From the NCBI GenBank assembly GCA_037951105.1, contig JBAMJV010007776.1, forward strand, positions 1 to 64,000: a stretch of DNA of 64,000 bases, read 5' to 3'. The stretch comes from Echinarachnius parma (taxonomy: Eukaryota > Echinodermata > Echinoidea > Clypeasteroida > Echinarachniidae). The first letter of the stretch is position 1. Every line of letters starts with the position of its first letter. Shown here one piece after another: positions 1-64,000 of this stretch. The notes under the pieces are model-generated. The model was given only the letters and a program-made list of their open reading frames with translations. It did not search any database and was not told the origin of the DNA. The translations under genes and the position numbers were made by a program.

Positions 1-270
1 GTTGTCCGGGGTGGGGTAGTTGTCTTGGGGGGTAGTTGTCTTGGGGGGTAATTGTCTTGGGGGGTAATTGTCTTGGGGGGTAATTGTCTCGGGGGTAATT
101 GTCTTGGGTGGTAGTTGTCTTGGGGGGTAATTGTCTTGGGGGGTAATTGTCCTAGGGGGGTAATTGTCCGGGTGGTAGTTGTCCGGGGGGTAATTGTCCT
201 AGGGGGGGGGGGGGAGTTGTCCGGGGGGTAACCGTCCGGGGGTGGTTGTCCAGGGGTATTAGTCCTAGAC
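1..270. repeat. G-rich minisatellite
   Basis: Roughly 16-18 base units of the form GGGGGGTAATTGTCTTG repeat from the first base of the window with small length and base changes, ending near 265. The unit is strongly strand-asymmetric (G and T on the plus strand). No coding potential is seen. Confidence 0.9.
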
Positions 271-784
271 CTAGTAAATTTTATTCTTTCACATGGCTGG
301 TAATAAAAATGTACATTTCATTTTTAGGGGGTGGTGCGTTTCCCACTACTGGCATTCACCTTTAAGATGGTCGAGACCAATACAAAGTGTACTACACACC
401 AAACACATTATTTATTATAATTTTTAATATTATTACAATGATTATTTTTGTTTGCTGTTCCATTATTTCTAAATATGTTGATTCCACTTAATTGTAAGCA
501 AATATCCTTTTACTACTATTACTACTACTACTACTACCACTACTACTACTACTACTACTAGTTCTACTTACAACTATTCACGTTGGAACAGCAAGAATTA
601 AGATATTTGATTTTTTTCTTTCAATTCAATTATTTTGAATGAAATCAGATACAAATCTGTACATTTACAGTCTAATAGTATCACATATATAGCTTGTCGA
701 GTAAGGGCACAATGGTGATGGTAACAAATATATACATATATACAATATTTATGAAACAATGAATACCTATTCAATAAATATGAC

Positions 785-2240
785 ACAAATACACTGTTTG
801 CTCATACAGTTGGAATATTTCCCAGAGTTAGCTGTAAATGTTCAACCAAAATTGGCACAGAGGCTCTCTAGGCCAGTACTCCGTCCAACGACATTGGCTA
901 CACGCCAAATGATGCTTGTGCTCCACCAGGAAGGGGTGTCAACACGCCATGTCCACTATTTCGTTGGAACATCGCAGGATACGTTCTGTAAATTCCTCAG
1001 ACGTCATCGAGAGGAGGGTCAATTAAAGCCACGGAATCTCTAGACGTCCACGATTGACCAGCAGGATATATTATCGTAAATTGCTTAACCTGTGCCGTAG
1101 AAACCGGAATGCCAAAAAGGCGCCTTCGCCGTCTATTAAGAAAACACTATGGAATCAACGGCCTTCGCCAAACTGTACATCAGAAATCGCTCTATCATGA
1201 TCACCGAGCAAGACAAACTACCAAGTGTCTACCACATAACATGCAACCAAGATTTACCGGACGTCCTTGGACTAGGGCGTACAGAAGATCGCCGCGTGGA
1301 CACTCGTGATATGTCATCTTAATGGATACGAGCCATTCACCGTCGGGCCGTCGCAACCTCACGTCGTTCTATGAATGCAGAAATCTTGGACCTTCTCGCC
1401 ACCTAAATCGACGAACCCTTTGTCTTCATCTGTTCGGTCAAGGATGTTATGGCTCGTACCCATTAAGATGACATATCACTAGTGTCCAGGTGGCAATCTG
1501 CTGGGCTCCCTAGTCAGGGACGTCCAGTAAATCTCGGTTGCATGGTTTGGAGTGGACACTTAGTAGTTTGTCTTGCTCGGTGACCATGTTAGAGCGATCT
1601 TTGATGTACATGCGTTTGGCGAAAGGCGTTGATTCCATAGTGTATTTCTTCATAGACGGCGAAGGCTCCTTTTTGGCATTTCCCGGTTTCTACGTCACGA
1701 GTTAAGCAATATGCGATAATCTATCCTGGTGGTCAATCGTGGACGTCCTAGAGATTCCCGTAGCTTTAATTGACCCTCCTCTCGATGACGTCTTAGGATT
1801 TACAGACCATAACCTGCGATGTTCCGACGAAATAGTGGACATTGCTTGTTGACACCCTTCCTGGTAGAGCACAATCATCGGCTGGCGTGTAGCCATTGGC
1901 GTTTGGACGGAGTATGGCCTAGAGAGCCTCTGTGCCAATTTTGGTTGAACATTTTACAGCCAGCTCTGGGAAATGACCCATACAATGACTTGTTGGACAA
2001 ACGCTTTGGAGAGGGGAAAGGGGTTAATCACCAAAGTTCCTGCCTTTCAAGCTCAAAAACAAAAAGGCTTAATTAATTAATGCAAATTCATGAAACCATT
2101 TATTGTTCATTGGTAGTTTGGAAACATTATATAGTCATTTTTTAAAGTCTAGAATGATTCATTAGGCGCAAAAAAAAAAAGGAAAAGGAATGAAGTTCGA
2201 TCTGAAAAAAAATATTCCAACTTTATGAGCAACAGTGTAT
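785..2240. mobile_element. Palindromic Tc1/mariner-like element with inverted transposase fragments
   Basis: The two halves are inverted copies. The left arm (about 791-1320) encodes a helix-turn-helix-like transposase fragment on the plus strand, with an ORF at 759-1043 and a broken continuation at 1109-1309. The right arm (about 1440-2237) encodes the same fragment on the minus strand (1702-1938). Outer ends match as inverted repeats: 791-817 resembles the reverse complement of 2211-2237. The centre is also palindromic (a GATATGTCATCTTAAT segment near 1308 and its inverse near 1460). Both arms contain stops and frameshifts. The residues (LRRHREEGQLKPR, RLRRLLRKHYGINGLRQT) fit a Tc1/mariner DNA-binding half without the DDE catalytic part. 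It looks like a dead element, or a large MITE built from inverted 5' halves. Confidence 0.7.
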
Positions 2241-2426
2241 GAAAACTGAAAATGGAAAATACTATCATACACATAATACTATGCAATACATACAAATGCA
2301 GTAAAATTAAATGATATAGAAAAAACAATTATACGAAGAAAACACTACATACATCTTGAAAGTTATAGCAATGGGCATCAACAAAATAATATACAACTCT
2401 CTTTTCTTCAAACAATGATTATTAAG

Positions 2427-2672
2427 GTTACTCCGGGACGGGAAAACGGCATGTATGTAAGTAAGGTGTACACATGCTCCTCCACACAACGGATCCTCCA
2501 GGCTGACGATCATCTCTTCCTCTCTTCTTCAAGTTCACATCCACCGGGTTACCAATAAGGTCTGGAGAAATGTCAGTCCCATGTCTTATGGGTAAATGGA
2601 ATCGTTCCACATCAATTCGAAGTGTCATGTGGAAAGACGTTACTCACTCAGCGATAATTTGGTCGTAAGTAT
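2427..2672 (+). pseudogene. Gene A: broken ectodomain exon 4
   Basis: Aligned by eye with exon 4 of gene B (34989-35269), this segment keeps the same acceptor context, the YTCSST start, the FK.TSTG and SGEMSVPC stretches and a GTAAGT donor at its end. It does not stay in one frame. There is about one extra base and an in-frame TAA near 2465, and a two-base gain near 2525 (CTCTTCTTCAAG against CTCTTTCAAG). As it stands it cannot encode the domain that gene B encodes. Either gene A has lost this ectodomain, or the exon is now skipped, or the assembly is wrong here. Confidence 0.7.
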
Positions 2673-3316
2673 TCATTTACCGAAAGTGAGAATTCGAAAA
2701 ATAATGTTTTAATTGTTATATTTACCTGTGTGAAAATCAAAATACAAATTCTTTCTAAGTGCAAGCATTTTATTTGATTATGTAAGTGAAAGAAATAATA
2801 ATGCTGTTGAAAAAAGTAGCGTAATTCTTGATCTACCAAATCTACGAAAGCAATAGAAAAAGGAACCAACAATATTTATGTACAGTTGTGCAATTGTGCA
2901 AATAATCATAAATCTAGCGGATGATCTCGTCTAGCTACATGATCGGAAGTGTGTATTATAGAGGATTTTATGTTATATGGGCAAATTATCATATAAAAAT
3001 GATAAATAAATATAAATGTTGCATAATTAAAATGTGGGACATGCATGAACATATTTGCCATAGCCATTCGTATAGCGATTGCACACAAGCAAAACTCTCT
3101 TTGGCGTTATTTGTTATTATCATTCTTTTCTTTAATAATTGTATGTAGAATTAACAATTGGGGTAACGTATTGCCTCATTATTTGCACTTTACTATAGTT
3201 TCAACTTGATTTTTATTTGCTGGTTCCTGCTCATATTTTGTTAATATAATATTTTCTCCCTCTTCTTTTTCAAATATGATTTCTTATTACTATTAACAAC
3301 TGCGAAAAACTGCCAC
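2673..3316. other. Gene A intron between exon relics 4 and 5
   Basis: AT-rich sequence matching the position of gene B's exon 4-5 intron, but without the Penelope-like element found there. Short ORFs here have no recognisable content. No repeat or RNA gene is apparent. Confidence 0.5.
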
Positions 3317-3404
3317 AGATAACATTCAGTGCAAAAGGGGCATTCACTCTAAAAAGTTTTCAATGAGGCTGTTTTCTCCTTCCAACCCGGCAATATCATG
3401 ATAA
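3317..3404 (+). pseudogene. Gene A: broken ectodomain exon 5
   Basis: The segment begins after a CCACAG acceptor with ITFSAKGAF, matching ITFSASGEF of gene B exon 5 (40665-40755). It then meets an in-frame TGA (SFQ*). The later part (PGN-like, ending at an ATAAGTAAGT donor) is in another frame. At least one frameshift plus a stop separate it from the intact gene B version. With broken exon 4 this shows that gene A's ectodomain as preserved here is not readable. Confidence 0.7.
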
Positions 3405-3838
3405 GTAAGTGGTCATAATTATGATTTTAGGCGTTATTTTGTATACGGTATACATGTAAATTTCTCTCCTGGAATTACATTTTACATTCGATGTGGATTG
3501 CGGTGTCTGGTTAGCGTGGGGGAGCAAACCTAAGCCATTTGTGTTACTGTTTATAAAAGCAACTGCATAACGTATTGCAAAGCATGATTAAGAGATACTG
3601 TTAATTGCAAGTAAGCAATCAAACCTAACGCATCTTTTTGGAGCTCATGAGTCTTGATAACAATATTATACTGATTGAAAATAATGTATGCAAAGTTGCG
3701 CTTAAACTCAAACAATTTGCATGCAATGAGTTTGCACTGAAACTGTGTTATGTACTAATATTGTACATGAAATGTAATTGAGCGCCATTTTTGCATAAAA
3801 GTACACATTTATATCGATTTCTCTCTGTCCTGATCCAG

Positions 3839-3901
3839 GTAAGGTGCCCTATTTGCCTACCACATCACCGGGAGATGCGTCTACTAATGACGCACAATCG
3901 G
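3839..3901 (+). CDS. Gene A: Ser/Thr/Pro stalk exon
   Basis: A 63-base open segment between a TGATCCAG acceptor and a GGTAAGC donor, entering and leaving in phase 1 exactly as the stalk exons of gene B do. It encodes a short Thr/Ser/Pro/Asp-rich peptide (YLPTTSPGDASTNDAQS) typical of an O-glycosylated membrane-proximal stalk. Gene A shows one such exon where gene B has three. The call rests on splice signals, phase and composition, without expression data. Confidence 0.6.
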
Positions 3902-4299
3902 GTAAGCATATTTTCATAACTTCCTAAATTATTCATTTTGATGTGACTATAATGAACATGTCAAGTTTTGTTGTACGGAGAAAGGATTGACATACCTGTC
4001 AAACAAAAGACAGGACAAGAGCTCGTGCAAAGTTTAGAAATAAAACATGTAAATGGTGCGTTATACATAAACTAAGGAATCTCTTTTTTGACGAAAATGT
4101 AGTTTGTAATTGTATCTATTTATAACGGGCATTATCTGCCTCGGCTATCAATTAAGATATTTCTTTTGATCCCTTCGTTTAGAGAAGGTATACTAGACAG
4201 ATGTACAGATTAACGTTGTTCTTCCTTTGGGCGTACGGGCACATTTCTTTCCATGTGATCTGATGTCTGCTGCCCGAAGAAAAATGTTTTCTTCTGTTT

Positions 4300-4540
4300 T
4301 TCACCTGACAACCAAACAAGAAAGAAGACAAAACTGGTTCTCACCACTTACATGACTTAGGTGTCCGGAAATGATAGGCATATACTTCTCATGATCTTGC
4401 CCGAATATGATATAATTTTGCTCGACTATGCATATTTTTGCCCGAATATGACATAATGTACTTTTGCACGAATATGATATGAGTTTTCCTGAAAATGACA
4501 TGCTTTTGCCAGAATATTCGCCGTTTTCAAACTCTCGGGC
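4300..4540. repeat. Dispersed repeat with CCCGAATATGATAT motifs
   Basis: Minus-sense counterpart of sequences at about 21855-21965 and 61705-61815. All three share the CCCGGGAGTTTGAAAATGG core followed by spaced ATTCGG / CATGTCGTTTT / ATATCATATTC words. Short direct repeats of TTGC(C/A)CGAATATGA occur within this copy. No coding capacity. Confidence 0.5.
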
Positions 4541-4544
4541 TGGG

Positions 4545-4594
<50 letters not shown>

Positions 4595-4660
4595 CTGCAC
4601 CCTAACACCCTAACACCCTAACACCCTATCACCTTAGCCTCCCCCCCCCCCCCCCGTTTC
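4545..4660. repeat. Long poly-G tract, ACACCCTA octamers and poly-C tract
   Basis: An unbroken G run of about 50 bases is followed at 4597-4630 by about four copies of the octamer ACACCCTA and then, after a short gap, a C run near 4641-4656. Poly-proline or poly-glycine ORFs across it are artefacts of the homopolymer. The octamer is one base pair-unit longer than the metazoan telomere hexamer. Confidence 0.85.
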
Positions 4661-4721
4661 GTACGCCTATGGTAATTCTAAAGCCCACACCTCAAAAAAG
4701 ACCTTCCAAAGTCATTGTGGA

Positions 4722-5060
4722 CGTGGTCTGGCGAGATTGGTAGATTGCGTGCCTTTCAGTCGTGAGGTCCCGAGTTCAAACCAACGGTATGCCCATCGCG
4801 ATTTTCCTCTGACCCAGGTGTATAAATGGGTACCCCGGAAGGATGAAAATGAGTTACTTAGCACTGTGTGCACCTACTAGGGTGCCTGGCTTGAATGCTC
4901 CCTTGTGGAACATGTGTACTTTGTGTGCCGGATTGAGTGCAGTATGTATCCGATGACCGGGGTAATAATAGTGATGCGCCTCGAGCGTTGAAAGACGGAA
5001 CGTGCGCTATATCAGTAGCCACCAACATTAGTATTAGTATTATTATTATTATTAGAAAAA
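4722..5060 (+). mobile_element. tRNA-derived SINE, copy 1
   Basis: The head resembles a tRNA gene, with a box-B-like GAGTTCAAACC near 4793 preceded by a box-A-like GCGAGATTGGTAG. The body contains CCCAGGTGTATAAATGGGTA and ATCCGATGACCGGGGT. The 3' end has the GCGCTATAT word followed by (ATT)n. The copy at 30127-30508 shares head, body and tail words. It sits in the intron just before gene A's transmembrane exon. Confidence 0.75.
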
Positions 5061-5121
5061 CAAACTTACATGCCACGCTTTTTTTTCTCATGTCTTCTTA
5101 TCTCACGATTATATCTAAAAG

Positions 5122-5218
5122 GTCCAGGCGGCGGTGTTCCCGTTCCAGTGGTCGTCGTCCTCATCATAGTCGTCGTCGTGCTGGCCATCATTGTTGCCTG
5201 CTTCGTGTACAGGTACAG
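5122..5218 (+). CDS. Gene A: transmembrane exon
   Basis: Open from a TCTAAAAG acceptor to a CAG|GTATAT donor, phase 1 in and phase 2 out. It encodes a Pro-Gly-rich linker, about 22 Val/Ile/Leu residues (VPVVVVLIIVVVVLAIIVACF) and a basic stop-transfer YRYR. It aligns residue by residue with gene B's exon at 48226-48319. No charged residue lies inside the helix, so pairing with a charged adaptor helix is not suggested. The last two bases AG join the first base of 7215-8727 to give Arg. Confidence 0.85.
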
Positions 5219-5279
5219 GTATATCTTAATATGGGTCTCTGGGATACATGTGTTATTGAAAGGCGTTCTGGCATGTCGC

Positions 5280-5841
5280 TTAAAGGGATAGTTGAGTATT
5301 GGTCAAACTTAACTTTAGTAACCAAAACCTGCACCATTACGGTACAAAGTAATAGTTATCATTTCACCATGCTCGAAAAGTATACACAATTACAAACGAC
5401 TAAGTAAAACCCCTGTTATCATTCAAAAAGAGCCGTTACAACTCAAGAGGGCGCTATTTAAAAAAAATCACTGGTTTTAGCCATTTTTCATACAAAATTG
5501 TGCATTTAATGTTTTGTTAAGATAATGATTCAATAGAGATATCATCAACGACTTTTTAAAAACCTATTCAGAATTTTTCCCAAGTACATGTAGTCTTTAA
5601 GCATTTAAAATTTGTTTTCTAAAAAGTCTAACTATCCCCCGGTGATTGCCGGTGAAGAATCTTTTGAATAAAAATATACTTATGGATATTACAGCCGTTT
5701 ATGAACCGATTTTGATCAAATAAAGTTTATTATGTCATTAAAATTGTATCTTCTTTTAAATTTGACAGTCAGTTTTTATTATCTCACAAAAAAATATCGA
5801 GGGGCACTTCGGGAAATACCAATACTCAACGATACCTTTAA
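5280..5841. mobile_element. TTAA-flanked palindromic MITE, family 1 copy 1
   Basis: The ends are inverted: TTAAAGGGATAGTTGAGTAT at the left and its diverged complement (ATACTCAACGATACCTTTAA) at the right, flanked by TTAA on both sides. Three further copies are at 11757-12300, 57674-58218 and 59196-59741. All share interior words such as ACAAACGACTAAGTAAA, GAGGGCGCT and TTTGATCAAATAAAGTTTATT. There is no ORF, so it must be non-autonomous. Confidence 0.85.
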
Positions 5842-6650
5842 AACTGTTAACCAAAATCCAGCCTTAATCGTGTAAACAGTTTATTAAGCCAATACAATTT
5901 GATTGAATAGGCAGTAGGTTGTGATTCTAGTATTCTGATTACAACTACCAACATAATTGTTTTCGGTCTTATTTAGAGAGCAGTGTTTAATGGGTCCCAA
6001 CAATTTGACAATGTTAATGGATACCTTTAAAATGCAAGAGAAAGTGTAACGTACCATGCTTCCTTTGTCAATGTTTGTATTTTACTCCAGGGATGGTACT
6101 TTATCATATATACTCCGCAAAAAAAGAAACAGGACACTTATTTAAGACAAAATATCTCATATTTTTTTAACGATAAAATATATGTTATTGTATATCAAAG
6201 TAAAGATAAAATGACCCTCTTCAATATTGGCATAAAATCCAGGAGAAATCATTCATGCATGACTCGTAACGGTCAGTTTTCAAAAATAGCAAAAATGGAA
6301 CATGCATTCAACCATTTAAATGTTGATAAGCATAATATAAACGCTATATTAATGACATGGCATAATTTTTTCATTACAAATGTGATCTTTTTTAGTTTCA
6401 CCTCAATAGAAAAAGTGTAAATGAAGACAAATTGTGAACGTTATAGGTTTTATATTCATCCAAATGTAACAAAATGGGGAATTCCATGGCTAATGTTTAT
6501 TCGTCGAGACCACAGTTTGTGCACTTATTTCAGCATAAAACTTGGTATAAATTCTTCTCAAGTAGACCAAATTAATGTTTATTGCCATTCGTCACGTCTG
6601 ATATATATTATAACAAATCGTCTTTTCTTGGTTTCGTTTATCCTTTTAAT
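5842..6650. other. Gene A intron, AT-rich, no recognised element
   Basis: Part of the intron between the transmembrane and cytoplasmic exons. Short plus-strand ORFs (6211-6420, 6421-6855) are AT-rich, lack recognisable domains and overlap no splice-consistent exon. I see no gene here. Confidence 0.5.
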
Positions 6651-6652
6651 CA

Positions 6653-7100
6653 TAGATGGCAACGGAAATCTGCAAGTACAGACAACCCATAACGGTGGTC
6701 CAGGGATAAGCGATCCATCACATGTCTCCTCAACACAACATTGGCTTTATATACAGAGAACCAGAGCTGCCTTGTTTGCTATGATATGTCTTAAATGTTT
6801 ACCTGTAATATTTGATTGTCTCCATTGTTTGCCTGGAATTTTTGTTTGGTTCTGATTACTATCCCCCATTTTTATTTTTTCTAGACGGTGGTCCAGTGGT
6901 GGCCATCACCCTATGTTCCCTCTACCATGTCTGTCCGGCTGTGGTTCTGCTGGACAGTATACCAAGGTTTTACTGCCTTATTTAATTTGGTTTGCCTATC
7001 GTCAATAGAGGGCCTAATTGTCTTATTCCATTTTAGGTATCTCATCTATGACTGAAGCAAAAACCTACAAACCTCTGCACGGCCGTGGTTCTGCTGATGC
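6653..7100 (+). pseudogene. Gene A: decayed extra copies of the juxtamembrane exon start
   Basis: Acceptor-like ends followed by variants of the true exon start recur upstream of 7215: near 6654 (ATGGCAACGGAAATCTGC, later GGTGGTCCAGGGATAAGC), near 6886 (ACGGTGGTCCAGTGGTGGCC) and near 7037 (ending CACGGCCGTGGTTCTGCTGA). The first, if spliced to the transmembrane exon in phase 2, would add RWQRKSASTDNP and stop, giving a nearly tail-less receptor. The others are not open in the tail frame. Gene B has a similar upstream copy at 50871. Confidence 0.55.
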
Positions 7101-7214
7101 CGCGTTTACCTTGTTTTGTATGGATAACTAGTATACTAAATTGTCCCTTTTGTATGCCCTGTATTTTTCCTGATGACTCTCCTTCATTTCTCCATTTCAT
7201 GTTTTGAAATTCAG

Positions 7215-8727
7215 ACGGCAGCGAAAGCCTCCAAACCAGACCGATGGTCCAGGGATGGCCCTCCACCCCATGTCACATTTGCACGGCCGCGGTTCTGCTG
7301 AGCAACATGACTATGAAGAGACGGACGACCGAAGAGGCGGACTAAACCGTGATTCCACGGTGTATGCCGAGATTCGGGATCGGGACTACAGCAAGGATGG
7401 CAAGGAGCTTCCAGGAAAGAACCACGGGAAGCCATTGGGCTCGAGACCTGCACCCCCTGCACCAAGAGGTGGTGCTCGCTACCAAGACGTGTTGGCGCCT
7501 GGTGGTCGACCGGTGGTTGGTGCGCTTCAGGACTCCCAAGCAACATCTGAAATGCACACGTACGAAGGGCTGCAGAACCCCGATGCTGGATACACCTCGC
7601 TGCTTCCTGATCTGGTTCTCAACGAAAACAAGACGTCGAAACCGGTGAGCGAAGATCGCGGCCAAGTCAACGATGTGTACAATGAGATAGATGAACAAAA
7701 CTACAATGTCCTTGACAGCGGGGAGGAAGTGTCTGGGTACCATGATGAGAATCCTGGCAGGTCTAAACCGAGTCCAAACAAGCCTCGCGCAAATAACATT
7801 AATTCGAGCGGATCCTACCAAGCTTTGGGTAAACCTGACGCCAAGACGAGTAGCATCGATTCACTGGCTGGGACAAATGACCGCGATCAGGTAGTCTTAC
7901 AGGAGAATGCTCCCACTGGGCAGTCAGGTATTGATGGAAGTGGGAACCACGCGTACCAGGATCTCAGACAGGGTGGAGACAACTACACACCACTCCGTAC
8001 GGGGGATGCTGGCAGCGATACCCATAGTGGAAACCAAGGGTTCTGTCATGACGAAGCAAGTCCTGGTTCGGACTACCTTGGACTTGAGAAGGAACAACCG
8101 AACTACGCCGTCCTAGAATCCAGCGATCCAGAGCGTTCGGAATATGAGTCACCAAGAAGAGACCAGGATTCCGGTGACTACTTGAGCCCGAGTGACAGTC
8201 AAGTCAGTGGGAAGGATGACTATGCCAAACCTATGCGGAAACCTTTATCGACAAACCAGTCTGACGAATCGAAAGCTGGTGCAGGCTACACATCACTTCA
8301 GCTGGACAATCAAGGTCCGAATTCTGCAGACCTGGATCCGGATGACAATCAGGTCCCAGAATCTGCGAAAGCTGCGAGTCCCCTATCTACAGGGGATGAG
8401 CATGATGATTATATGGACCCTGTTCAGGCAGACACACGTACTCAATCGGAGGGACCGTACGACCACCTGCAACACCAGAAGATGAACTATGTCAAACCTG
8501 GTCAGGAACCTTTCGCTGGTAACCAATCGGATGGATCAAACCCTGATGCAGGCTACGGGCTACTCATACTGGATGCCCAAAGTCCTGGTCCTGCACTTCA
8601 GAAACCGAGCGGCTCTAATGATGACTACGCGAGTCTTCAAGCCACTGGCGATGACCACGATGATTACATGGATCCTGTTCAGGATGCTCCTGCGTCGGAG
8701 GGACCCTACGATCATCTCCAACACTAA
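7215..8727 (+). CDS. Gene A: cytoplasmic tail with three ITAMs
   Basis: Open for 504 codons after a TTCAG acceptor; the first base completes an Arg codon with the transmembrane exon, and translation ends at TAA 8725-8727. The product is hydrophilic, Asp/Ser/Gly-rich and full of tyrosines in acidic contexts. Three motifs fit the ITAM rule exactly (YxxL, six residues, YxxL): YEGLQNPDAGYTSL at 7561-7602, YQDLRQGGDNYTPL at 7954-7995 and YLGLEKEQPNYAVL at 8074-8115. A close pair YNEI/YNVL lies at 7678-7713. YxxP motifs (YESP, YLSP, YAKP, YMDP twice, YVKP) fill the second half, and about 85 residues there are internally duplicated. In known ITAM proteins Src kinases phosphorylate both tyrosines and Syk/ZAP-70 binds; here that is inference. 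The open frame and conserved motifs argue for recent or current function despite the broken ectodomain exons. Confidence 0.85.
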
Positions 8728-8900
8728 CGAATCACTTCCTGAACCATCTGTTTGTCTGCAGCCTTTAATACACTTCTTTACGATGCGCAGGGCGTTCGTT
8801 GGTTGGTTTATTCATAATTCTATGTTCGCAAGATGCAATCCGCATTTGTGGGCCCATATTGATCACCAGCACCATCGTACAATCGATTGATAGGGTAAAG
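8728..8900 (+). other. Gene A 3' untranslated region
   Basis: The first about 60 bases after the stop align with the sequence after gene B's stop (CACTTCCTRAACCATCT, TTTGTCTGCAGC). The later word GCGCAGGGCGTTCG reappears at 54147, suggesting that the gene B untranslated region was split there by a MITE and a LINE. No convincing poly(A) signal could be chosen. Confidence 0.45.
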
Positions 8901-8904
8901 AGTC

Positions 8905-9870
8905 GATAATAATAATAATAATAAACGTTTCTTGTATAGCGCATATCACGCCTAGAATAGGGTCTCTATGCGCATAAGAAGGAAGCATGAAAGGATAAGT
9001 ACAGAGATAGGTAAGAGATGGAAAATAGGAAAGAAGTCTAACACAAGTGACAGTAAAATAATAATAGAATTAAAAATGAATTTATATACGTATATTACTT
9101 CAAAAATAAGTGAGTTTTTAAACTAGTCCTGAACTTATCAATAGAGTCTAATTGTTTTATACTTTCAGGGAGAGTGTTCCATAGTGTTGCTGCTGCAAAT
9201 GCAAATGTACGTGCCCCAAAAGATAATGTATTAAATATTGGACAAAGTAAGAGGGACTTACTCTGGGAGCGCAGATTCCTAGCAGGACGATATACTGTTA
9301 ATAAACTTTTAAGTTATTCGGGGCCCTGACCTTGCAAGGACAAGTATGCTAAAGAAAGAATTTTATATTGAATCCGAAATTTCACAGGGAGCCAATGTAA
9401 CTCTTGCAAGATTGGAGTTACATGCTCATGTTTTTTGGCTCGCACAACCAATCTTGCAGCTGAATTTTGAATTCTTTGCAACTTGCTGATTTGCAGGTCT
9501 GGGAGCCCATACAACACACTATTACAATAATCAATTCGTGACATCACGTGTGCATGAACCAATCTCTCGGTGGCCTCTTTTGACAAATATTGCCGAACCG
9601 TACCTATCTTATACAAAACTAGTGAGGCAGATTTACATACATTATTCACATGTGCGTTCATTGCAAGATGTTTATCTAATTGAACGCCCAAGTCTCTCAC
9701 AGAGTTAGAAGCAGTATTAACAACGGTTTCATCAATAATCACATTATCAATTTGTTGACATTGCCTAAACCTACTAACAAAGTGCAAAACCTCTGTTTTT
9801 TCAGCAATCAATTTCAAATAATTTTGATGAGACCAATACTTAACATCCTGAATGCAAGCCTGTAATCAGA
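8905..9870 (-). mobile_element. 3' fragment of a CR1/L2/Jockey-type LINE (reverse transcriptase C-terminus)
   Basis: The minus-strand ORF 9314-9817 encodes the end of a reverse transcriptase domain: LKLIAEKTEV, then VRDLGVQLD, MNAHVNNVCKSAS, RIDYCNSVLYGLP, LQRIQNSAARLVV and HWLPVKFRIQYKI. These blocks are characteristic of the CR1/L2/Jockey group. The frame breaks near 9314, and the 3' end is an (ATT)n tract at about 8912-8928 preceded by a GCGC-rich tail. Only about 1 kb remains, with no endonuclease or YADD part, so this is a 5'-truncated dead insertion. Confidence 0.85.
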
Positions 9871-10794
9871 GGGCTGAAACATTTCTTGAGTGAGTAAATG
9901 AGTCATTTCAAAGATAAGATAAAGATTAAACCTTTTGGCCGTGCTGCAGCTGTGTAATCAATGTTTTCTGAGAGTCTAGATGAAAATAGTTTGTACAATA
10001 TGCTTCCTTTATTATCATCTAACTATTTTCTCAAATGTGATATTGTATGTTTACTACTTTACTTCGATATCGCACTGGACCACTTTATAAGTAATGTAAA
10101 TAAAAAAATCATGAAGGTATGCCCGGCACGTTGCACATATACGACATATATGACTTAATTGTCCATTCTATATCGGAAAATGTTTTCTTTCCGAAAAATG
10201 ATGTTTTTTTTTTTACTGGATTTTAAATCCAAAAGTACATTATCTATCCACATATTTTGTCTACCACGCTATAATTATTTGCAAACTATTTCTAAAATTA
10301 TATTTTGCTCATTAAAACTGTTTGTATATTATGGTATATCATTACATTTAGTATAATTATTCCGGATTGTAACAGGCTACATCATTACGTTTCACTAAGT
10401 TAGCCGTGATCTCCACCACGGTGGAAATCAACTCAACCATTTTAATAGCTATCGTCAACATTCCATGCCCTGTTAACTCCCCCCCCCCCCCCCCCCCCGA
10501 GACCTAGTGGTATTATAGAGATAATCTCCTCCGGTTACACGCAGTAAATCGATAAGAACGGTGTAAACGGTGATAAAATTCTACTAGAGGCACGAATCTC
10601 TCAACCTCTCCTCAGGCCTGAGAAGCGGTTATTTTCTAACTTGGGTGAAACGTAATGTGTATGTAATTTTGAAATTTTAACTGCGGATGCAAAAGCTAGT
10701 GTATTTGTCTCAGCGGCAAGGGCAGCATAGGAAGGAGCCGATGAACGCCCCTCCCCGTTATGTAGAAAAAAGAAGAAATACAAATGAGTTATAG
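9871..10794. other. Intergenic, AT-rich
   Basis: No splice-consistent exon, tRNA or convincing ORF. Small plus-strand ORFs at 9961-10158 and 10159-10356 are AT-rich and featureless. A C run lies at about 10481-10498. Confidence 0.4.
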
Positions 10795-10796
10795 AT

Positions 10797-11180
10797 CCCC
10801 CCTCCGGCAGCGAATTTTTTTTTCCTACGAACTTTTTGTCTCTGGCGCATGCGCACATGATTCCTACGAACTTTTTGTCGGATATCAGACTTTAGTGAAA
10901 ACTCTGCATGATACATTTACTAAACGAACCGCTACTCACCATGTATTATGGCAAAAGAAAAGAAGAGTCATAAGAGAGGATTCGAACCCATGATACCAAT
11001 TGTTGAAATCCACAGCGTGACCAATAGGCTACGTAAACCGCTGATGGTCAGTATGGTCTCATTGTAATTATAACCCTCAAACTCAATCCTAGTTATGAAT
11101 ATTCATGAGTAGCTCACGTCGCTGCTTATGAATAATTTATTAGGACAAAAAGTTCGTAGGAAAACAAATTTAGCCCCCCG
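10797..11180. mobile_element. Inverted-repeat element containing a tRNA-like segment
   Basis: The left end (CCCCCTCCGGCAGCGAAT..., then CCTACGAACTTTTTGTC) is mirrored at the right by GGACAAAAAGTTCGTAGGA and ...TTTAGCCCCCCGG. The word CCTACGAACTTTTTGTC is also repeated at about 10862. Inside, at about 10970-11035, the minus strand has a tRNA-like block with a box-B match GGGTTCGAATCCTCT and a box-A-like TAGCCTATTGGT. The tRNA portion may be a SINE head or a captured tRNA pseudogene. Confidence 0.5.
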
Positions 11181-11558
11181 GTGTGGTGCTATATCCGTGA
11201 CCTGCGAAATCCGTACCCAGTCGCAAATGCGCATGCGCTGAGACAGTTATGCCTATATTATGGTGCGTGTCTTGCGAAAATCGTGTCCATTATTACGCCG
11301 CAATTTTATTCAAATAACAAATTGACACATGTTTTATCAAATTTGTAAATGGCGTGAATGGATTTTCTTAATCCACCGTCGGGTTTTGACAACACTTTGT
11401 GCTGCAAGGAGCCTCAATGAGGGATTTTGCATGCTTTATTACAAATGGCATGAATGGGAACGAATTTTGCAGGCAATTTTCCTACAGGTGCGCATGCGTA
11501 TTTGCGACTGCGTACGAATTTCGCAGTGCGTACGGATTTAGCGTGACACCGGCACGTA
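11178..11558. mobile_element. Palindromic MITE with CCGGTGT ends
   Basis: The left arm CCGGTGTGGTGCTATATCCG, continuing through GCGAAATCCGTACCCAGTCG, is mirrored at the right by ...GCGAAATTCGTACGCAGTCG (complement) and CGGATTTAGCGTGACACCGG. Arms are about 60 bases with scattered mismatches. The interior holds a small ORF with no recognisable content. Confidence 0.7.
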
Positions 11559-11756
11559 TTTGAGGGAAAATTAATATCAATAAATCTGTTATATATGCCC
11601 TCGTTTTACATCCACTACGCCCTCTTATTTGTCACTTATTAGCTTCTCTCGCTATTTATCTAGCTTCATTGTATAACATGTTCAGTGTTGGTTGGTACCC
11701 ATATTTTCTATGGTTGTTTCGTCCGTAAATCAAAGTAACTGGGAGAAGAAATTGTA

Positions 11757-12300
11757 TTAAAGGGGTAGTTTAGTTTTGGTAGAGAGGGCGCTGCACATCA
11801 CAATTTTTTTGTGAGTTAATGAAAAACTGAATGTCGAATTTGAGAGAACATGCAATGTTAATGGCAGAATAAACTTTATTTGGTCAAAATCGACCCAGAA
11901 ATGGCTGAAATATCAATAAATATATATGATCTTATAATTATTTGGGGCCCAAATAATTAGATGATTTTTAGAATTTTTTTAAAAAACGCTTGCACTTTTT
12001 CAAAAATTTTCAAAAGCGTTTTTTCAATAGTTGTTGATGATCTCGCTATTTAATCATTATATCAATAAAACATCACATGCATACTTTTGTATGAAAAATG
12101 GTTTAAACGAATGCCTTTTAAAAAAGCGCCCTCTTGTGTTTGAATGGCTCTTTTTGAATGATAACAGGCTTTTTACTTAGTCGTTTGTAATTTTGTATAC
12201 CTTTCGAGCATGGTGGAGTTATAACTATTAGTTTATAATGTAACTGTGCAGGTTTTAGCTACTTAAGTTCAGCCTTACCAAAACTAAACTACCCCTTTAA
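11757..12300. mobile_element. TTAA-flanked palindromic MITE, family 1 copy 2
   Basis: Ends TTAAAGGGGTAGTTTAGTTT and AAACTAAACTACCCCTTTAA are near-perfect inverted repeats flanked by TTAA. The interior matches 57674-58218 closely in the opposite orientation (ACAAACGACTAAGTAAAAAG, GAGGGCGCTGCACATCACAA, TTATTTGGGGCCCAAATAAT). No ORF. Confidence 0.85.
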
Positions 12301-12499
12301 CATCTAGTATTTTTACAATATCCGGTAAACGGTGCAAACACCTCAGATAACGATATTGTTAGCTCACTACTTTATTCGTCTTTTTTCTATTTATGCTAGA
12401 CTGAGGCCTGAACCTGAGATAATGTTGGTGCGTTATTCCATGAAGACATGCAATACAATTTTGTAACATCGTAGTTTTAGTATCAGAGATAAAGTTCCT

Positions 12500-12728
12500 G
12501 GGGTGTTTCACAACTTTTCTAAGTTGATCTTAACTCTTAGTTGGACCTGACAACTATGGAAAGCCATGTGTAGACTTGGAATAAAACTAATTCAAAAGCA
12601 AAATAATGCAAGTTTTTGAGACTTCCTACATACAAATTGTATGCCTTTTCAAAAAATCATTTTCAACAATTTTGCAAAGAAACTAACGGCTCTCCATAAT
12701 TGTTCGGACCAACTTTGTGAAACACCCC
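12500..12728. mobile_element. MITE with GGGGTGTTTCACAA ends, copy 1
   Basis: The terminal inverted repeat GGGGTGTTTCACAACTT is mirrored by AACTTTGTGAAACACCCC. Length is about 230 bases with no ORF. The element at 18332-18558 has the same ends but a different interior. Confidence 0.7.
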
Positions 12729-12839
12729 CTGTACAAAGAGGACATATACAGAATTGAAATTTTCGACGTGTACGTCGGGTGAGAGTATGAAATACGTTCA
12801 ACTTTGGCTAAATGGAGAAACGCATATCGTCTTGTAGGT

Positions 12840-14640
12840 CGGAGCCTCTAATGCATGATGCGAATTTTTCAAAATATAATTATATCTAATTTTGGGAACA
12901 TTCCACGAGGCTTCAATGGTTTCTAAATGGCTTTCAAACTTTAAGCATTATCTTTAAAAAGTACACAAAGCGACTAAGCGTCCTTCTCTCTATCAACCAA
13001 CAAAGTGTAATATTTGTAAGTACATGTAATCGTTAGTAATATTCATTTATTCAAGTCATGTAAAAAAAATTGAGCATTTTTATTATTAAACAGCAAGTAT
13101 ATATTACATAATTTTATTTGTATTTTCATACTTCTAGTGTGTCAGATGCATTGTGGATGAATCAACAAGTCAACTCGTATATATTATATTCATAATATGT
13201 ATGCACAATTTGAACAAACCCTTTTCGGAAGTAACAGGAAAAATACGAGCTTCAAAACGGGTTGAATAGGAATAATGATAAACGATAATGAAATTAAATA
13301 ACTTAAAGGGATCTTACTATGAAAGTTCATCTGTATTGGTAGTTAATATGAAATCTATTTTAAACTATTGATCACAATACAAAGGGATCTAGTAACTGTG
13401 TTGATATTTGCAAAAACTGAACCATAACATCACATTACAGTAATGTGTGAAAAGGCAAAGTGATATTTGCTTTTCAAGTCATTGCACCTATTTTGTACAC
13501 AGTTGATAATAATAATACAATTCTTCTTATTATGCGCTAATTCCACCCTTTTCAAGGTCCTCAGGGTGCAGTGAACTCATCTTTGCACACGAGAAGAGAA
13601 GGGAAAACAAAAAACATAAACATTGGAATATATGAACAACTTTGATACATAAACATAGCCTATATAAAACAATACAAAAAATGAAACTACTGGAAAATTA
13701 CTGAAATGCAACTCGGAAAAGGTAATTCCCCCATTTATATTTTTTAAAACCGAACCCTTCAATCGAACGTATCTTTTTAACGAAAGAGAAGTTCGGTAAA
13801 CCGAAACGCGGGGGCTTGGGCCGTTTGCCAAAATATCATCCATACTTATATTTACCTGACAAGCAAAACAAAACAATACGCATACAGCGATGAAACAATG
13901 CACACAAATGTCTCAATACCACCCTTATTCCACAGTTTTGGGGAACGACCGACATATTTATATATTTCGCAACTAGAATTTCCCCTAAAACGCCCAAAGT
14001 TACCACAAATGACAATAGACATAAGTTATCCGTGGAAGTATCAAGGATGACCTACTTGTGTTTGCCATACGTATACATCACGGTTTGCGCAAACATTATC
14101 ACAATAGATGATCACATACATACTAAATTTTAAGGGATCTAGTAACTTTGTTGGCAGTTGGAAACAAATGATGAGTGATTAATACAATGTGTAATCGCGT
14201 GAGTTGATATGTCCACAAAGTAATGTGTGAAAGTTTCACGTTAATTGGATGTTTTTTGGCCAAGATATGAAAACAAATGCAAAGTGATTTTCACTTACTC
14301 ATTGTTCTTACTGTGTACACGGCATGAAATTATCTCGCAGACAAGTTCATATCTGAACACTTTAATCGTAAAATTTTTTCGAACGAAATGGAAATTTGAA
14401 TAACCGGGTTGCAGACCCCGGCACCCCTGCACCAGATACTCATACTTCTTTAGGTTTCCCAACTAGACTCATTTCTAGATATATTAGTCTGTACACATTT
14501 TGTGCATTTTGTAATTATATAGAAGAAGGTTACTCCAGCTGGTTTGTGCTATATCATTATTCAATAACTGTTAAGTTTAAAGTCATTATTAGTCGGTTGG
14601 AATATATTGTATAGATATTCTTTTTATTAATCATGTTAAT
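12840..14640. repeat. Left part of a duplicated block shared with 54290-56073
   Basis: Long stretches match in order with the segment upstream of gene C, for example TTTCTAAATGGCTTTCAA, TGTGTCAGATGCATTGTGGA, CGCGGGGGCTTGGGCCGTTT, AAATTTGAATAACCGGGTTG. Apart from short insertions no gene is seen. A LINE-tail-like fragment (GATAATAATAATACAATTC followed by TTATGCGCTAAT) lies near 13505-13590. Confidence 0.65.
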
Positions 14641-14642
14641 AG

Positions 14643-14784
14643 GCGATACTACCAAATCAGTAACATTGACCCCTGTTTCCGTGGTAACAAACTCAATAAC
14701 TCGACCGACAACAACAACATCATCAACATAATCAACAAGCATCTCGACGACTTCAGCAACTCAGATACATATCAAAGAAATAAG
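14643..14784 (+). pseudogene. Thr/Ser-rich pseudo-exon (copy in block upstream of gene B)
   Basis: After a TTAATAG acceptor the plus strand reads GDTTKSVTLTPVSVVTNS and a Thr run, in the phase and composition of the receptor stalk exons, up to a TAAG|GTGGGT donor. An in-frame TAA interrupts it near 14730. The copy at 56074-56220 lacks that stop but meets TAA just before the donor. With no neighbouring intact plus-strand exon it is probably a relic of another receptor copy. Confidence 0.45.
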
Positions 14785-15195
14785 GTGGGTCACTTTACGC
14801 TGAAGCATATGAGTGGAATAACAACATTTGAAAAAAAGGGTGAATTTTGACAAATTTTCGGGCGGACGTGTGCTCCCCTGCCCGGGCCCGTACCCCCACT
14901 CATGGGAGGTGCTTCACATAGATTGAAAACTAAGATATACTTGAAATTTATGAATAATTCTTTAAAATACAGCATAATTTTTGGTTAATCTTGATACAAA
15001 TTGCCATCATTAAGGTTTAATATTCTTGATGTAAAATGTTCAACGAAGAGCAACGATACCTAAAAGTTTGCCGACAAAAAAATAATGGGTACGTATACTA
15101 GGTTTCATCATAAATGTCCTCTTCATCCGTGATTTGCCTATTATGTCCCGACACGATGTTATCAGAGTGGTAGAGGTCATTCTCAACCATGTTTA

Positions 15196-16341
15196 ATAAT
15201 AATAATAATAATAATTGCATTTATATGGCGCTTTATACGGGCGTTTCTAAGCGCACTGGTGGTCTGTCTAAACTAAGAAAACTAGTAAACACGATAGCAT
15301 AAAAACAATACAACACCAAAGTCAAAGTAACAAATAAGAAATAACAAATACATGTATAATACAGTACTTAATTACTAACTGTGTGCGCCTCCAGAAAATT
15401 ACAACTGCTTGAAAAGATGGGTTTTGAGGAGGATTTTAAATGATTCGATAGATGTGGCATTCTGAATATGGGGTGGGAGTTTGTTCCAAAGGGTGGGGGC
15501 AATGGACGAGAAGGCTCGGTCACCATAACGAGTTTGTGTACGTGGGCCATGAAGTAATTGGAGAGAGGAAGATGAACGGAGGGGTCTGGCAGAAGAGGAG
15601 GAACGAAGGGAGACTAGGTCTTGAAGATATATGGGGGCAAGATTATGTGTGATTTTATATGTGAGAAGTAAAATCTTGAAAGTAATGCGGGAATGGACCG
15701 GTAGCCAATGGAGTAAGCGGAGAACAGGCGATATATGGTCATGTTTCCTTCTAAGGGTGACTAATCTAGTGGCTGAATTTTGGATACGTTGGAGGGGGGA
15801 TATATGAGAAAGAGGGAGGCCGGCGAGGAGGGAGTTGCAGTAGTCCAGATGAGAGGAGACGAAGGCGTGGACGAGTCGCTCAGCGGATGATTGGTCAGGC
15901 AGACGCCTGAAAATACCCCAAGATGCAGATTTGCAGATGTTTGTGATATGGTGTTTAAGAGTAAAGTGTTTGTCCAAAGTAAAGCCAAGGTCTCTAACAC
16001 ATTCAGAAGTCTTTATTACTCCATCCTGAGTGGTTAAACCTGCTAGAGGATCTGTACTCTGTGACGAAAAATGGATGAGCTCAGATTTGTCTTCATTCAA
16101 ACGGAGTTTGTTGGTAGTGGACCAGGCTTTGATGTCCATGAGACATTCTGTCAGTGAGTTAACAGCAGCAACCCTATCGCCAGGTGACATAGTTATGTAA
16201 ATCTGAGTGTCATCGGCGTACATAGAGTAGTTGACACCACGATGACAATTGATGATTCTTGCGAGAGGACCCGTATAGAGGAGAAAAAAGCAGGGGGCCG
16301 GCAACTGACCCTTGCGGAACTCCACAGCTGAGAGAACCTAG
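15196..16341 (-). mobile_element. LINE fragment (CR1/L2-type reverse transcriptase) inside D1
   Basis: The minus-strand ORF 15399-16325 encodes the reverse transcriptase from before the catalytic box (MYADDTQIYI) through LRLNEDKSELIHF, VRDLGFTLD, HLDYCNSLLAGLP, LQRIQNSATRLV, LLHWLPVHSRITFKI and DRAFSSIAPTLWNKLP. The 3' tail, read on the minus strand, is GCGCTTAGAAACG, GCGCCATATAAAT and (ATT)n ending near 15196. That tail resembles the 3' ends of the SINEs at 4722 and 30127. It lacks the endonuclease and first reverse-transcriptase blocks, so it is 5'-truncated. Confidence 0.85.
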
Positions 16342-16344
16342 GAG

Positions 16345-16560
16345 TTGAACAGGTCCCATTGATTATGTTTCTAGGTATGGCGTGGAACTCTGCGTTGATA
16401 TACGGAGGACGGCTCACTGGCGACGTTTCACTGACGTCATTACGCGGTGGTTTTTTGCATTGGGCGATGCATGCGTCTCTGTCGCGTTCGTATAATTTGA
16501 GTATAGCGGTGACGCGGGGACGCTGGTACTGCATTCTGAATTGTTCCGCGAGCGGCTGTG
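16345..16560 (-). pseudogene. Diverged partial duplicate of the D tail exon
   Basis: The minus strand reads RDACIAQCKKPPRNDVSETS, then PPYINAEFHAIPRN, which parallels the HGC...ETSTES...GYVNSEFHAVPQN part of D2. It directly abuts the LINE fragment and precedes the better preserved D1 copy (from about 16612 upward). Similarity is modest, so this is an inference from motif order. Confidence 0.45.
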
Positions 16561-17258
16561 GTGAGATTTTTTTTTTTTTTGGGGGGGGGGGGGGTGTGTT
16601 TGTTCCGTAGATTTTTGGGGGACCGCGTGGAACTCGCTGTTGACGTAGCCGGGGCTACCCGACTCTTTCACGCGGCCACCCGTCGAGGTCTCGTTACCAT
16701 CCCCATACTCTCCGATAGTGCACCCATGCTTTGCAGCGTACATACGAGTGGTTGCCATCACGCCGTTGTTAGCGGCAGAACCTGAACAGCTTGTTGTATT
16801 GGATCCAAGGGGCGATTTCCTACCCGGATCACTGATTCCCTGGGATGTTAGCAGCACGGGTGCCAGGGGTGACGATTTTGTCCCTTTGGCGGCAGCATCC
16901 TCCAGGACGAAATAAAATCTTTTCGCTATTCGTTTCCGGTAACCCCATCGCTCCCGATGCTGTTGAGGTCCGTTGACCCGTAGTCCGATGTCGGGCTGAT
17001 TAGGTCCGGACTAGGCGGGTTCACGTCCGCATAGACGTGGATACTTGTCAACGTCTCTGGATGACGCCGTTGGGGTCACCTGTTGGATGTCGACCTGCGC
17101 TTACATTTGTCGCTGAGGGCGCATGACCAGTTTCTCCATCCAACATATCCAGACCAGGTGCGTTCTCGTCGATTTTATAGAGGTTCTCGTTGGACATTTC
17201 CTTTTTGTTCATCACATCCGGCTCTTGATATCGACTAGCAGCTTCCTGTTACGCCTTC

Positions 17259-18331
17259 CTGAATATAGAACATTCGAAAATGATAGGACGTAGGTTGGTT
17301 ATTTTAGATTTTTACAGAGTGCACTGACGTGGTTAATCAATTATGATTCGGGACCACCCTTTAATTTGTTGTTACCATCCGAGAGACAGAACCCTGGTCG
17401 ATTCGTGCGAAGAGCAGTGCTCTGACCACCGTGGCCACTAAAAGAAAACATCTTCACTTCTTCACCTCTTAAGCGTTTTAGCCTGACAATTATGTCGTCG
17501 AGCTGTTTACAATTTGGATAGTCTGTCCTCGAGCTAAATTATCTAGTAACTTTGTTGACAAGTGCAAAAAGTGAAGAGTGATTAAAATAATATGTATTGG
17601 TGTGATCTGATATGTCCAAAAAGTAATATGTGAAAATGTTACGTTAATTGGATTGTTTTTGCCGAGAAATTGTACTCTTTTTGTTTCTTATTAAACTTTT
17701 TTTTTTTTTTTTTTGGGGGGGGGGGGGCAGGGGCACGTAAACAGAGGCCTGGTGTTCATTGCTTCCTGTAAATAAGCTTGACAGAGGTTTGCCCAACATA
17801 GCAACAGCTGTATTTATGGGTGCAACGTGGATTCCAAGCATTTAAATGTTTTATAAGGAGCATGCATTGAATATCTTGTCTCTTGGGACCATATTGATAC
17901 AACCACACTACTGAGCTTAGTTTCCAACTAAGTTAGTTTAGATGATAGGGCTGATGATTCGATAAGTGCTCCGCAAGAGATTCTTGTAGTTGCCAACTAA
18001 AAACAACTTACTAGGTAATAAATACATACCTAGATAACAATTAGTGACTAAGAAAATTGCGTGTAGCTTATTTATCCCTATTCATCCAAAAATGGAATTA
18101 TGGAACTAAGCAAGGGACCCGCATATATATTTAATTCGTTTATTATACTAGTAAACGTTCTATTGAGAAGGATATCCATAAACTACCCTCTGATATTAGA
18201 ATATAAATTCCGTGATATATACGAAACTATTTTTTGTTCAATACTTCGCCCACATTATTTCAAAAGACACGCAAGCAAGGCATGCGCGTAGAAAGAATTC
18301 GTTTCTTTTTGCCACATCCGGAAGTAACCTG
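17259..18331. other. Upstream block, non-coding
   Basis: Shared in order with 57204-57670 and 58219-58620 (for example GGACCACCCTTTAATTTGTT, GATGATAGGGCTGATGATT). It contains a T run and G run at about 17698-17728. The TTAA-type MITE present at 57674-58218 is absent here, leaving AGTTAGTTTAGATGATAGGG at 17930-17949. No gene recognised. Confidence 0.5.
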
Positions 18332-18558
18332 GGGGTGTTTCACAAGTAAATATTGTGTCATTATGACAAATTTGTCATAATGGTGGCATTTTGAGGAAAT
18401 TTTGGCCAACATTTTGTCAAAACTTGGCCATATTTTGGTCAAATTCGTATAATTTGGCCATATTTGGGAAACATTTTACCAAATTTTGGGCCAAATATCC
18501 CTATAATGCCACCTTACAAATTTGTCATAATGACAAAATATTTCTTTGTGAAACACCC
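18332..18558. mobile_element. MITE with GGGGTGTTTCACAA ends, copy 2
   Basis: The left arm GGGTGTTTCACAAGTAAATA, with GTCATTATGACAAATTTGTC following, is mirrored at the right by ACAAATTTGTCATAATGACA and TTTGTGAAACACCC. The interior is rich in repeated TTTGGCC(A) words. The paralogous position upstream of gene C (58609-58625, CGGAAGTATAATCGGGTCC) lacks it, giving an empty site. Confidence 0.8.
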
Positions 18559-20267
18559 ACGGGTCCTTTCATAATAATAACATGAATTAAATGTTTCATA
18601 ATCATTGTGATTTGGTTTTTTTTCTTCTCTGCCGCATATCCCGTGACCACGACAATCGAGAAGCCATATGATAGTTGTATTGGCAGCAGTCTGCATGGCA
18701 ATCTATCACGTGCTTTTTTTTTGTATAGCGTATACATACGTAATTACTCATTATTTTGAGGAAGTGCATTGTGCTAAATCGCTTCAAATGAGCATTATGT
18801 TTAATTACGGTGCTGAAATCATTAGTGGGATTATTACTAGTATTACTTTATATGAGCGCAAGGAAATTGCGATGCGAGTCATTCGATATATACTTCTGCC
18901 CCCTTCCCGAATAAAGTAAAAAAAAATCTAACAATAAAAAAACAATCTATTCATCAATACTGATAATTTTACCCTATTAGAATTAAACATTACTATTTTT
19001 TTGTTTTCAATAGTTTAAATTTCTATTTTCACATATGAAAATTAGTGTTAGGTAATGTCTTTCTTATGGCACATATTGTAGCCAGCAGGGGAGCAGAGCC
19101 TGTTAGAGATCAGAAATTAAAACCAATAAGACTTAACAATATATAACACAATGATGGTGCATTTTGCATCCCATATGTACGTTATGCCCGTGTGAACCCC
19201 CCCCCCCCCCCCCCCCATGGCTATGGGGGTGGGGTGACGGCAAGAGAGGGAGAGAGCAAGTTCCCCCAAATATTGGAAAAACAACAATACAAAACACAAG
19301 TGGGGGAAAAGATATAGAATAAAAAAGTGTACCCCAATAATCCGCGCCCCCCCCCCCCAAAAAAAAAAAAAATAATAAAAAATAAAAAATTATAATAATG
19401 ATATTAATAAACAAATTGGTCCGAACACTCTTCGCCACGGATAACAGCTTCCTTGTTAAGTACTCTTTATATATGCTGCTGATACATTAATTATCCATGC
19501 ACGATCTTACGACACAATGCAATCCCGTTTTGATATTAATACCAAGGAATAATATTTGATCGGTAGTTCCTCTTCCGCCATGCAGTAGTTCCTTCTAGAA
19601 AACGATTCAACCGCGCAGCTTATTGACTTATTCAATGAAAATATTTCAGTCGCCTATCATGAATGCATGTCGTCTGCATGTACCGAGTTACATGTTGACA
19701 CGGAACTGTATTTAATAGTACACTTTTACTTTCCTGTTGTGTATTGGTCATAACAAGAAATTATGTTATTGATGTCTTCGAATGCTCTTAACGCATTGCG
19801 CTGCACATCGTTGTGGATCATTATCATAATCATCGGAATATTCCGACATGCTTCATAATCGCTGCTAATGTAGACTTTATACAAGGAATCATACTGATAT
19901 AATTCCCGAATATTGAAGCGAACTTTTCTGACGTTGTATGATTGATATGCCATATTTTGTTCAACATCTCTTATTATGAAGACGGGTGACAAGTTGAAAG
20001 AGATACGCAAATGGAAACAACCTTAGTTTTTAATCATATCTTAAATTAGGAGAGTCACGTGTATACAACGTTGCTCCAATGTTTAATAAAGTTTAACTCA
20101 TAAGGATCAAGGATAAGCTCGCAAACATTTCTCTTCATAACGAGAACCATAACTTTGTAATTCGGTGTTTTCTCTGATCCGTCAACATTTATGCCTGACA
20201 TGGCATCCACATTTGTCTCATTGTGCCAATGTTTTTGAACTGATTGAGTAATTAATATCGTCTTACC
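18559..20267. promoter_or_regulatory. Gene B upstream region conserved with gene C
   Basis: About 1.7 kb before the start codon matches 58620-60837 upstream of gene C in order, including the last stretch before the ATG (TTGAGTAATTAATATCGTCTT at 20243-20263). The promoter and 5' untranslated region should lie here, but I cannot place a TATA box or start site. Poly-C runs occur at 19199-19216 and 19349-19358. The minus ORFs 19726-20010 and 20055-20279 are weakly conserved with gene C and not recognised. Confidence 0.45.
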
Positions 20268-20400
20268 ATGGATAAGCATTTCGCCACCTCCTCACTCCGG
20301 TACCGCCCATTTTCAACTATTTCGCTCATCAGTGGCCTTCTTCTACTTGCTTGCTACATACGCCCTTCTAGCGCTGGCTGCACGGCGATGAATTACGGAG
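20268..20400 (+). CDS. Gene B exon 1: signal peptide
   Basis: It starts at ATG with a basic N-terminus (MDKHFATSSLRYR), a hydrophobic core (ISLISGLLLLACYI) and a cleavage-like SSAGC, ending in phase 1 before GTAAGA. Nearly identical to gene C's first exon (60838-60967), which supports the start. Confidence 0.85.
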
Positions 20401-23400
20401 GTAAGAAATATACTAAAAGTCGTGTTTGTAAAATAAGTTACGTAGCTAATAATTCAAACAATAACATTTTTATATTGCTTAACTTGTTTATGTAAATTTA
20501 AGATGGGGGAGGGGGGGGGGGGGGAATTAACCCGAAATGTAGCACTGTTAACTGTATTTCATGCCATTCTGTACCAATGATTGTTTCTTTGTTTCCTGCA
20601 GACAATGTCAGAATGCCAAGCATCACCTGCGACGCGACAAATTGGGCGATTGGTGGAATTCCGCACGAATGGACCGTTCAGACGACCGATGATTTAAGAA
20701 TTCTTGTTCAAACTCGTTCGAACTCCATGGGTTGGACAGTGACTGCAACTGACGCCTCGAATGATGCCATGGCCATGGTGACCAGAACGAGTTCGTTTCT
20801 CTCAGAGGGACCTTCGATTTATTTGGCGGTTAACCATTTACCCCCTCCGCCTTCCCCTGATATGCTCGTGATAGACGCTACGGCCGTCTTCGTCAATGGT
20901 AAAAATTGTATACTTCAAATTTATAAATTACGTCCCATGATCGATATGCCATGTAATGCTACAGTCACAAATGGTCCGATTTAGGCTATGGCGCCCGTAC
21001 GATGCCACTTTCAGGTGAAATATTGCGGGAATCTTGCGGCGCCCGCACGGGTGCCGTGGCTTTCGTACGGTCGCCGTTGCATTTTTCCTCGCCGTACGAT
21101 GTCAACAATTTGTTTAACGCGGAGTTAAAACAAAAAAGCATCGTACGATTTTTTACTTGCCGTAAGCCCGTAGAAACATCGTAGAGAGCATCGCACGGGC
21201 ACCACAAGGCATCGCACGGGCACAGCACGGACATCGCAGCCTTTTTTTTTTTTTCGAATATCGTACGATTTTGAGACTTAATATTTGGCCACTCAAATCG
21301 TACGGGTACCGTGGAGTCACCGTAAGAGTACCGTAAGGCACCCGTACGGGCACTTAGTTTGTGTTCACGGGGGCCGTGCGATTTATTTTTTATTTTAAGA
21401 CAAAGGTCATCGTACGGGGCCCGGAGAATAAGTGACTGCTACTCTAAAATACCACAGACATCGTATGATATCACGATTTCCCCACATCGTAGAAAATCCG
21501 CCGTAGGGAGAAAAATCATACGGCGCCCGGACCATTTGTGACTGTTGCATTCTTCTTCTTCTTCTGGTGATTCTGCTCAGGAGCAGGTCCTTATCACCAT
21601 CACACCTCTCTTCTCATGGCTCTTCTTTTAAAGTCTCCATATGGGCCGTTCGTAACAGAATCCATGACTGTAGCATTAGCCTTACTATTTATCCACTTTG
21701 TCAATCAGAACTCCTATTCTTGTATAATTACCATCGTTGTCAATGGAAGGGATATACTATATTGGCGCTTCAAAATAAAATATTTTGAAAAGTAGAGTGT
21801 AGGAATTTAAAAAGCACCATAGGCGGTATTGCGGTGGGAGAGGGGCTGTATAGGGACTGCAGCCCCCGGGAGTTTGAAAATGGCGATATTCGGACAAAAA
21901 TCACCCGCAGTTCGGGTAAAGCCATGTCGTTTTTGGACAAATTAATATCATATTCCGGAAAACTTATAATTGTTGTGATCGTGCTCACTTATGTTATATC
22001 GATTCATAATATATTGTATTGAATTTTAATATCTATAGAACCTGCACGTGAAAATATACGAAAGTGGCTTTTAAATTGATTTAGATAATCACATTAGTGG
22101 AGAAAAAAGGTTTGAATTTTCCAGGCGTCTGGATAGCACTCACAATCTGCCACTAACAATGCACATGCACATGTTACAAGGTCATCTGCAGGACCCACTC
22201 ACAATCTGCCACTAACAATGCACATGCACATGTTACAAGGTCATCTGCAGGACCCAGCAACACACTACCTCTTGGCACACTGCCCTCTCTTGGCGATATT
22301 ATGAACAAACTGACTGTGATGGGGGGAGATTTGACAGATGTGAGAAGCGGTCAGGCGCAGGTTGTGGGATCAATCATCTTCCTCAGTGCCAAGTTCGATG
22401 AGCTGACAAGAAGGGTGGAGGAGCTCCACACTGCTAACGTTTCGCTGAGAAAAGACAATGGAGAGCTGAAGAGCAGAGTGTTAGCACTCGAGACGCAGGT
22501 GAACAATTTAGAAGCGTATGGGCGCCGGCAGAACATCGAGATCGCTGGCATCCCTGAAACCCAGCAGGAGGATGTCGGGGCGGTAGCCCTAAAAGTCTTG
22601 CAGCGAGTGCAGAGGGATGTTGACATCAACGACATCGATGTCGTCCATCGACTGGGCCAGCCAGACCACATCCGGCAGGTCCATCACCGGCAACCGAGGA
22701 CCCAGCCCCGCCCAATCATCGTCCGCTTTGCCACTCGCAGGGTGAGAGACAAGGTGTTTGCCCAACGCAAACAGCTGAAAGAGACAAACATCAGCGATCT
22801 GGGTCTTGGCCTGAGGGGAGATGGCAACATCTTCATAAACGAGAACCTACTCCCCGCTACGAAGAACCTCTTGTACCTAGCCAACAGGACAAGGAAGGAC
22901 AAGGGATACAAGTTCCTGTGGACTTCAAACGGCAAGATCCTCGTGAAGAAATCTGCGGAGACACTAGCCATCGTCCTCACCTCTGAGGCCGATCTTGAAA
23001 AGATTAAGTAAAACTTTCGAAGAACAAAATGCAGACTAAAACTTTATTATCATGTTTGATGAAACAGAGTCTGTATTAACATCATGTCAGTGTTTTAGTT
23101 TAAGCCCAGAAGTATTCAATTCTACATTTAAAGATTTTCCAAAAGATTCGTTGAGCTTTTCGCATATTAATATTCGATCCCTAAATAAAAATTTTGATCA
23201 CTTTAATCTTTTTTATGATTATGTGCTTAAGCATAAATTTAGTATTATAGGCCTCTCGGAGATTTGGCAATTACATGAGGATACTGGATTTGGAATAAAT
23301 GGCTATAATTTTGAGTATAGAATTCGTGTAGCTGGCAGAGGAGGAGGTGTTGCTGCATTTATTAAGTCCGAGTTTATTTATGAAATTATTGACATGGATG

Positions 23401-26400
23401 TGCGCCATGCCGAATCTATATGGATTTATCTTCATGTGGATGATAAAATTGTTGTTGTAGGCAATATAGGAAACCTAACACCGACTTGAAAGAATTTCAG
23501 GAAAGTCTGGTTGATACACTATATAAGTTGAAGTTGGATAGACGCCATTATGTGTTAATGGGTGATTTCAATATTGATTTACTTAATATAACTCACAATG
23601 TAGTTGACGGATTTGTGACACGATTACAGTGCTTTGGTCTAGAACAGATTATTGTAAATGCAACTCGTAAAACTGAGTTTACAGAAACTTTGATAGATCA
23701 CATTTATACTAATTATAGTGCTGGTAATAATTATGCAGGTATATTATTGACGGATCTATCAGATCATTTCCCTATATGTGCTTTCTTTGAAAATATGACT
23801 TGTAGTAAAGAGTTAGGATGTTCAGTTAAAGTACGAGATTATATAAATTTTGATAAGGCTAAGTTTATTGCTGACCTTGCAGGTGCGTCTTGGCAAGAAG
23901 TATATAATTGTAGAGAAGTGGACAGTGCATATGAAAGGTTTTTGAAAATATTTGGAAGTGTTTGTAATGAATATGCACCATTTGTGGAAAGGAAAAATAA
24001 GAAGAATGTGAGTAAACCTTGGATTACAAAGTCAATAATGAAATGCATAAAACGCAAACATAGACTTTATTCTAAGGTTTTAGAGTCTAGATTTAATACT
24101 AATGTTTATGACAAGTATAAGCGGTATAGGAATCTGTTAACATCTGTTCTAAGGAATGCCAAGAAGTTATACTATGGTCGTCTGTTTAAAAAGTACGAGG
24201 GTAATTCAAGTAAAACATGGAAAACAGTTAATGAATTGCTTGGGAAACAGGATCAGACTAGGAAAGTTGTTGATAAATTACAAGTTGAAGTAGATGGTAC
24301 ATTTCAGGATTATAGAGAGCCCCAAGAAATAGTTGATATATTTAATGATTTTTTCGTGTCGGTTGGGCCAAGGCTGGCAGAAAAGATTAATGAGTTGCAA
24401 TGTGAACATAGTTATAAGGATTACTTAGGAGAACCTCTTAGAAATTCCTTGTATTGGTCACCAATTACTCATGCTGAGGTTGAAAGTGTAATTTTGAATT
24501 GCGATATGAAAAAGTCATGTGGTAGTGATAATATTCCTGTTAATTTATTGAAAGATGGTGTGTATTATGTGTCGCAACCACTCTCATATATTCTCATGTC
24601 TTTTCAATTGGGTGTCTTCCCACGTTCTATGAAGATAGCCAGAGTCAGTTCGGTGTATAAGAAAGGTACAAGAACTGATCCAGGGAATTATAGGCCTATA
24701 TCTGTCCTACCTATTTTAAGTAAAGTGTTTGAGAAGTTAGTGAATATTCGTTTAGGTAAATTCCTCGGAAAATATGAGCTATTGTATAAACATCAGTATG
24801 GTTTTAGGGAAAAGCATAGTACAAATTTATCACTGATTAGCTTGATAAATCAGTTAATTAAGTTTCAGGATGAAGGTCGAATTACTGTAGGCGTTTTTGT
24901 TGACTTTGCTAAAGCATTTGATACAATAAATCATGATATACTCTTGGGCAAGTTAGAAAATTATGGTGTACGAGGAACTCAATTGAATTGGTTTCGTGAT
25001 TATTTGAGTGACCGTCATCAGTTTGTGCATCATAATGGTTCCACTTCTGCCATGTCTTTAATTAAATGTGGGGTGCCCCAGGGATCTGTTCTAGGTCCTA
25101 CACTTTTTTTGATTTATATTAATGATCTGCCTAGATCATCAGACTACTTTAATTTTAGACTCTTTGCTGATGACTCTAATATTTTTCATTCATTTTTGCC
25201 TAATCAGGCAGATATTAATTTATTGGAAATAACTGATAATTTAAAACATATTGATGAGTGGTGTGATTCGAATAAGATTACTATTAATATAAAGAAAACA
25301 AATTTTATGATTATTAAGCCAAGGAGAAAAGAGTGTCGTATTGTTGGAGTTGTCAAAATTAAGAATGAGTTATTGAATGAGGTACACGTATCTCTTTTCG
25401 TTGGAATATATATTGATAGGTATTTGGTATGGGATGAACATATAAATAATTTATGCTCTGTACTTCGTAGGAAAGTAGGAATTTTGTATAGACTACGACA
25501 CTTTGTTCCTAAACAAGTCCTTGTATTACTATATTATTCGTTTATTCAGTCACACTTAGCTTACGGCCTTGAAGTCTGGGGAAGTGCACCTTTGATGTTG
25601 ATGAACAAAATATTGGTGTTACAGAAAATGGCTTTGAGAGCAATTACTTTCAATAATAGAATGGCCTCATCCTCCCCATTGTTTTATTCATTAGGTATAT
25701 TAGATGTGTTTAAGCTGTATACATTATTAGTAACACTTTTTATTTTTAAGCTGATTTATAAACATTTACCACACTCAGTGCTTGAATATTATACCTTTTT
25801 TGAAAACTCTTATAATACAAGACAAAAAGATGGAAATATTTTGGTTAAGCCTAAGATGAGAACAGAGCATGGAAAAACTTCAATCTCATTTCAGGGGTCT
25901 GATATTTGGAACAGTATGCCTTTGGAGATACGAAGACTTGATAGACTCCACCTTATTAAGATAAATGTAAAAAAGTATTTATTGAGTCATTACGTCTCAT
26001 AATCTTTTGTGATTTGCTGCCAAAGATTTTGTATTCTGTTGAAAAGTTTGATATGTTTAATATAATCTTATAGCTTAGTTGTTCTTAGTGGGTGAATGTC
26101 CACTATTGTAAATACTTAGAATAGACTGTTATTTAATCATAGTTTCTTGCCTCATTTAAATGTAAGTCATTTATTCATGTACAAAGGGTCCTACGCCCCA
26201 CTAGCAATAGCTGCTATTTCTGTAGGGTCCTTTTACCAATTTGTTTGTATGTTAACATTTCTTATATACATGTATCATTGTTGTTATATACTTGAACCTT
26301 TTGGTAATAAAGTTATTCATTCATTCATTCAGATCTTTGTATACCATTCAATCATGGCCGTAGACATGCACGGTAGTGTATAATAAATAATAGACACGTT

Positions 26401-29400
26401 TTATCCACTAGAATTAAGTTTGACGAGAACTGTTGTTTCCCATGACCTCTTATAGTAATTTTTTTTTACAATTCGTCTAATGCATGTTATGTCAGCTATA
26501 TTGTCAAGAGCGTCAGCATTCAATGGTGATATACGTCAAGTGTAAACATGCACGACGTAAAATCATGGGACTATACGACCTATCGACTACCGTTTTATAC
26601 AATAATGTAACATGTCAGACTGACCATACTAAATCTCTAGTTACGTTTGCTTTGTTTAATGAAGTAACGCTATGTTGTAAATATTGTATATCTACAGGAG
26701 TAATAAACATCTCAGATACTACCAACTGTGCCATTGAAATCCAGTCGAAATGGAAAGATGATGGTGAGTGTTGAAAAATTGTTTCATGCATTAGTTAAAA
26801 ACAAACAATAAACAAACAGACTGAATGTTGTTGTTGTTGTTTATTGTTTATTGGCGGTTCATTCAATTTGAATATTTTCGTTAATAACTAAATATTTTTT
26901 AATTCTTCTCATTTATTTTCTTAATTTTATTTGTTTACATTTTTGTTGGGGGGTGCATAAACTTTTTCAAACCATAATAAACAAAACCAAATTAAAGATA
27001 TCATCGGGCCAACCCGGCTCGGTGCATTGAGCAGGCTTCTCAACTGACAAATCAGTGTAGGCCCCCCGATGCATGGAGATGCACTCTGGTCGCCTTCGTT
27101 CTATTTTGCACCTATTGACCTATATACATCCGAATCCAAAAACAAAACAAAATTATATATAAAATAAAATAAAATCAAAAACAAATTTTCAATTATTCAA
27201 AAACATACAAAGGTAGCAAACATTTTGGGGCTTTGAAAGTGAAAGTGCAAGGTGCAGGGTGTTAATTTACTAATTACTTTTGAGCAAAATTTATATGATG
27301 ATCAAGCCATCTTCGTGGGCTGCATATATATATCCTGTACACAGACTCTGTACTGGTCTGAGCATGCATATAATATTACGAGTACTAAACACGTACAATA
27401 GGTAACAATTAAACCAACCTATTATATGGGTAATCTCCCCGTTCTTCTTACATAATCAACAAGAGCTTGTTGGAGAGGTCGCTCTAAAGAATTTAACAAA
27501 GTCATTATTTTTCCTTCTTCATATAAACCTGTTTCTGCCATTAACATGGCCCTTTGAACTATATACTCTGGGCACTGGCACAAAAAATGTGTAATCGTTT
27601 CAAATATACCCTCACAATTAGGGCAATACCCAGTATTGTGCTTTTTCAATACACATAAATTAACATAAACCAATGTTTCCCATTCTTAAACAATGCAATA
27701 TACTTTCATCTTTTCTATTATTTAATGTACACATGTATATACTCTTAACATTTTTGTGCACATCTTTAAGTAATGATTCAGTTCCTTCCCATCTTTTCTG
27801 CCATTTAACAAAACATCTGTTTCCTTATATAATGCTATTTATTTCATACCTTGCTAATTTATTATCAATTTGTATTTCTTTTTTGAAACCTCGTTTTGCT
27901 TCTATATCCACAATCTCATTACCATTTAGTCCACAATGACTTGGGATCCATTAAAAAAATGATAAAAATCCATTTATTCTTCAATTGTAAATACAAATTT
28001 AAAATTTAATTAACAGGAAGTTCCTCTTTGTGACTCTTTATGGCTTGTAAAGAACTTAAACAGTCGCTAAAACTGCCCCAGTATACAAACTAGGATGATT
28101 ATACAACCATTCTAAGGCGAGCACCGAGCATGGTGGCTTAGCGGTTAGAGTGTCCGCCTCATGCACGGGGCTCAATATATGTGCTAAATGAGCTTGTAAT
28201 GGCAAAATCTCAAGAACTGAATGTCAGATTTCATTCAAACTTAGTACCTGAATGTATCTCAGGAAGCCATTGTAGCAATCAGATGTTGTGGTCATGAGGT
28301 CAAAGGTCAAGGTCACAGGACTCATCATGCAAAAATAGCTTGTAATTGCAATATTTCAAGAACCAGTTGACAAATAACCATCAAACTTGGTACCTATGGG
28401 GTCATCAGGTAAACGTTTTTGGTCACGGCTCATATACATGCAAAATAAGCTCATAATTGTGATATATCAGATCTGGTAGACAGATTTCTATCAAAATTGA
28501 GTTGACGAATTAATTTAGTGTATGTTAATTTGGGCTTGATATACAGGGTGCCCCCCCCCCAAAAAAAAAAAAACAACAACAAACAAACAAAAAAACAAAC
28601 GGGGCACTTCCCACAATATAGTAACAACATAATTATGTCCATCGGATAGGGTGTTTTTTCCAATGAAAAACGATACCAAATACAGTAATTTTGGTCTTGT
28701 TTTTGTTTTAGGGCGCTCTGAGAAACACCATGTCAGGCTCCTATTTTTGTAATTTTTTACCAAGACAATGCCTGATATATCGGACTTACTGCCCGACATA
28801 GCATTGAACAACGAGCAATACGCGCGCTATTGTTAGTGGGCATTCAGCTGTGTGCCGAGAGAATGGGCATGGTTGTTTGATGATATGACGGGCAGTAAGT
28901 GCGATTTATCTATTTGTACGATTCTAGGATTTGTACACAAATCACAAAATTGAGCCATTTTCGGGCCGACATTCACTAACAAAAGGTCATGTGATTCGGA
29001 ACGGTATACCCGGTTGGCGCAAATTTGGTCTCAAAAACTGCGCAAGACTTCAATAAAAACAACTCGTGTAGTCGCGCGGCGATACCTGCGCGCGTTGCGG
29101 AATTATCACGCGAAACGTCAAGGGGGGGGGGGGAGGGGGGGGGGGGGGGTGGGGTGATACCCACCACTAATGGCAACATAAATGATTCCATTTGTTTTGA
29201 ATGTAGAATAGCCACCAAAACAACATACTAAAAGTTGACAAAAATCGGAGTGGTGGATAAGGGTCTAATTTGCATAAATTCAAAATGGCCGCCATACAGC
29301 CTTTTCAAGGCCATATCTCTGGATATGAAGCACTTAGAACATTAATTCTGGTGTCTACACTCATGTTTTCAAGGTCAAGGAACATGATAATGATATCATA

Positions 29401-32400
29401 AGTATCTTTAAAGCATCCTCTAACCAAATTTGCATAAATTTCCATACAATGTATTCAAAATGGCCGCCATAATTATGGCCTATTAAAGCCTATATATCTA
29501 TGTATAAGACACATTTCCATATTAACCATGCCATCAATATCAATATTTTCAAGATCAAATAATTTTCATCATTGAAAATACCCGAACATCACTCACCTAA
29601 TTTGCATAAATTCATAATATATTCAAAATGGCCGCCATATAGTCTATTGCAGTATATATCTCTGGATATGAAACTCAATGAAAGTTAATTCCGGGTTACC
29701 ATAGTTCTATACCAATGTTTTAAGGTCAAACAATATATTTATACCATCATATTTTCACTGGTCTGAGGGTCAAGAACTTTTGACTACATGTACTTTGACC
29801 TTTGTTTATCTGTCTTTCAATTGTTCAAACTCTTAGTCACAAGCCTATCCAGCGTCTTCTGACTCAAACACGACAGACAAAGTTGTGCAAACAATTCTGC
29901 ATACCCCACATTTGTGCATAAAAAGCAAAACATCTATGAGAAGTATATACAAATCATCAAAGTAATATACACAGAGCCTACAGCAAGAATTTACATGAAT
30001 GATACCATCACCGACTCAATTAAAAGGAGACCCTATGTCACCAAAGCTATTCACTGCAGCTCTGGATGAAGCATTCACGAATATGGACTGGAGCAACAAA
30101 GGAATCCTAGTAGATGTGGAATATCTCACCCATCGTGGACGAGGTGTGGCAAGATTGGTAGAGCGCGCGCTTGCCAATCGCGAGATCCCGAGTTCGAACC
30201 CAATGTATGCCCATCGCGTTTGTCCTTCAGCAAGACAATTAATCCACTATTGCTGCTCTCTACCCAGGTGTATAAATGGGGACCCGGTAGGAGTGGAACG
30301 TGTATGCAATTGTACTTGTATACCGTTAAGTGCGCCATATGGCTGCCAGAATGCATTGCTCCCAAGGGAGCAGAGAGTGCACGTCATGTGCGGAATGATT
30401 GTGAGTGTGTCCAATGACCGGGGTGATAATATTGTAAAGCGCTTAGAGATGATTATCAATCATATTAGGCGCTATATAAATCAAAACATTATTATTTATT
30501 ATTATCTCATATTCGCCGGCAATATCCTCATCCTAAGCCACAGCCACACCCCTGATGAGGTACAGGAAATGCTTCATGATCTTGCAGAGAAAAGTAGCAG
30601 AGCAAAGCAAAGCAAAGCAAAGCCGGCCTCAACATAAAGATGAGCAACAACAACCAAACCTCCAAGGTAACTAGGAAAAGACTTAGAAACATTAGATCAC
30701 TATATAGAGAAGAAGATCGCCCTCAATGCAGTGACACCGGAGAGGAAATAAAGAGACTCTACTCTTACCATCTCCGTGAAGAGGCAGGTATTTGACCAGT
30801 GTATCGTAACTGTTCTCTCATATGGAGCTGAAGCGAGCCCAGACAACCACAAAACGTTTTGGAATAAAGACTTAGGGTGACAGAACGGGATATGGAAAGG
30901 ACATGATGTCAAATATAGACCTAAGACAGAAATCAGGAGTGCAGGATATTATGTTGACAATCAAAAAGAAATAGAGGTGGGCAGGACACTTTAGCAAGGA
31001 GGTATGACAATAGACGGACACACAAAATAACAGTTTTGACTCCTAGACACCTAACTAGAAAAAGGGGGAGACAAAGCAGAAGATAGAGGGATAATTTAAC
31101 AGCACATAATGGCATTGCTTGGCAGAGAATAGGTCAAGATAGAACTAAATGGACAATTGGTGAAGAGGCCTTCCTCCTGCAGTGGAGTGAAGTTGGCTGA
31201 AGAAGAAAGACCAGCTGGTACATTGGCTACTACTGCAGTTTGTTTTGCAGTTGCATCGAACTACCTTCAGGAGATTCCTAGGAGCTGCAGATTTGTCTGA
31301 AGGAATCGGACTAAATTCTCTATCTCGCTCACTTCAACCCCAGGCCAATGGCTGGATTTAATTTCCCTTCCATTGCTGCATTGACAAGAATACATGCTGG
31401 CTATGAAAATAAGCAGCTGCATAAGTAGATTGCACTCTGGGTGGCACTCTACAGGTGCTGACCTTCTCAGGAAAACGTTGACGACGGAGACTGTTCAGGT
31501 TATCATCTGGCTAACTTTTGTATAGACCAACAATTGCTTTCCCTCCTGCTGATATAATATCAGTATTTGTGCTCCTTTGATCTCCAAAGACTTCTGATTG
31601 TACCTGAAAGATCTTTTTAGTGCGAACAAGCTTCAGAGCTGTTCCCTTCCCAAATCCATGACAATGGGATGTCGTGTCACAGCCAAGGAAAGCATGCATA
31701 CATAAAATGCTGTTACATAATTGTGGACTAAGTGCAGCATTCAGAAGTGATATGTCCGAACATCTTTGCTCCTTCTTCACGCAGTGCCGAGGTTCCGGAC
31801 GAAGGAACAAGTTCTGCATTGTTGTCTCGGCATGGTAACAAAGGAGAACCAGACTGTCCATATCATCTGCAACAAGAACAGTATGGGTATTTATTCCCTC
31901 AGCAATGGTGATATCAGTCTGGACAATGAGTAGATCATCATCTCCTGGATCATGTTTTGTAGGGCACCCAACCGGTCTTAGATGTCCGTTGATTAGCATG
32001 ATGAACTTCTGTTTGTTTTTACTGTTGGAGAGAAAGTCCTCCTTCTTCCCGTTGAATACCATCGAACCACAAACTTGTACAGGTACACAAACGCGCAATC
32101 CAGCTCGGCGTCTATGGATGACGTATTTCGTACTCGGGCCCTTCATGTAGCCATCAAACACCACAGTTGGCTTATCATAGTGTTTTTCCACATACGACAC
32201 ATACTGCTTGCAGATGTCGTCATATGATGAAACTTTGTTCCAGATGATCCTGTGCAGTAATGCTCCGCTATCTAAGATGTATTGAAAGTACAGATGCTCC
32301 TGGAGGCATGAAACGTCTCCAAGGTGTATAAGCCAGTTGAGCTTTGTTTGCCAGTCGTGGTGTGTACTTGTTCTCCAGTCGTGGTGTGAACTTGTTCTCG

Positions 32401-35400
32401 AACAGTGCAGGAGGATAGCTACACAGCTCATAATCAAACGCCTCTTAGAGATTGTCTTGGCGTGTTCCTTATGTTATGAGTCTCTGAAACAGTATAGCTG
32501 AGGATCGATTTGGATGGCTCCCTCTTTTGTTTGCACTGATGTGTTTTCACTCATAGTCAAGGCTTGATCTCTTCTTTTGAATGTGTACTCTGTGATGCAT
32601 TTTCCTGTCATTCCATTCATGAAGCTTCAATTGAGTTATCATCATTGGTGTTTTAGCATTTCTGGCCAACAATGAAATGTAAAACATTCTTAAATATTCT
32701 GTTAAGTCAAACATTTATTTTGACAGACTGAGCTGGAAAGGAGTTCTGTTAAGTTGTATGTATATTCAAATTTATGCAAATTAGGTATTCATGAGTAATA
32801 TGCTTGAAATGGCCACAATCATGTTTTTGACATTGACAATATGTATATAGAATAACGACAGAATGAATTCATACCATGTGTTATTTCCAATGATATATAC
32901 ATGTACCGTACATGGCTGCCTTTTAAAATATATTTATATGCAAATTAGCTATAGGGGGGTGCTTTAAATGTTGCAAATATACTATAATTCTGTTCCATAA
33001 CCTGAAAAAGTGGTTTTATATACAATAAACCTCTTTCTGTTGGGTTCTTATACTGAGATGAAGTTTTAGATATTATACATGGCGGCCATTTTGTATAAAT
33101 AATTTACAACTTTATGCAAATTAGGTATGATGGGATGCCTGAATGTTGCTAATTAGGTTACAATTGTGTTCCTTGACCTTGAAAACATGGGTGTAGACAC
33201 CAAAATTAACTTTCTAAGTGCTTCATATCCAGAGATATGGCCTTGAAAAGGCTGTATGGCGGCCATTTTTAATTTATGCAAATTAGACCCTTATCCACCA
33301 CTCCAATTTTCGTCAACTTTTAGTATGTTGTTTTGGTGGCTATTCTACATCAAATACAAGTGGAATCGTTTCTGTTGCAATTAGTGGTGGGTTGACCCCC
33401 TTTTTTCATATTTTGACTGGACTAGCAGTACTACAGAGTACACTGTTAGTATGTATATGGTTATTCCGAAGGTTCGTTATTCCGAACACGCAAATTTCGT
33501 ATACCTGAGGGTTCGTTATTCCGAAAATGAAATAGGGTTCTTTAATCCTCACATTTGTTGCATTATTCCGAGGTTCGTTAGTCCGAAAATGAAATAGGGT
33601 TCGTTATTCCGAAGGTTCGTTAGTCCGAAAATGAAATCAGGTTCGTTATTCCGAAGGTTCGTTAGGCACACGAATTCATTTTGTGTGCATTCAATTTCGC
33701 CGATTTTGTGACCGCAGCTGTATTTTGCAGTTCAAATTCGTTTTTTAGCATTCGAATTCGTGTAACGATCATTCGAAAACATTTTCTTTGCATTCGATTT
33801 AAAAACGTGTTTCTATTTCGTAAAATTGTCATTCAATTTAAAGCGAGAAAATTCGTGATTACGTAATACCGCCTTCCGTGAAATCCGTTGGCGAAATTGA
33901 ATGCAAAGAGCGATTTTTTTTAATTGAATGCTAAATGTGGTAAATCACTTGACCGAAGAGCTAAATCGTATGAACAAAATGCAATCTTGAACCACAATTG
34001 CAAGCCTTCAGCTCAATTTCGCGAAATTAAATGAGACGCTTATTAAAACGAATGAGAAGCTTACGAAATTGGCCCAGAAAACCTATACAATAGAGCCTTT
34101 ATTAAAGATGCCCCCCCCCCCCCCCCCCTCAATCCTCTTTCCCCCTCCTCTCCCCATCCTCTTAGGAATAACGAACCTTCGGAATAACCGAACCTTCGGA
34201 ATAACGAACCTTCGGACTAACGCGCTGTAACCATATTTTGGAGGCGCACATGGGGCCAAAAGCCCCGCGTAGACCCCGCCAGTCTCATGTATATTTGGAT
34301 TTGTTACTTCAGAAATCAGTACGCTTTTCGATGCATGGCAAAACCCTCTGGGCTGCCGGTCTATATTGCAGGGTCCGCTTGCTATATGCATGAGGGGAAA
34401 CTTGTCATAAGGGTCGCTTTTCACAATTTGAAAAGGTTTCCTATTAATAATAAGGGATATTGTTCATGAGAGTCACTGTTAATCTAAGAAAATAGTCGCT
34501 TTTCATATTCCTCTGAAAGGGTCGCTATTCATAATTCACATTGAGGGTCATGATCACTATTCATGAGACGAACTTAGGGTCACTCCTATTCATAATAGGG
34601 AAATGGTCGCTATTTATTATGCGATTTCAGAGTCGTTATTCATAATGTAAGGAAATGGTCACTAGCCATCCTGTTATTGTTTGATGAATAGCGAACCTCT
34701 CCATACCTATTATGAGAAGTGACCCCCAATATTAATTATGAATAGCGAGCTTTATGATAAGTGACCCTCTGTACCATTATGTAAGATACATTTGTATTCA
34801 AAACAGAAACTTAGGCATGAAATGACTGCATGGGTTTTCAAACGTATCACAAACTTTGATAACAATAAATTCTTCAACAGTTTTATTATATCGGTAGTTC
34901 TTACTTCTCATGAATAAAACCAGGACCATGGATATCAATGATAAGTCAGATGTTTAATATAGTTTTATATTTCGATTGTTTACCTAAGGCTATGCGGGGA
35001 AAAATACTGGTCACTCGGGAAGTAAGACGTACACATGTTCCTCCACCATGTCCACACAACTGAACTTCCAAGCAGGCGACCGTCTCCTCCTCTCTTTCAA
35101 GTACAAGTACACGCCCCGCATGCACAGCACTTTACCGGCGGTGTCTGGAGAAGTTTCCGTCTTATGTCGAGAGATGTCATCAATGAACGTTCTACCCCCT
35201 GCTGGAGCTGAAGCTGGAGGAGTCCTTACTATATTATGCACAAAGCTAACCGCTGGTGACAGCTTGCTTGTAAGTATTTATTTAACATACATTAACATTT
35301 TAGCATTGTTTTCTTGAAATCTGTAAATGAAAAATGAAGTGTTTGATTTAAATTTGTAAAGCATCAACTTTATTAATCATGCATGTCACTCAATAAGAAA

Positions 35401-38400
35401 GCATTTCAAGTCAATTTCATGTTTTTTGTATAGGTCCAAAATCGGAATTTGTTTGTGTAAACATGCATTGACATACCATTGTTAATTAGAACATTTAAAT
35501 TAGTAACTGACGGATAACTGTCAGTTAGGGCAGTAAAAATGGCTCATTAACACGTGAATGGAGCCGGAGGTATCTTAAAATTAAATATACTGGACAAACT
35601 TGGATAGGTTATTTTACCCCAAAACAAAAATGACAATAATGTCATAAGTCTTATCATTATTTTAAACGTCTGAACATAGGCCTATACTAAATGTGTCACT
35701 TGCATGCGTAGTGATATAAAAGCGTAGTTAATAGAATGTAGGCAATGCAGTATTAAAATGACGAGTACCATGTCACCGCAACCGTAATCCAGTATGGTTA
35801 TCTTCCTAACAATGTGTCGTCTGCGATGATGTTTGTTTTACTGTTTCACTTTTCCTTCAAACTTGATCTTGTCTTTATTATTTGTTTTGGTTTCATAATT
35901 ACTTAGTGCAAATGAAAAGCAATATACCATTATAGAAACAAAACTAAATCTGATCAACTGGACTTACTATTTTGGGAGTAGTACAGTTTTACAACCTATC
36001 CAGGTTGCTTATTCAGCTAAACTGGCTTGGGTAGAGAAGATTACTGGTGAAATCTGTTGGAATCACTGAAGTACATAAGTTGATCAGATTTAGTTTTGTT
36101 TCTATAAACTATTTCTTGGATGAATCAAAATCTTCACTATCGTATTGGAACTCAATTTGGCAAAGATTGCCTTTTACTGGTTCAGGATTATGAGAAAGCT
36201 TTGAGGAAATTGGCGGCTTTTCGGAACCATGTGAGATTCAACTTGCGCTGTCTTCATTCTGACATTATACCTCGCAGTCTATGGATTAAACCAAAGTTGA
36301 AGGGATCCCGTGCTCATATAATTATACATAAAGCCCAAAGGAAACTTCTAAATGAAAGAGTAAGGCAAACCAACTTTACAATCGACATCTTACGCAAAAA
36401 AATAGATAATTTTTACTCTCAATTGAAGGATAAACTACCACAGGATGTGTTTGATGAAGTGTTCAATTTTGCGGAGAAAGCCCAGTTAACGCAACATTTC
36501 TGCTCAAAACTGCGCCAGCAGGGGAAGTTTGCAAGACTTCAAACTAAAACACGAGACCAATCCAGAGCAGACATCGATACAAACTGGCGTAAGAGTAAGT
36601 CAAATGATGATCTTCAGGATAAGATAGATCTGTGGGTGAAAAACTTATCTGACAAAACATTAGATGAGACTGAAACCTCAGTGTTAGCAAAGGGGTTAAA
36701 TTTTGCAGTAACACCAATATCATTACCTTACGTGGAATATATCACGGCAACAGAGTATGCTATCCGCAACAACAGAGTAGACGCAACAACAGCTGAGGAA
36801 ATCAAGGGCAAAGTTACAGCTAGCCTTAGTAATGCTAAACTTCCTCCGTCAAATTTGTCCAAAAAAGAAATCAAAGCTGCAGATAAACTGTCTAAAGACA
36901 AAGATATCATCATTCTCCCATCAGATAAAGGAAGATGCACAGTGGTACTTAATAAGAGAGAGTATGATGAGAAATTCAACAGACTGCTAAATGACCAAAA
37001 CACGAATTATGACCACCTAAAGAGAGATCCGTCAGCCAATTACAAGAAGCGTGTGATTGAGGTTCTCCAGCAGCTTGAGAGAGGGGGCCATATAGACATA
37101 CTACAAACTCTACCCCGGGGAAACTGTTCCAACATTCTACGGACTGCCAAAGATTCACAAGGCTGATGTTCCACTTAGACCAATCGTTAGCAGCATCAAT
37201 AGCGTCACCTACAACATTGTCAAGCTATTGACGTCAGTCATCGGACCATCAGTGGGACTATCCAAACACACATTCAAATCTCTCAAGATTTCATTGACAA
37301 AGTGAAGAACTTCCAAGTTGAGGAAAATGAAACCATTGCCTCCGTTGATGTATCAGCGCTGTCCACAAGTGTTCTTACGAATAAGGCAATTGAGGTAGTG
37401 AGACAACGCCTAGAGAATGGCAAAAAAACTTAGCCTTTAGAACCAAATTCAGTGTGGACCATATATGTCAGCTCCTAGAACTTTGCCTATCGACCACATA
37501 CTCTGTCTGCAATGGCTCGTTCTACAGACAGAAGCATGGATGTGCAATGGGGTCTCCCATCTCCCCTGTGCTAGCGAACCTGTATATAGGACACTTTGAG
37601 AACTCACTACATACACCGGTTCTCCTCCTACCCACTGGTACAGGTATGTTGACGACACATGGGTCAAGATCAAAACCGCAGAACTGAACAGCTTCTTCAC
37701 TCACATCAATGTATGCGACCAATATATCAAGTGCACCTTAGAAGAGGTCAGAGACCAGCAGCTAGCCTTCTTAGACTGCGTTGTAATGGGCCGGTCATAC
37801 TTGCGGTAGTGGAAGTAGTTGAACATAGTGGTGGCTAACGTTGTTGATCGGAGTTGAACGAAGTTGAAGGTAGTTGAACGTACTAGCATCCGTATCGTAC
37901 CGTAGTTGTCCGTGATGCTAACTTGGTATTAACTCGGGAGAGCCGTGATTTTCGATTTAATTTTTGAACATGTTCAAAAGAGCGGTACGTTAAAGGCATC
38001 CGTAGTAATAACGTACTAAACCGAAGTTTAACGTAGTCTAACGAAGTCTAGCGTAGTCTAACGTACTTCGTTACGTACTTAAATGTACTCTAGCGTACTT
38101 TACCGTGTACAAAACCAGCATCGACAGTCTTGATCCAGATATGTTTGAGCAAAAAAATAGACAAATTTCACAGAACTGCTATGTTTGAAAAACAAGCGCA
38201 CAATGGCCGTACCACACCACCGGCTGGCTGTTATACTCCGTGCGGGGTTGCTATTTACCGTAGTTTGACGTTCTTTAGCGTAGTCCAGCGTAGTGGCTAC
38301 CGCAGTCTCTCGTACTCAAGCGTAGTCAGACGTACCACTCCGTACCTGTCCGTGAGCAAGCTGTACCCACATTAGCGTAGTCTAGCGTAGTTTAATGTAC

Positions 38401-40857
38401 TTAAACGTACTTATCCGTACCCTTCCGTGGCCAAGCACCGTACCTTAACGTAATTCAACGCAGTTCCACGGTGTTCAACTTAGTTTAAGCTAGTTTAAAA
38501 GGCCGGTCATACTTGCGGTAGTGGACGTAGTTGAACGTAGTGGTGGCTAACGTTGTTGATCGTAGTTGAACGAAGTTGAAGGTAGTTGAACGTACTAGCA
38601 TCCGTATCGTACCGTAGTTGTCCGTGATGCTAACTTGGTATTAACTCGGGGGAGCCGTGATCTTCGATTTAATTTTTGAACATGTTCAAAAGAGCGGTAC
38701 GTTAAAGGCATCCGTAGTAATAACGTACTAAACCGAAGTTTAACGTAGTTTAACGTAGTCTAACGAAGTCTAGCGTAGTCTAACGTACTTCGTTATGTAC
38801 TTAAATGTACTCTACACACTAAGAAAAAAAGGTGCAAAAAAGGTGCAAAGTATGCAACACTGGCGGCTCCTTTTAAGGTACATCTTAGCACCTTTAAAGG
38901 TGCAATCTTGTACCTTTAGGGTACAACTTTGCACCTTTAAAGGTGCAAAGTGACACTTTGCACTTTAAGGTACAACTTAGCACCTTTAAAGGTGCAATCT
39001 TGTACCTTTAGGGTACAACTTTGCACCTTTAAAGGTGCTAAGTTGTACCTTAAAAGGAGCCGCCAGTGTTGCATACTTTGCACCTTTTTTGCACCTTTTT
39101 TCTTAGTGTGTAGCGTACTCTAACGTACTTTACCGTGCACAAAACCAGCATCGACAGTCTTGATCCAGACATGCTTAATTACAAAAAATAAGACCAATTT
39201 CACAGACCTGCTATGTTTGAAAAACAAGCGCAATGACCGTACCACACCACCGGTTGGCTGTTATACTCCGTGCGGGGTTGCTATTTACCGTAGTTTGACG
39301 TTCTTTAGCGTAGTCCAGCGTAGTGGCTACCGCAGTCTCTCGTACTCAAGCGTATTCAGACGTACCACTCCGTACCTGTCCGTGAGCAAGCTGTACCCAC
39401 ATTAGCGTAGTCTAGCGTAGTTTAATGTACTTAAACGTACTTATCCGTACCCTTCCGTGGCCAACAACCGTACCTTAACGTAATTCAACGTAGTTCCACG
39501 TTGTTCAACTTAGTTTAACCTAACGTACTTACACCACGTCTGACCCACATTAAATTACCCTACGGATCACTACGTCCCCTACCGCAAGTATGACCGGCCC
39601 TTAAGAATAGAAGAGGACGGTACTTTGCACACCACAGTCTATCGTAAACCCACCCACACTGACCAGTACCTTCTGTTCGATTCTCACCACCCTCTCATCC
39701 ACAAGCTGGGAGTAGTGAGGACTTCGTTCCACCGAGTTTCATTCATCCCTTCATCAGAGGAAGCAAAGGAGGAGAAACACATACACATTAGGGAAGCCCT
39801 ACACTGTTGCGGCTACAAAAGCTGGAGCATCGTAAAAGCCCTTCACCCTCGTGACCGCAGGACACAGCCGACCAGCGCACACCCAAGGAACACAACCAAG
39901 AGATCTGGTGTTTCTGTTCCTTACGTTAAGGACCTGTCCGAAAAGATACAGCACATCCCTGTCTATTTAAAACCGGCCAACCCTCTTAAACAAAGACTTG
40001 TTCACCCAAAAGACACAACTCCTGGACAGAACAAAAAAAACTTAGTGTATGCAGTCCAATGCCAGGGGAAAAAACTGCAAGGAGAACTGCATTGGAGAAA
40101 CCAAACAGCCCATCACAAACGACTCTACCAACATCGTCGCTCCGGTTCTGTAGGAAATGAATCTGCTGTCTACTCTCACTTGAATACATCAGGCCTCGAA
40201 TTCAATGACAAAGATGTTTTAATACTAGACAAGGAACCATGGTGGTTTGAGAGAGGGGTCAGAGAAGCCATTTACGTCGCAGCTGAAAATCCCTCGGTTA
40301 ACAGGGGAGGGGGACTTCGCCACAACTTATCTCTAGTGTGTACAATCCAATAATCCGCCAGATTCCTCGACGCCTAAACAATCTCGAACAATAGAAGATT
40401 ACGTACTTCAGTGATTCCAACATCTTTCAGCAGTAATCTTCTCTTCCCAAGCCAGTTTAGCTGAAGAAGCAACCTGGAGAGGTTGTGAAACTGTACTACT
40501 CCCAAAATAGTAACTCCAGTTTGTGAGATTTAGTTTTGTGTCTATGAACTCTTTCATGGATGAATCAAAATCTTCACTATAGTATACCATAATCCATTTT
40601 TCATTTATAATCTATTTCTGTTAAATTGTCATCATCACACTAATCGTTTTATTAACTGTCACAGATAACATTTAGTGCAAGTGGAGAATTCGAAGTACAT
40701 GTTTCCGAAGTGACAGGTCATGTCGTCTTCTACCGACCCGGCAATACGACAATAGGTAACAGATAAACAAACCACAAGGGAATAAAGGAAGTGAGCCCAT
40801 ATCATTCCTTTGTGTTTTTGTCTCCACCTTTGATTTTTAAAATCAATACGTCATTCG

Positions 40858-40914
<57 letters not shown>

Positions 40915-43900
40915 GGGGGGGGGGGGTAGAAATATCCGTCATGCCCTTCGTGGAAGCCATGGACTATTAATCTAAATGACTTCTTTTTGGAAGTTTTTTT
41001 TTACTCTACCTAGGAATGACTTTTTACATTTAACTAGTTATAATGCCATAATAATGAACTATGCTACAACATGTTGCCATTATATACACTTTGATTAGTG
41101 GCGCAGTTTGGATAACTATATCTTGTTCGAGGGGCATGAAACTCATTAGGGTCACCTTTTTATGTTTTCTTAATTGATATGTTTTGGTTATGATACTTTT
41201 CGCCTATTAACTGGGAAGCGCGGGGGGACCTTCCCTATGCGTTATACACAGCTGTACCTTTACAGTGTGCCCCCACAACAAAAAAAACAAAAACGGAACG
41301 GGATACTTCCCTTATAAAAAAATCGTGATCACTAGGTTAACGGGATAGGCATCATTTACACAGAAAATTACAAGAACAGTAATATTGGTCGAGTAGTTTT
41401 TGATTTAGGATGTCTTAAGTGACACTTAAGCCAAGTGCCCACTTGGCGATCTGCGCCTAGCGATCTAGAGCGATCTTGCCCGAATAGGAGCGATCCCCTG
41501 AGATCTGTGGTTAAGTCGCAAAGTGGGCACCAATGGCCGCACCAGATCGCTGTAACTCGCGTCCGCAAGGGTGGTGTCGGTTGCAGTCGCCGGGGTTTTG
41601 ACATGTTCAAAAATCTGGCGATCAGATCGGCCTCGATCGCATTCGCGGCGAACTGGTGCGATTTGCACAAATACGAGGTCGCTATCAACTCGGGCTAGTT
41701 CGCAAGAAATGCCTCGACCCCATTTCCACGCATTGTCGAGGAATACAATAGCCAGGAATTCACGCTTGTTTGATTTTATATCATCATCTGTTTTTAGAAT
41801 TTGTTGAATGTGTGCGTATGGCAAGCCGTTTTAACATTTATTCCTTTTTGTTGATATCAAGAATTACCATTGCTTAACAACAAAAAATCATTTCTTGATA
41901 TCAAGAATTCATTTCTTGATATCAAGAAAAGAATTCTTGATTCTTGCAGGGCGCCTTTGTAAAGCATTTTTGCATAACTGAACATCGAATTCTTGATATC
42001 AAGAAATCATTTTCTGTTGTTAACCAATGGTAATTCTTGATTTCAAGAATTCAATTCTTGATATCAAGAAATCGAATTCTTGATATCAAGAAATCGAATT
42101 CTGGACATCATGAATAAATGTTTAAACGGCTTGCCATTTGTGCGATCCGGCCCGACATGCGATCGAGAACGAAATTTTTGAACCAAAAAAAACCTGGCGA
42201 CCGCAACCGACACCACCTTTGCGGACGCGAGTTACAGCGATGTGGTGCGGCCTTTGGTGCCCACTTTGCGACTTTTCGGGCAAGATCGCTCTAGATCGCT
42301 AGGCGCAGATCGCAAAGTGGGCACTGGGCTTATAAAAAAAATCGCAAAGCGGATTATGATGTCAAAACAAGCAAGAGTGAACAATACCTGGCTGTAATCC
42401 TCAACCATGCACGCATGCGTGGAAATAGGGACAATGCATTTCTCAGGGGAAGTCGCCGTGAGATCGCATAGTGGGCTCCGAAAAGATCGCGTACGCAATG
42501 AGATCGGGCTGACTTGCGGCGAACTGGTGCGATTCACACCGAACCGAGATCGCTAGCAACTCGGGCTAGTTCGCAAGCTCAGATCGCATAGTGGGCACTT
42601 GGCTTAAGTCGGGTTCCCATTTTTGTCAATTTCAACAAAGTCGGTGCCTGATAAATGGCACTTCATGCCCATCATAGCGTCAAACAACGATCAATATTAT
42701 GTGCGCCATTGTCAATGTGCATTCAGCTGTGTAACCCGAGAGAGAGGTGTATTAGGGAGTGAGTAAAAACAAGAAGGTACTAGTCTAGTACCTCCTTGGT
42801 AAAAATGGGTAACATTGCCGAGGTACTTTTCAAATAAAAAAAATAATAATAAAAGGATCGACGCCTCTGGGTTTGGGTTACCTGGTGGGCAAAGGATGCA
42901 TGGGGCACGCATCGGTGATGTAGATGGTAGTTTATTCGGATGAGCCATATCGGAATGCTGAGAAAGCTTCATTATGAACCATTTTTTTAAGTAATTTGAA
43001 TAGCATCTGTAGCTCTCACATTATCAAGTATTGTTTACATAATAGTATTGTATATACATAACACTATCCTAATACCTTACTCATGCATGATGCAACTTTT
43101 CAAATACCATGAAAAATGTGTGATCGAGGGTGGGGATCGTGGAGGTTCTCTTATGTCATGTATGTATCATGATAATTGTATAAAGCTAAGCAGCTATGAT
43201 CATAAAGAAATGATTTGTTTGTTTAATTTGAACTACAGGGAACATAATTTGTAATATTATTGTCTACGTATGTTTGCTTTGAATGACTTTCAATTGTTTT
43301 TAAAGAAGAGTATGGTCAAGGTCCGCTTAAGTGAATGAATTAAATAAAGTCAAAATCAATTCAAAGTTTACAAATTGTCTTTAATGCTTTTAGTTGCAAC
43401 GCCTGTAGAAACAACGGTTACTCCTGAAAAAGGGATTACGACGCCCTCAATACAAACATCGACAACAACATCAGCATCAACTGGAACTCGCAATGAAAAC
43501 ACGCAAAGAGGTGAAACTAAAATTGTGTATGCTTTTTTCTGTAGGAATAAAAAAGAAGAAAATAACACGATGTTTGAAAAATGTCGAACTTTTGCAAGGA
43601 CACAAAGAGTTTTTAGAAAGACAAGGTAGGAAATCATTTAGTACCATGCTCTGTTTATCACAATGTATTTTACATTTCAATCGTCCTATATCTTATATTA
43701 TAGGTTTTCCGGACCAATTTCGTAAGCTTCTCATTCGTTTTGATAAGCGTGTCATTCAATTTCGCGAAATTGAGCTGAAGGCTTGCAAATGTGGTTCAAA
43801 ATTGCATTTTGTTCATACGATTTAGCTCTTCGGTCAAGTGATTTACCACTTTAAGCATTCAATTTAAACAACACGCTGTTTGCATTCAATTTCGCCAACG

Positions 43901-46900
43901 GATTTCACGGAAGGCGGTATTACGTAATCACGAAATTACTCGCTTTAAAATGAATGACAATTTTACAAAATGAAACACGTTTTAAATCTAATGCAAACAA
44001 AATGTTTTCGAATTATCGTTATATGAATTCGAATGCCAAAAAACGAATTTGAACTGCAAAATACAGCTGCGGTGACAAAATCGGCGAAATTGAACGCACT
44101 CAAAATGAATTCGTGCAGCCAACTTACGAAATTGACCAAGAAATCCTATATTATTGATTGTTGATGTTGTTGTTATTATTATTGGTGTTATTATAATAAA
44201 AATAATAATAACAATTATTATTATTATCATTATAACTTATACCATTGTAAGTGCTGTTACTAATTAATCGACGAGTCAATTTAATACAAATTTTATCTTT
44301 TTACAATTTTCTCAAATACCAGTCAATTAAATAACAATTTTACCATTTTATAATTTTATTAAAAATGAGCAAAGAAAATGGGATTCCAACGGTCAGAGCT
44401 GTTAAAAAGTTGTTATCATCCAGTATTACGTATACACATTTTCCTCGTGATGCAAGTTTTAATATAATACATAAGAAAGTGTTCGATCGGGATTGAAAGT
44501 GAGGGAAGCTCCCTATTTTAATTGTGTTAATGTTCAGTGTATTGAAATATGCAGAAATGGTTATAATGAAATAAATATATACTTATTTGAACTACAGTAT
44601 ATGTATCCACATACCAACTTAATGATATAAGTTGTAATAGTATTTGTGTACACATGCTTGCTTTTAAAGAAAAGTCTTGATCAAGTTCCGCTTTAGTAAA
44701 TACATACTGCAATAAAATCAAAACTAATTCAAAGTATACAAATTGTCTTTAATGCTATTAGTTTCAACGCCTGGAGAAACAACGGTTACTCCTGAAAAAG
44801 GAATTACTACGCCCCCAACATCAACGTCGATAGCAATATCAACACCAACTGCAATATCAACATCAACAGCTCCGTCGAATAAAACAACACAAAGAGGTAT
44901 GGCGTGAAGAAGTGAACACAAATTGTGAATGCTTTTCTTTTGTTGGAATTAACAAAATAACACGTTGATATATAAAAAAAAAAAGATCGACCTTTTGCAA
45001 GGGCACAAAGAGTTCTTAGAATGACAAGATAGGAAAGTCACTTAGTAACATTATCTGTATGTTATATTTCAATCATCCTATATCTTATATTATTATTGAT
45101 TTTTGATGTTGTTGTTATTATTATTGTTGTTATTGAGATTATAATAATAACAATTATTATTACTGTCATTATAACTTATAACATTACAAGTGATGTTACT
45201 AATTAATCGACGAGTCAATTAAATAACATTTAAACAAATCTGTTTACAATTTTCTCAGATACGAGTCAATTAAATAACAATTTTATCATTTTACAGTTTT
45301 CTCAGAGCTGTTAAAAAGTTGTTATACACATTTTCCCCATGATGCGAGTTTAAATATAGCATGAGAGAGTGTTCGATCGGGGTTGAATGTGACGGAAGTT
45401 CCTTATTTTAATTGTATTGATGTTCATTGTATTGAAATATGCAGATATTGTTATAATGAAATAAATATATATATATATTTTGTTAAATTTGAACTACAGC
45501 TACAGTGTACGTATCCACAAGCCAACATAATTTGTAATAGTATTTGTGTACATTTATTTGTTTTTAAAGACGATAGTTTTTAACGAAGAGTATTGTTCAA
45601 GGTCCACTTTATTAAATACATGATATGAAATCAAAATCAATTAAAAGTATATAACATTTCCTTTAAAATCAGTTTCGACGCCTGGAGGAACAACTAAGGG
45701 AATAACGCCGACCTCAACATCAACATCAACTGGAGCTCCGTCAAAGGAAGAAACGCAAGGAGGTATGGCGCGAAGAAATTAGATAGAATTATGTATGCAC
45801 TTTGTTTTTGTATACATTAATGCTTGCGTGTGTAATAATAAAATAATCATACCCTAGTTTTCTAAAAAGGTGTAAAGCCTTTGATTCCGCCAATCATCAG
45901 CTTTTGTTAGAAAAATTACATATGTATGTTATACAGGGTCATGAACTGGTCTGGTTTAAAGATTGCTTATATGGACGCAGACAAAAAAGGTGGTTGGTAA
46001 GAGTGAATCAAACTGGGGTGAAATTAATACAGGCGTACCACAGGGATCTACATTATATTGGGACCACTTTTGTTCACAATTATGGTAAATGATCTCCTAA
46101 GGCAGTAACTAAATGTGAAATTATGTTATATGCAGATGATGCTGTATTATTTTTTAGTAGTAAACATCAAGAGGAAAATAATAGAGAAGGTTATGAATCA
46201 AGAATGTTCAAAAATGGGTTCAAATAAATAAACTAGCAAATGCCCTGATTTTACCCCTTTTTGAATACTGTAATAATGCCTGGTCCGATCGTTCACAAGG
46301 TACTAAGGATATACTTATACCAGTATACGCCAACATAAAAGAATGGCAAGAATGGTTTTTGGAGTCGAGGTGCGTACCCCAACAAAATAAGTTTTAAATC
46401 GTTTATATTGGGTAAGCATTGAAGAAAGGTGGACTTTTAATCAGTGTAAAATGGTTTATCATTGATTGGGTGACCAAGCACCAATGTATTTAGCTACAAT
46501 GTTTATTAAATCTCAATCTTTACATACTCATCCAGAAACGCAGATAACATGGGTTTAATTTTACCAAAAGTGAAAACACAAATGGGTAAATACTGTTTTT
46601 TTCTCATTTAGGAGCAGTTCTATGGAATGATCTTCCAAACATTATTCAATTAGCTACTTCCAAAATTGTTTTTGTTAATTTATATTGGCGCATGTTGAAA
46701 AATAATAATTGATATTCATTTTGAATGATTTTAGTTAATTGGTCATAAAATATTATTTCAATGTTGAATTTCTATTTGTAAAAATAGATATTTGTACTTC
46801 TTTGTTTAGGTATATTAGTGTTGTATATTATGTTGTAGGGCCTCTGCGAAAAACAGTGCTCCGATCACTGACAGAGCTACCCTACTGAAATAAAAACGAA

Positions 46901-49900
46901 TACAAAAAACTAATTTTTTTCAAAAAGACAAGCTGGGAAAATATAATGCTGTGACTTACATCGTTAGACCAAAAACTCATCCTTTGTCCCTACAGTTGTT
47001 CCACTGTAACCATGGTAACGGCTAGTGGATTAGCTTCGGGGGCACGGAGTGTGGGGTGTGGGGGGGGGGGAGGGGAACTTGCCCCCCCCCCCCCCCCCAT
47101 TACACAATTTTTTCCAAAAACAATACAAAACCATTAGGGGGAAATTTGTGTAAATATAAAACAAAAAACATAAGGTATGCTCCTCAATCATTCGCGTGCC
47201 CCCCCCCCCCCCCCCCCCCATCAGCCGTCCGCACTACGCCACTGGTGACCGTGTCCAGCTCCACTGACAGTTTGATGATAGTATAGGAATTCATTTAGAA
47301 AAGAAAACTTCACGTAGAGTCGGTTATTTCGAACTTTTACAGTGTCTGATTCTTTTGTAATAATATACAGGGTGGCCCCCGAGAAAAAGAACGGGGCACT
47401 TCCCAAAATAAAGTAACACAATAATTATGTTCATCGGATAGGGTGTCTTTTCCAATAAAATACGATACCAAGAACAGCCATTTTGGTCGTGTAGTTTTTG
47501 ATTTAGGGCGCTGTGAGTAACACCATGTCAGGCTCCCGTTTCTGTCAATTGTTTTACCAAGTCAGTGACTGATAAATCGGAATTACTGCCCGTCATAGTA
47601 TAGAACAGCTATGCCCATTCTGTTAGTCTAGTTCTAGACCCTCGGAAGTTGATCTCCGCCACCCCGAAAAGCGCTGCCAAAACGAGAGATCTGTATTCAT
47701 TATTGATCGCGTGGCCACGCGATCATTAATGAATACAGATCTCTCGTTTTGGCAGCGCTTTTCGGGGTGGCGGAGATCAACTTCCGAGGGTCTAGAACTA
47801 GACTACCATTCTGTCGGCACACAGCTGAATGCACACTAACAATAGCGCGCGTATTGCTCGTTGTTCGATGCTATGACGGGCAGTAAGTGCGATTTATCAG
47901 ACACTAACTTGGAATGGTAACAATTTACAAAAGTGGGAACATGAAATTGCGTCACTCACAACGCCCTAACAAAAAAACTACACGATCAAAATGACTGTTC
48001 TTGGTATTGGTTTTCATGATGGACATGATACAAATTTTAAAACTATATTTTGGGAAGTGCCCCGTTCCGTTTTTTTTGTTGGGGGGGGGGGGGGGTGAGG
48101 GGGGCACCCTATTATTGTGTAATTCCATCATTCAAAATATGTTGTAAAATATACATTTAGCACGTAATTCGACGTAATTCTAGATATTGAGGTAACGTTT
48201 GTTGTTTCTGTGTTGTGTTCTAAAGATCCGTTTGGTGTTTTCGTTCCGGTGGTCATTGTCCTAGTCGTAGTCGTCATCGTATTGGTCGTTGTTATCGCCT
48301 GCTTCGTGTACAGATACAGGTGAGGATTTCAAAGCTTATCAGAGTCATTAATGCTTTTCGACACTTTGCAGTACATTGTTAAAACGCTGTGTAAAAATGG
48401 TTGTTGACTCTTTTTATACAACCTTAGGTGTAGCATGATTAGTTGTAGAAAGAAGGGTTGTGTAAAGCGGCCATTGTTCAAGCGTTGATTAAACGTTTTA
48501 AATCACGTGATAGTTACGACCGCGAAATCATCGCGACAAAACCATTTTTGTCCCACTGCAAACCATGCGAAACGAGATAGCGACGAGGTAGCGTGTTAGT
48601 CTTATAACCCAAAGGACCCGGTTTGATTCCGACTTTGCCGTTTTATAGTACAATCATCTTTGTGTTTGCTATTTCAACAACAGGGTTGTTTAAAATTTAT
48701 TCTAAACAACGGTTGTAGAACAAATAAAAACAACAGTTGTGTAAGCTTTAAACAGCTGGGGTTGTTGAATGTTTTCAACAAGAGTTGGATGGTTCATATG
48801 TTAAACAGCGGTTGTAGAACATTTTCAACAAGTTGTTGAATTTGTTTACACAGCGTTTCAACAGTGTAATCTAAACCGAACACAAAAAGTAACTTCACCC
48901 CTTAAATAATACCTTTATAAAGATATTTCTTTCACCAAATGATTGCTATGATCATGATGATGGAGCTGTAGCTTCTGTGTAAAAATCAGACATATCCGTG
49001 AACGTACGGCTGACTGAGCACAAATAAAAGACAAAATGGTCACTTTTCAAAAGCTGCAAGATTTCATTCATGGCTAACCAACATCACATCTGTTTTAACG
49101 CATCGATTGTGTCAAATCAAAACAGGGCCATTGCTATCGGGCTCTTACAGGCTCGTCTTCCACTACGTGGGAGATCCTTCACCTCTCCAGTTTCTTGGAA
49201 TTTGTTACGAAGATTTCTCATTGTGTTCGGGGAAATGCCCAGTGTCCGTGCTATACGTTTAAGAGGGGTCCCAGCCTGTAAGAGCCCGATAGCAATGGCC
49301 CTGTTTTGATTTGACAACTTTGGCATGATGGATTTCGATGACTTGTTGCAATTGATAGGCAAGGGAAAATGACAGACAATTCAACGTTTTAACCTTCATG
49401 TGATCTGTTTTACATGTGTGTTTATTTACAAATCACAAACAATGACGGGAATTCAAACTGTATTGTTACACAGATCACAATCGATGCGTTAAAACAGATG
49501 TGATGTTGGTTAGCCATGAATGAAATCTTGCAGCTTTTGAAAAGTGACCATTTTGTCTTTTATTTGTGCTCAGTCAGCCGTACGTTCACGGATATGTCTG
49601 ATTTTTACACAGAAGCTACAGCTCCATCATAGCAATCATTTGGTGAAAGAAAAATCTTTATAAAGGTATTATTTAAGAAATTATGACGTTTTCCCTAGGG
49701 GTGAAGTTAGTTTTTGTGTTCGGTTTATATAGCTGCAGGCATGATTTTGCATTCGCTAGTAATGAGAAAATACAAAAAAACAAAAAAAAAACAATATACA
49801 CACGCACACAAACAACGAATTGACAAATAAACTCATATCAACAAACTAAAAATCACAAAAAAACAAAATTAACAAAAAACACAAAATAACGGAAACAAAT

Positions 49901-52614
49901 AACCAAAACAAAAAACATCTTTAAAATGTTCACAAAATATATACCCGAAAAATTATATTGTTTCATCTATTTTCACTTATTTTCTCGATGCATGCAAGTA
50001 AACCTTGACACGTCGTTGCTCTTTGCCCCCAAGCAGCTGTGCCTTTTTAATGGAGATTTTATTGCCATTATAATTTCGATTCAATGTTCGATGACATTGA
50101 TAGTAAGTGATTTCTTGATTGGTAAGTCCTTACAAGCCTTCCTCACATATTAAAATGGTAAAATAAGACGGTAGCGAGAACCTACAACTAAACCGAACAC
50201 AAAAAGTAACATACCCCCTAAGCAATTGCCCATAATTTCATAACTAAGAATCGTTTCAAGATTTCGTCATGCCAAGATATCCATATGGTAGTTAGGAAAA
50301 CAATGTGTACAAATAAGTGGTAACCATTAATCCATGGTTGAGTGAGCACACATTACAGAAAAAAGAGTCATATTTCATAATTCGCAAAAGTATTATCATC
50401 ATTACAAATTATTGAGAATTGGAAAATTGACAAATGCACTGTTTTACAATAGCAATCTGCATTTTACCACATGTGCCATAAAAAATCTAAATGAATGGAA
50501 TATCAAACAGCATTGTTTCATAAACCATGATCAATGCATCCCGCCACATGTGCTGATTCACAACAATATACAGGCACACGCAATACCTTGTGACTTTTGA
50601 ATTGGGCCATTTTGTCTTTAATCTATGCTCATTCAGCCATAAAGTGATGAATATCTCTGATTTTCGCACATATCGAACATAACGACTGTGCCAATATAAT
50701 TGTGGTAAGATGACATCTTGAAACAATTATCGGTTATGAAATTATGGGCAATTGCTTAGAGGGTAACTTACTTTTTGTGTTCGGTTCATATACAGCAACC
50801 AGAAACAATGCTCACGGAATGTCCGATACCGATACGTATAACTTTCCCCATTGTATTTTTCTAAACTTAGATGGCAGCGAAAACCACACGATTAGCCCGG
50901 CAAGAATGGCCCTCCATCTGTCACCTCGACATGACGTTTAAAAGGCCATGTCTAACATTATACACTCAAATGTGTAATACTGTCATTATTTAAATAATAT
51001 TTGCTATCCAATAGCAGGCCTAATCAGCGTCGTGGTCGTAATTATTATTATTTTTAATTCCCTTATCTTAGACGGAAACACAAATCTCCAAACCAAACCG
51101 GAGGTCCAGGTATGGCTCTTCACCCCACGTCACCTTTACACGGTCGTGGTTCTGCTCAGCAACATGAATATGAGGAGACGGACGACCGAAGAGGCGGATC
51201 GAACCGTGATTCCAAGGTGTATGCCGAGATTCAGGATCGGGACGACAACAAGGATGGCAAAGAGCTTCCAGGAAAGAACCACGGGAAGCCATTGGGCTCG
51301 GGACCTGCACCCCCTGCACCACGAGGTGGTGCTCGTTACCAAGACGTGTTGGCGCCTGGTGGTCGACCGGTGGTTGGTGCGCTTCAGGACTCCCAAGCAA
51401 CATCTGAAATGCACACGTACGAAGGGCTGCAGAACCCCGATGCCAAGTACACCTCGCTGCTTCCTGATCTCGTTCTCAACGGAAACAAGACGTCGAAACC
51501 GATGGGCGATGAGCGTGGCAAAGACAACGATGTGTACAATGAGATAGATGAACAGAATTACAATGTCCTTGACAGCGGGAAGGAAGTGTCTGGATACCAT
51601 GAGTACAACGTACCTGATGAGAATCATGGCAGATCCAAACAGAGTCCAAAAAAGCCTCGCGCAAATAACATAAATACGAGCGGACCTTACCAAGCATTGG
51701 GTACACCTGACGTCAAGACGAGTAACATAAATTCGCGCGCTGGGACAAATGGCCGCGAACAGGCAGGCATGCACGAGCATGCACCCACTGGACGGTCAGG
51801 TTTGGGAGGAAGTGAGAACCACGCGTACCAGGATCTCAGACAGGATAATGATAACTACACACCGCTCCGTACCGGGGATGCTGGCAGCGATACCCAAAAC
51901 ACAAACCAAGGATTCCGCCAAGACGAAGCAAGTCCTGGTTCGGACTACCTAGGACTCAAGAAAGAAGAACCGAACTATGCCGTCCTAGAATCCAGCGATC
52001 CCGAGCGTTCGGAGTATGAGTCACCGAGAAAGGACCAGGATTCCGGTGACTACTTGAGCCCCAGTGACAGTCAAGTAAGTAGGAAGGATGACTATGCCAA
52101 ACCTATGCCGAAACCATTATCGACAAACCAGTCTGACGAATCGAAAAATGGTGCAGGCTACACATCACTTCAGCTGGACAATCAAGGTCCGAATTCTACA
52201 GTTCTGGATCCGGATGACTATCAGGTCCCAGAATCTGCGAAAGCGGCGAGTCCCCGATCTACAGGGGATGAGCATGATGATTATATGGACCCTGTTCAGG
52301 CAGACACACGTACTCAATCGGAGGGACCGTACGACCACCTGCAACACCAGAAGATGAACTATGTCAAACCAAGTCAGGCACATTTCGCTGGAAACCAATC
52401 GGATGGATCAAATCTTGATGCAGGCTACGGGGCTCTCATACTGGATTCCCAAAGTCCTGGTGCTGCAGTCCAGAAACCGAGCGGCTCTAATGATAACTAC
52501 GCGAGTCTTCAAGCCACTGGTGATGACCACGATGATTACATGGATCCTGTTCGAGAGACTCCTGCATCGGAGGGACCCTACGATCATCTCCAACACCAAC
52601 GAATCACTTCCTAA
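20268..52614 (+). CDS. Gene B: complete three-ITAM single-pass receptor, 10 exons, 948 aa
   Basis: Joining 20268-20400, 20602-20898, 26698-26763, 34989-35269, 40665-40755, 43394-43510, 44762-44896, 45673-45762, 48226-48319 and 51072-52614 gives 2847 bases, exactly 949 codons including TAA. Every junction has AG/GT and agrees in phase. Order: signal peptide (1 to about 38), an ectodomain with six cysteines (to about 289) that I do not recognise, Ser/Thr/Pro stalk (290-403), one helix (about 407-430), basic stop-transfer, tail (435-948). The tail has 26 tyrosines: 16 in YxxL/I/V, 8 in YxxP, and three exact ITAMs at residues 551-564, 687-700 and 727-740. Inferred role: cell-surface receptor signalling through tandem-SH2 kinases. 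Additional exons in the long introns cannot be excluded. The start is the only ATG before the signal peptide and is shared with gene C. Confidence 0.8.
20602..20898 (+). CDS. Gene B exon 2: variable ectodomain segment
   Basis: 99 residues between a TCCTGCAG acceptor and a GTAAAA donor, phase 1 in and out. It opens with DNVRMPSITCDATNW and ends TAVFVNG, both kept in gene C. The middle (residues of the type IPHEW...LRILVQTRSNS...) differs greatly from gene C, including a three-codon length change. One cysteine, no recognised domain. It may form a beta-rich ligand-binding module. Confidence 0.8.
20953..21677. mobile_element. Inverted-repeat element rich in CGTACGAT words, gene B intron 2
   Basis: The left end AATGCTACAGTCACAAATGG is mirrored by CATGACTGTAGCATT at 21663-21677. 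An inner inverted pair (ACAGTCACAAATGGTCCG and CGGACCATTTGTGACTGT, ending 21544) lies close to it. The interior repeats CGTACG(A/G), GTACGGGC and CACGGG words, many of them palindromic. Gene C runs straight from GCCATGTAAGCCTCACTATGT at this place (61509-61529), so the insertion is specific to gene B. Confidence 0.7.
21678..22137. other. Gene B intron 2, conserved with gene C
   Basis: Matches 61515-61945 of gene C in order (ATTACCATCGTTGTCA, GCGCTTCAAAATAAAATATT, CAGCCCCCGGGAGTTT). It contains one copy of the dispersed CCCGGGAGTTTGAAAATGG repeat. No exon seen. Confidence 0.5.
22301..23011 (+). CDS. LINE ORF1: coiled-coil RNA-binding protein
   Basis: 236 residues with a heptad-rich N-terminal half (FDELTRRVEELHTANVSLRK...LKSRVLALETQVNNLEAYGRR) and then a basic domain with IEIAGIPET, VHRLGQ, RPIIVRFATRRVRDKVF and FINENL. 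This order of coiled coil, RRM-like part and C-terminal domain matches the L1-type ORF1 protein (transposase-22 family) also present in several invertebrate LINEs. It would bind element RNA in the ribonucleoprotein particle. The ATG at 22301 follows the 5' tandem repeats directly and no upstream in-frame extension is needed. Intact as read. Confidence 0.85.
   Translation: MNKLTVMGGDLTDVRSGQAQVVGSIIFLSAKFDELTRRVEELHTANVSLRKDNGELKSRVLALETQVNNLEAYGRRQNIEIAGIPETQQEDVGAVALKVLQRVQRDVDINDIDVVHRLGQPDHIRQVHHRQPRTQPRPIIVRFATRRVRDKVFAQRKQLKETNISDLGLGLRGDGNIFINENLLPATKNLLYLANRTRKDKGYKFLWTSNGKILVKKSAETLAIVLTSEADLEKIK
23052..26002 (+). pseudogene. LINE ORF2: endonuclease and reverse transcriptase, one frameshift
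   Basis: The first frame (23052-23489) carries the apurinic-type endonuclease start: HINIRSLNKNFDHF, IGLSEIW, RGGGVAAFIK. The second (23486-26002) continues with MGDFNIDLL, LIDHIYTN and LSDHFPI, and then the reverse transcriptase blocks ARVSSVYKKG, NYRPISVLPILSKVFEKL, QYGFREKHST, VFVDFAKAFDTINH, GVPQGSVLGPTLFLIYINDL and FADDSNIF. It ends with a thumb region that includes SHLAYGLEVWG and ISFQGSDIWNSMP. The switch lies at about 23470-23486, where loss of a single base breaks an expected YRKPNTD motif into NLTPT-stop. FADD is present, so the polymerase centre is intact. With one lesion this copy is recent but probably cannot move by itself. Confidence 0.85.
26332..26697. other. Gene B intron 2, 3' part
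   Basis: Resumes homology with gene C (TATACCATTCAATCATGG, TTTTATCCACTAGAATTAAG, TCGTCTAATGCATGTTATGT). The MITE present in gene C at 62075-62518 is absent here; the site reads CCTCTTATAGTAATTTT (26439-26455). No gene. Confidence 0.5.
26698..26763 (+). CDS. Gene B exon 3
   Basis: 22 codons (VINISDTTNCAIEIQSKWKDD) between TATCTACAG and GTGAGT, phase 1 in and out. Gene C's counterpart at 62789-62854 has the same length, splice sites and SDTTNC core. It carries one cysteine. No domain recognised. Confidence 0.8.
26764..27419. other. Gene B intron 3, AT-rich
   Basis: Contains GTT repeats near 26830. At 27000-27130 it has a short complex block (CGGGCCAACCCGGCTCGGTG) of unknown nature with a weak hairpin. 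No gene recognised. Confidence 0.35.
27420..28090 (-). mobile_element. LINE fragment: RNase H relic and C-terminal zinc knuckle
   Basis: The minus ORF 27422-27673 encodes a CPNC...THFLCQCPEY knuckle (C-X2-C-X8-H-X4-C pattern), typical of the C-terminus of I- and Jockey-clade LINE polyproteins. Further 5' on the minus strand (about 27890-27950) WIPSHCGLNGNEIVDIEA matches the last catalytic block of RNase H, followed by degraded frames. The reverse transcriptase is missing. A different LINE type from the element at 22138. Confidence 0.7.
28127..28176 (+). other. tRNA-like 5' half (truncated SINE head)
   Basis: GCATGGTGGCTTAGCGGTTA and the following GAGTGTCCGCCTCATGCACG give a plausible tRNA 5' half with box A and an anticodon arm, but the TψC half is missing; the sequence runs into an unrelated repeat. 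Best read as a truncated SINE or tRNA fragment. Confidence 0.5.
28180..28500. repeat. Degenerate tandem repeat with AGGTCA words
   Basis: Three units of about 95-105 bases recur: (AG)CTTGTAAT(T/G)GCAA...TCAAGAAC...CATCAAACTTGGTACCT...AGGTCAAAGGTCAAGGTCAC, and so on. The AGGTCA half-sites are complete in the first unit (about 28299-28318) and decayed in the later ones. Confidence 0.6.
28543..28900. mobile_element. Partial MITE with CAGGGTG ends, copy 1
   Basis: It begins ATACAGGGTGCCCCCC and shares GGGGCACTTCCCA, ATGTCCATCGGATAGGGTGT, CACCATGTCAGGCTCC and GACGGGCAGTAAGTGCGATT with the complete element at 47368-48110. The right end is lost near 28900. Confidence 0.75.
29935..31205 (+). mobile_element. 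RTE-type LINE reverse-transcriptase relic
   Basis: Blocks in order on the plus strand: KGDPMSPKLFTAALDEAFTN (about 30020), then after a SINE insertion IFAGNILILSHSHTPDEVQE (30510 on), later SVKRQVFDQCIVTVLSYGAE (about 30765) and finally remnants of a C-terminal arginine-rich region ending FLLQWSEVG-like (about 31165-31200). Several frames and stops. The expected FADD catalytic box reads FAGN, so the polymerase is dead even apart from frameshifts. Confidence 0.75.
30127..30508 (+). mobile_element. tRNA-derived SINE, copy 2, inserted in the RTE relic
   Basis: The tRNA head has box-A-like TGGCAAGATTGGTAG and a good box B GAGTTCGAACCC near 30190. The body contains CAGGTGTATAAATGGGGACC and CCAATGACCGGGGTGATAAT. 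The tail is AAAGCGCTTAGAG, GGCGCTATATAAATC and (ATT)n. It splits the reverse transcriptase between a GEYL-like and an IFAGN-like block, with ATCTCAC/ATCTCAT at the two edges as a likely target duplication. Confidence 0.85.
31300..32437 (-). pseudogene. PIN/FEN-like nuclease-domain protein of a repetitive family
   Basis: The 308-residue minus-strand ORF (31511-32437) has VVFDGYMKGPSTK, VLVADDMDSLVLLCYH and HAFLGCDTTSHCHGFGKG. These match a widespread multi-copy invertebrate family whose aspartate-rich blocks (DxD-like ADDMDSL and GCDTTS) resemble the metal-binding core of PIN/FEN/XPG nucleases. Beyond the ORF's stop the same strand still encodes the usual C-terminal block (about 31300-31490: LNSLRRQRFPEKV, YAAAYFHSQHVFLSMQQWKG), so the frame is broken near 31511. 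The N-terminus looks truncated too. It lies between long inverted repeats, so it is probably mobile-element cargo. Function unknown; the family assignment is from memory of its motifs. Confidence 0.55.
33456..34235. mobile_element. Inverted-repeat element built from ATTCCGAAGGTTCGTT units
   Basis: The left side repeats GGTTCGTTATTCCGAA and GGTTCGTTAGTCCGAAAATG about six times. The right side (34164-34235) carries the inverse, TTCGGAATAACGAACC three times, ending GCTGTAACCATA against TATGGTTATTCCGAAG at the left. A different MITE (33664-34088) and a poly-C tract sit in the middle. Confidence 0.75.
33664..34088. mobile_element. MITE with ATAGGTTTTC ends, copy 1 (nested)
   Basis: Matches 43702-44147 in opposite orientation over its length (CGAATTCATTTTGTGTGCAT, GTATTTTGCAGTTCAAATTC, CGTAATACCGCCTTCCGTGA, GAAGCTTACGAAATTGGCCC). 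It is truncated at the left edge where it enters the host element. Confidence 0.75.
34240..34800. repeat. Degenerate GGTCGCTATTCATAAT tandem repeats with inverted partners
   Basis: From about 34400 the words GGGTCGCT(T/A)TTCA, GGTCGCTATTCATAATT and GAGTCGTTATTCATAATG repeat with AGTGACC/GAATAGCGA inverses after 34680. Probably another palindromic repeat element. No coding content. Confidence 0.55.
34989..35269 (+). CDS. Gene B exon 4: main ectodomain exon
   Basis: 94 residues from a TTTACCTAAG acceptor (phase 1) to CTT|GTAAGT (phase 0). Cysteines lie in YTCSST, SVLCRE and TILCTK. Alternating hydrophobic strands (FQAGDRLLLSFKYKYTP, SGEVSVLC, GVLTILCTKLTAGDSLL) suggest a beta-sandwich continued by exon 5. 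No family recognised: it lacks the Ig tryptophan-and-DxGxYxC signature. Gene A has a broken copy. Confidence 0.8.
35270..35924. other. Gene B intron 4, first part
   Basis: AT-rich, no ORF or repeat recognised before the Penelope-like element begins. Confidence 0.4.
36120..37780 (+). pseudogene. Penelope-like reverse transcriptase, frameshifted
   Basis: The first frame (36120-37166, 348 codons) contains ISLPYVEYITATEYAIR and the diagnostic KDIIILPSDKGRCTVVLNK. In a second frame follow FYGLPKIHKADVPLRPIVSS (about 37140) and IASVDVSALSTSV (about 37340). Further shifted frames give GCAMGSPISPVLANLYI (about 37540) and YRYVDDTWVKIKTAELNSFF (about 37645), the YVDD catalytic box. It ends QLAFLDCVV where the inserted repeat starts at 37786. 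At least three frameshifts are needed, so it is inactive. Confidence 0.8.
37786..39602. mobile_element. Dimeric repeat built of ACGTA-type words inside the Penelope element
   Basis: Two units start with GGCCGGTCATACTTGCGGTA (37789 and 38500). The far end is the inverse, TACCGCAAGTATGACCGGCC (39582-39601), so the whole is bounded by terminal inverted repeats. Units of about 712 bases are almost identical and consist largely of variants of TAACGTACTT, GCGTAGTCTA and TAGTTGAACG. The second unit carries a further insertion (38814-39114). Flanks rejoin the Penelope frame (LDCVV ... RIEEDGTLHT). Confidence 0.8.
38814..39114. mobile_element. Near-perfect palindromic MITE with CACACTAAG ends and TA duplication
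   Basis: The left arm CACACTAAGAAAAAAAGGTG, then GTATGCAACACTGGCGGCTC, is mirrored at the right by GAGCCGCCAGTGTTGCATAC and CTTTTTTCTTAGTGTG, flanked by TA. The middle repeats ACCTTTAAAGGTGC in both orientations. The sister unit shows the unoccupied site (GTACTCTAGCGTACTTTACC at 38083-38102). Confidence 0.9.
39607..40353 (+). pseudogene. Penelope-like element C-terminus with GIY-YIG-like region
   Basis: The plus ORF 39625-40353 begins with the conserved post-RT block HTTVYRKPTHTDQYLLFDSHHP, then HKLGVVRTSF. It continues into a region with YAVQCQGKKL, a broken C..NC.ENCIGET-type motif (in the neighbouring frame near 40075-40100), and FNDKDVLILDKEPWWFERGVREAIYV, all typical of Penelope GIY-YIG endonuclease proteins. 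A small frameshift near 40070 breaks the zinc/GIY-YIG core. Confidence 0.8.
40665..40755 (+). CDS. Gene B exon 5: end of ectodomain
   Basis: 30 codons (ITFSASGEFEVHVSEVTGHV...) from GTCACAG (phase 0) to ATAG|GTAACA (phase 1). It lies just 75 bases after the Penelope element. Alternating hydrophobic residues suggest two beta strands completing the exon 4 fold, and GNTT gives a potential N-glycosylation site. Confidence 0.8.
40756..41260. repeat. Intron 5 start with (GT)n microsatellite
   Basis: An uninterrupted GT repeat of about 52 bases lies at 40861-40913, followed by a G run. The rest is AT-rich and featureless. Confidence 0.8.
41424..42609. mobile_element. Palindromic element with ACTTAAGCCAAGTGCCCAC ends
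   Basis: Left ACTTAAGCCAAGTGCCCACT and right AGTGGGCACTTGGCTTAAGT are perfect inverted repeats. Subterminal words GCGATCTGCGCCTAGCGATC and AGATCGCTCTA repeat on both arms. The interior is split again by 41819-42136. Small ORFs are by-products of the GATCGC repeats. Confidence 0.85.
41819..42136. mobile_element. Nested MITE rich in TTCTTGATATCAAGAA palindromes
   Basis: The ends TGGCAAGCCGTTTTAACATT and AATGTTTAAACGGCTTGCCA are inverted. Inside are about eight copies of TTCTTGATATCAAGAA or close variants, in both arms, around a short unique centre (TGCAGGGCGCCTTTGTAAAG). Confidence 0.85.
42751..43393. other. Gene B intron 5, last part
   Basis: AT-rich. The last 60 bases (AAATCAATTCAAAGTTTACA) resemble the sequences before the second and third stalk exons, marking the border of the tandem exon duplication. 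No gene. Confidence 0.45.
43394..43510 (+). CDS. Gene B stalk exon 1
   Basis: 39 codons, phase 1 in and out: VATPVETTVTPEKGITTPSI then Thr/Ser-rich and NTQR. A mucin-like O-glycosylated stalk is expected. Acceptor CTTTTAG, donor AGAG|GTGAAA. Confidence 0.8.
43702..44147. mobile_element. MITE with AGGTTTTCC ends, copy 2
   Basis: Inverted ends AGGTTTTCCGGACCAATTTC and GAAATTGACCAAGAAATCCT. The same intron position after stalk exon 2 lacks it (TATATCTTATATTATTATTG near 45077-45096), giving an empty site with an AT-rich ATATTAT duplication. Confidence 0.8.
44762..44896 (+). CDS. Gene B stalk exon 2
   Basis: 45 codons, phase 1 in and out: VSTPGETTVTPEKGITTPPT, Ile/Ser/Thr repeats, APSNKTTQR. It is a duplicate of stalk exon 1 together with its intron: following sequences such as GTTACTAATTAATCGACGAG are shared. 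NKT is a potential N-glycosylation site. Confidence 0.85.
45673..45762 (+). CDS. Gene B stalk exon 3
   Basis: 30 codons, phase 1 in and out: VSTPGGTTKGITPTSTSTST, GAPSKEETQG. Shorter than exons 1 and 2, having lost part of the TVTPEKG repeat. It can be skipped or included without changing the frame. Confidence 0.8.
45860..46915 (+). mobile_element. Degraded LINE reverse-transcriptase fragment
   Basis: Plus-strand blocks in several frames: KAFDSANHQLLLEKLHMY (about 45868), WFKDCLYGRRQKRW, TGVPQGSTL (about 46030), LLYADDAVLFF (about 46120), and a thumb remnant near 46260-46400. It ends GCGAAAAACAGTGCTCCGAT...AATAAAAACGAATAC at about 46850-46905, a 3' end shared with the LINE at 52877. Many stops; inactive. 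Confidence 0.75.
46985..47225. repeat. Intronic poly-G and poly-C runs
   Basis: Homopolymer tracts at about 47057-47070, 47083-47098 and 47200-47219 generate poly-Pro and poly-Gly ORFs that I regard as artefacts. Confidence 0.8.
47368..48110. mobile_element. Complete MITE with CAGGGTG ends, copy 2
   Basis: Starts CAGGGTGGCCCCCGAG, AACGGGGCACTTCCCAAAAT; ends ATTTTGGGAAGTGCCCCGTT and GGGGGCACCCT. Long imperfect palindrome (for example GCCCGTCATAGTA / CGATGCTATGACGGGC). A 182-base palindrome is inserted near its centre. Confidence 0.85.
47624..47805. mobile_element. 182-base near-perfect palindrome with 9-base target duplication
   Basis: TAGTCTAGTTCTAGACCCTC at the left and GAGGGTCTAGAACTAGACTA at the right; the centre is GCGTGGCCACGC at 47714/47715. 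Only one mismatched pair is seen across the 91-base arms. It is flanked directly by CCATTCTGT at 47615-47623 and 47806-47814. Removing it restores the host MITE sequence (CCCATTCTGTCGGCAC). Confidence 0.95.
48226..48319 (+). CDS. Gene B transmembrane exon
   Basis: Encodes DPFGVFVPVVIV then a run of Val/Ile/Leu, ACFVYRY and the first two bases of Arg. Acceptor TTCTAAAG, donor ACAG|GTGAGG; phase 1 in, phase 2 out. No charged residue in the helix. Confidence 0.85.
48320..48870. repeat. Intron 9 with GTTGTT/AACAAC word repeats
   Basis: Between 48430 and 48860 the words GGTTGTGTAA, AACAGCGGTTGTAGAACATT and ACAAGTTGTTGAA recur in both orientations, suggesting a decayed palindromic repeat. No gene. 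Confidence 0.4.
48872..49727. mobile_element. Tc1-like derivative with very long inverted repeats and HTH remnant
   Basis: Ends TAAACCGAACACAAAAAGTA and its inverse (TTTTTGTGTTCGGTTTA) continue as about 240-base inverted repeats (GACAAAATGGTCACTTTTCA, TTCATTCATGGCTAACCAAC, CACAATCGATGCGTTAAAAC inverse). The centre holds a minus-strand ORF (49117-49362) with a helix-turn-helix. Flanking TA dinucleotides fit a Tc1/mariner target. Confidence 0.85.
49117..49362 (-). pseudogene. Transposase helix-turn-helix fragment
   Basis: 81 codons: KLSNQNRAIAIGLLQAGTPL, KRIARTLGISPNTMRNLRNK, FQETGEVKDLPRSGR. This is the N-terminal paired-like HTH of a Tc1-type transposase (helix, IARxLGIS turn, recognition helix) followed by the RSGR start of the GRPR-like linker. 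It then runs into RACKSPIAMALF, which comes from a 42-base inverted copy of its own start. No DDE domain, so it could at most bind element ends. Confidence 0.8.
49728..50188. other. Gene B intron 9, A-rich
   Basis: A-rich sequence with many ACAAA words at 49765-49925. The ORF 49926-50153 has no recognisable content. No gene. Confidence 0.4.
50189..50790. mobile_element. MITE with the same ends as the Tc1-like derivative
   Basis: Starts TAAACCGAACACAAAAAGTA and ends TACTTTTTGTGTTCGGTTCA; subterminal GCAATTGCCCATAATTTCAT is mirrored by ATGAAATTATGGGCAATTGC. The interior lacks the HTH fragment. Non-autonomous relative of 48872-49727. Confidence 0.85.
50871..50940 (+). pseudogene. Gene B: upstream duplicate of the juxtamembrane exon start
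   Basis: After a CTAAACTTAG acceptor, ATGGCAGCGAAAACCACACG resembles the start of the true exon in gene A (ACGGCAGCGAAAGCCTCCAA). It continues to GGCAAGAATGGCCCTCCATC. Spliced in phase 2 it would read RWQRKPHD and stop, producing a receptor without signalling tail. Whether it is used is unknown. Confidence 0.5.
51072..52614 (+). CDS. Gene B cytoplasmic exon with three ITAMs
   Basis: 514 residues after TATCTTAG; TAA at 52612-52614. Motif order: YEET, YAEI, YQDV, ITAM1 YEGLQNPDAKYTSL (51418-51459), YNEI/YNVL, YHEY and YNVP (absent from gene A), YQAL, ITAM2 YQDLRQDNDNYTPL (51826-51867), ITAM3 YLGLKKEEPNYAVL (51946-51987), YESP, YLSP, YAKP, YTSL, YQVP, YMDP, YDHL, YVKP, YGAL, YASL, YMDP, YDHL. 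Rich in Asp, Ser, Asn and Gln with no folded domain visible. Roughly 90 percent alike with gene A's tail by eye. Changes fall mostly outside the tyrosine motifs, and the spacing of all three ITAMs is unchanged. Confidence 0.9.
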
Positions 52615-52652
52615 ACCATCTTTGTCTGCAGCTTTATAGACGCTTCTTTAAA

Positions 52653-52873
52653 GCCCGGCGCAGACAGAGCCGACTCGACCCGATCCGACTGGTTTTAAGT
52701 CAGGCTAGAGTCAGTTTCGCTCAGTCGGAGCCGATTCAAGATGCTGAATCGGCCTCGAATGACCTCCGACTGGCACTTGACTGGAATAACCGGGGTCCTG
52801 GGGCAGCGCATACTGAGTTAATCAGGCTAAACACCAGTCGGATCAGGTCGAGTCGGCTCTGTCTGCGCCTGGC
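52653..52873. mobile_element. MITE with GCCCGGCGCAGACAGAGCCG ends
   Basis: GCCCGGCGCAGACAGAGCCG, then ACTCGACCCGATCCGACTGG, mirrored by CCAGTCGGATCAGGTCGAGT and CGGCTCTGTCTGCGCCTGGC. 221 bases, inserted 38 bases after gene B's stop codon, hence in its 3' untranslated region. Confidence 0.9.
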
Positions 52874-52876
52874 ATT

Positions 52877-54110
52877 ATATTGTCAAGCGAGGGATGCCAC
52901 ACTGCGAAGGTTCATAACCTTGTTCGATCTATTTCTAGTAAACTATACTCATTGCGTAAAATTTCCCAATTTGTTTATACAAATTCTTTAATAATGATTT
53001 ATAATATGACTATTCAACCTTGTATTGATCATGCGATCACAGTCTGGGGAAATTGCTCACAGAAAATTTGTTATATCGCTTACAAAAAAAGGCAGCTAGA
53101 ATTGTTACATATAATTATAACTATGAAATAACTACAGGAAAATATTTGATTGAAACGTTGAAATTGCAATCATTAGATCGAAGAAGAAACTATTTTAAAG
53201 CAACTTTAATGTACAAATCCGTTCATGGAATAGCACCTACTTATTTATGTAATGCAATTGAAATGGTTTGTGATCGTCATGATATTAATACTAGAGCAGC
53301 TAACACTTTGAATATTGTACTACCTAAACCGGGAATGCAATGTTATACAAAATAGTCTACTGTCTGGAACGCGCTACCTAATCATTTACAATGTTCGAGG
53401 TCTCTTCCCTCTTTTAAACGTTTATACAAACAGCTGTTTTTCATTGATGTATGTATGACCAGCAGAATGATAGATTACAATTTGTTTATAATTATATTTG
53501 TTGTAAATATACGTTGTTTAGTAATACGTGATCTATCGGATAAAGCGGAACAGGTGGATGAATATATGTGGATTTGTTCGTGGTTATGTTTCCTTTGTGT
53601 GATACGGATGAGTGAATGGGTGTGCTTCTCCAATTGTGTTGTGTGGTTGTGGGTGAGCTTGACGTAGTAATGACTCTGAGGTGTTCTGTGTGATGATAAT
53701 TTGCTTTGTCCGATACTCATGTCCTTGCTATTTACTTTACTGAATAGTAGGTATATTTTCATTGTATATATAAACTTAAATTGTGCTGTTTTTATGATTT
53801 GAAATAAATCTAAGCTATTTTAAATATAATTTTGTCATAAAATTCTTATATAGTAAGTCTTGAATCTGCTGGTCATTTGTTATATTTGTACATAATTGTA
53901 TATATATGTATTATGTATATTATATTAAGAATGTAGCACTGTATTGTATTTATATTTTAAGATGTCATATCAGGACCTTGGCGAAAAACAGCACCATTGC
54001 TGATGATCATGTAATCCTGTAAAAATATATTTGAATAAATAAATAAATCAGTAAATAAATAAATAAATAAATCAGTAAATAAATAAATAAATAAATCGCC
54101 ATTCTGAACT
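52877..54110 (+). mobile_element. LINE 3' fragment ending in (AAAT)n
   Basis: Plus-strand thumb-region blocks: CIDHAITVWGNCS, RLQKKAARIVT, ETLKLQSLDRRRNYFKATLM and VHGIAPTYL, with a frame change between 53040 and 53100. The 3' end GGCGAAAAACAGCACCATTG...AATAAATAAATAAATC is shared with the fragment at 45860. Inactive. Confidence 0.8.
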
Positions 54111-54119
54111 GCATTGGCT

Positions 54120-56073
54120 AGTTTGTGAGCTCTGTATTCTGCATCATACGCAGGGCGTTCACAATCAATCCGAAATCAATCCGAAACACCTTTGATTCTC
54201 ATTTCAGAGGTAATTTTGTTAAATATACTTTCAAATGGATTAAAAACCAACCAAACCCTCAAAAGGGAAATTTTGGAAAGTATGATTATGTCAAATTTTG
54301 GGATTCCATGGGGTTTCTAAATGGCTTTCAACCAGTAAGCATGATTATCTTCAAAGTACAAACAGTGACTAATAAGCGTCCTTCTCTTTATCAACTGACG
54401 AAGTGTACGATTTGTAAATACATGTAATCATTAATAATATTCATGTATTCAAGCCATGTAAAAAAAAAAAGGAGCATTAAATTATCAACTGACGAAATGT
54501 ACTATTTGTAAATACATGTTATCATTGAAATTATATCAATTTATTCAAGTCATGTAAAAACAAGGAGCATTATCAACTGTCGAAATGTCTATTTGTAAAT
54601 ACATGTAATGATTACAAAATTATATTCATTTATTCAAGTCATGTACAACAAAAATAAAAGGAGCATTTTTATTATTAAACAGCAAGTATATTACATAATC
54701 TTATTTTCATTTCCATACTTCTAGTGTGTCAGATGCATTGTGGATGAATCAACAAGTCTTAAATTATATATTTCTCATTATAAACTCGTATATATTATGT
54801 TTATAAAATGTATGCACAGTTTTAACAAACCCTTTTCGAAACTAACATGAAAAGTACGAGCTTCAAAACGGTTTGAATATGAATAGTGATAAACGATAAT
54901 GAATAAAATATATCTTAACTTTTTTGACATATGCAAAAACCGACGGAGGGTTGATTAAAATATGTCCACTGAGTGATTCATGGTAAATGAATATGTCATG
55001 ATAGTGATGAGCGAACATGCAAAGTGATAGTTGCTTATTCATTCACCTATGTTGTACACAGTTGGAATTCTCCCATTTATATCTTTAAAATCCGAACTTC
55101 ATACATATCTTTGTAACGAAAGAGAACTTCGGTAAATCAAAACGCGGGGGCTTGGGCCGTTTGCCAAAATATCAGTCATGGTTATATTTAGCTGACAAGC
55201 AAAACAAAACAATACGCAAACAGCGATGAAACAATAAACACAAATGTCTCAATACCACCCTTATGCCACAGTTTTGGGGAGAGACCCGACAGATTAAAGT
55301 CTTTCACAACTACAATTTCCCCTAAACATAGCACATTTACTACAAATGACAACATAAGTTATCCCTAGGAGTGTCAAGGACAACCTAATTGTGCTTGTCA
55401 TTCGTATACATTACTGTTTGCACAAACACTCTCACAATATATGATCACATACATAGCAAAGTAAAATATTTACCGTAAAGTTCATATGATATTTATAGAG
55501 ATGTAATAACATGGCATGTTCGAGGTTAGATATTAAATGGATTTAGTAACTCTGTTGGCAAGTGCAAAGAGTGACGAGTGATTGATGCAATGTGTATTAG
55601 TGTGAGTTGATATGTCCACAAAGTAATGTGTGAAAATTTCACGTTAAGTGGATGTTTTTTTGCTGAGATATGAACAAAAATGCAAAGTGATTTTCACTAT
55701 TAAACTCATTTACTTACTGTGTACACGGCATGAAATTATCCCGTAGACAATTTCATATCTGAACACTTTAATCGTAAAAATCTTTCGAACGAAATGGAAA
55801 TTTGAATAACCGGGTTGCAGACCCCGGCACCCCTCTACCAGATACTCGTACTTCTCATACTTCTTTAGGTTTCCCAACTAGACTCATTTCTAGATATATT
55901 AGTCTGTACACATTTTGTGCATTTGGTAAATATATATATTTATACATATATAGAAGAAGGTTACTCCAGCTGGTTTGTGCTATATCATTATTCAATAACT
56001 GTTAAGTTTAAAGTCATTATTAGTCGGTTGGAATATATTGTATAGATATTCTTTTTATTAATCATGTTAATAG
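54120..56073. repeat. Duplicated block upstream of gene C, first part
   Basis: Begins with GCGCAGGGCGTTCAC (54147), a likely continuation of gene B's 3' untranslated region, then follows 12900-14640 in order. A local unit (TTGTAAATACATGTAATSATTA, TTCATTTATTCAAGTCATGT) is repeated three times at 54410-54650. The ORF 54125-54427 has no recognisable content. Confidence 0.55.
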
Positions 56074-56220
56074 GCGATACTACCAAATCAGTTACATTGA
56101 CCCCTGTTTCCGTGGAAACAAATTCAACAACTCGACCGACAACAACAAAATCATCAACATCATCAACAAGCATCTCGCCGACTGCAGCAACTCAGATACA
56201 GTACATATCAAAGAAATAAG
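56074..56220 (+). pseudogene. Thr/Ser-rich pseudo-exon (copy upstream of gene C)
   Basis: Reads GDTTKSVTLTPVSVETNSTT, then Thr/Ser-rich, and meets TAA immediately before a GTGGGT donor. It lacks the internal stop of its twin at 14643. Composition and phase resemble stalk exons. Confidence 0.45.
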
Positions 56221-56504
56221 GTGGGTCACTTTACGCTGAAGCATATGAATGTAATAACAACACTTGAAAAAAAGGGTGAATTTTGACAAATTTTCGGGCG
56301 GATGTGTTCTCCCCTGCCCGGGCCCGTACCCCCACTCCTGGGAGGTGCTTCACATAGATTGAAAACTAAGATATACTTTAAATTTATGAATAATTCTTTA
56401 AAATACAGCATAATCTTTGGTTAAACTTGATACAAATATTCTTGATGTAAAATGTTGTAATAATGTAATGATGTAAAATGAAAAAAAAATAATGGGTATG
56501 TATA

Positions 56505-57203
56505 CTAGGTTTCATCATAAATGTCCTCTTCATCCGTGATTTGCCTATTATGTCCCGACACGATGTTATCAGAGTGGTACGGATCGTCCTGGAGGTTTTG
56601 GGGGACCGCGTGGAACTCGCTGTTGACGTAGCCGGGACTAACCGACTCTTTCGCGCGGCTTTCCGTCGAGGTCTCGTTACCATCCCCATACTCTCCGAAT
56701 GTGCAGCCATGCTTTGCAGCGTACATACGAGTGGTTGCCATCACGCCGTTGTTAACGGCAGAACCTGAACAGCTTGTTGTATTGGGTGCCAGGGGTGACG
56801 ATTTTGTCCCTTTGGCGGCAGCATCCTCCAGAACGAAATAAAATCTGTTTTCTTTGTGCTCTTTCGAGTCGTTTTCGCTATTCGTTTCGGGAAACCCATC
56901 GCTCCCGATGCTGTTGAGGTCCGTTGATCTGTAGTCCGATGTCGGGCTAATTAGGTCCGGACTAGGTGGGTTCACGTCCGCATAGACGTGGATGCTTGGC
57001 AACTCTCTCTGGATGACGCCGTTGGGGTCACCTGGATGTCGACCTGCGCTTACAGTTGTCGCTGAGGGCGCAGGACCAATTTCTCCAACATATCCAGCCC
57101 AGGTGCGTTCTCGTCGACTTCATAGAGGTTCTGGTTGGACATTTTCTTTTTGTTCATCACATCCGGCTCCTGATATCGGCAAGCATCTTCCTGTTGCGCC
57201 TTC
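56505..57203 (-). pseudogene. Receptor tail exon D2, tyrosine-rich, mostly open
   Basis: From a TATTCAG|G acceptor near 57203 the minus strand reads RYQEP, MSNQNLYEVDENAPG; a four-base loss near 57085 then shifts the frame, after which about 190 codons are open to TAG at 56505-56507. Motifs in the open part: IHVYADVNPP, SDYRST, FYFVLED, RMYAAKHGC, GEYGDGN, GYVNSEF (a YxN Grb2-type site), DPYHSD and DIYDET. Neither a transmembrane exon nor ectodomain exons are seen on this strand nearby, so it looks like the tail of a former inverted receptor copy. D1 at 15098-17258 carries different lesions, meaning the ancestor was intact when the block was duplicated. Confidence 0.6.
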
Positions 57204-57673
57204 CTGAATATAGAAAATTAGAAAATGATAGGACATAGGTTGGTTATTTTAGATTTGTACAGAGTGCACTGACGTGGTTAATCAATTATGATTTTGGACC
57301 ACCCTTTAATTTGTTGTTACCACCCGAGAGACAGAACCCTCGTCGATTCGTGCGAAGATCAGTACTATGACCACCGTGTCCACTAAAAGAAAACATCTTC
57401 ACTTCTTCACCTCTTAGCGTTTTAGCCTGACAATTAAGTCGTCGAGCTGTTTACAATTTGGATAGTCTGTCCTCGAGTTAAATTATCTAGTCACTTTGTT
57501 GACAAGTGCAACAAGTGATGAGTGATTAAGATAATATTTATTGGTGTGACATGATCTGATATGTCCAAAAAGTAATGTGTGAAAATTCACGTTAATTGGA
57601 TTTTGTTTGGCCGATAAATTTTACTCTTTATGTTTCTTATTGTAAAAAAAAAAAAAAAAAAAAACTAAGTAAG
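57204..57673. other. Duplicated block, non-coding
   Basis: Follows 17259-17700 in order (GGACCACCCTTTAATTTGTT, TCTGTCCTCGAG). Ends in an A run at about 57644-57664. No gene. Confidence 0.5.
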
Positions 57674-58218
57674 TTAAAGGGGTAGTTTAGTTTTGGTAAG
57701 GCTCAACTTTAGTAACCAAACATGGACAGTAACATTATAAAACCAATAGTTTTAACTCCACCATGCTCGAAAGGTATACAAAATTACAAACGACTAAGTA
57801 AAAAGCCCGTTATCATTAAAAAAAGAGCCATTAAAACTCAAGAGGGCGCTCTCTAAAAAGGCATTAGTTTCAACCATTTTTCATACAAAATTATGCATGT
57901 GATGTTTTATTGAAATAATGATTAAGTAGAGAGATCATCAACAACTATTTTAGAAAGGCTTTTGAAAATTGCTGAAAAAGTGCAAGCATTTTTTTATTTT
58001 TTTGAAAAATTCATTTAATTATTTGGGCCCCAAATAATTATTAGTTCAGATATATTTATTGATATTTCAGCCGTTTCTGGGCCGATTTTGATCAAATAAA
58101 GTTTATTCTGCCATTAAAATTGCATGTTCTCGCAAATTCGACACTCAGTTTTTCATTACCTCACAACAAAATTGTGATGTGCAGCGCCCTCTCTACCAAA
58201 ACTAAACTACCCCTTTAA
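57674..58218. mobile_element. TTAA-flanked palindromic MITE, family 1 copy 3
   Basis: Ends TTAAAGGGGTAGTTTAGTTT and CTAAACTACCCCTTTAA, TTAA on both sides. The paralogous site at about 17935-17945 is unoccupied (AGTTTAGATGATAGGG). No ORF. Confidence 0.9.
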
Positions 58219-59195
58219 GATGATAGGGCTGATGATTAGATAAGTGCTCAACGAGAGATTCTTGTAGCTGCCAACTATAAACAACTTACTAGCCTAGGTA
58301 ATAAATACTTACCAAGATAACAATTAGTGAGTAAGAAAATTGTGTGTAGCTTATTTATCCCAATCATCCACAAATGGATTATGGAACTAAGCAAGTACCC
58401 GCATATATATTTAATTCGTTAATTATACTAGTAAACGTTCTATTGAGAAGGATATCCATAAAACTACCCTCTGATATTAGTTAAATAAGTTAAATTCCAT
58501 AATATATAAAAAAACGATTTTTTTTTTCTATACTTTGCCCACATTATTTCAAAAGACACGCAAGCAAGGCATGCGCGTAAAAAGAATTCGTTTCTTTTTG
58601 GCACATCCGGAAGTATAATCGGGTCCTTTCATGATAATAACGTGAATTAAATGTTTCATAATCATGGTGATGTTTTTTTCTTCTGTGCCGCATATCCCGT
58701 GACCAAGGTAATCGAGAATCCATATGATAATATAGTTGTATTGGCAGCAGTCTGCATGGCATTCTATCACGTGCTTTATTTTGTATAGCGTATACGTAAT
58801 TACTCATTATTTTGAGGAAGTGCAGTGTGCTAAATCACTTCAAATGAGCATTATGTTTAATTACGGTGCTGACATCATAGGTGGGATTATTACTATTAAT
58901 ACTTTATATGAGCGCAAGGAAATTGCGATGCGAGTCATTCGATAAAGACTTCTGCCCCCCCCAAAAAAAAAAAAAAAAATAGTAAAAACCATCTAACAAT
59001 CAAAACAATCTATACATCAATACTGATAATTGTACCCTATTAGAATTTAAAATTAATATATATTTTTTGTCAATAGTTCAAATTTCTATTTTTTTACATG
59101 AAAATTAGTGTTACTTAATGTCTTTCTTGTGGCACATATTGTAGCCAGCAGGGGGGCAGAGCCTGTTAGAGATCAGAAATTAAAACCAATAAGAC
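58219..59195. other. Duplicated block upstream of gene C
   Basis: Matches 17946-18331 and 18559-19132. The MITE of 18332-18558 is absent. No gene recognised. Confidence 0.5.
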
Positions 59196-59741
59196 TTAAA
59201 GGGATAGTTGAGTATTGGTCAAACTTAACTTTAGTAACCAAAACCTGCACCATTACGGTACAAACTAATAGTTATAACTCCACCATGCTCAAAAAGTATA
59301 CACAATTACAAACGACTAAATAAAACCCCTGTTATCATTCAAAAAGAGCCGTTACAACTCAAGAGGGCGCTCTATAAAAAAACTCATTGGTTTTAGCCAT
59401 TTTTTCATACAAAATTGTGCATTTTGATGTTTTGTTAAAATAATGATTCAATAGAGATATCATCAACAACTTTCTAAAAACCTATTTAGATTTCTTTCCA
59501 AGTAGTCTATAAGCATTTAATTTTTTTTTTTTTAAAGTCAAAATATCCCCTGGCCGAGAACTTTTGAATAAAAATACGTTAATGGATATTTCAGCCGTTT
59601 CTGAACCGATTTTGATCAAATAAAGTTTATTCTGTCATTAAAATTGTATGTTCTTTCAAATTTGACAGTCAGTTTTTCATTATCTCACAACAAAATATTT
59701 TGTGAAGTGCCCTCTTTACCAAAACTCAACTATCCCTTTAA
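59196..59741. mobile_element. TTAA-flanked palindromic MITE, family 1 copy 4
   Basis: TTAAAGGGATAGTTGAGTAT ... ACTCAACTATCCCTTTAA. The paralogous position upstream of gene B reads AAGACTTAACAATATATAAC (19129-19148) with a single TTAA, proving both the insertion and the four-base duplication. Nearly the same subfamily as 5280-5841. Confidence 0.95.
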
Positions 59742-60837
59742 CACTATATAACACAATGATGGTGCATTTTGCATCCAATATGTACGTTATGCCCGTGTGA
59801 ATCCCCGACCCCCCCCCCCCCCCCGTGGCTATGTTGGTGGGGTGACGGCAAGAGGGAGAGAGTAAGCTCCCCCAAGTATTGTACAAACAACAATACAAAA
59901 CACAAGTGGGGGAAAAGATATATAATACAAAAGTGTACCCTCAATAATCCGCCCCCCCCCCCGACAAAAAAATAAAATTAAATAAATAAATAAAATAATG
60001 ATAATAAACAAATTGGTCCGAACACTCTTCGCCACAGATAACAGCTTCCTAGTACTCGTTATGCTACTGATAAATTATCCATGCACGATTTTACGACACA
60101 ATGCAATCCCGTTTTGATATTCATACCAAGGAATAATATTTGATCGGTAGTTCCTCTTCCGCCACCTTTCCATTCTAGAAAACTATTCCACCGCGCAGCT
60201 TATTCTATTAATATAATTATTTCATTCGCCTATCATGAATGCATGACGTCTGTATGTACCGTGTTACATGTTGACACGGAACTGTATTTTTTAAATATTA
60301 CAATTTTTACTTCACTGTTGTGTATTGGTCATAATATTGGTGTCTTCGAATGCTCTTAACGTATTGCGCTGCACATTGTTGTGGATCATTATCATAATCA
60401 TCGGAATATCCCGACATGCCTTACATCATCATAATCGCTGCTAATGTAGAAGTTATACAAGGAATCAAACTGATATAATTCGTGAATATTGAAGCGAACT
60501 TTTCTGACGTTGTATGGTTGATGTCCCATATTTTGATCAACATCTCTTATTATGAAGACTGGTGACAAGTTGAAAGAGATACGCAAATGGAAACAACCTT
60601 TGTAATCATATCTTAAATTAGGAGAGTCAAGTGTATACAACGTTGCTCCAATTTCTAATAAAGTTTAACTCATAAGGATCAAGGATAAGCTCGCAAAAAT
60701 TGTCTCTTCATAACGAGAATCATAACTTTGTAATTCGGTGTTCTCTCTGATCCGTCAACATTTATGTCTGACATGGCATCTACGTTTTTCTCATTGTGCT
60801 GTTTTTAAACTGATTGAGTAATTAATATCGTCTTAAC
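59742..60837. promoter_or_regulatory. Gene C upstream region conserved with gene B
   Basis: Aligned with 19137-20267. The last bases before ATG (ATTGAGTAATTAATATCGTCTTA) are the same as in gene B, so this should include promoter and 5' untranslated region. No core element could be assigned. Poly-C runs at 59810-59824 and 59953-59961. Confidence 0.45.
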
Positions 60838-60967
60838 ATGGATAAGCATTTCGCCACCTCCTCACTCCGGTACCGCCAATTTGCAACTATTTCGCTCATC
60901 AGTGGCCTTCTTCTACTAGCTTGCTACATACGACCTTCTAGCGCTGGCTGCACGGCGAATTACGGAG
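60838..60967 (+). CDS. Gene C exon 1: signal peptide
   Basis: Starts MDKHFATSSLRYRQFATISL, with core ISGLLLLACYI and cleavage-like SSAGC; ends phase 1 before GTAAGA. One codon shorter than gene B's exon (CTANYGG against CTAMNYGG). Confidence 0.85.
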
Positions 60968-61158
60968 GTAAGAAATATGCTAAAAGTCGTGTATGTACAA
61001 TAAGTTATGTAGCTAATAATTAAAACAAGAATATTTTATATTTTGTATTTGTTTCTGTCACTTTAAGATGGGGGGGGGGGGGGGGGGGGTGTTTACCCGA
61101 AATGTAACACTATATTCATGCCATTCAGTACCAATGATTGTTTCTTTGCTTCCTGCAG

Positions 61159-61464
61159 ACGATGTCAGAATGCCAAGCATCACTTGTGATGCAGCAGACT
61201 GGGCAAGTGCACCTTTATCCCCATGGATCGTACAGACTACCAATGAAAGTTTGAGAATTCTTGTTCAAAGTAACATTGCACCACTGAACTTCAATGGTTG
61301 GACAGTGACTGCAGGTGACTTCTTATATCCTGTATCAAATCATGTCATGGTGACTAGAGCGAGGTCGTTTCTCTCAGAGGGATCTTCGGTTGTGGTGGAC
61401 ATCCCTTTAAATCCTCCGCCTTTGCCTCATAAAGTGATATACGCCACTGCCGTCTCCGTCAATG
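61159..61464 (+). CDS. Gene C exon 2: variable ectodomain segment
   Basis: 102 residues between TCCTGCAG and GTAAAA, phase 1 in and out. DDVRMPSITCDAADWASAPL at the start and TAVSVNG at the end match gene B, but the centre differs (LSPWIVQTTNESLRILVQSN, then APLNFNGWTVTAGDFLYPVS). It adds NES, a potential N-glycosylation site, not present in gene B. Confidence 0.85.
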
Positions 61465-62074
61465 GTAAAATGAGATACTCTGACTTTACAATTCACATCC
61501 CTAAAAATGCCATGTAAGCCTCACTATGTATCCACTTTGCCAATCAGAACTCCAAATCTTGTATATTACCATCGTTGTCAGTGGAAAGGATATATATTGG
61601 CGCTTCAAAATAAAATATTTTACGAGGTAGAATGTAGGCATTTAAAAAGCACATACTTTTCCATAGGCGGTACGAGGTATGGTGGGAGCTAGAAAGGCTG
61701 CAGGGGCTGCAGCCCCCGGGAGTTTTGAAAATGGCGATATTCGGAAAAAAATTACACACATTTCGGGTAAAAGCCATGTCGTTTTGGGACAAAAATAATA
61801 TCATATTCAGGAAAACTTATAATGTTTGTGTTCGTGCTACCTCGCGTGAAAATGTACCAAAGTGGCTTTTAAATTGATTTAGATAATCACATTTAAAACT
61901 GTTGGAGAACAAAAGGTTGCATTTTCCAGGTGCCTGAATAGTGCTCAAAATCTTTGTAATTGTATATACCATTCAATCATGGTACACATGCACGGTAATG
62001 TCCAATAATAATTAATAGATAAGTTTTATCCACTAGAATTAAGTTTGACAAGAACTGTTATTTCCCTTGACCTC
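61465..62074. other. Gene C intron 2, first part
   Basis: Collinear with gene B intron 2 but without the CGTACG element and without the LINE. Contains the third copy of the CCCGGGAGTTTTGAAAATGG dispersed repeat (61716 on). Confidence 0.5.
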
Positions 62075-62518
62075 TTAAAGGTTCCCTGAAATCCAAATGC
62101 AAGTTCCCTTCAACTATTGTGTATTAGTGTATACATCAACTATGTGTTAACTATTTGACCTACATATGTTTTGTATATTTTAAAACATTTTTAGCAATTA
62201 TTTTCTTCAGTATGCCAAGGCCCAACTCTAAAAAGAAAAAAAAAATACTCTGCAGAGTAAAAACCCCTTGTGACATCATCTCCCAATCACTGGTCAACTA
62301 ACAAGGGATGACCAAAATACATACTTACATACGAACATGCTCACAATAACATGCGCTGTAGAGTTGGGCCTTGGAAAACTGAAGAAAATAATTGCTAAAA
62401 TGTAATAAAAAAACAAAAAACAAACATATATAGGTCAAATAGTTAACAAACAGTTGATGTACACACTAATACACAATAGTTGAAGGCAACTTGCATTTGG
62501 ATTTCAGAGAACCTTTAA
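62075..62518. mobile_element. TTAA-flanked MITE, family 2
   Basis: Left TTAAAGGTTCCCTGAAATCC, then AAATGCAAGTTCCCTTCAAC and a further 60 bases, mirrored at the right by GTTGAAGGCAACTTGCATTT and GGATTTCAGAGAACCTTTAA. Arms are about 100 bases with few mismatches; the core repeats CCAAGGCCCAACTCTA in inverse. Gene B lacks it (site at about 26441-26450). Confidence 0.9.
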
Positions 62519-62788
62519 GTGATTTTTTTTTTTACAATTCGTCTAATGCATGTTATGTCAGCTATATTGTCCAGAGCGTCAGCATTCAATGGTGATTTAT
62601 ACGTCAAGTAAAAACATGCACGACGTGAAATCATGAGACTATAAGACCTATCGACTATCGTGAACTGCTAACTGTACCGTATACGATAATGTAACCTGAT
62701 ATGTCAGACTGACCATACTAACAATCTCTAGTAACATTTGATTTGTCTAATGAAGACACGCAATGCTGTTATTGTTGTCTATCTACAG

Positions 62789-62854
62789 ATTACATCTCAG
62801 ACTCAGATACAACCAACTGTCGCACAACCCAGGAGGGATGGAATAATGGAGTTG
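62789..62854 (+). CDS. Gene C exon 3
   Basis: 22 codons (DYISDSDTTNCRTTQEGWNN) between TATCTACAG and GTGAGT, phase 1 in and out. Same length as gene B exon 3 with the SDTTNC core. The rest of gene C should lie beyond the window. Confidence 0.8.
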
Positions 62855-62877
62855 GTGAGTGTTGAAATTAACAAAAC

Positions 62878-63600
62878 GTTAAAGGGGCTATGTAATGCGA
62901 ATACATGTTGACTTCTATTTATCTCTATTAGTGTATACATCAAATATTTGTAAACTGTTTAACCGAAATATGTATTGTTGATTTTAAAATATGTTCGCAA
63001 TTATTTTGTTCATCTTGCTATGGCAAGCCTAAGCCCCACCTCTTAACAAAACTCTCTAGAGTGAAATTCTGTATATGACATCATCTGTCAATCACAACTC
63101 AGTTACTTGTAAGATGAACAATGCACATTCGCCCAGGCTGAGCGCCTGCTCACAATAGTATCACATCTATGAATACACTTCCAACCCACACAATTTCAAT
63201 TTCAATTTCAATAGCAGTTGCTACATGTATGTCAGAAAACCTCAACCATCATAAGGACAAGAAAACACTAATAAGCTATTGACATCACTGGTCAGCTTAC
63301 ATTAGATGGAAAAGGAGGACAAAAAGAATATGCCCACAATAGCATGCCCTACATGCTTCCATACAATAGCTTGTCAGTGCCTTTCTTGTCATAATGATGG
63401 TTGGGCTTTTCTCACAAATCAACTGCTATTGAAATTGAAAGTGTGTTAGTTGGTAGTGTATTCAATCATGTGATACCCTTGTGAGAAGGCGCTCAGCTTT
63501 GGTGAAGGTGCATTGTTCATCTTATAAGTAACCGAGTTGTGATTGACAGATGAGGTCACTTGCAGAATTTCACTCTGGAGAAATTTTTTGTGGGCGTTCC
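62878..63600. mobile_element. Palindromic element related to MITE family 2, with a nested palindrome
   Basis: The left side (GTTAAAGGGGCTATGTAATG, TTAGTGTATACATCAAATAT) resembles family 2. AGTGAAATTCTGTATATGAC, TCATCTGTCAATCACAACTC and GATGAACAATGCAC are mirrored after 63500 (GTGCATTGTTCATCTTATAA, GTTGTGATTGACAGATGA). Between them a second inverted pair, ACACAATTTCAATTTCAATT...AGCAGTTG and CAACTGCTATTGAAATTGAA, encloses 63185-63450. Confidence 0.75.
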
Positions 63601-63737
63601 CAATTCCAATTTTTAAGTTGATTTCTTGTTTCATTGACTTTTCCATTGAAACAAGTATTATTGTAATTGGAATCCACGTGAAAAACAATCCCTGATACGC
63701 TAAATAATGTTGTTAATGTGATTTCCAAAGAAAATGG

Positions 63738-63812
63738 GATTTCTCCGGGATTCGAACCCGAGACCTCCGGATCGCTAGACTGGCACTCCACCGACTGAGC
63801 TATAGGAAAGAC
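63738..63812 (-). tRNA. tRNA-like sequence (possible tRNA gene, pseudogene or SINE head)
   Basis: Read on the minus strand: TCCTATAGCTCAGTCGGTGG (box A and D arm), a CTAGCGA anticodon loop (anticodon AGC, alanine, if folded conventionally) and TCGGGTTCGAATCCCGG (perfect box B and T arm). The acceptor stem (TTTCC... with ...GGAGAAA) pairs imperfectly and the anticodon stem has two mismatches. The T-arm is excellent, so transcription by Pol III is plausible, but a functional tRNA is doubtful. Confidence 0.5.
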
Positions 63813-64000
63813 TAGTGCTGTGTTCCTCCTTGAAACCCCTTAGTTTTCAATGCTCGTGTGGTCAGAAGCGAAAGATAGAAATCAACTTTGGCATATATGC
63901 GGGGGATCACCGAAGTGATGCAGCTTTTTTGTTATAATTAAATCAATCATATTGAGTTAATTTTTTACTATGTATATTCGACCACTGTTGGAGTTTGCTG

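Follow-up and report, generated by a model that had tools for sequence, protein, structure and literature searches.

A predicted family of single-chain receptors with multiple ITAMs in the genome of Echinarachnius parma

The stretch of DNA analysed here (the window; 64,000 nucleotides of an Echinarachnius parma contig) carries a gene, referred to as gene B, whose predicted product combines a signal peptide, an ectodomain, an uncharged transmembrane helix and a long cytoplasmic tail with three exact ITAMs, the activation signal of T-cell and B-cell receptors. This gene is one member of a family that is represented in the home genome by eight or more full tail exons and whose members are best read as activating, single-chain recognition receptors.

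Gene B and the three ITAMs of its tail

Gene B (positions 20268–52614, forward strand, as for all features given below) is comprised of 10 exons, which are spliced into 948 codons and a stop codon with GT-AG borders at all nine introns. The resulting product is a predicted type I membrane protein of 948 residues. Exon 1 (20268–20400), which shares 97% nucleotide identity with its counterpart in copy C, contains the start codon and a signal peptide, and it is followed by exon 2 (20602–20898), encoding the first part of a variable ectodomain, a short ectodomain exon 3 (26698–26763), and exons 4 (34989–35269) and 5 (40665–40755), which encode the second part of the ectodomain and its end, respectively. 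A stalk of Ser/Thr/Pro character is specified by exons 6 (43394–43510), 7 (44762–44896) and 8 (45673–45762). The transmembrane helix in exon 9 (48226–48319) is free of charged residues, with a 19-residue hydropathy peak of 3.9. The original prediction that the tail is fused to a signal peptide (called by eye in both genes B and C), an ectodomain and an uncharged helix holds in the gene model. No credible match was found for exon 2 in comparisons with Pfam and PDB, and the search for known domains in the ectodomain also found none.

The cytoplasmic tail of 514 residues is encoded by exon 10, for which the predicted limits (51072–52614) were correct. All of the three motifs claimed for it, each with the exact pattern YxxL-x6-YxxL, were located in this exon, viz. 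YEGLQNPDAKYTSL (51418–51459), YQDLRQDNDNYTPL (51826–51867) and YLGLKKEEPNYAVL (51946–51987). These ITAMs sit inside a larger array, as the tail contains 26 tyrosines, 15 of which occur as YxxL/I and eight as YxxP. When the residues of the tail were shuffled 20,000 times, no shuffle contained three motifs (mean 0.018), and much of this excess in the real tail is due to its abundance of YxxL/I words. When these words were moved whole, three motifs at a spacing of 6–8 were obtained in 13% of the shuffles and three at a spacing of exactly six in 0.24%, the exact-six test having been picked post hoc.

Genes A and C

Two other copies lie on the same contig. Gene A consists of remnants of exons 4 and 5 (2440–3412), a stalk-like exon (3839–3901), a transmembrane exon (5122–5218) and a tail exon (7215–8727). 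As had been claimed, all three ITAMs are kept in its tail, which is open, despite substitutions, including 5 of the 18 spacer residues that differ from those in tail B. None of the 12 core residues of the ITAMs was changed between A and B, compared with 73 of 492 residues elsewhere (p = 0.15), and the preservation of the ITAMs in gene A is, taken alone, weak evidence. For all 15 YxxL/I words, the corresponding numbers are 0 of 30 and 73 of 474 (p = 0.008). The ectodomain of gene A, to which the original prediction appealed, has decayed, and because its exon 4 and 5 remnants carry stop codons and indels, this gene provides poor support. Of gene C, exon 1 with its signal peptide (60838–60967), exon 2 encoding the first part of the variable ectodomain (61159–61464) and exon 3 (62789–62854) were identified; no exons beyond these were found on the contig, which ends at position 65524.

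The family in the home genome

The family that had been proposed proved to be a real gene family. In the home genome (1.2 Gb), in addition to the full tail exons, one tail exon is truncated by a contig end, and a transmembrane exon is present upstream of every full tail copy. The tails share 72–98% identity with each other and most of them are under purifying selection, whereas the identity among copies is 18–69% for exon 2 and 22–85% for exon 4. Judged from these sequences, the predicted receptors of this family consist of a variable ectodomain and a constant tail. Several of the family copies are misassembled or broken.

The presence of three ITAMs was observed in four of the eight full tails, but two motifs are present in one tail and only one in each of the remaining three, and hence the number three is not a fixed trait of the family. 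The first and third ITAMs of gene B are each intact in five of the eight tails and the second in seven. In each case of loss the second tyrosine is gone and the first YxxL is kept; tails lacking both tyrosines of each motif were not observed, and the first tyrosine of every ITAM is present in all eight.

The host and the predicted function

The description of the genome as invertebrate in type is in agreement with a single cox1 gene, the codons of which are best read with the echinoderm mitochondrial code (AAA as Asn, AGA as Ser and ATA as Ile), indicating a non-vertebrate host. A candidate tandem-SH2 kinase is also present. In accordance with the statement that no family of this architecture had been described, a matching known family was not found in the searches made. 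Botryllus FcoR, Hydractinia Alr and Draper are known ITAM receptors, which the family described here resembles, but its architecture appears to be new. The best reading of these observations is that its members are activating, single-chain, multi-ITAM recognition receptors, with predicted signalling, ligand and expression.

Gene structure and distribution of the predicted receptor family

The window contains a tandem array that consists of gene A, gene B and the start of gene C, together with further repeated segments. Gene B (20268–52614, + strand) was joined in frame from ten exons into a product of 948 residues, the same length as in the original prediction, and all nine of its introns have GT-AG boundaries. 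The product is comprised, in order, of a signal peptide, a first ectodomain part from exons 2 and 3 (E2 and E3), a second from exons 4 and 5 (E4 and E5), a stalk from three Ser/Thr/Pro exons, a transmembrane helix and a tail. With its signal peptide (recognized by eye, no predictor being used), single helix and cytoplasmic tail, the sequence is that of a single-chain type I receptor, in which the outer part amounts to ~400 residues, the helix is uncharged and the tail of 514 residues is coded by one single exon (51072–52614, +). Gene B is the sole copy that was read intact from first exon to last. Gene A has the transmembrane and tail exons (the latter at 7215–8727, +), a stalk-like exon upstream and decayed remnants of E4 and E5. 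Based upon these sequences, the genes are predicted, with a probability that we place at about 60%, to constitute a tandemly duplicated family of single-chain, activating, multi-ITAM type I recognition receptors, with a variable head and a docking tail.

The genome (1.2 Gb in 14,790 contigs) was searched for other members of this family, the counts of matches being lower bounds. At least eight full tail exons were identified, and a ninth was found as two fragments where a contig ends. Some of these copies may be alleles rather than paralogues (those on contigs C60, C9374 and C9460 are 93.4–96.6% identical, and those on C12823 and C7764 are 88.6% identical), and the eight tails may represent fewer loci. 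All seven contigs read carry at least one ectodomain exon, and signal-peptide exons were found on C7764 (two), C12823 (two), C60 and C4696. The gene structure is supported both by splice sites and by the paralogues: a transmembrane exon lies upstream of the tail on the same strand in all eight full copies, all eight share the tail acceptor AG|AC, and the splice phase between the transmembrane and tail exons fits in gene B. These observations argue against the tail exon joining another gene and the receptor fusion being an error of reading, which we regard as very improbable, although the structure is a prediction from DNA and gene B, which spans 32 kb, encloses repeats and a retrotransposon frame.

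An open tail reading frame was found in the eight full copies; the tail of C12823b (one of two copies on C12823) is split across two frames near 117310. The helix slice is uncharged in seven of the nine transmembrane exons examined; in C4696 an Asp occupies the outer edge of the slice, and in C12823a Arg residues are present ahead of the hydrophobic run and the frame before the helix looks shifted. The defects of gene A, C12823a and C12823b may be due to pseudogenes or assembly errors.

Several other features were observed in the array and the assembly. The retrotransposon frame, with endonuclease and reverse transcriptase, is located in an intron of gene B (23447–26002, +). Short, degenerate repeats matching the beginning of the tail exon were seen by eye in the intron directly preceding the tail (6654–7130 and ~50871–50940, +), and similar pieces also lie ahead of the tail exon on C12823, C3285 and C4696. 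Lone Thr/Ser-rich pieces resembling stalk exons 6–8 are found away from any full gene at 56081–56218 and 14643–14784 (+; by eye, weak matches). A tail-like open frame with tyrosines (VYADV, FYFVLE, YVNSEF, EDIYDET) is present between the receptor genes on the opposite strand (56508–56999, −), with a second, fragmented copy at ~15101–17045 (−); the genome search detected its relatives on C3285 and C12823, contigs that also bear the receptor family, and it is possibly a partner receptor gene. The sole Rfam match at the gathering threshold within the window is tRNA-like (63745–63802, −). Viral and prokaryote contigs were searched for relatives and no match passed tblastn. In a mitochondrial-type cox1 (C14600, 8089–9429), ATA occurs 17 times, AAA once and AGA three times, presumably where Ile, Asn and Ser, respectively, are conserved, in agreement with NCBI table 9 (echinoderm and flatworm). 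Taken with the general appearance of the protein, this codon usage points to an echinoderm as the host; as AAA was seen a single time, a hemichordate is a less likely alternative.

Tyrosine motifs of the tail and variation in ITAM number

The tail of gene B contains 26 tyrosines, among them 15 in YxxL/I words, eight in YxxP and one in YxxV, with L, I or P at the +3 position for 23 of the 26. According to the definition of an ITAM as YxxL/I-x6-8-YxxL/I (PMC12058738), the eight tails have the sequence of ITAM-bearing proteins, with 3, 3, 3, 3, 2, 1, 1 and 1 of these motifs per tail. The original prediction had reported three exact YxxL-x6-YxxL motifs in gene B, and all three are present (51418–51459, 51826–51867 and 51946–51987, +), exactly three pairs in this tail having that form. 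The density of YxxL/I words clearly exceeds chance, and upon shuffling of the residues neither 15 such words nor three ITAMs were reached in any of 20,000 shuffles. For the pairing of these words into ITAMs, the excess over chance is suggestive: in shuffles that kept the YxxL/I words whole, three or more ITAMs at a spacing of 6–8 were seen in 13%, with a mean of 1.3 ITAMs, and three at a spacing of exactly six in 0.24% (0.0024), in a test picked after the data had been seen. The tail also contains an internal repeat (exon positions 1175–1278 vs 1430–1527, i.e., 52246–52349 vs 52501–52598, +) with the unit HDDYMDP...SEGPYDHLQHQ, whose copies are 75% identical, suggesting that the tail may have grown via internal duplication.

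Among the eight tails, motif 1 is intact in five, motif 2 in seven and motif 3 in five, and in four of the tails one or two ITAMs are missing. All seven losses affect the second tyrosine, which has either been deleted or replaced by L, H or V. Because C60, C9374 and C9460 are closely related, the seven losses correspond to about three events, and the coin-toss chance that three of three fall on the same side is one in four. Loss of both tyrosines of each motif, which the original prediction had put forward as evidence to the contrary, is absent among these tails from the same genome, and the first ITAM tyrosine is kept in 8/8 for every motif.

A different reading of these motifs is that the protein is a multisite SH2 docking scaffold, or an adhesion or phagocytic receptor, in which the ITAM spacing is a by-product of dense YxxL words. 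We consider this unlikely, since three spacings of exactly six are rare when the words are held fixed (0.0024, post hoc), and the first ITAM tyrosines are retained in all eight tails vs five of eight for each of the YESP, YAKP and YVKP tyrosines. It draws support from the occurrence of eight YxxP words alongside the 15 of YxxL/I, the average of 1.3 ITAMs in the block shuffles and the 75% identical repeat; in addition, ITAM pairs are not universal, and the frequency of loss is similar for second ITAM tyrosines (kept in 5, 7 and 5 of 8) and for YxxP tyrosines (kept in 5 to 8 of 8).

Neither YxxM nor NPxY was found in any of the eight tails, and YxN occurs in one instance only, in C4696. In terms of SH2 preferences, YxxM is the phosphatidylinositol-kinase motif and YxN is of the Grb2 type. 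An acidic residue is preferred at −3 of an ITAM tyrosine, and it is missing at the first tyrosine in all three ITAMs of gene B. The ITIM consensus (S/I/V/LxYxxI/V/L) is matched by one of the 26 tyrosines of the gene B tail (SDYLGL) and is not its main motif; seven of the eight tails have one match apiece and C4696 has three. This anatomy, viz. paired YxxL, many SH2-type sites, little ITIM and no YxxM, fits a putative activating receptor. The scarcity of ITIM matches argues against an inhibitory or mixed output, in which single YxxL words would serve as ITIM-like or hemITAM sites for SHP/SHIP phosphatases; such an output appears improbable to us, even though three copies with a single ITAM retain unpaired YxxL words and ITIMs or hemITAMs are reported for the FcoR receptors of Botryllus (PMC12065747).

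Constraint on the tail and divergence of the ectodomain

The tail is under constraint. Its pairwise dN/dS is 0.29–0.73 in 27 of the 28 pairs, the outlier being the pair A/C12823a (2.34), whose sequences are near-identical. For genes A and B the value is 0.36 (bootstrap 0.25–0.51), and their tails differ by one 15-nt in-frame indel across 1,510 aligned nt. When eight tail pairs were aligned as DNA, indels, one to three per pair, were found in seven, all of them in frame, in contrast to six aligned non-coding segments, in which 27 of the 36 indels were off-frame. Such values, together with the open frame of gene B across all ten exons, speak against most copies being non-functional duplicates, with few working genes and a similarity of tails that stems from recent exchange or duplication rather than selection. 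That explanation, which we hold to be doubtful, accords with the decayed E4 and E5 of gene A and the split tail of C12823b, and also with the comparison of gene A and C12823a, in which the tail differs at 9/1,510 sites and the 5′ flank at 2/308 vs 102/333 in the partly unalignable 3′ flank.

Within the YxxL/I words, 23 of the 28 Y and +3 columns are invariant vs 262 of 465 other columns (p = 0.005), whereas tyrosine columns overall are no better kept than others (15/24 vs 270/469, p = 0.40); as alignment columns are not independent, both p-values serve as guides only.

The ectodomain is divergent. Identity between alignable pairs is 72–98% for the tail (28 pairs), 18–69% for E2 (15 pairs), 22–85% for E4 (28 pairs) and 36–73% for E5 (10 pairs), and between gene B and C60 it is 31% for E2, 24% for E4 and 81% for the tail. 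Genes B and C, compared over their first three exons (60838–62854, +, in gene C), have a dN/dS of 0.64 (bootstrap 0.42–1.03). Values above 1 were obtained for C12823a/b (E2 1.20; E5 2.35, 28 codons) and, in E5, for B/C3285 (2.03, 30 codons) and B/C12823b (1.03, 28 codons), but these are based upon few sites and no claim of selection is made. A codon comparison of E4 among C60, C9374 and C9460 gave a dN/dS of 0.98–1.35; however, positive selection on ectodomain exons was rejected, since C60 and C9460, when aligned as DNA, differ by 5 substitutions over 245 sites and by indels that locally throw the sequences out of frame, due to which the value for this pair is an artefact and those for the other pairs are unsafe. 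Between genes B and C, identity is 75% in E2 and 64% in E3 vs 86–87% in the aligned intron parts beside them. A greater divergence of exons than introns was likewise rejected: E2 vs the 350-nt flanks on either side gave p = 0.38, and between C12823a and C12823b the relation is reversed, with differences of 14.6% in exon 2 and 34–36% in the flanks, all such flank comparisons being confounded by unalignable insertions.

Searches of Pfam and PDB, with single sequences and with profiles, yielded no credible match to the ectodomain, including no Ig match in Pfam, and no Pfam or PDB match to the tail. The best ectodomain match in Pfam, a weak one, was to DUF5666 (E = 0.0018) and was obtained with a single one of the six E2 sequences. 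The quality of the structure models (pLDDT 34.7 for E2 and 46.5 for E4) was insufficient for further use, and kinship between the two ectodomain parts was undetectable by comparison. The ectodomain is possibly a diverged Ig domain or another beta-sandwich.

Comparison with known receptors and proposed signalling

The Alr proteins of Hydractinia belong to the Ig superfamily, the ectodomain of Draper is of the EGF/EMI type, and CD3 zeta and FcR gamma have a very short outer part and a charged helix for pairing. In contrast, no Ig match was found in the family described here and no EGF/EMI match in its ectodomain (Pfam), and gene B has an uncharged helix and ~400 outer residues. Among reported systems, the FcoR of Botryllus schlosseri are similarly clustered, multigene invertebrate type I receptors with a signal peptide and a long tail that bears tyrosine motifs, whose members vary in signalling motifs and also in polymorphism (PMC12065747). 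They have Ig and sushi domains, 520–610 aa and ITIM, hemITAM or core motifs (PMC12065747), whereas here no known domain was found, the product has 948 aa and the full ITAMs number up to three; ITAM and ITIM motifs are also reported in that paper for Alr, which are likewise invertebrate candidate recognition genes. Draper/CED-1/MEGF10 is, like the predicted product of gene B, a single-chain invertebrate receptor with ITAM sequence; a Src kinase phosphorylates Draper, and the Syk homologue Shark reads it. The ITAM and NPxY of Draper have separable roles (PMC4503800), whereas the tails here have one to three ITAMs and NPxY is absent from all eight. CD3 zeta likewise has three ITAMs on a single chain, but it is a signalling subunit beside separate recognition chains (PMC12058738), while here head and ITAMs are on one predicted chain. 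No receptor of this architecture was found described among the open-access papers searched, and what appears to be new is that up to three ITAMs are combined, on one putative recognition chain, with a head that is variable and unclassified.

For the activating multi-ITAM receptor that we favor, phosphorylation, kinase recruitment, the activating sign, the ligand and the cell type are all inferred. The variable head, consisting of two small, fast-diverging ectodomain parts, would be displayed on the Ser/Thr/Pro stalk and the uncharged helix, and upon ligand binding or clustering the long tail would be phosphorylated by a Src-family kinase. Paired YxxL words would then bind a Syk- or Shark-class kinase with tandem SH2 domains, and single YxxL and YxxP sites other SH2 proteins. 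Because the tail mixes paired and single sites, one chain could act as both ITAM module and docking scaffold, without a partner of the CD3zeta/FcRgamma type. The number of ITAMs, which differs by member, may set signal strength; a tentative extension is that this is an echinoderm recognition system that combines a variable head with a constant multi-ITAM tail, whose signal is graded from ITAM to half-ITAM via loss of the second tyrosine.

Syk and HTK16 are reported from a sea star egg transcriptome (PMC11593052), and Syk/Zap70 homologues in invertebrates are reported to track CARD-CC/Bcl10 (PMC5978004). Of the 68 SH2 matches in the genome searched here, two regions on contig C10497 are followed by kinase exons, in order and on one strand, and this gene is a candidate tandem-SH2 kinase. 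Its assignment to the Syk or Shark class would be tentative, since the second SH2 is best matched by RASA1, then SHP2 and then SYK, and the partial kinase domain by EGFR-type kinases.

Invertebrate Syk/Shark kinases gain candidate receptors in this family. For the T-cell receptor, what the number of ITAMs contributes is described as unsettled (PMC12058738), and the tails of this probable echinoderm, with one to three ITAMs, would offer a natural series for comparing this contribution between closely similar tails. In the T-cell receptor the ITAMs are on subunits apart from the recognition chains, whereas here one to three are on the predicted recognition chain itself; if this is true, one gene would unite recognition and ITAM signalling, which are divided between chains in vertebrate antigen receptors.
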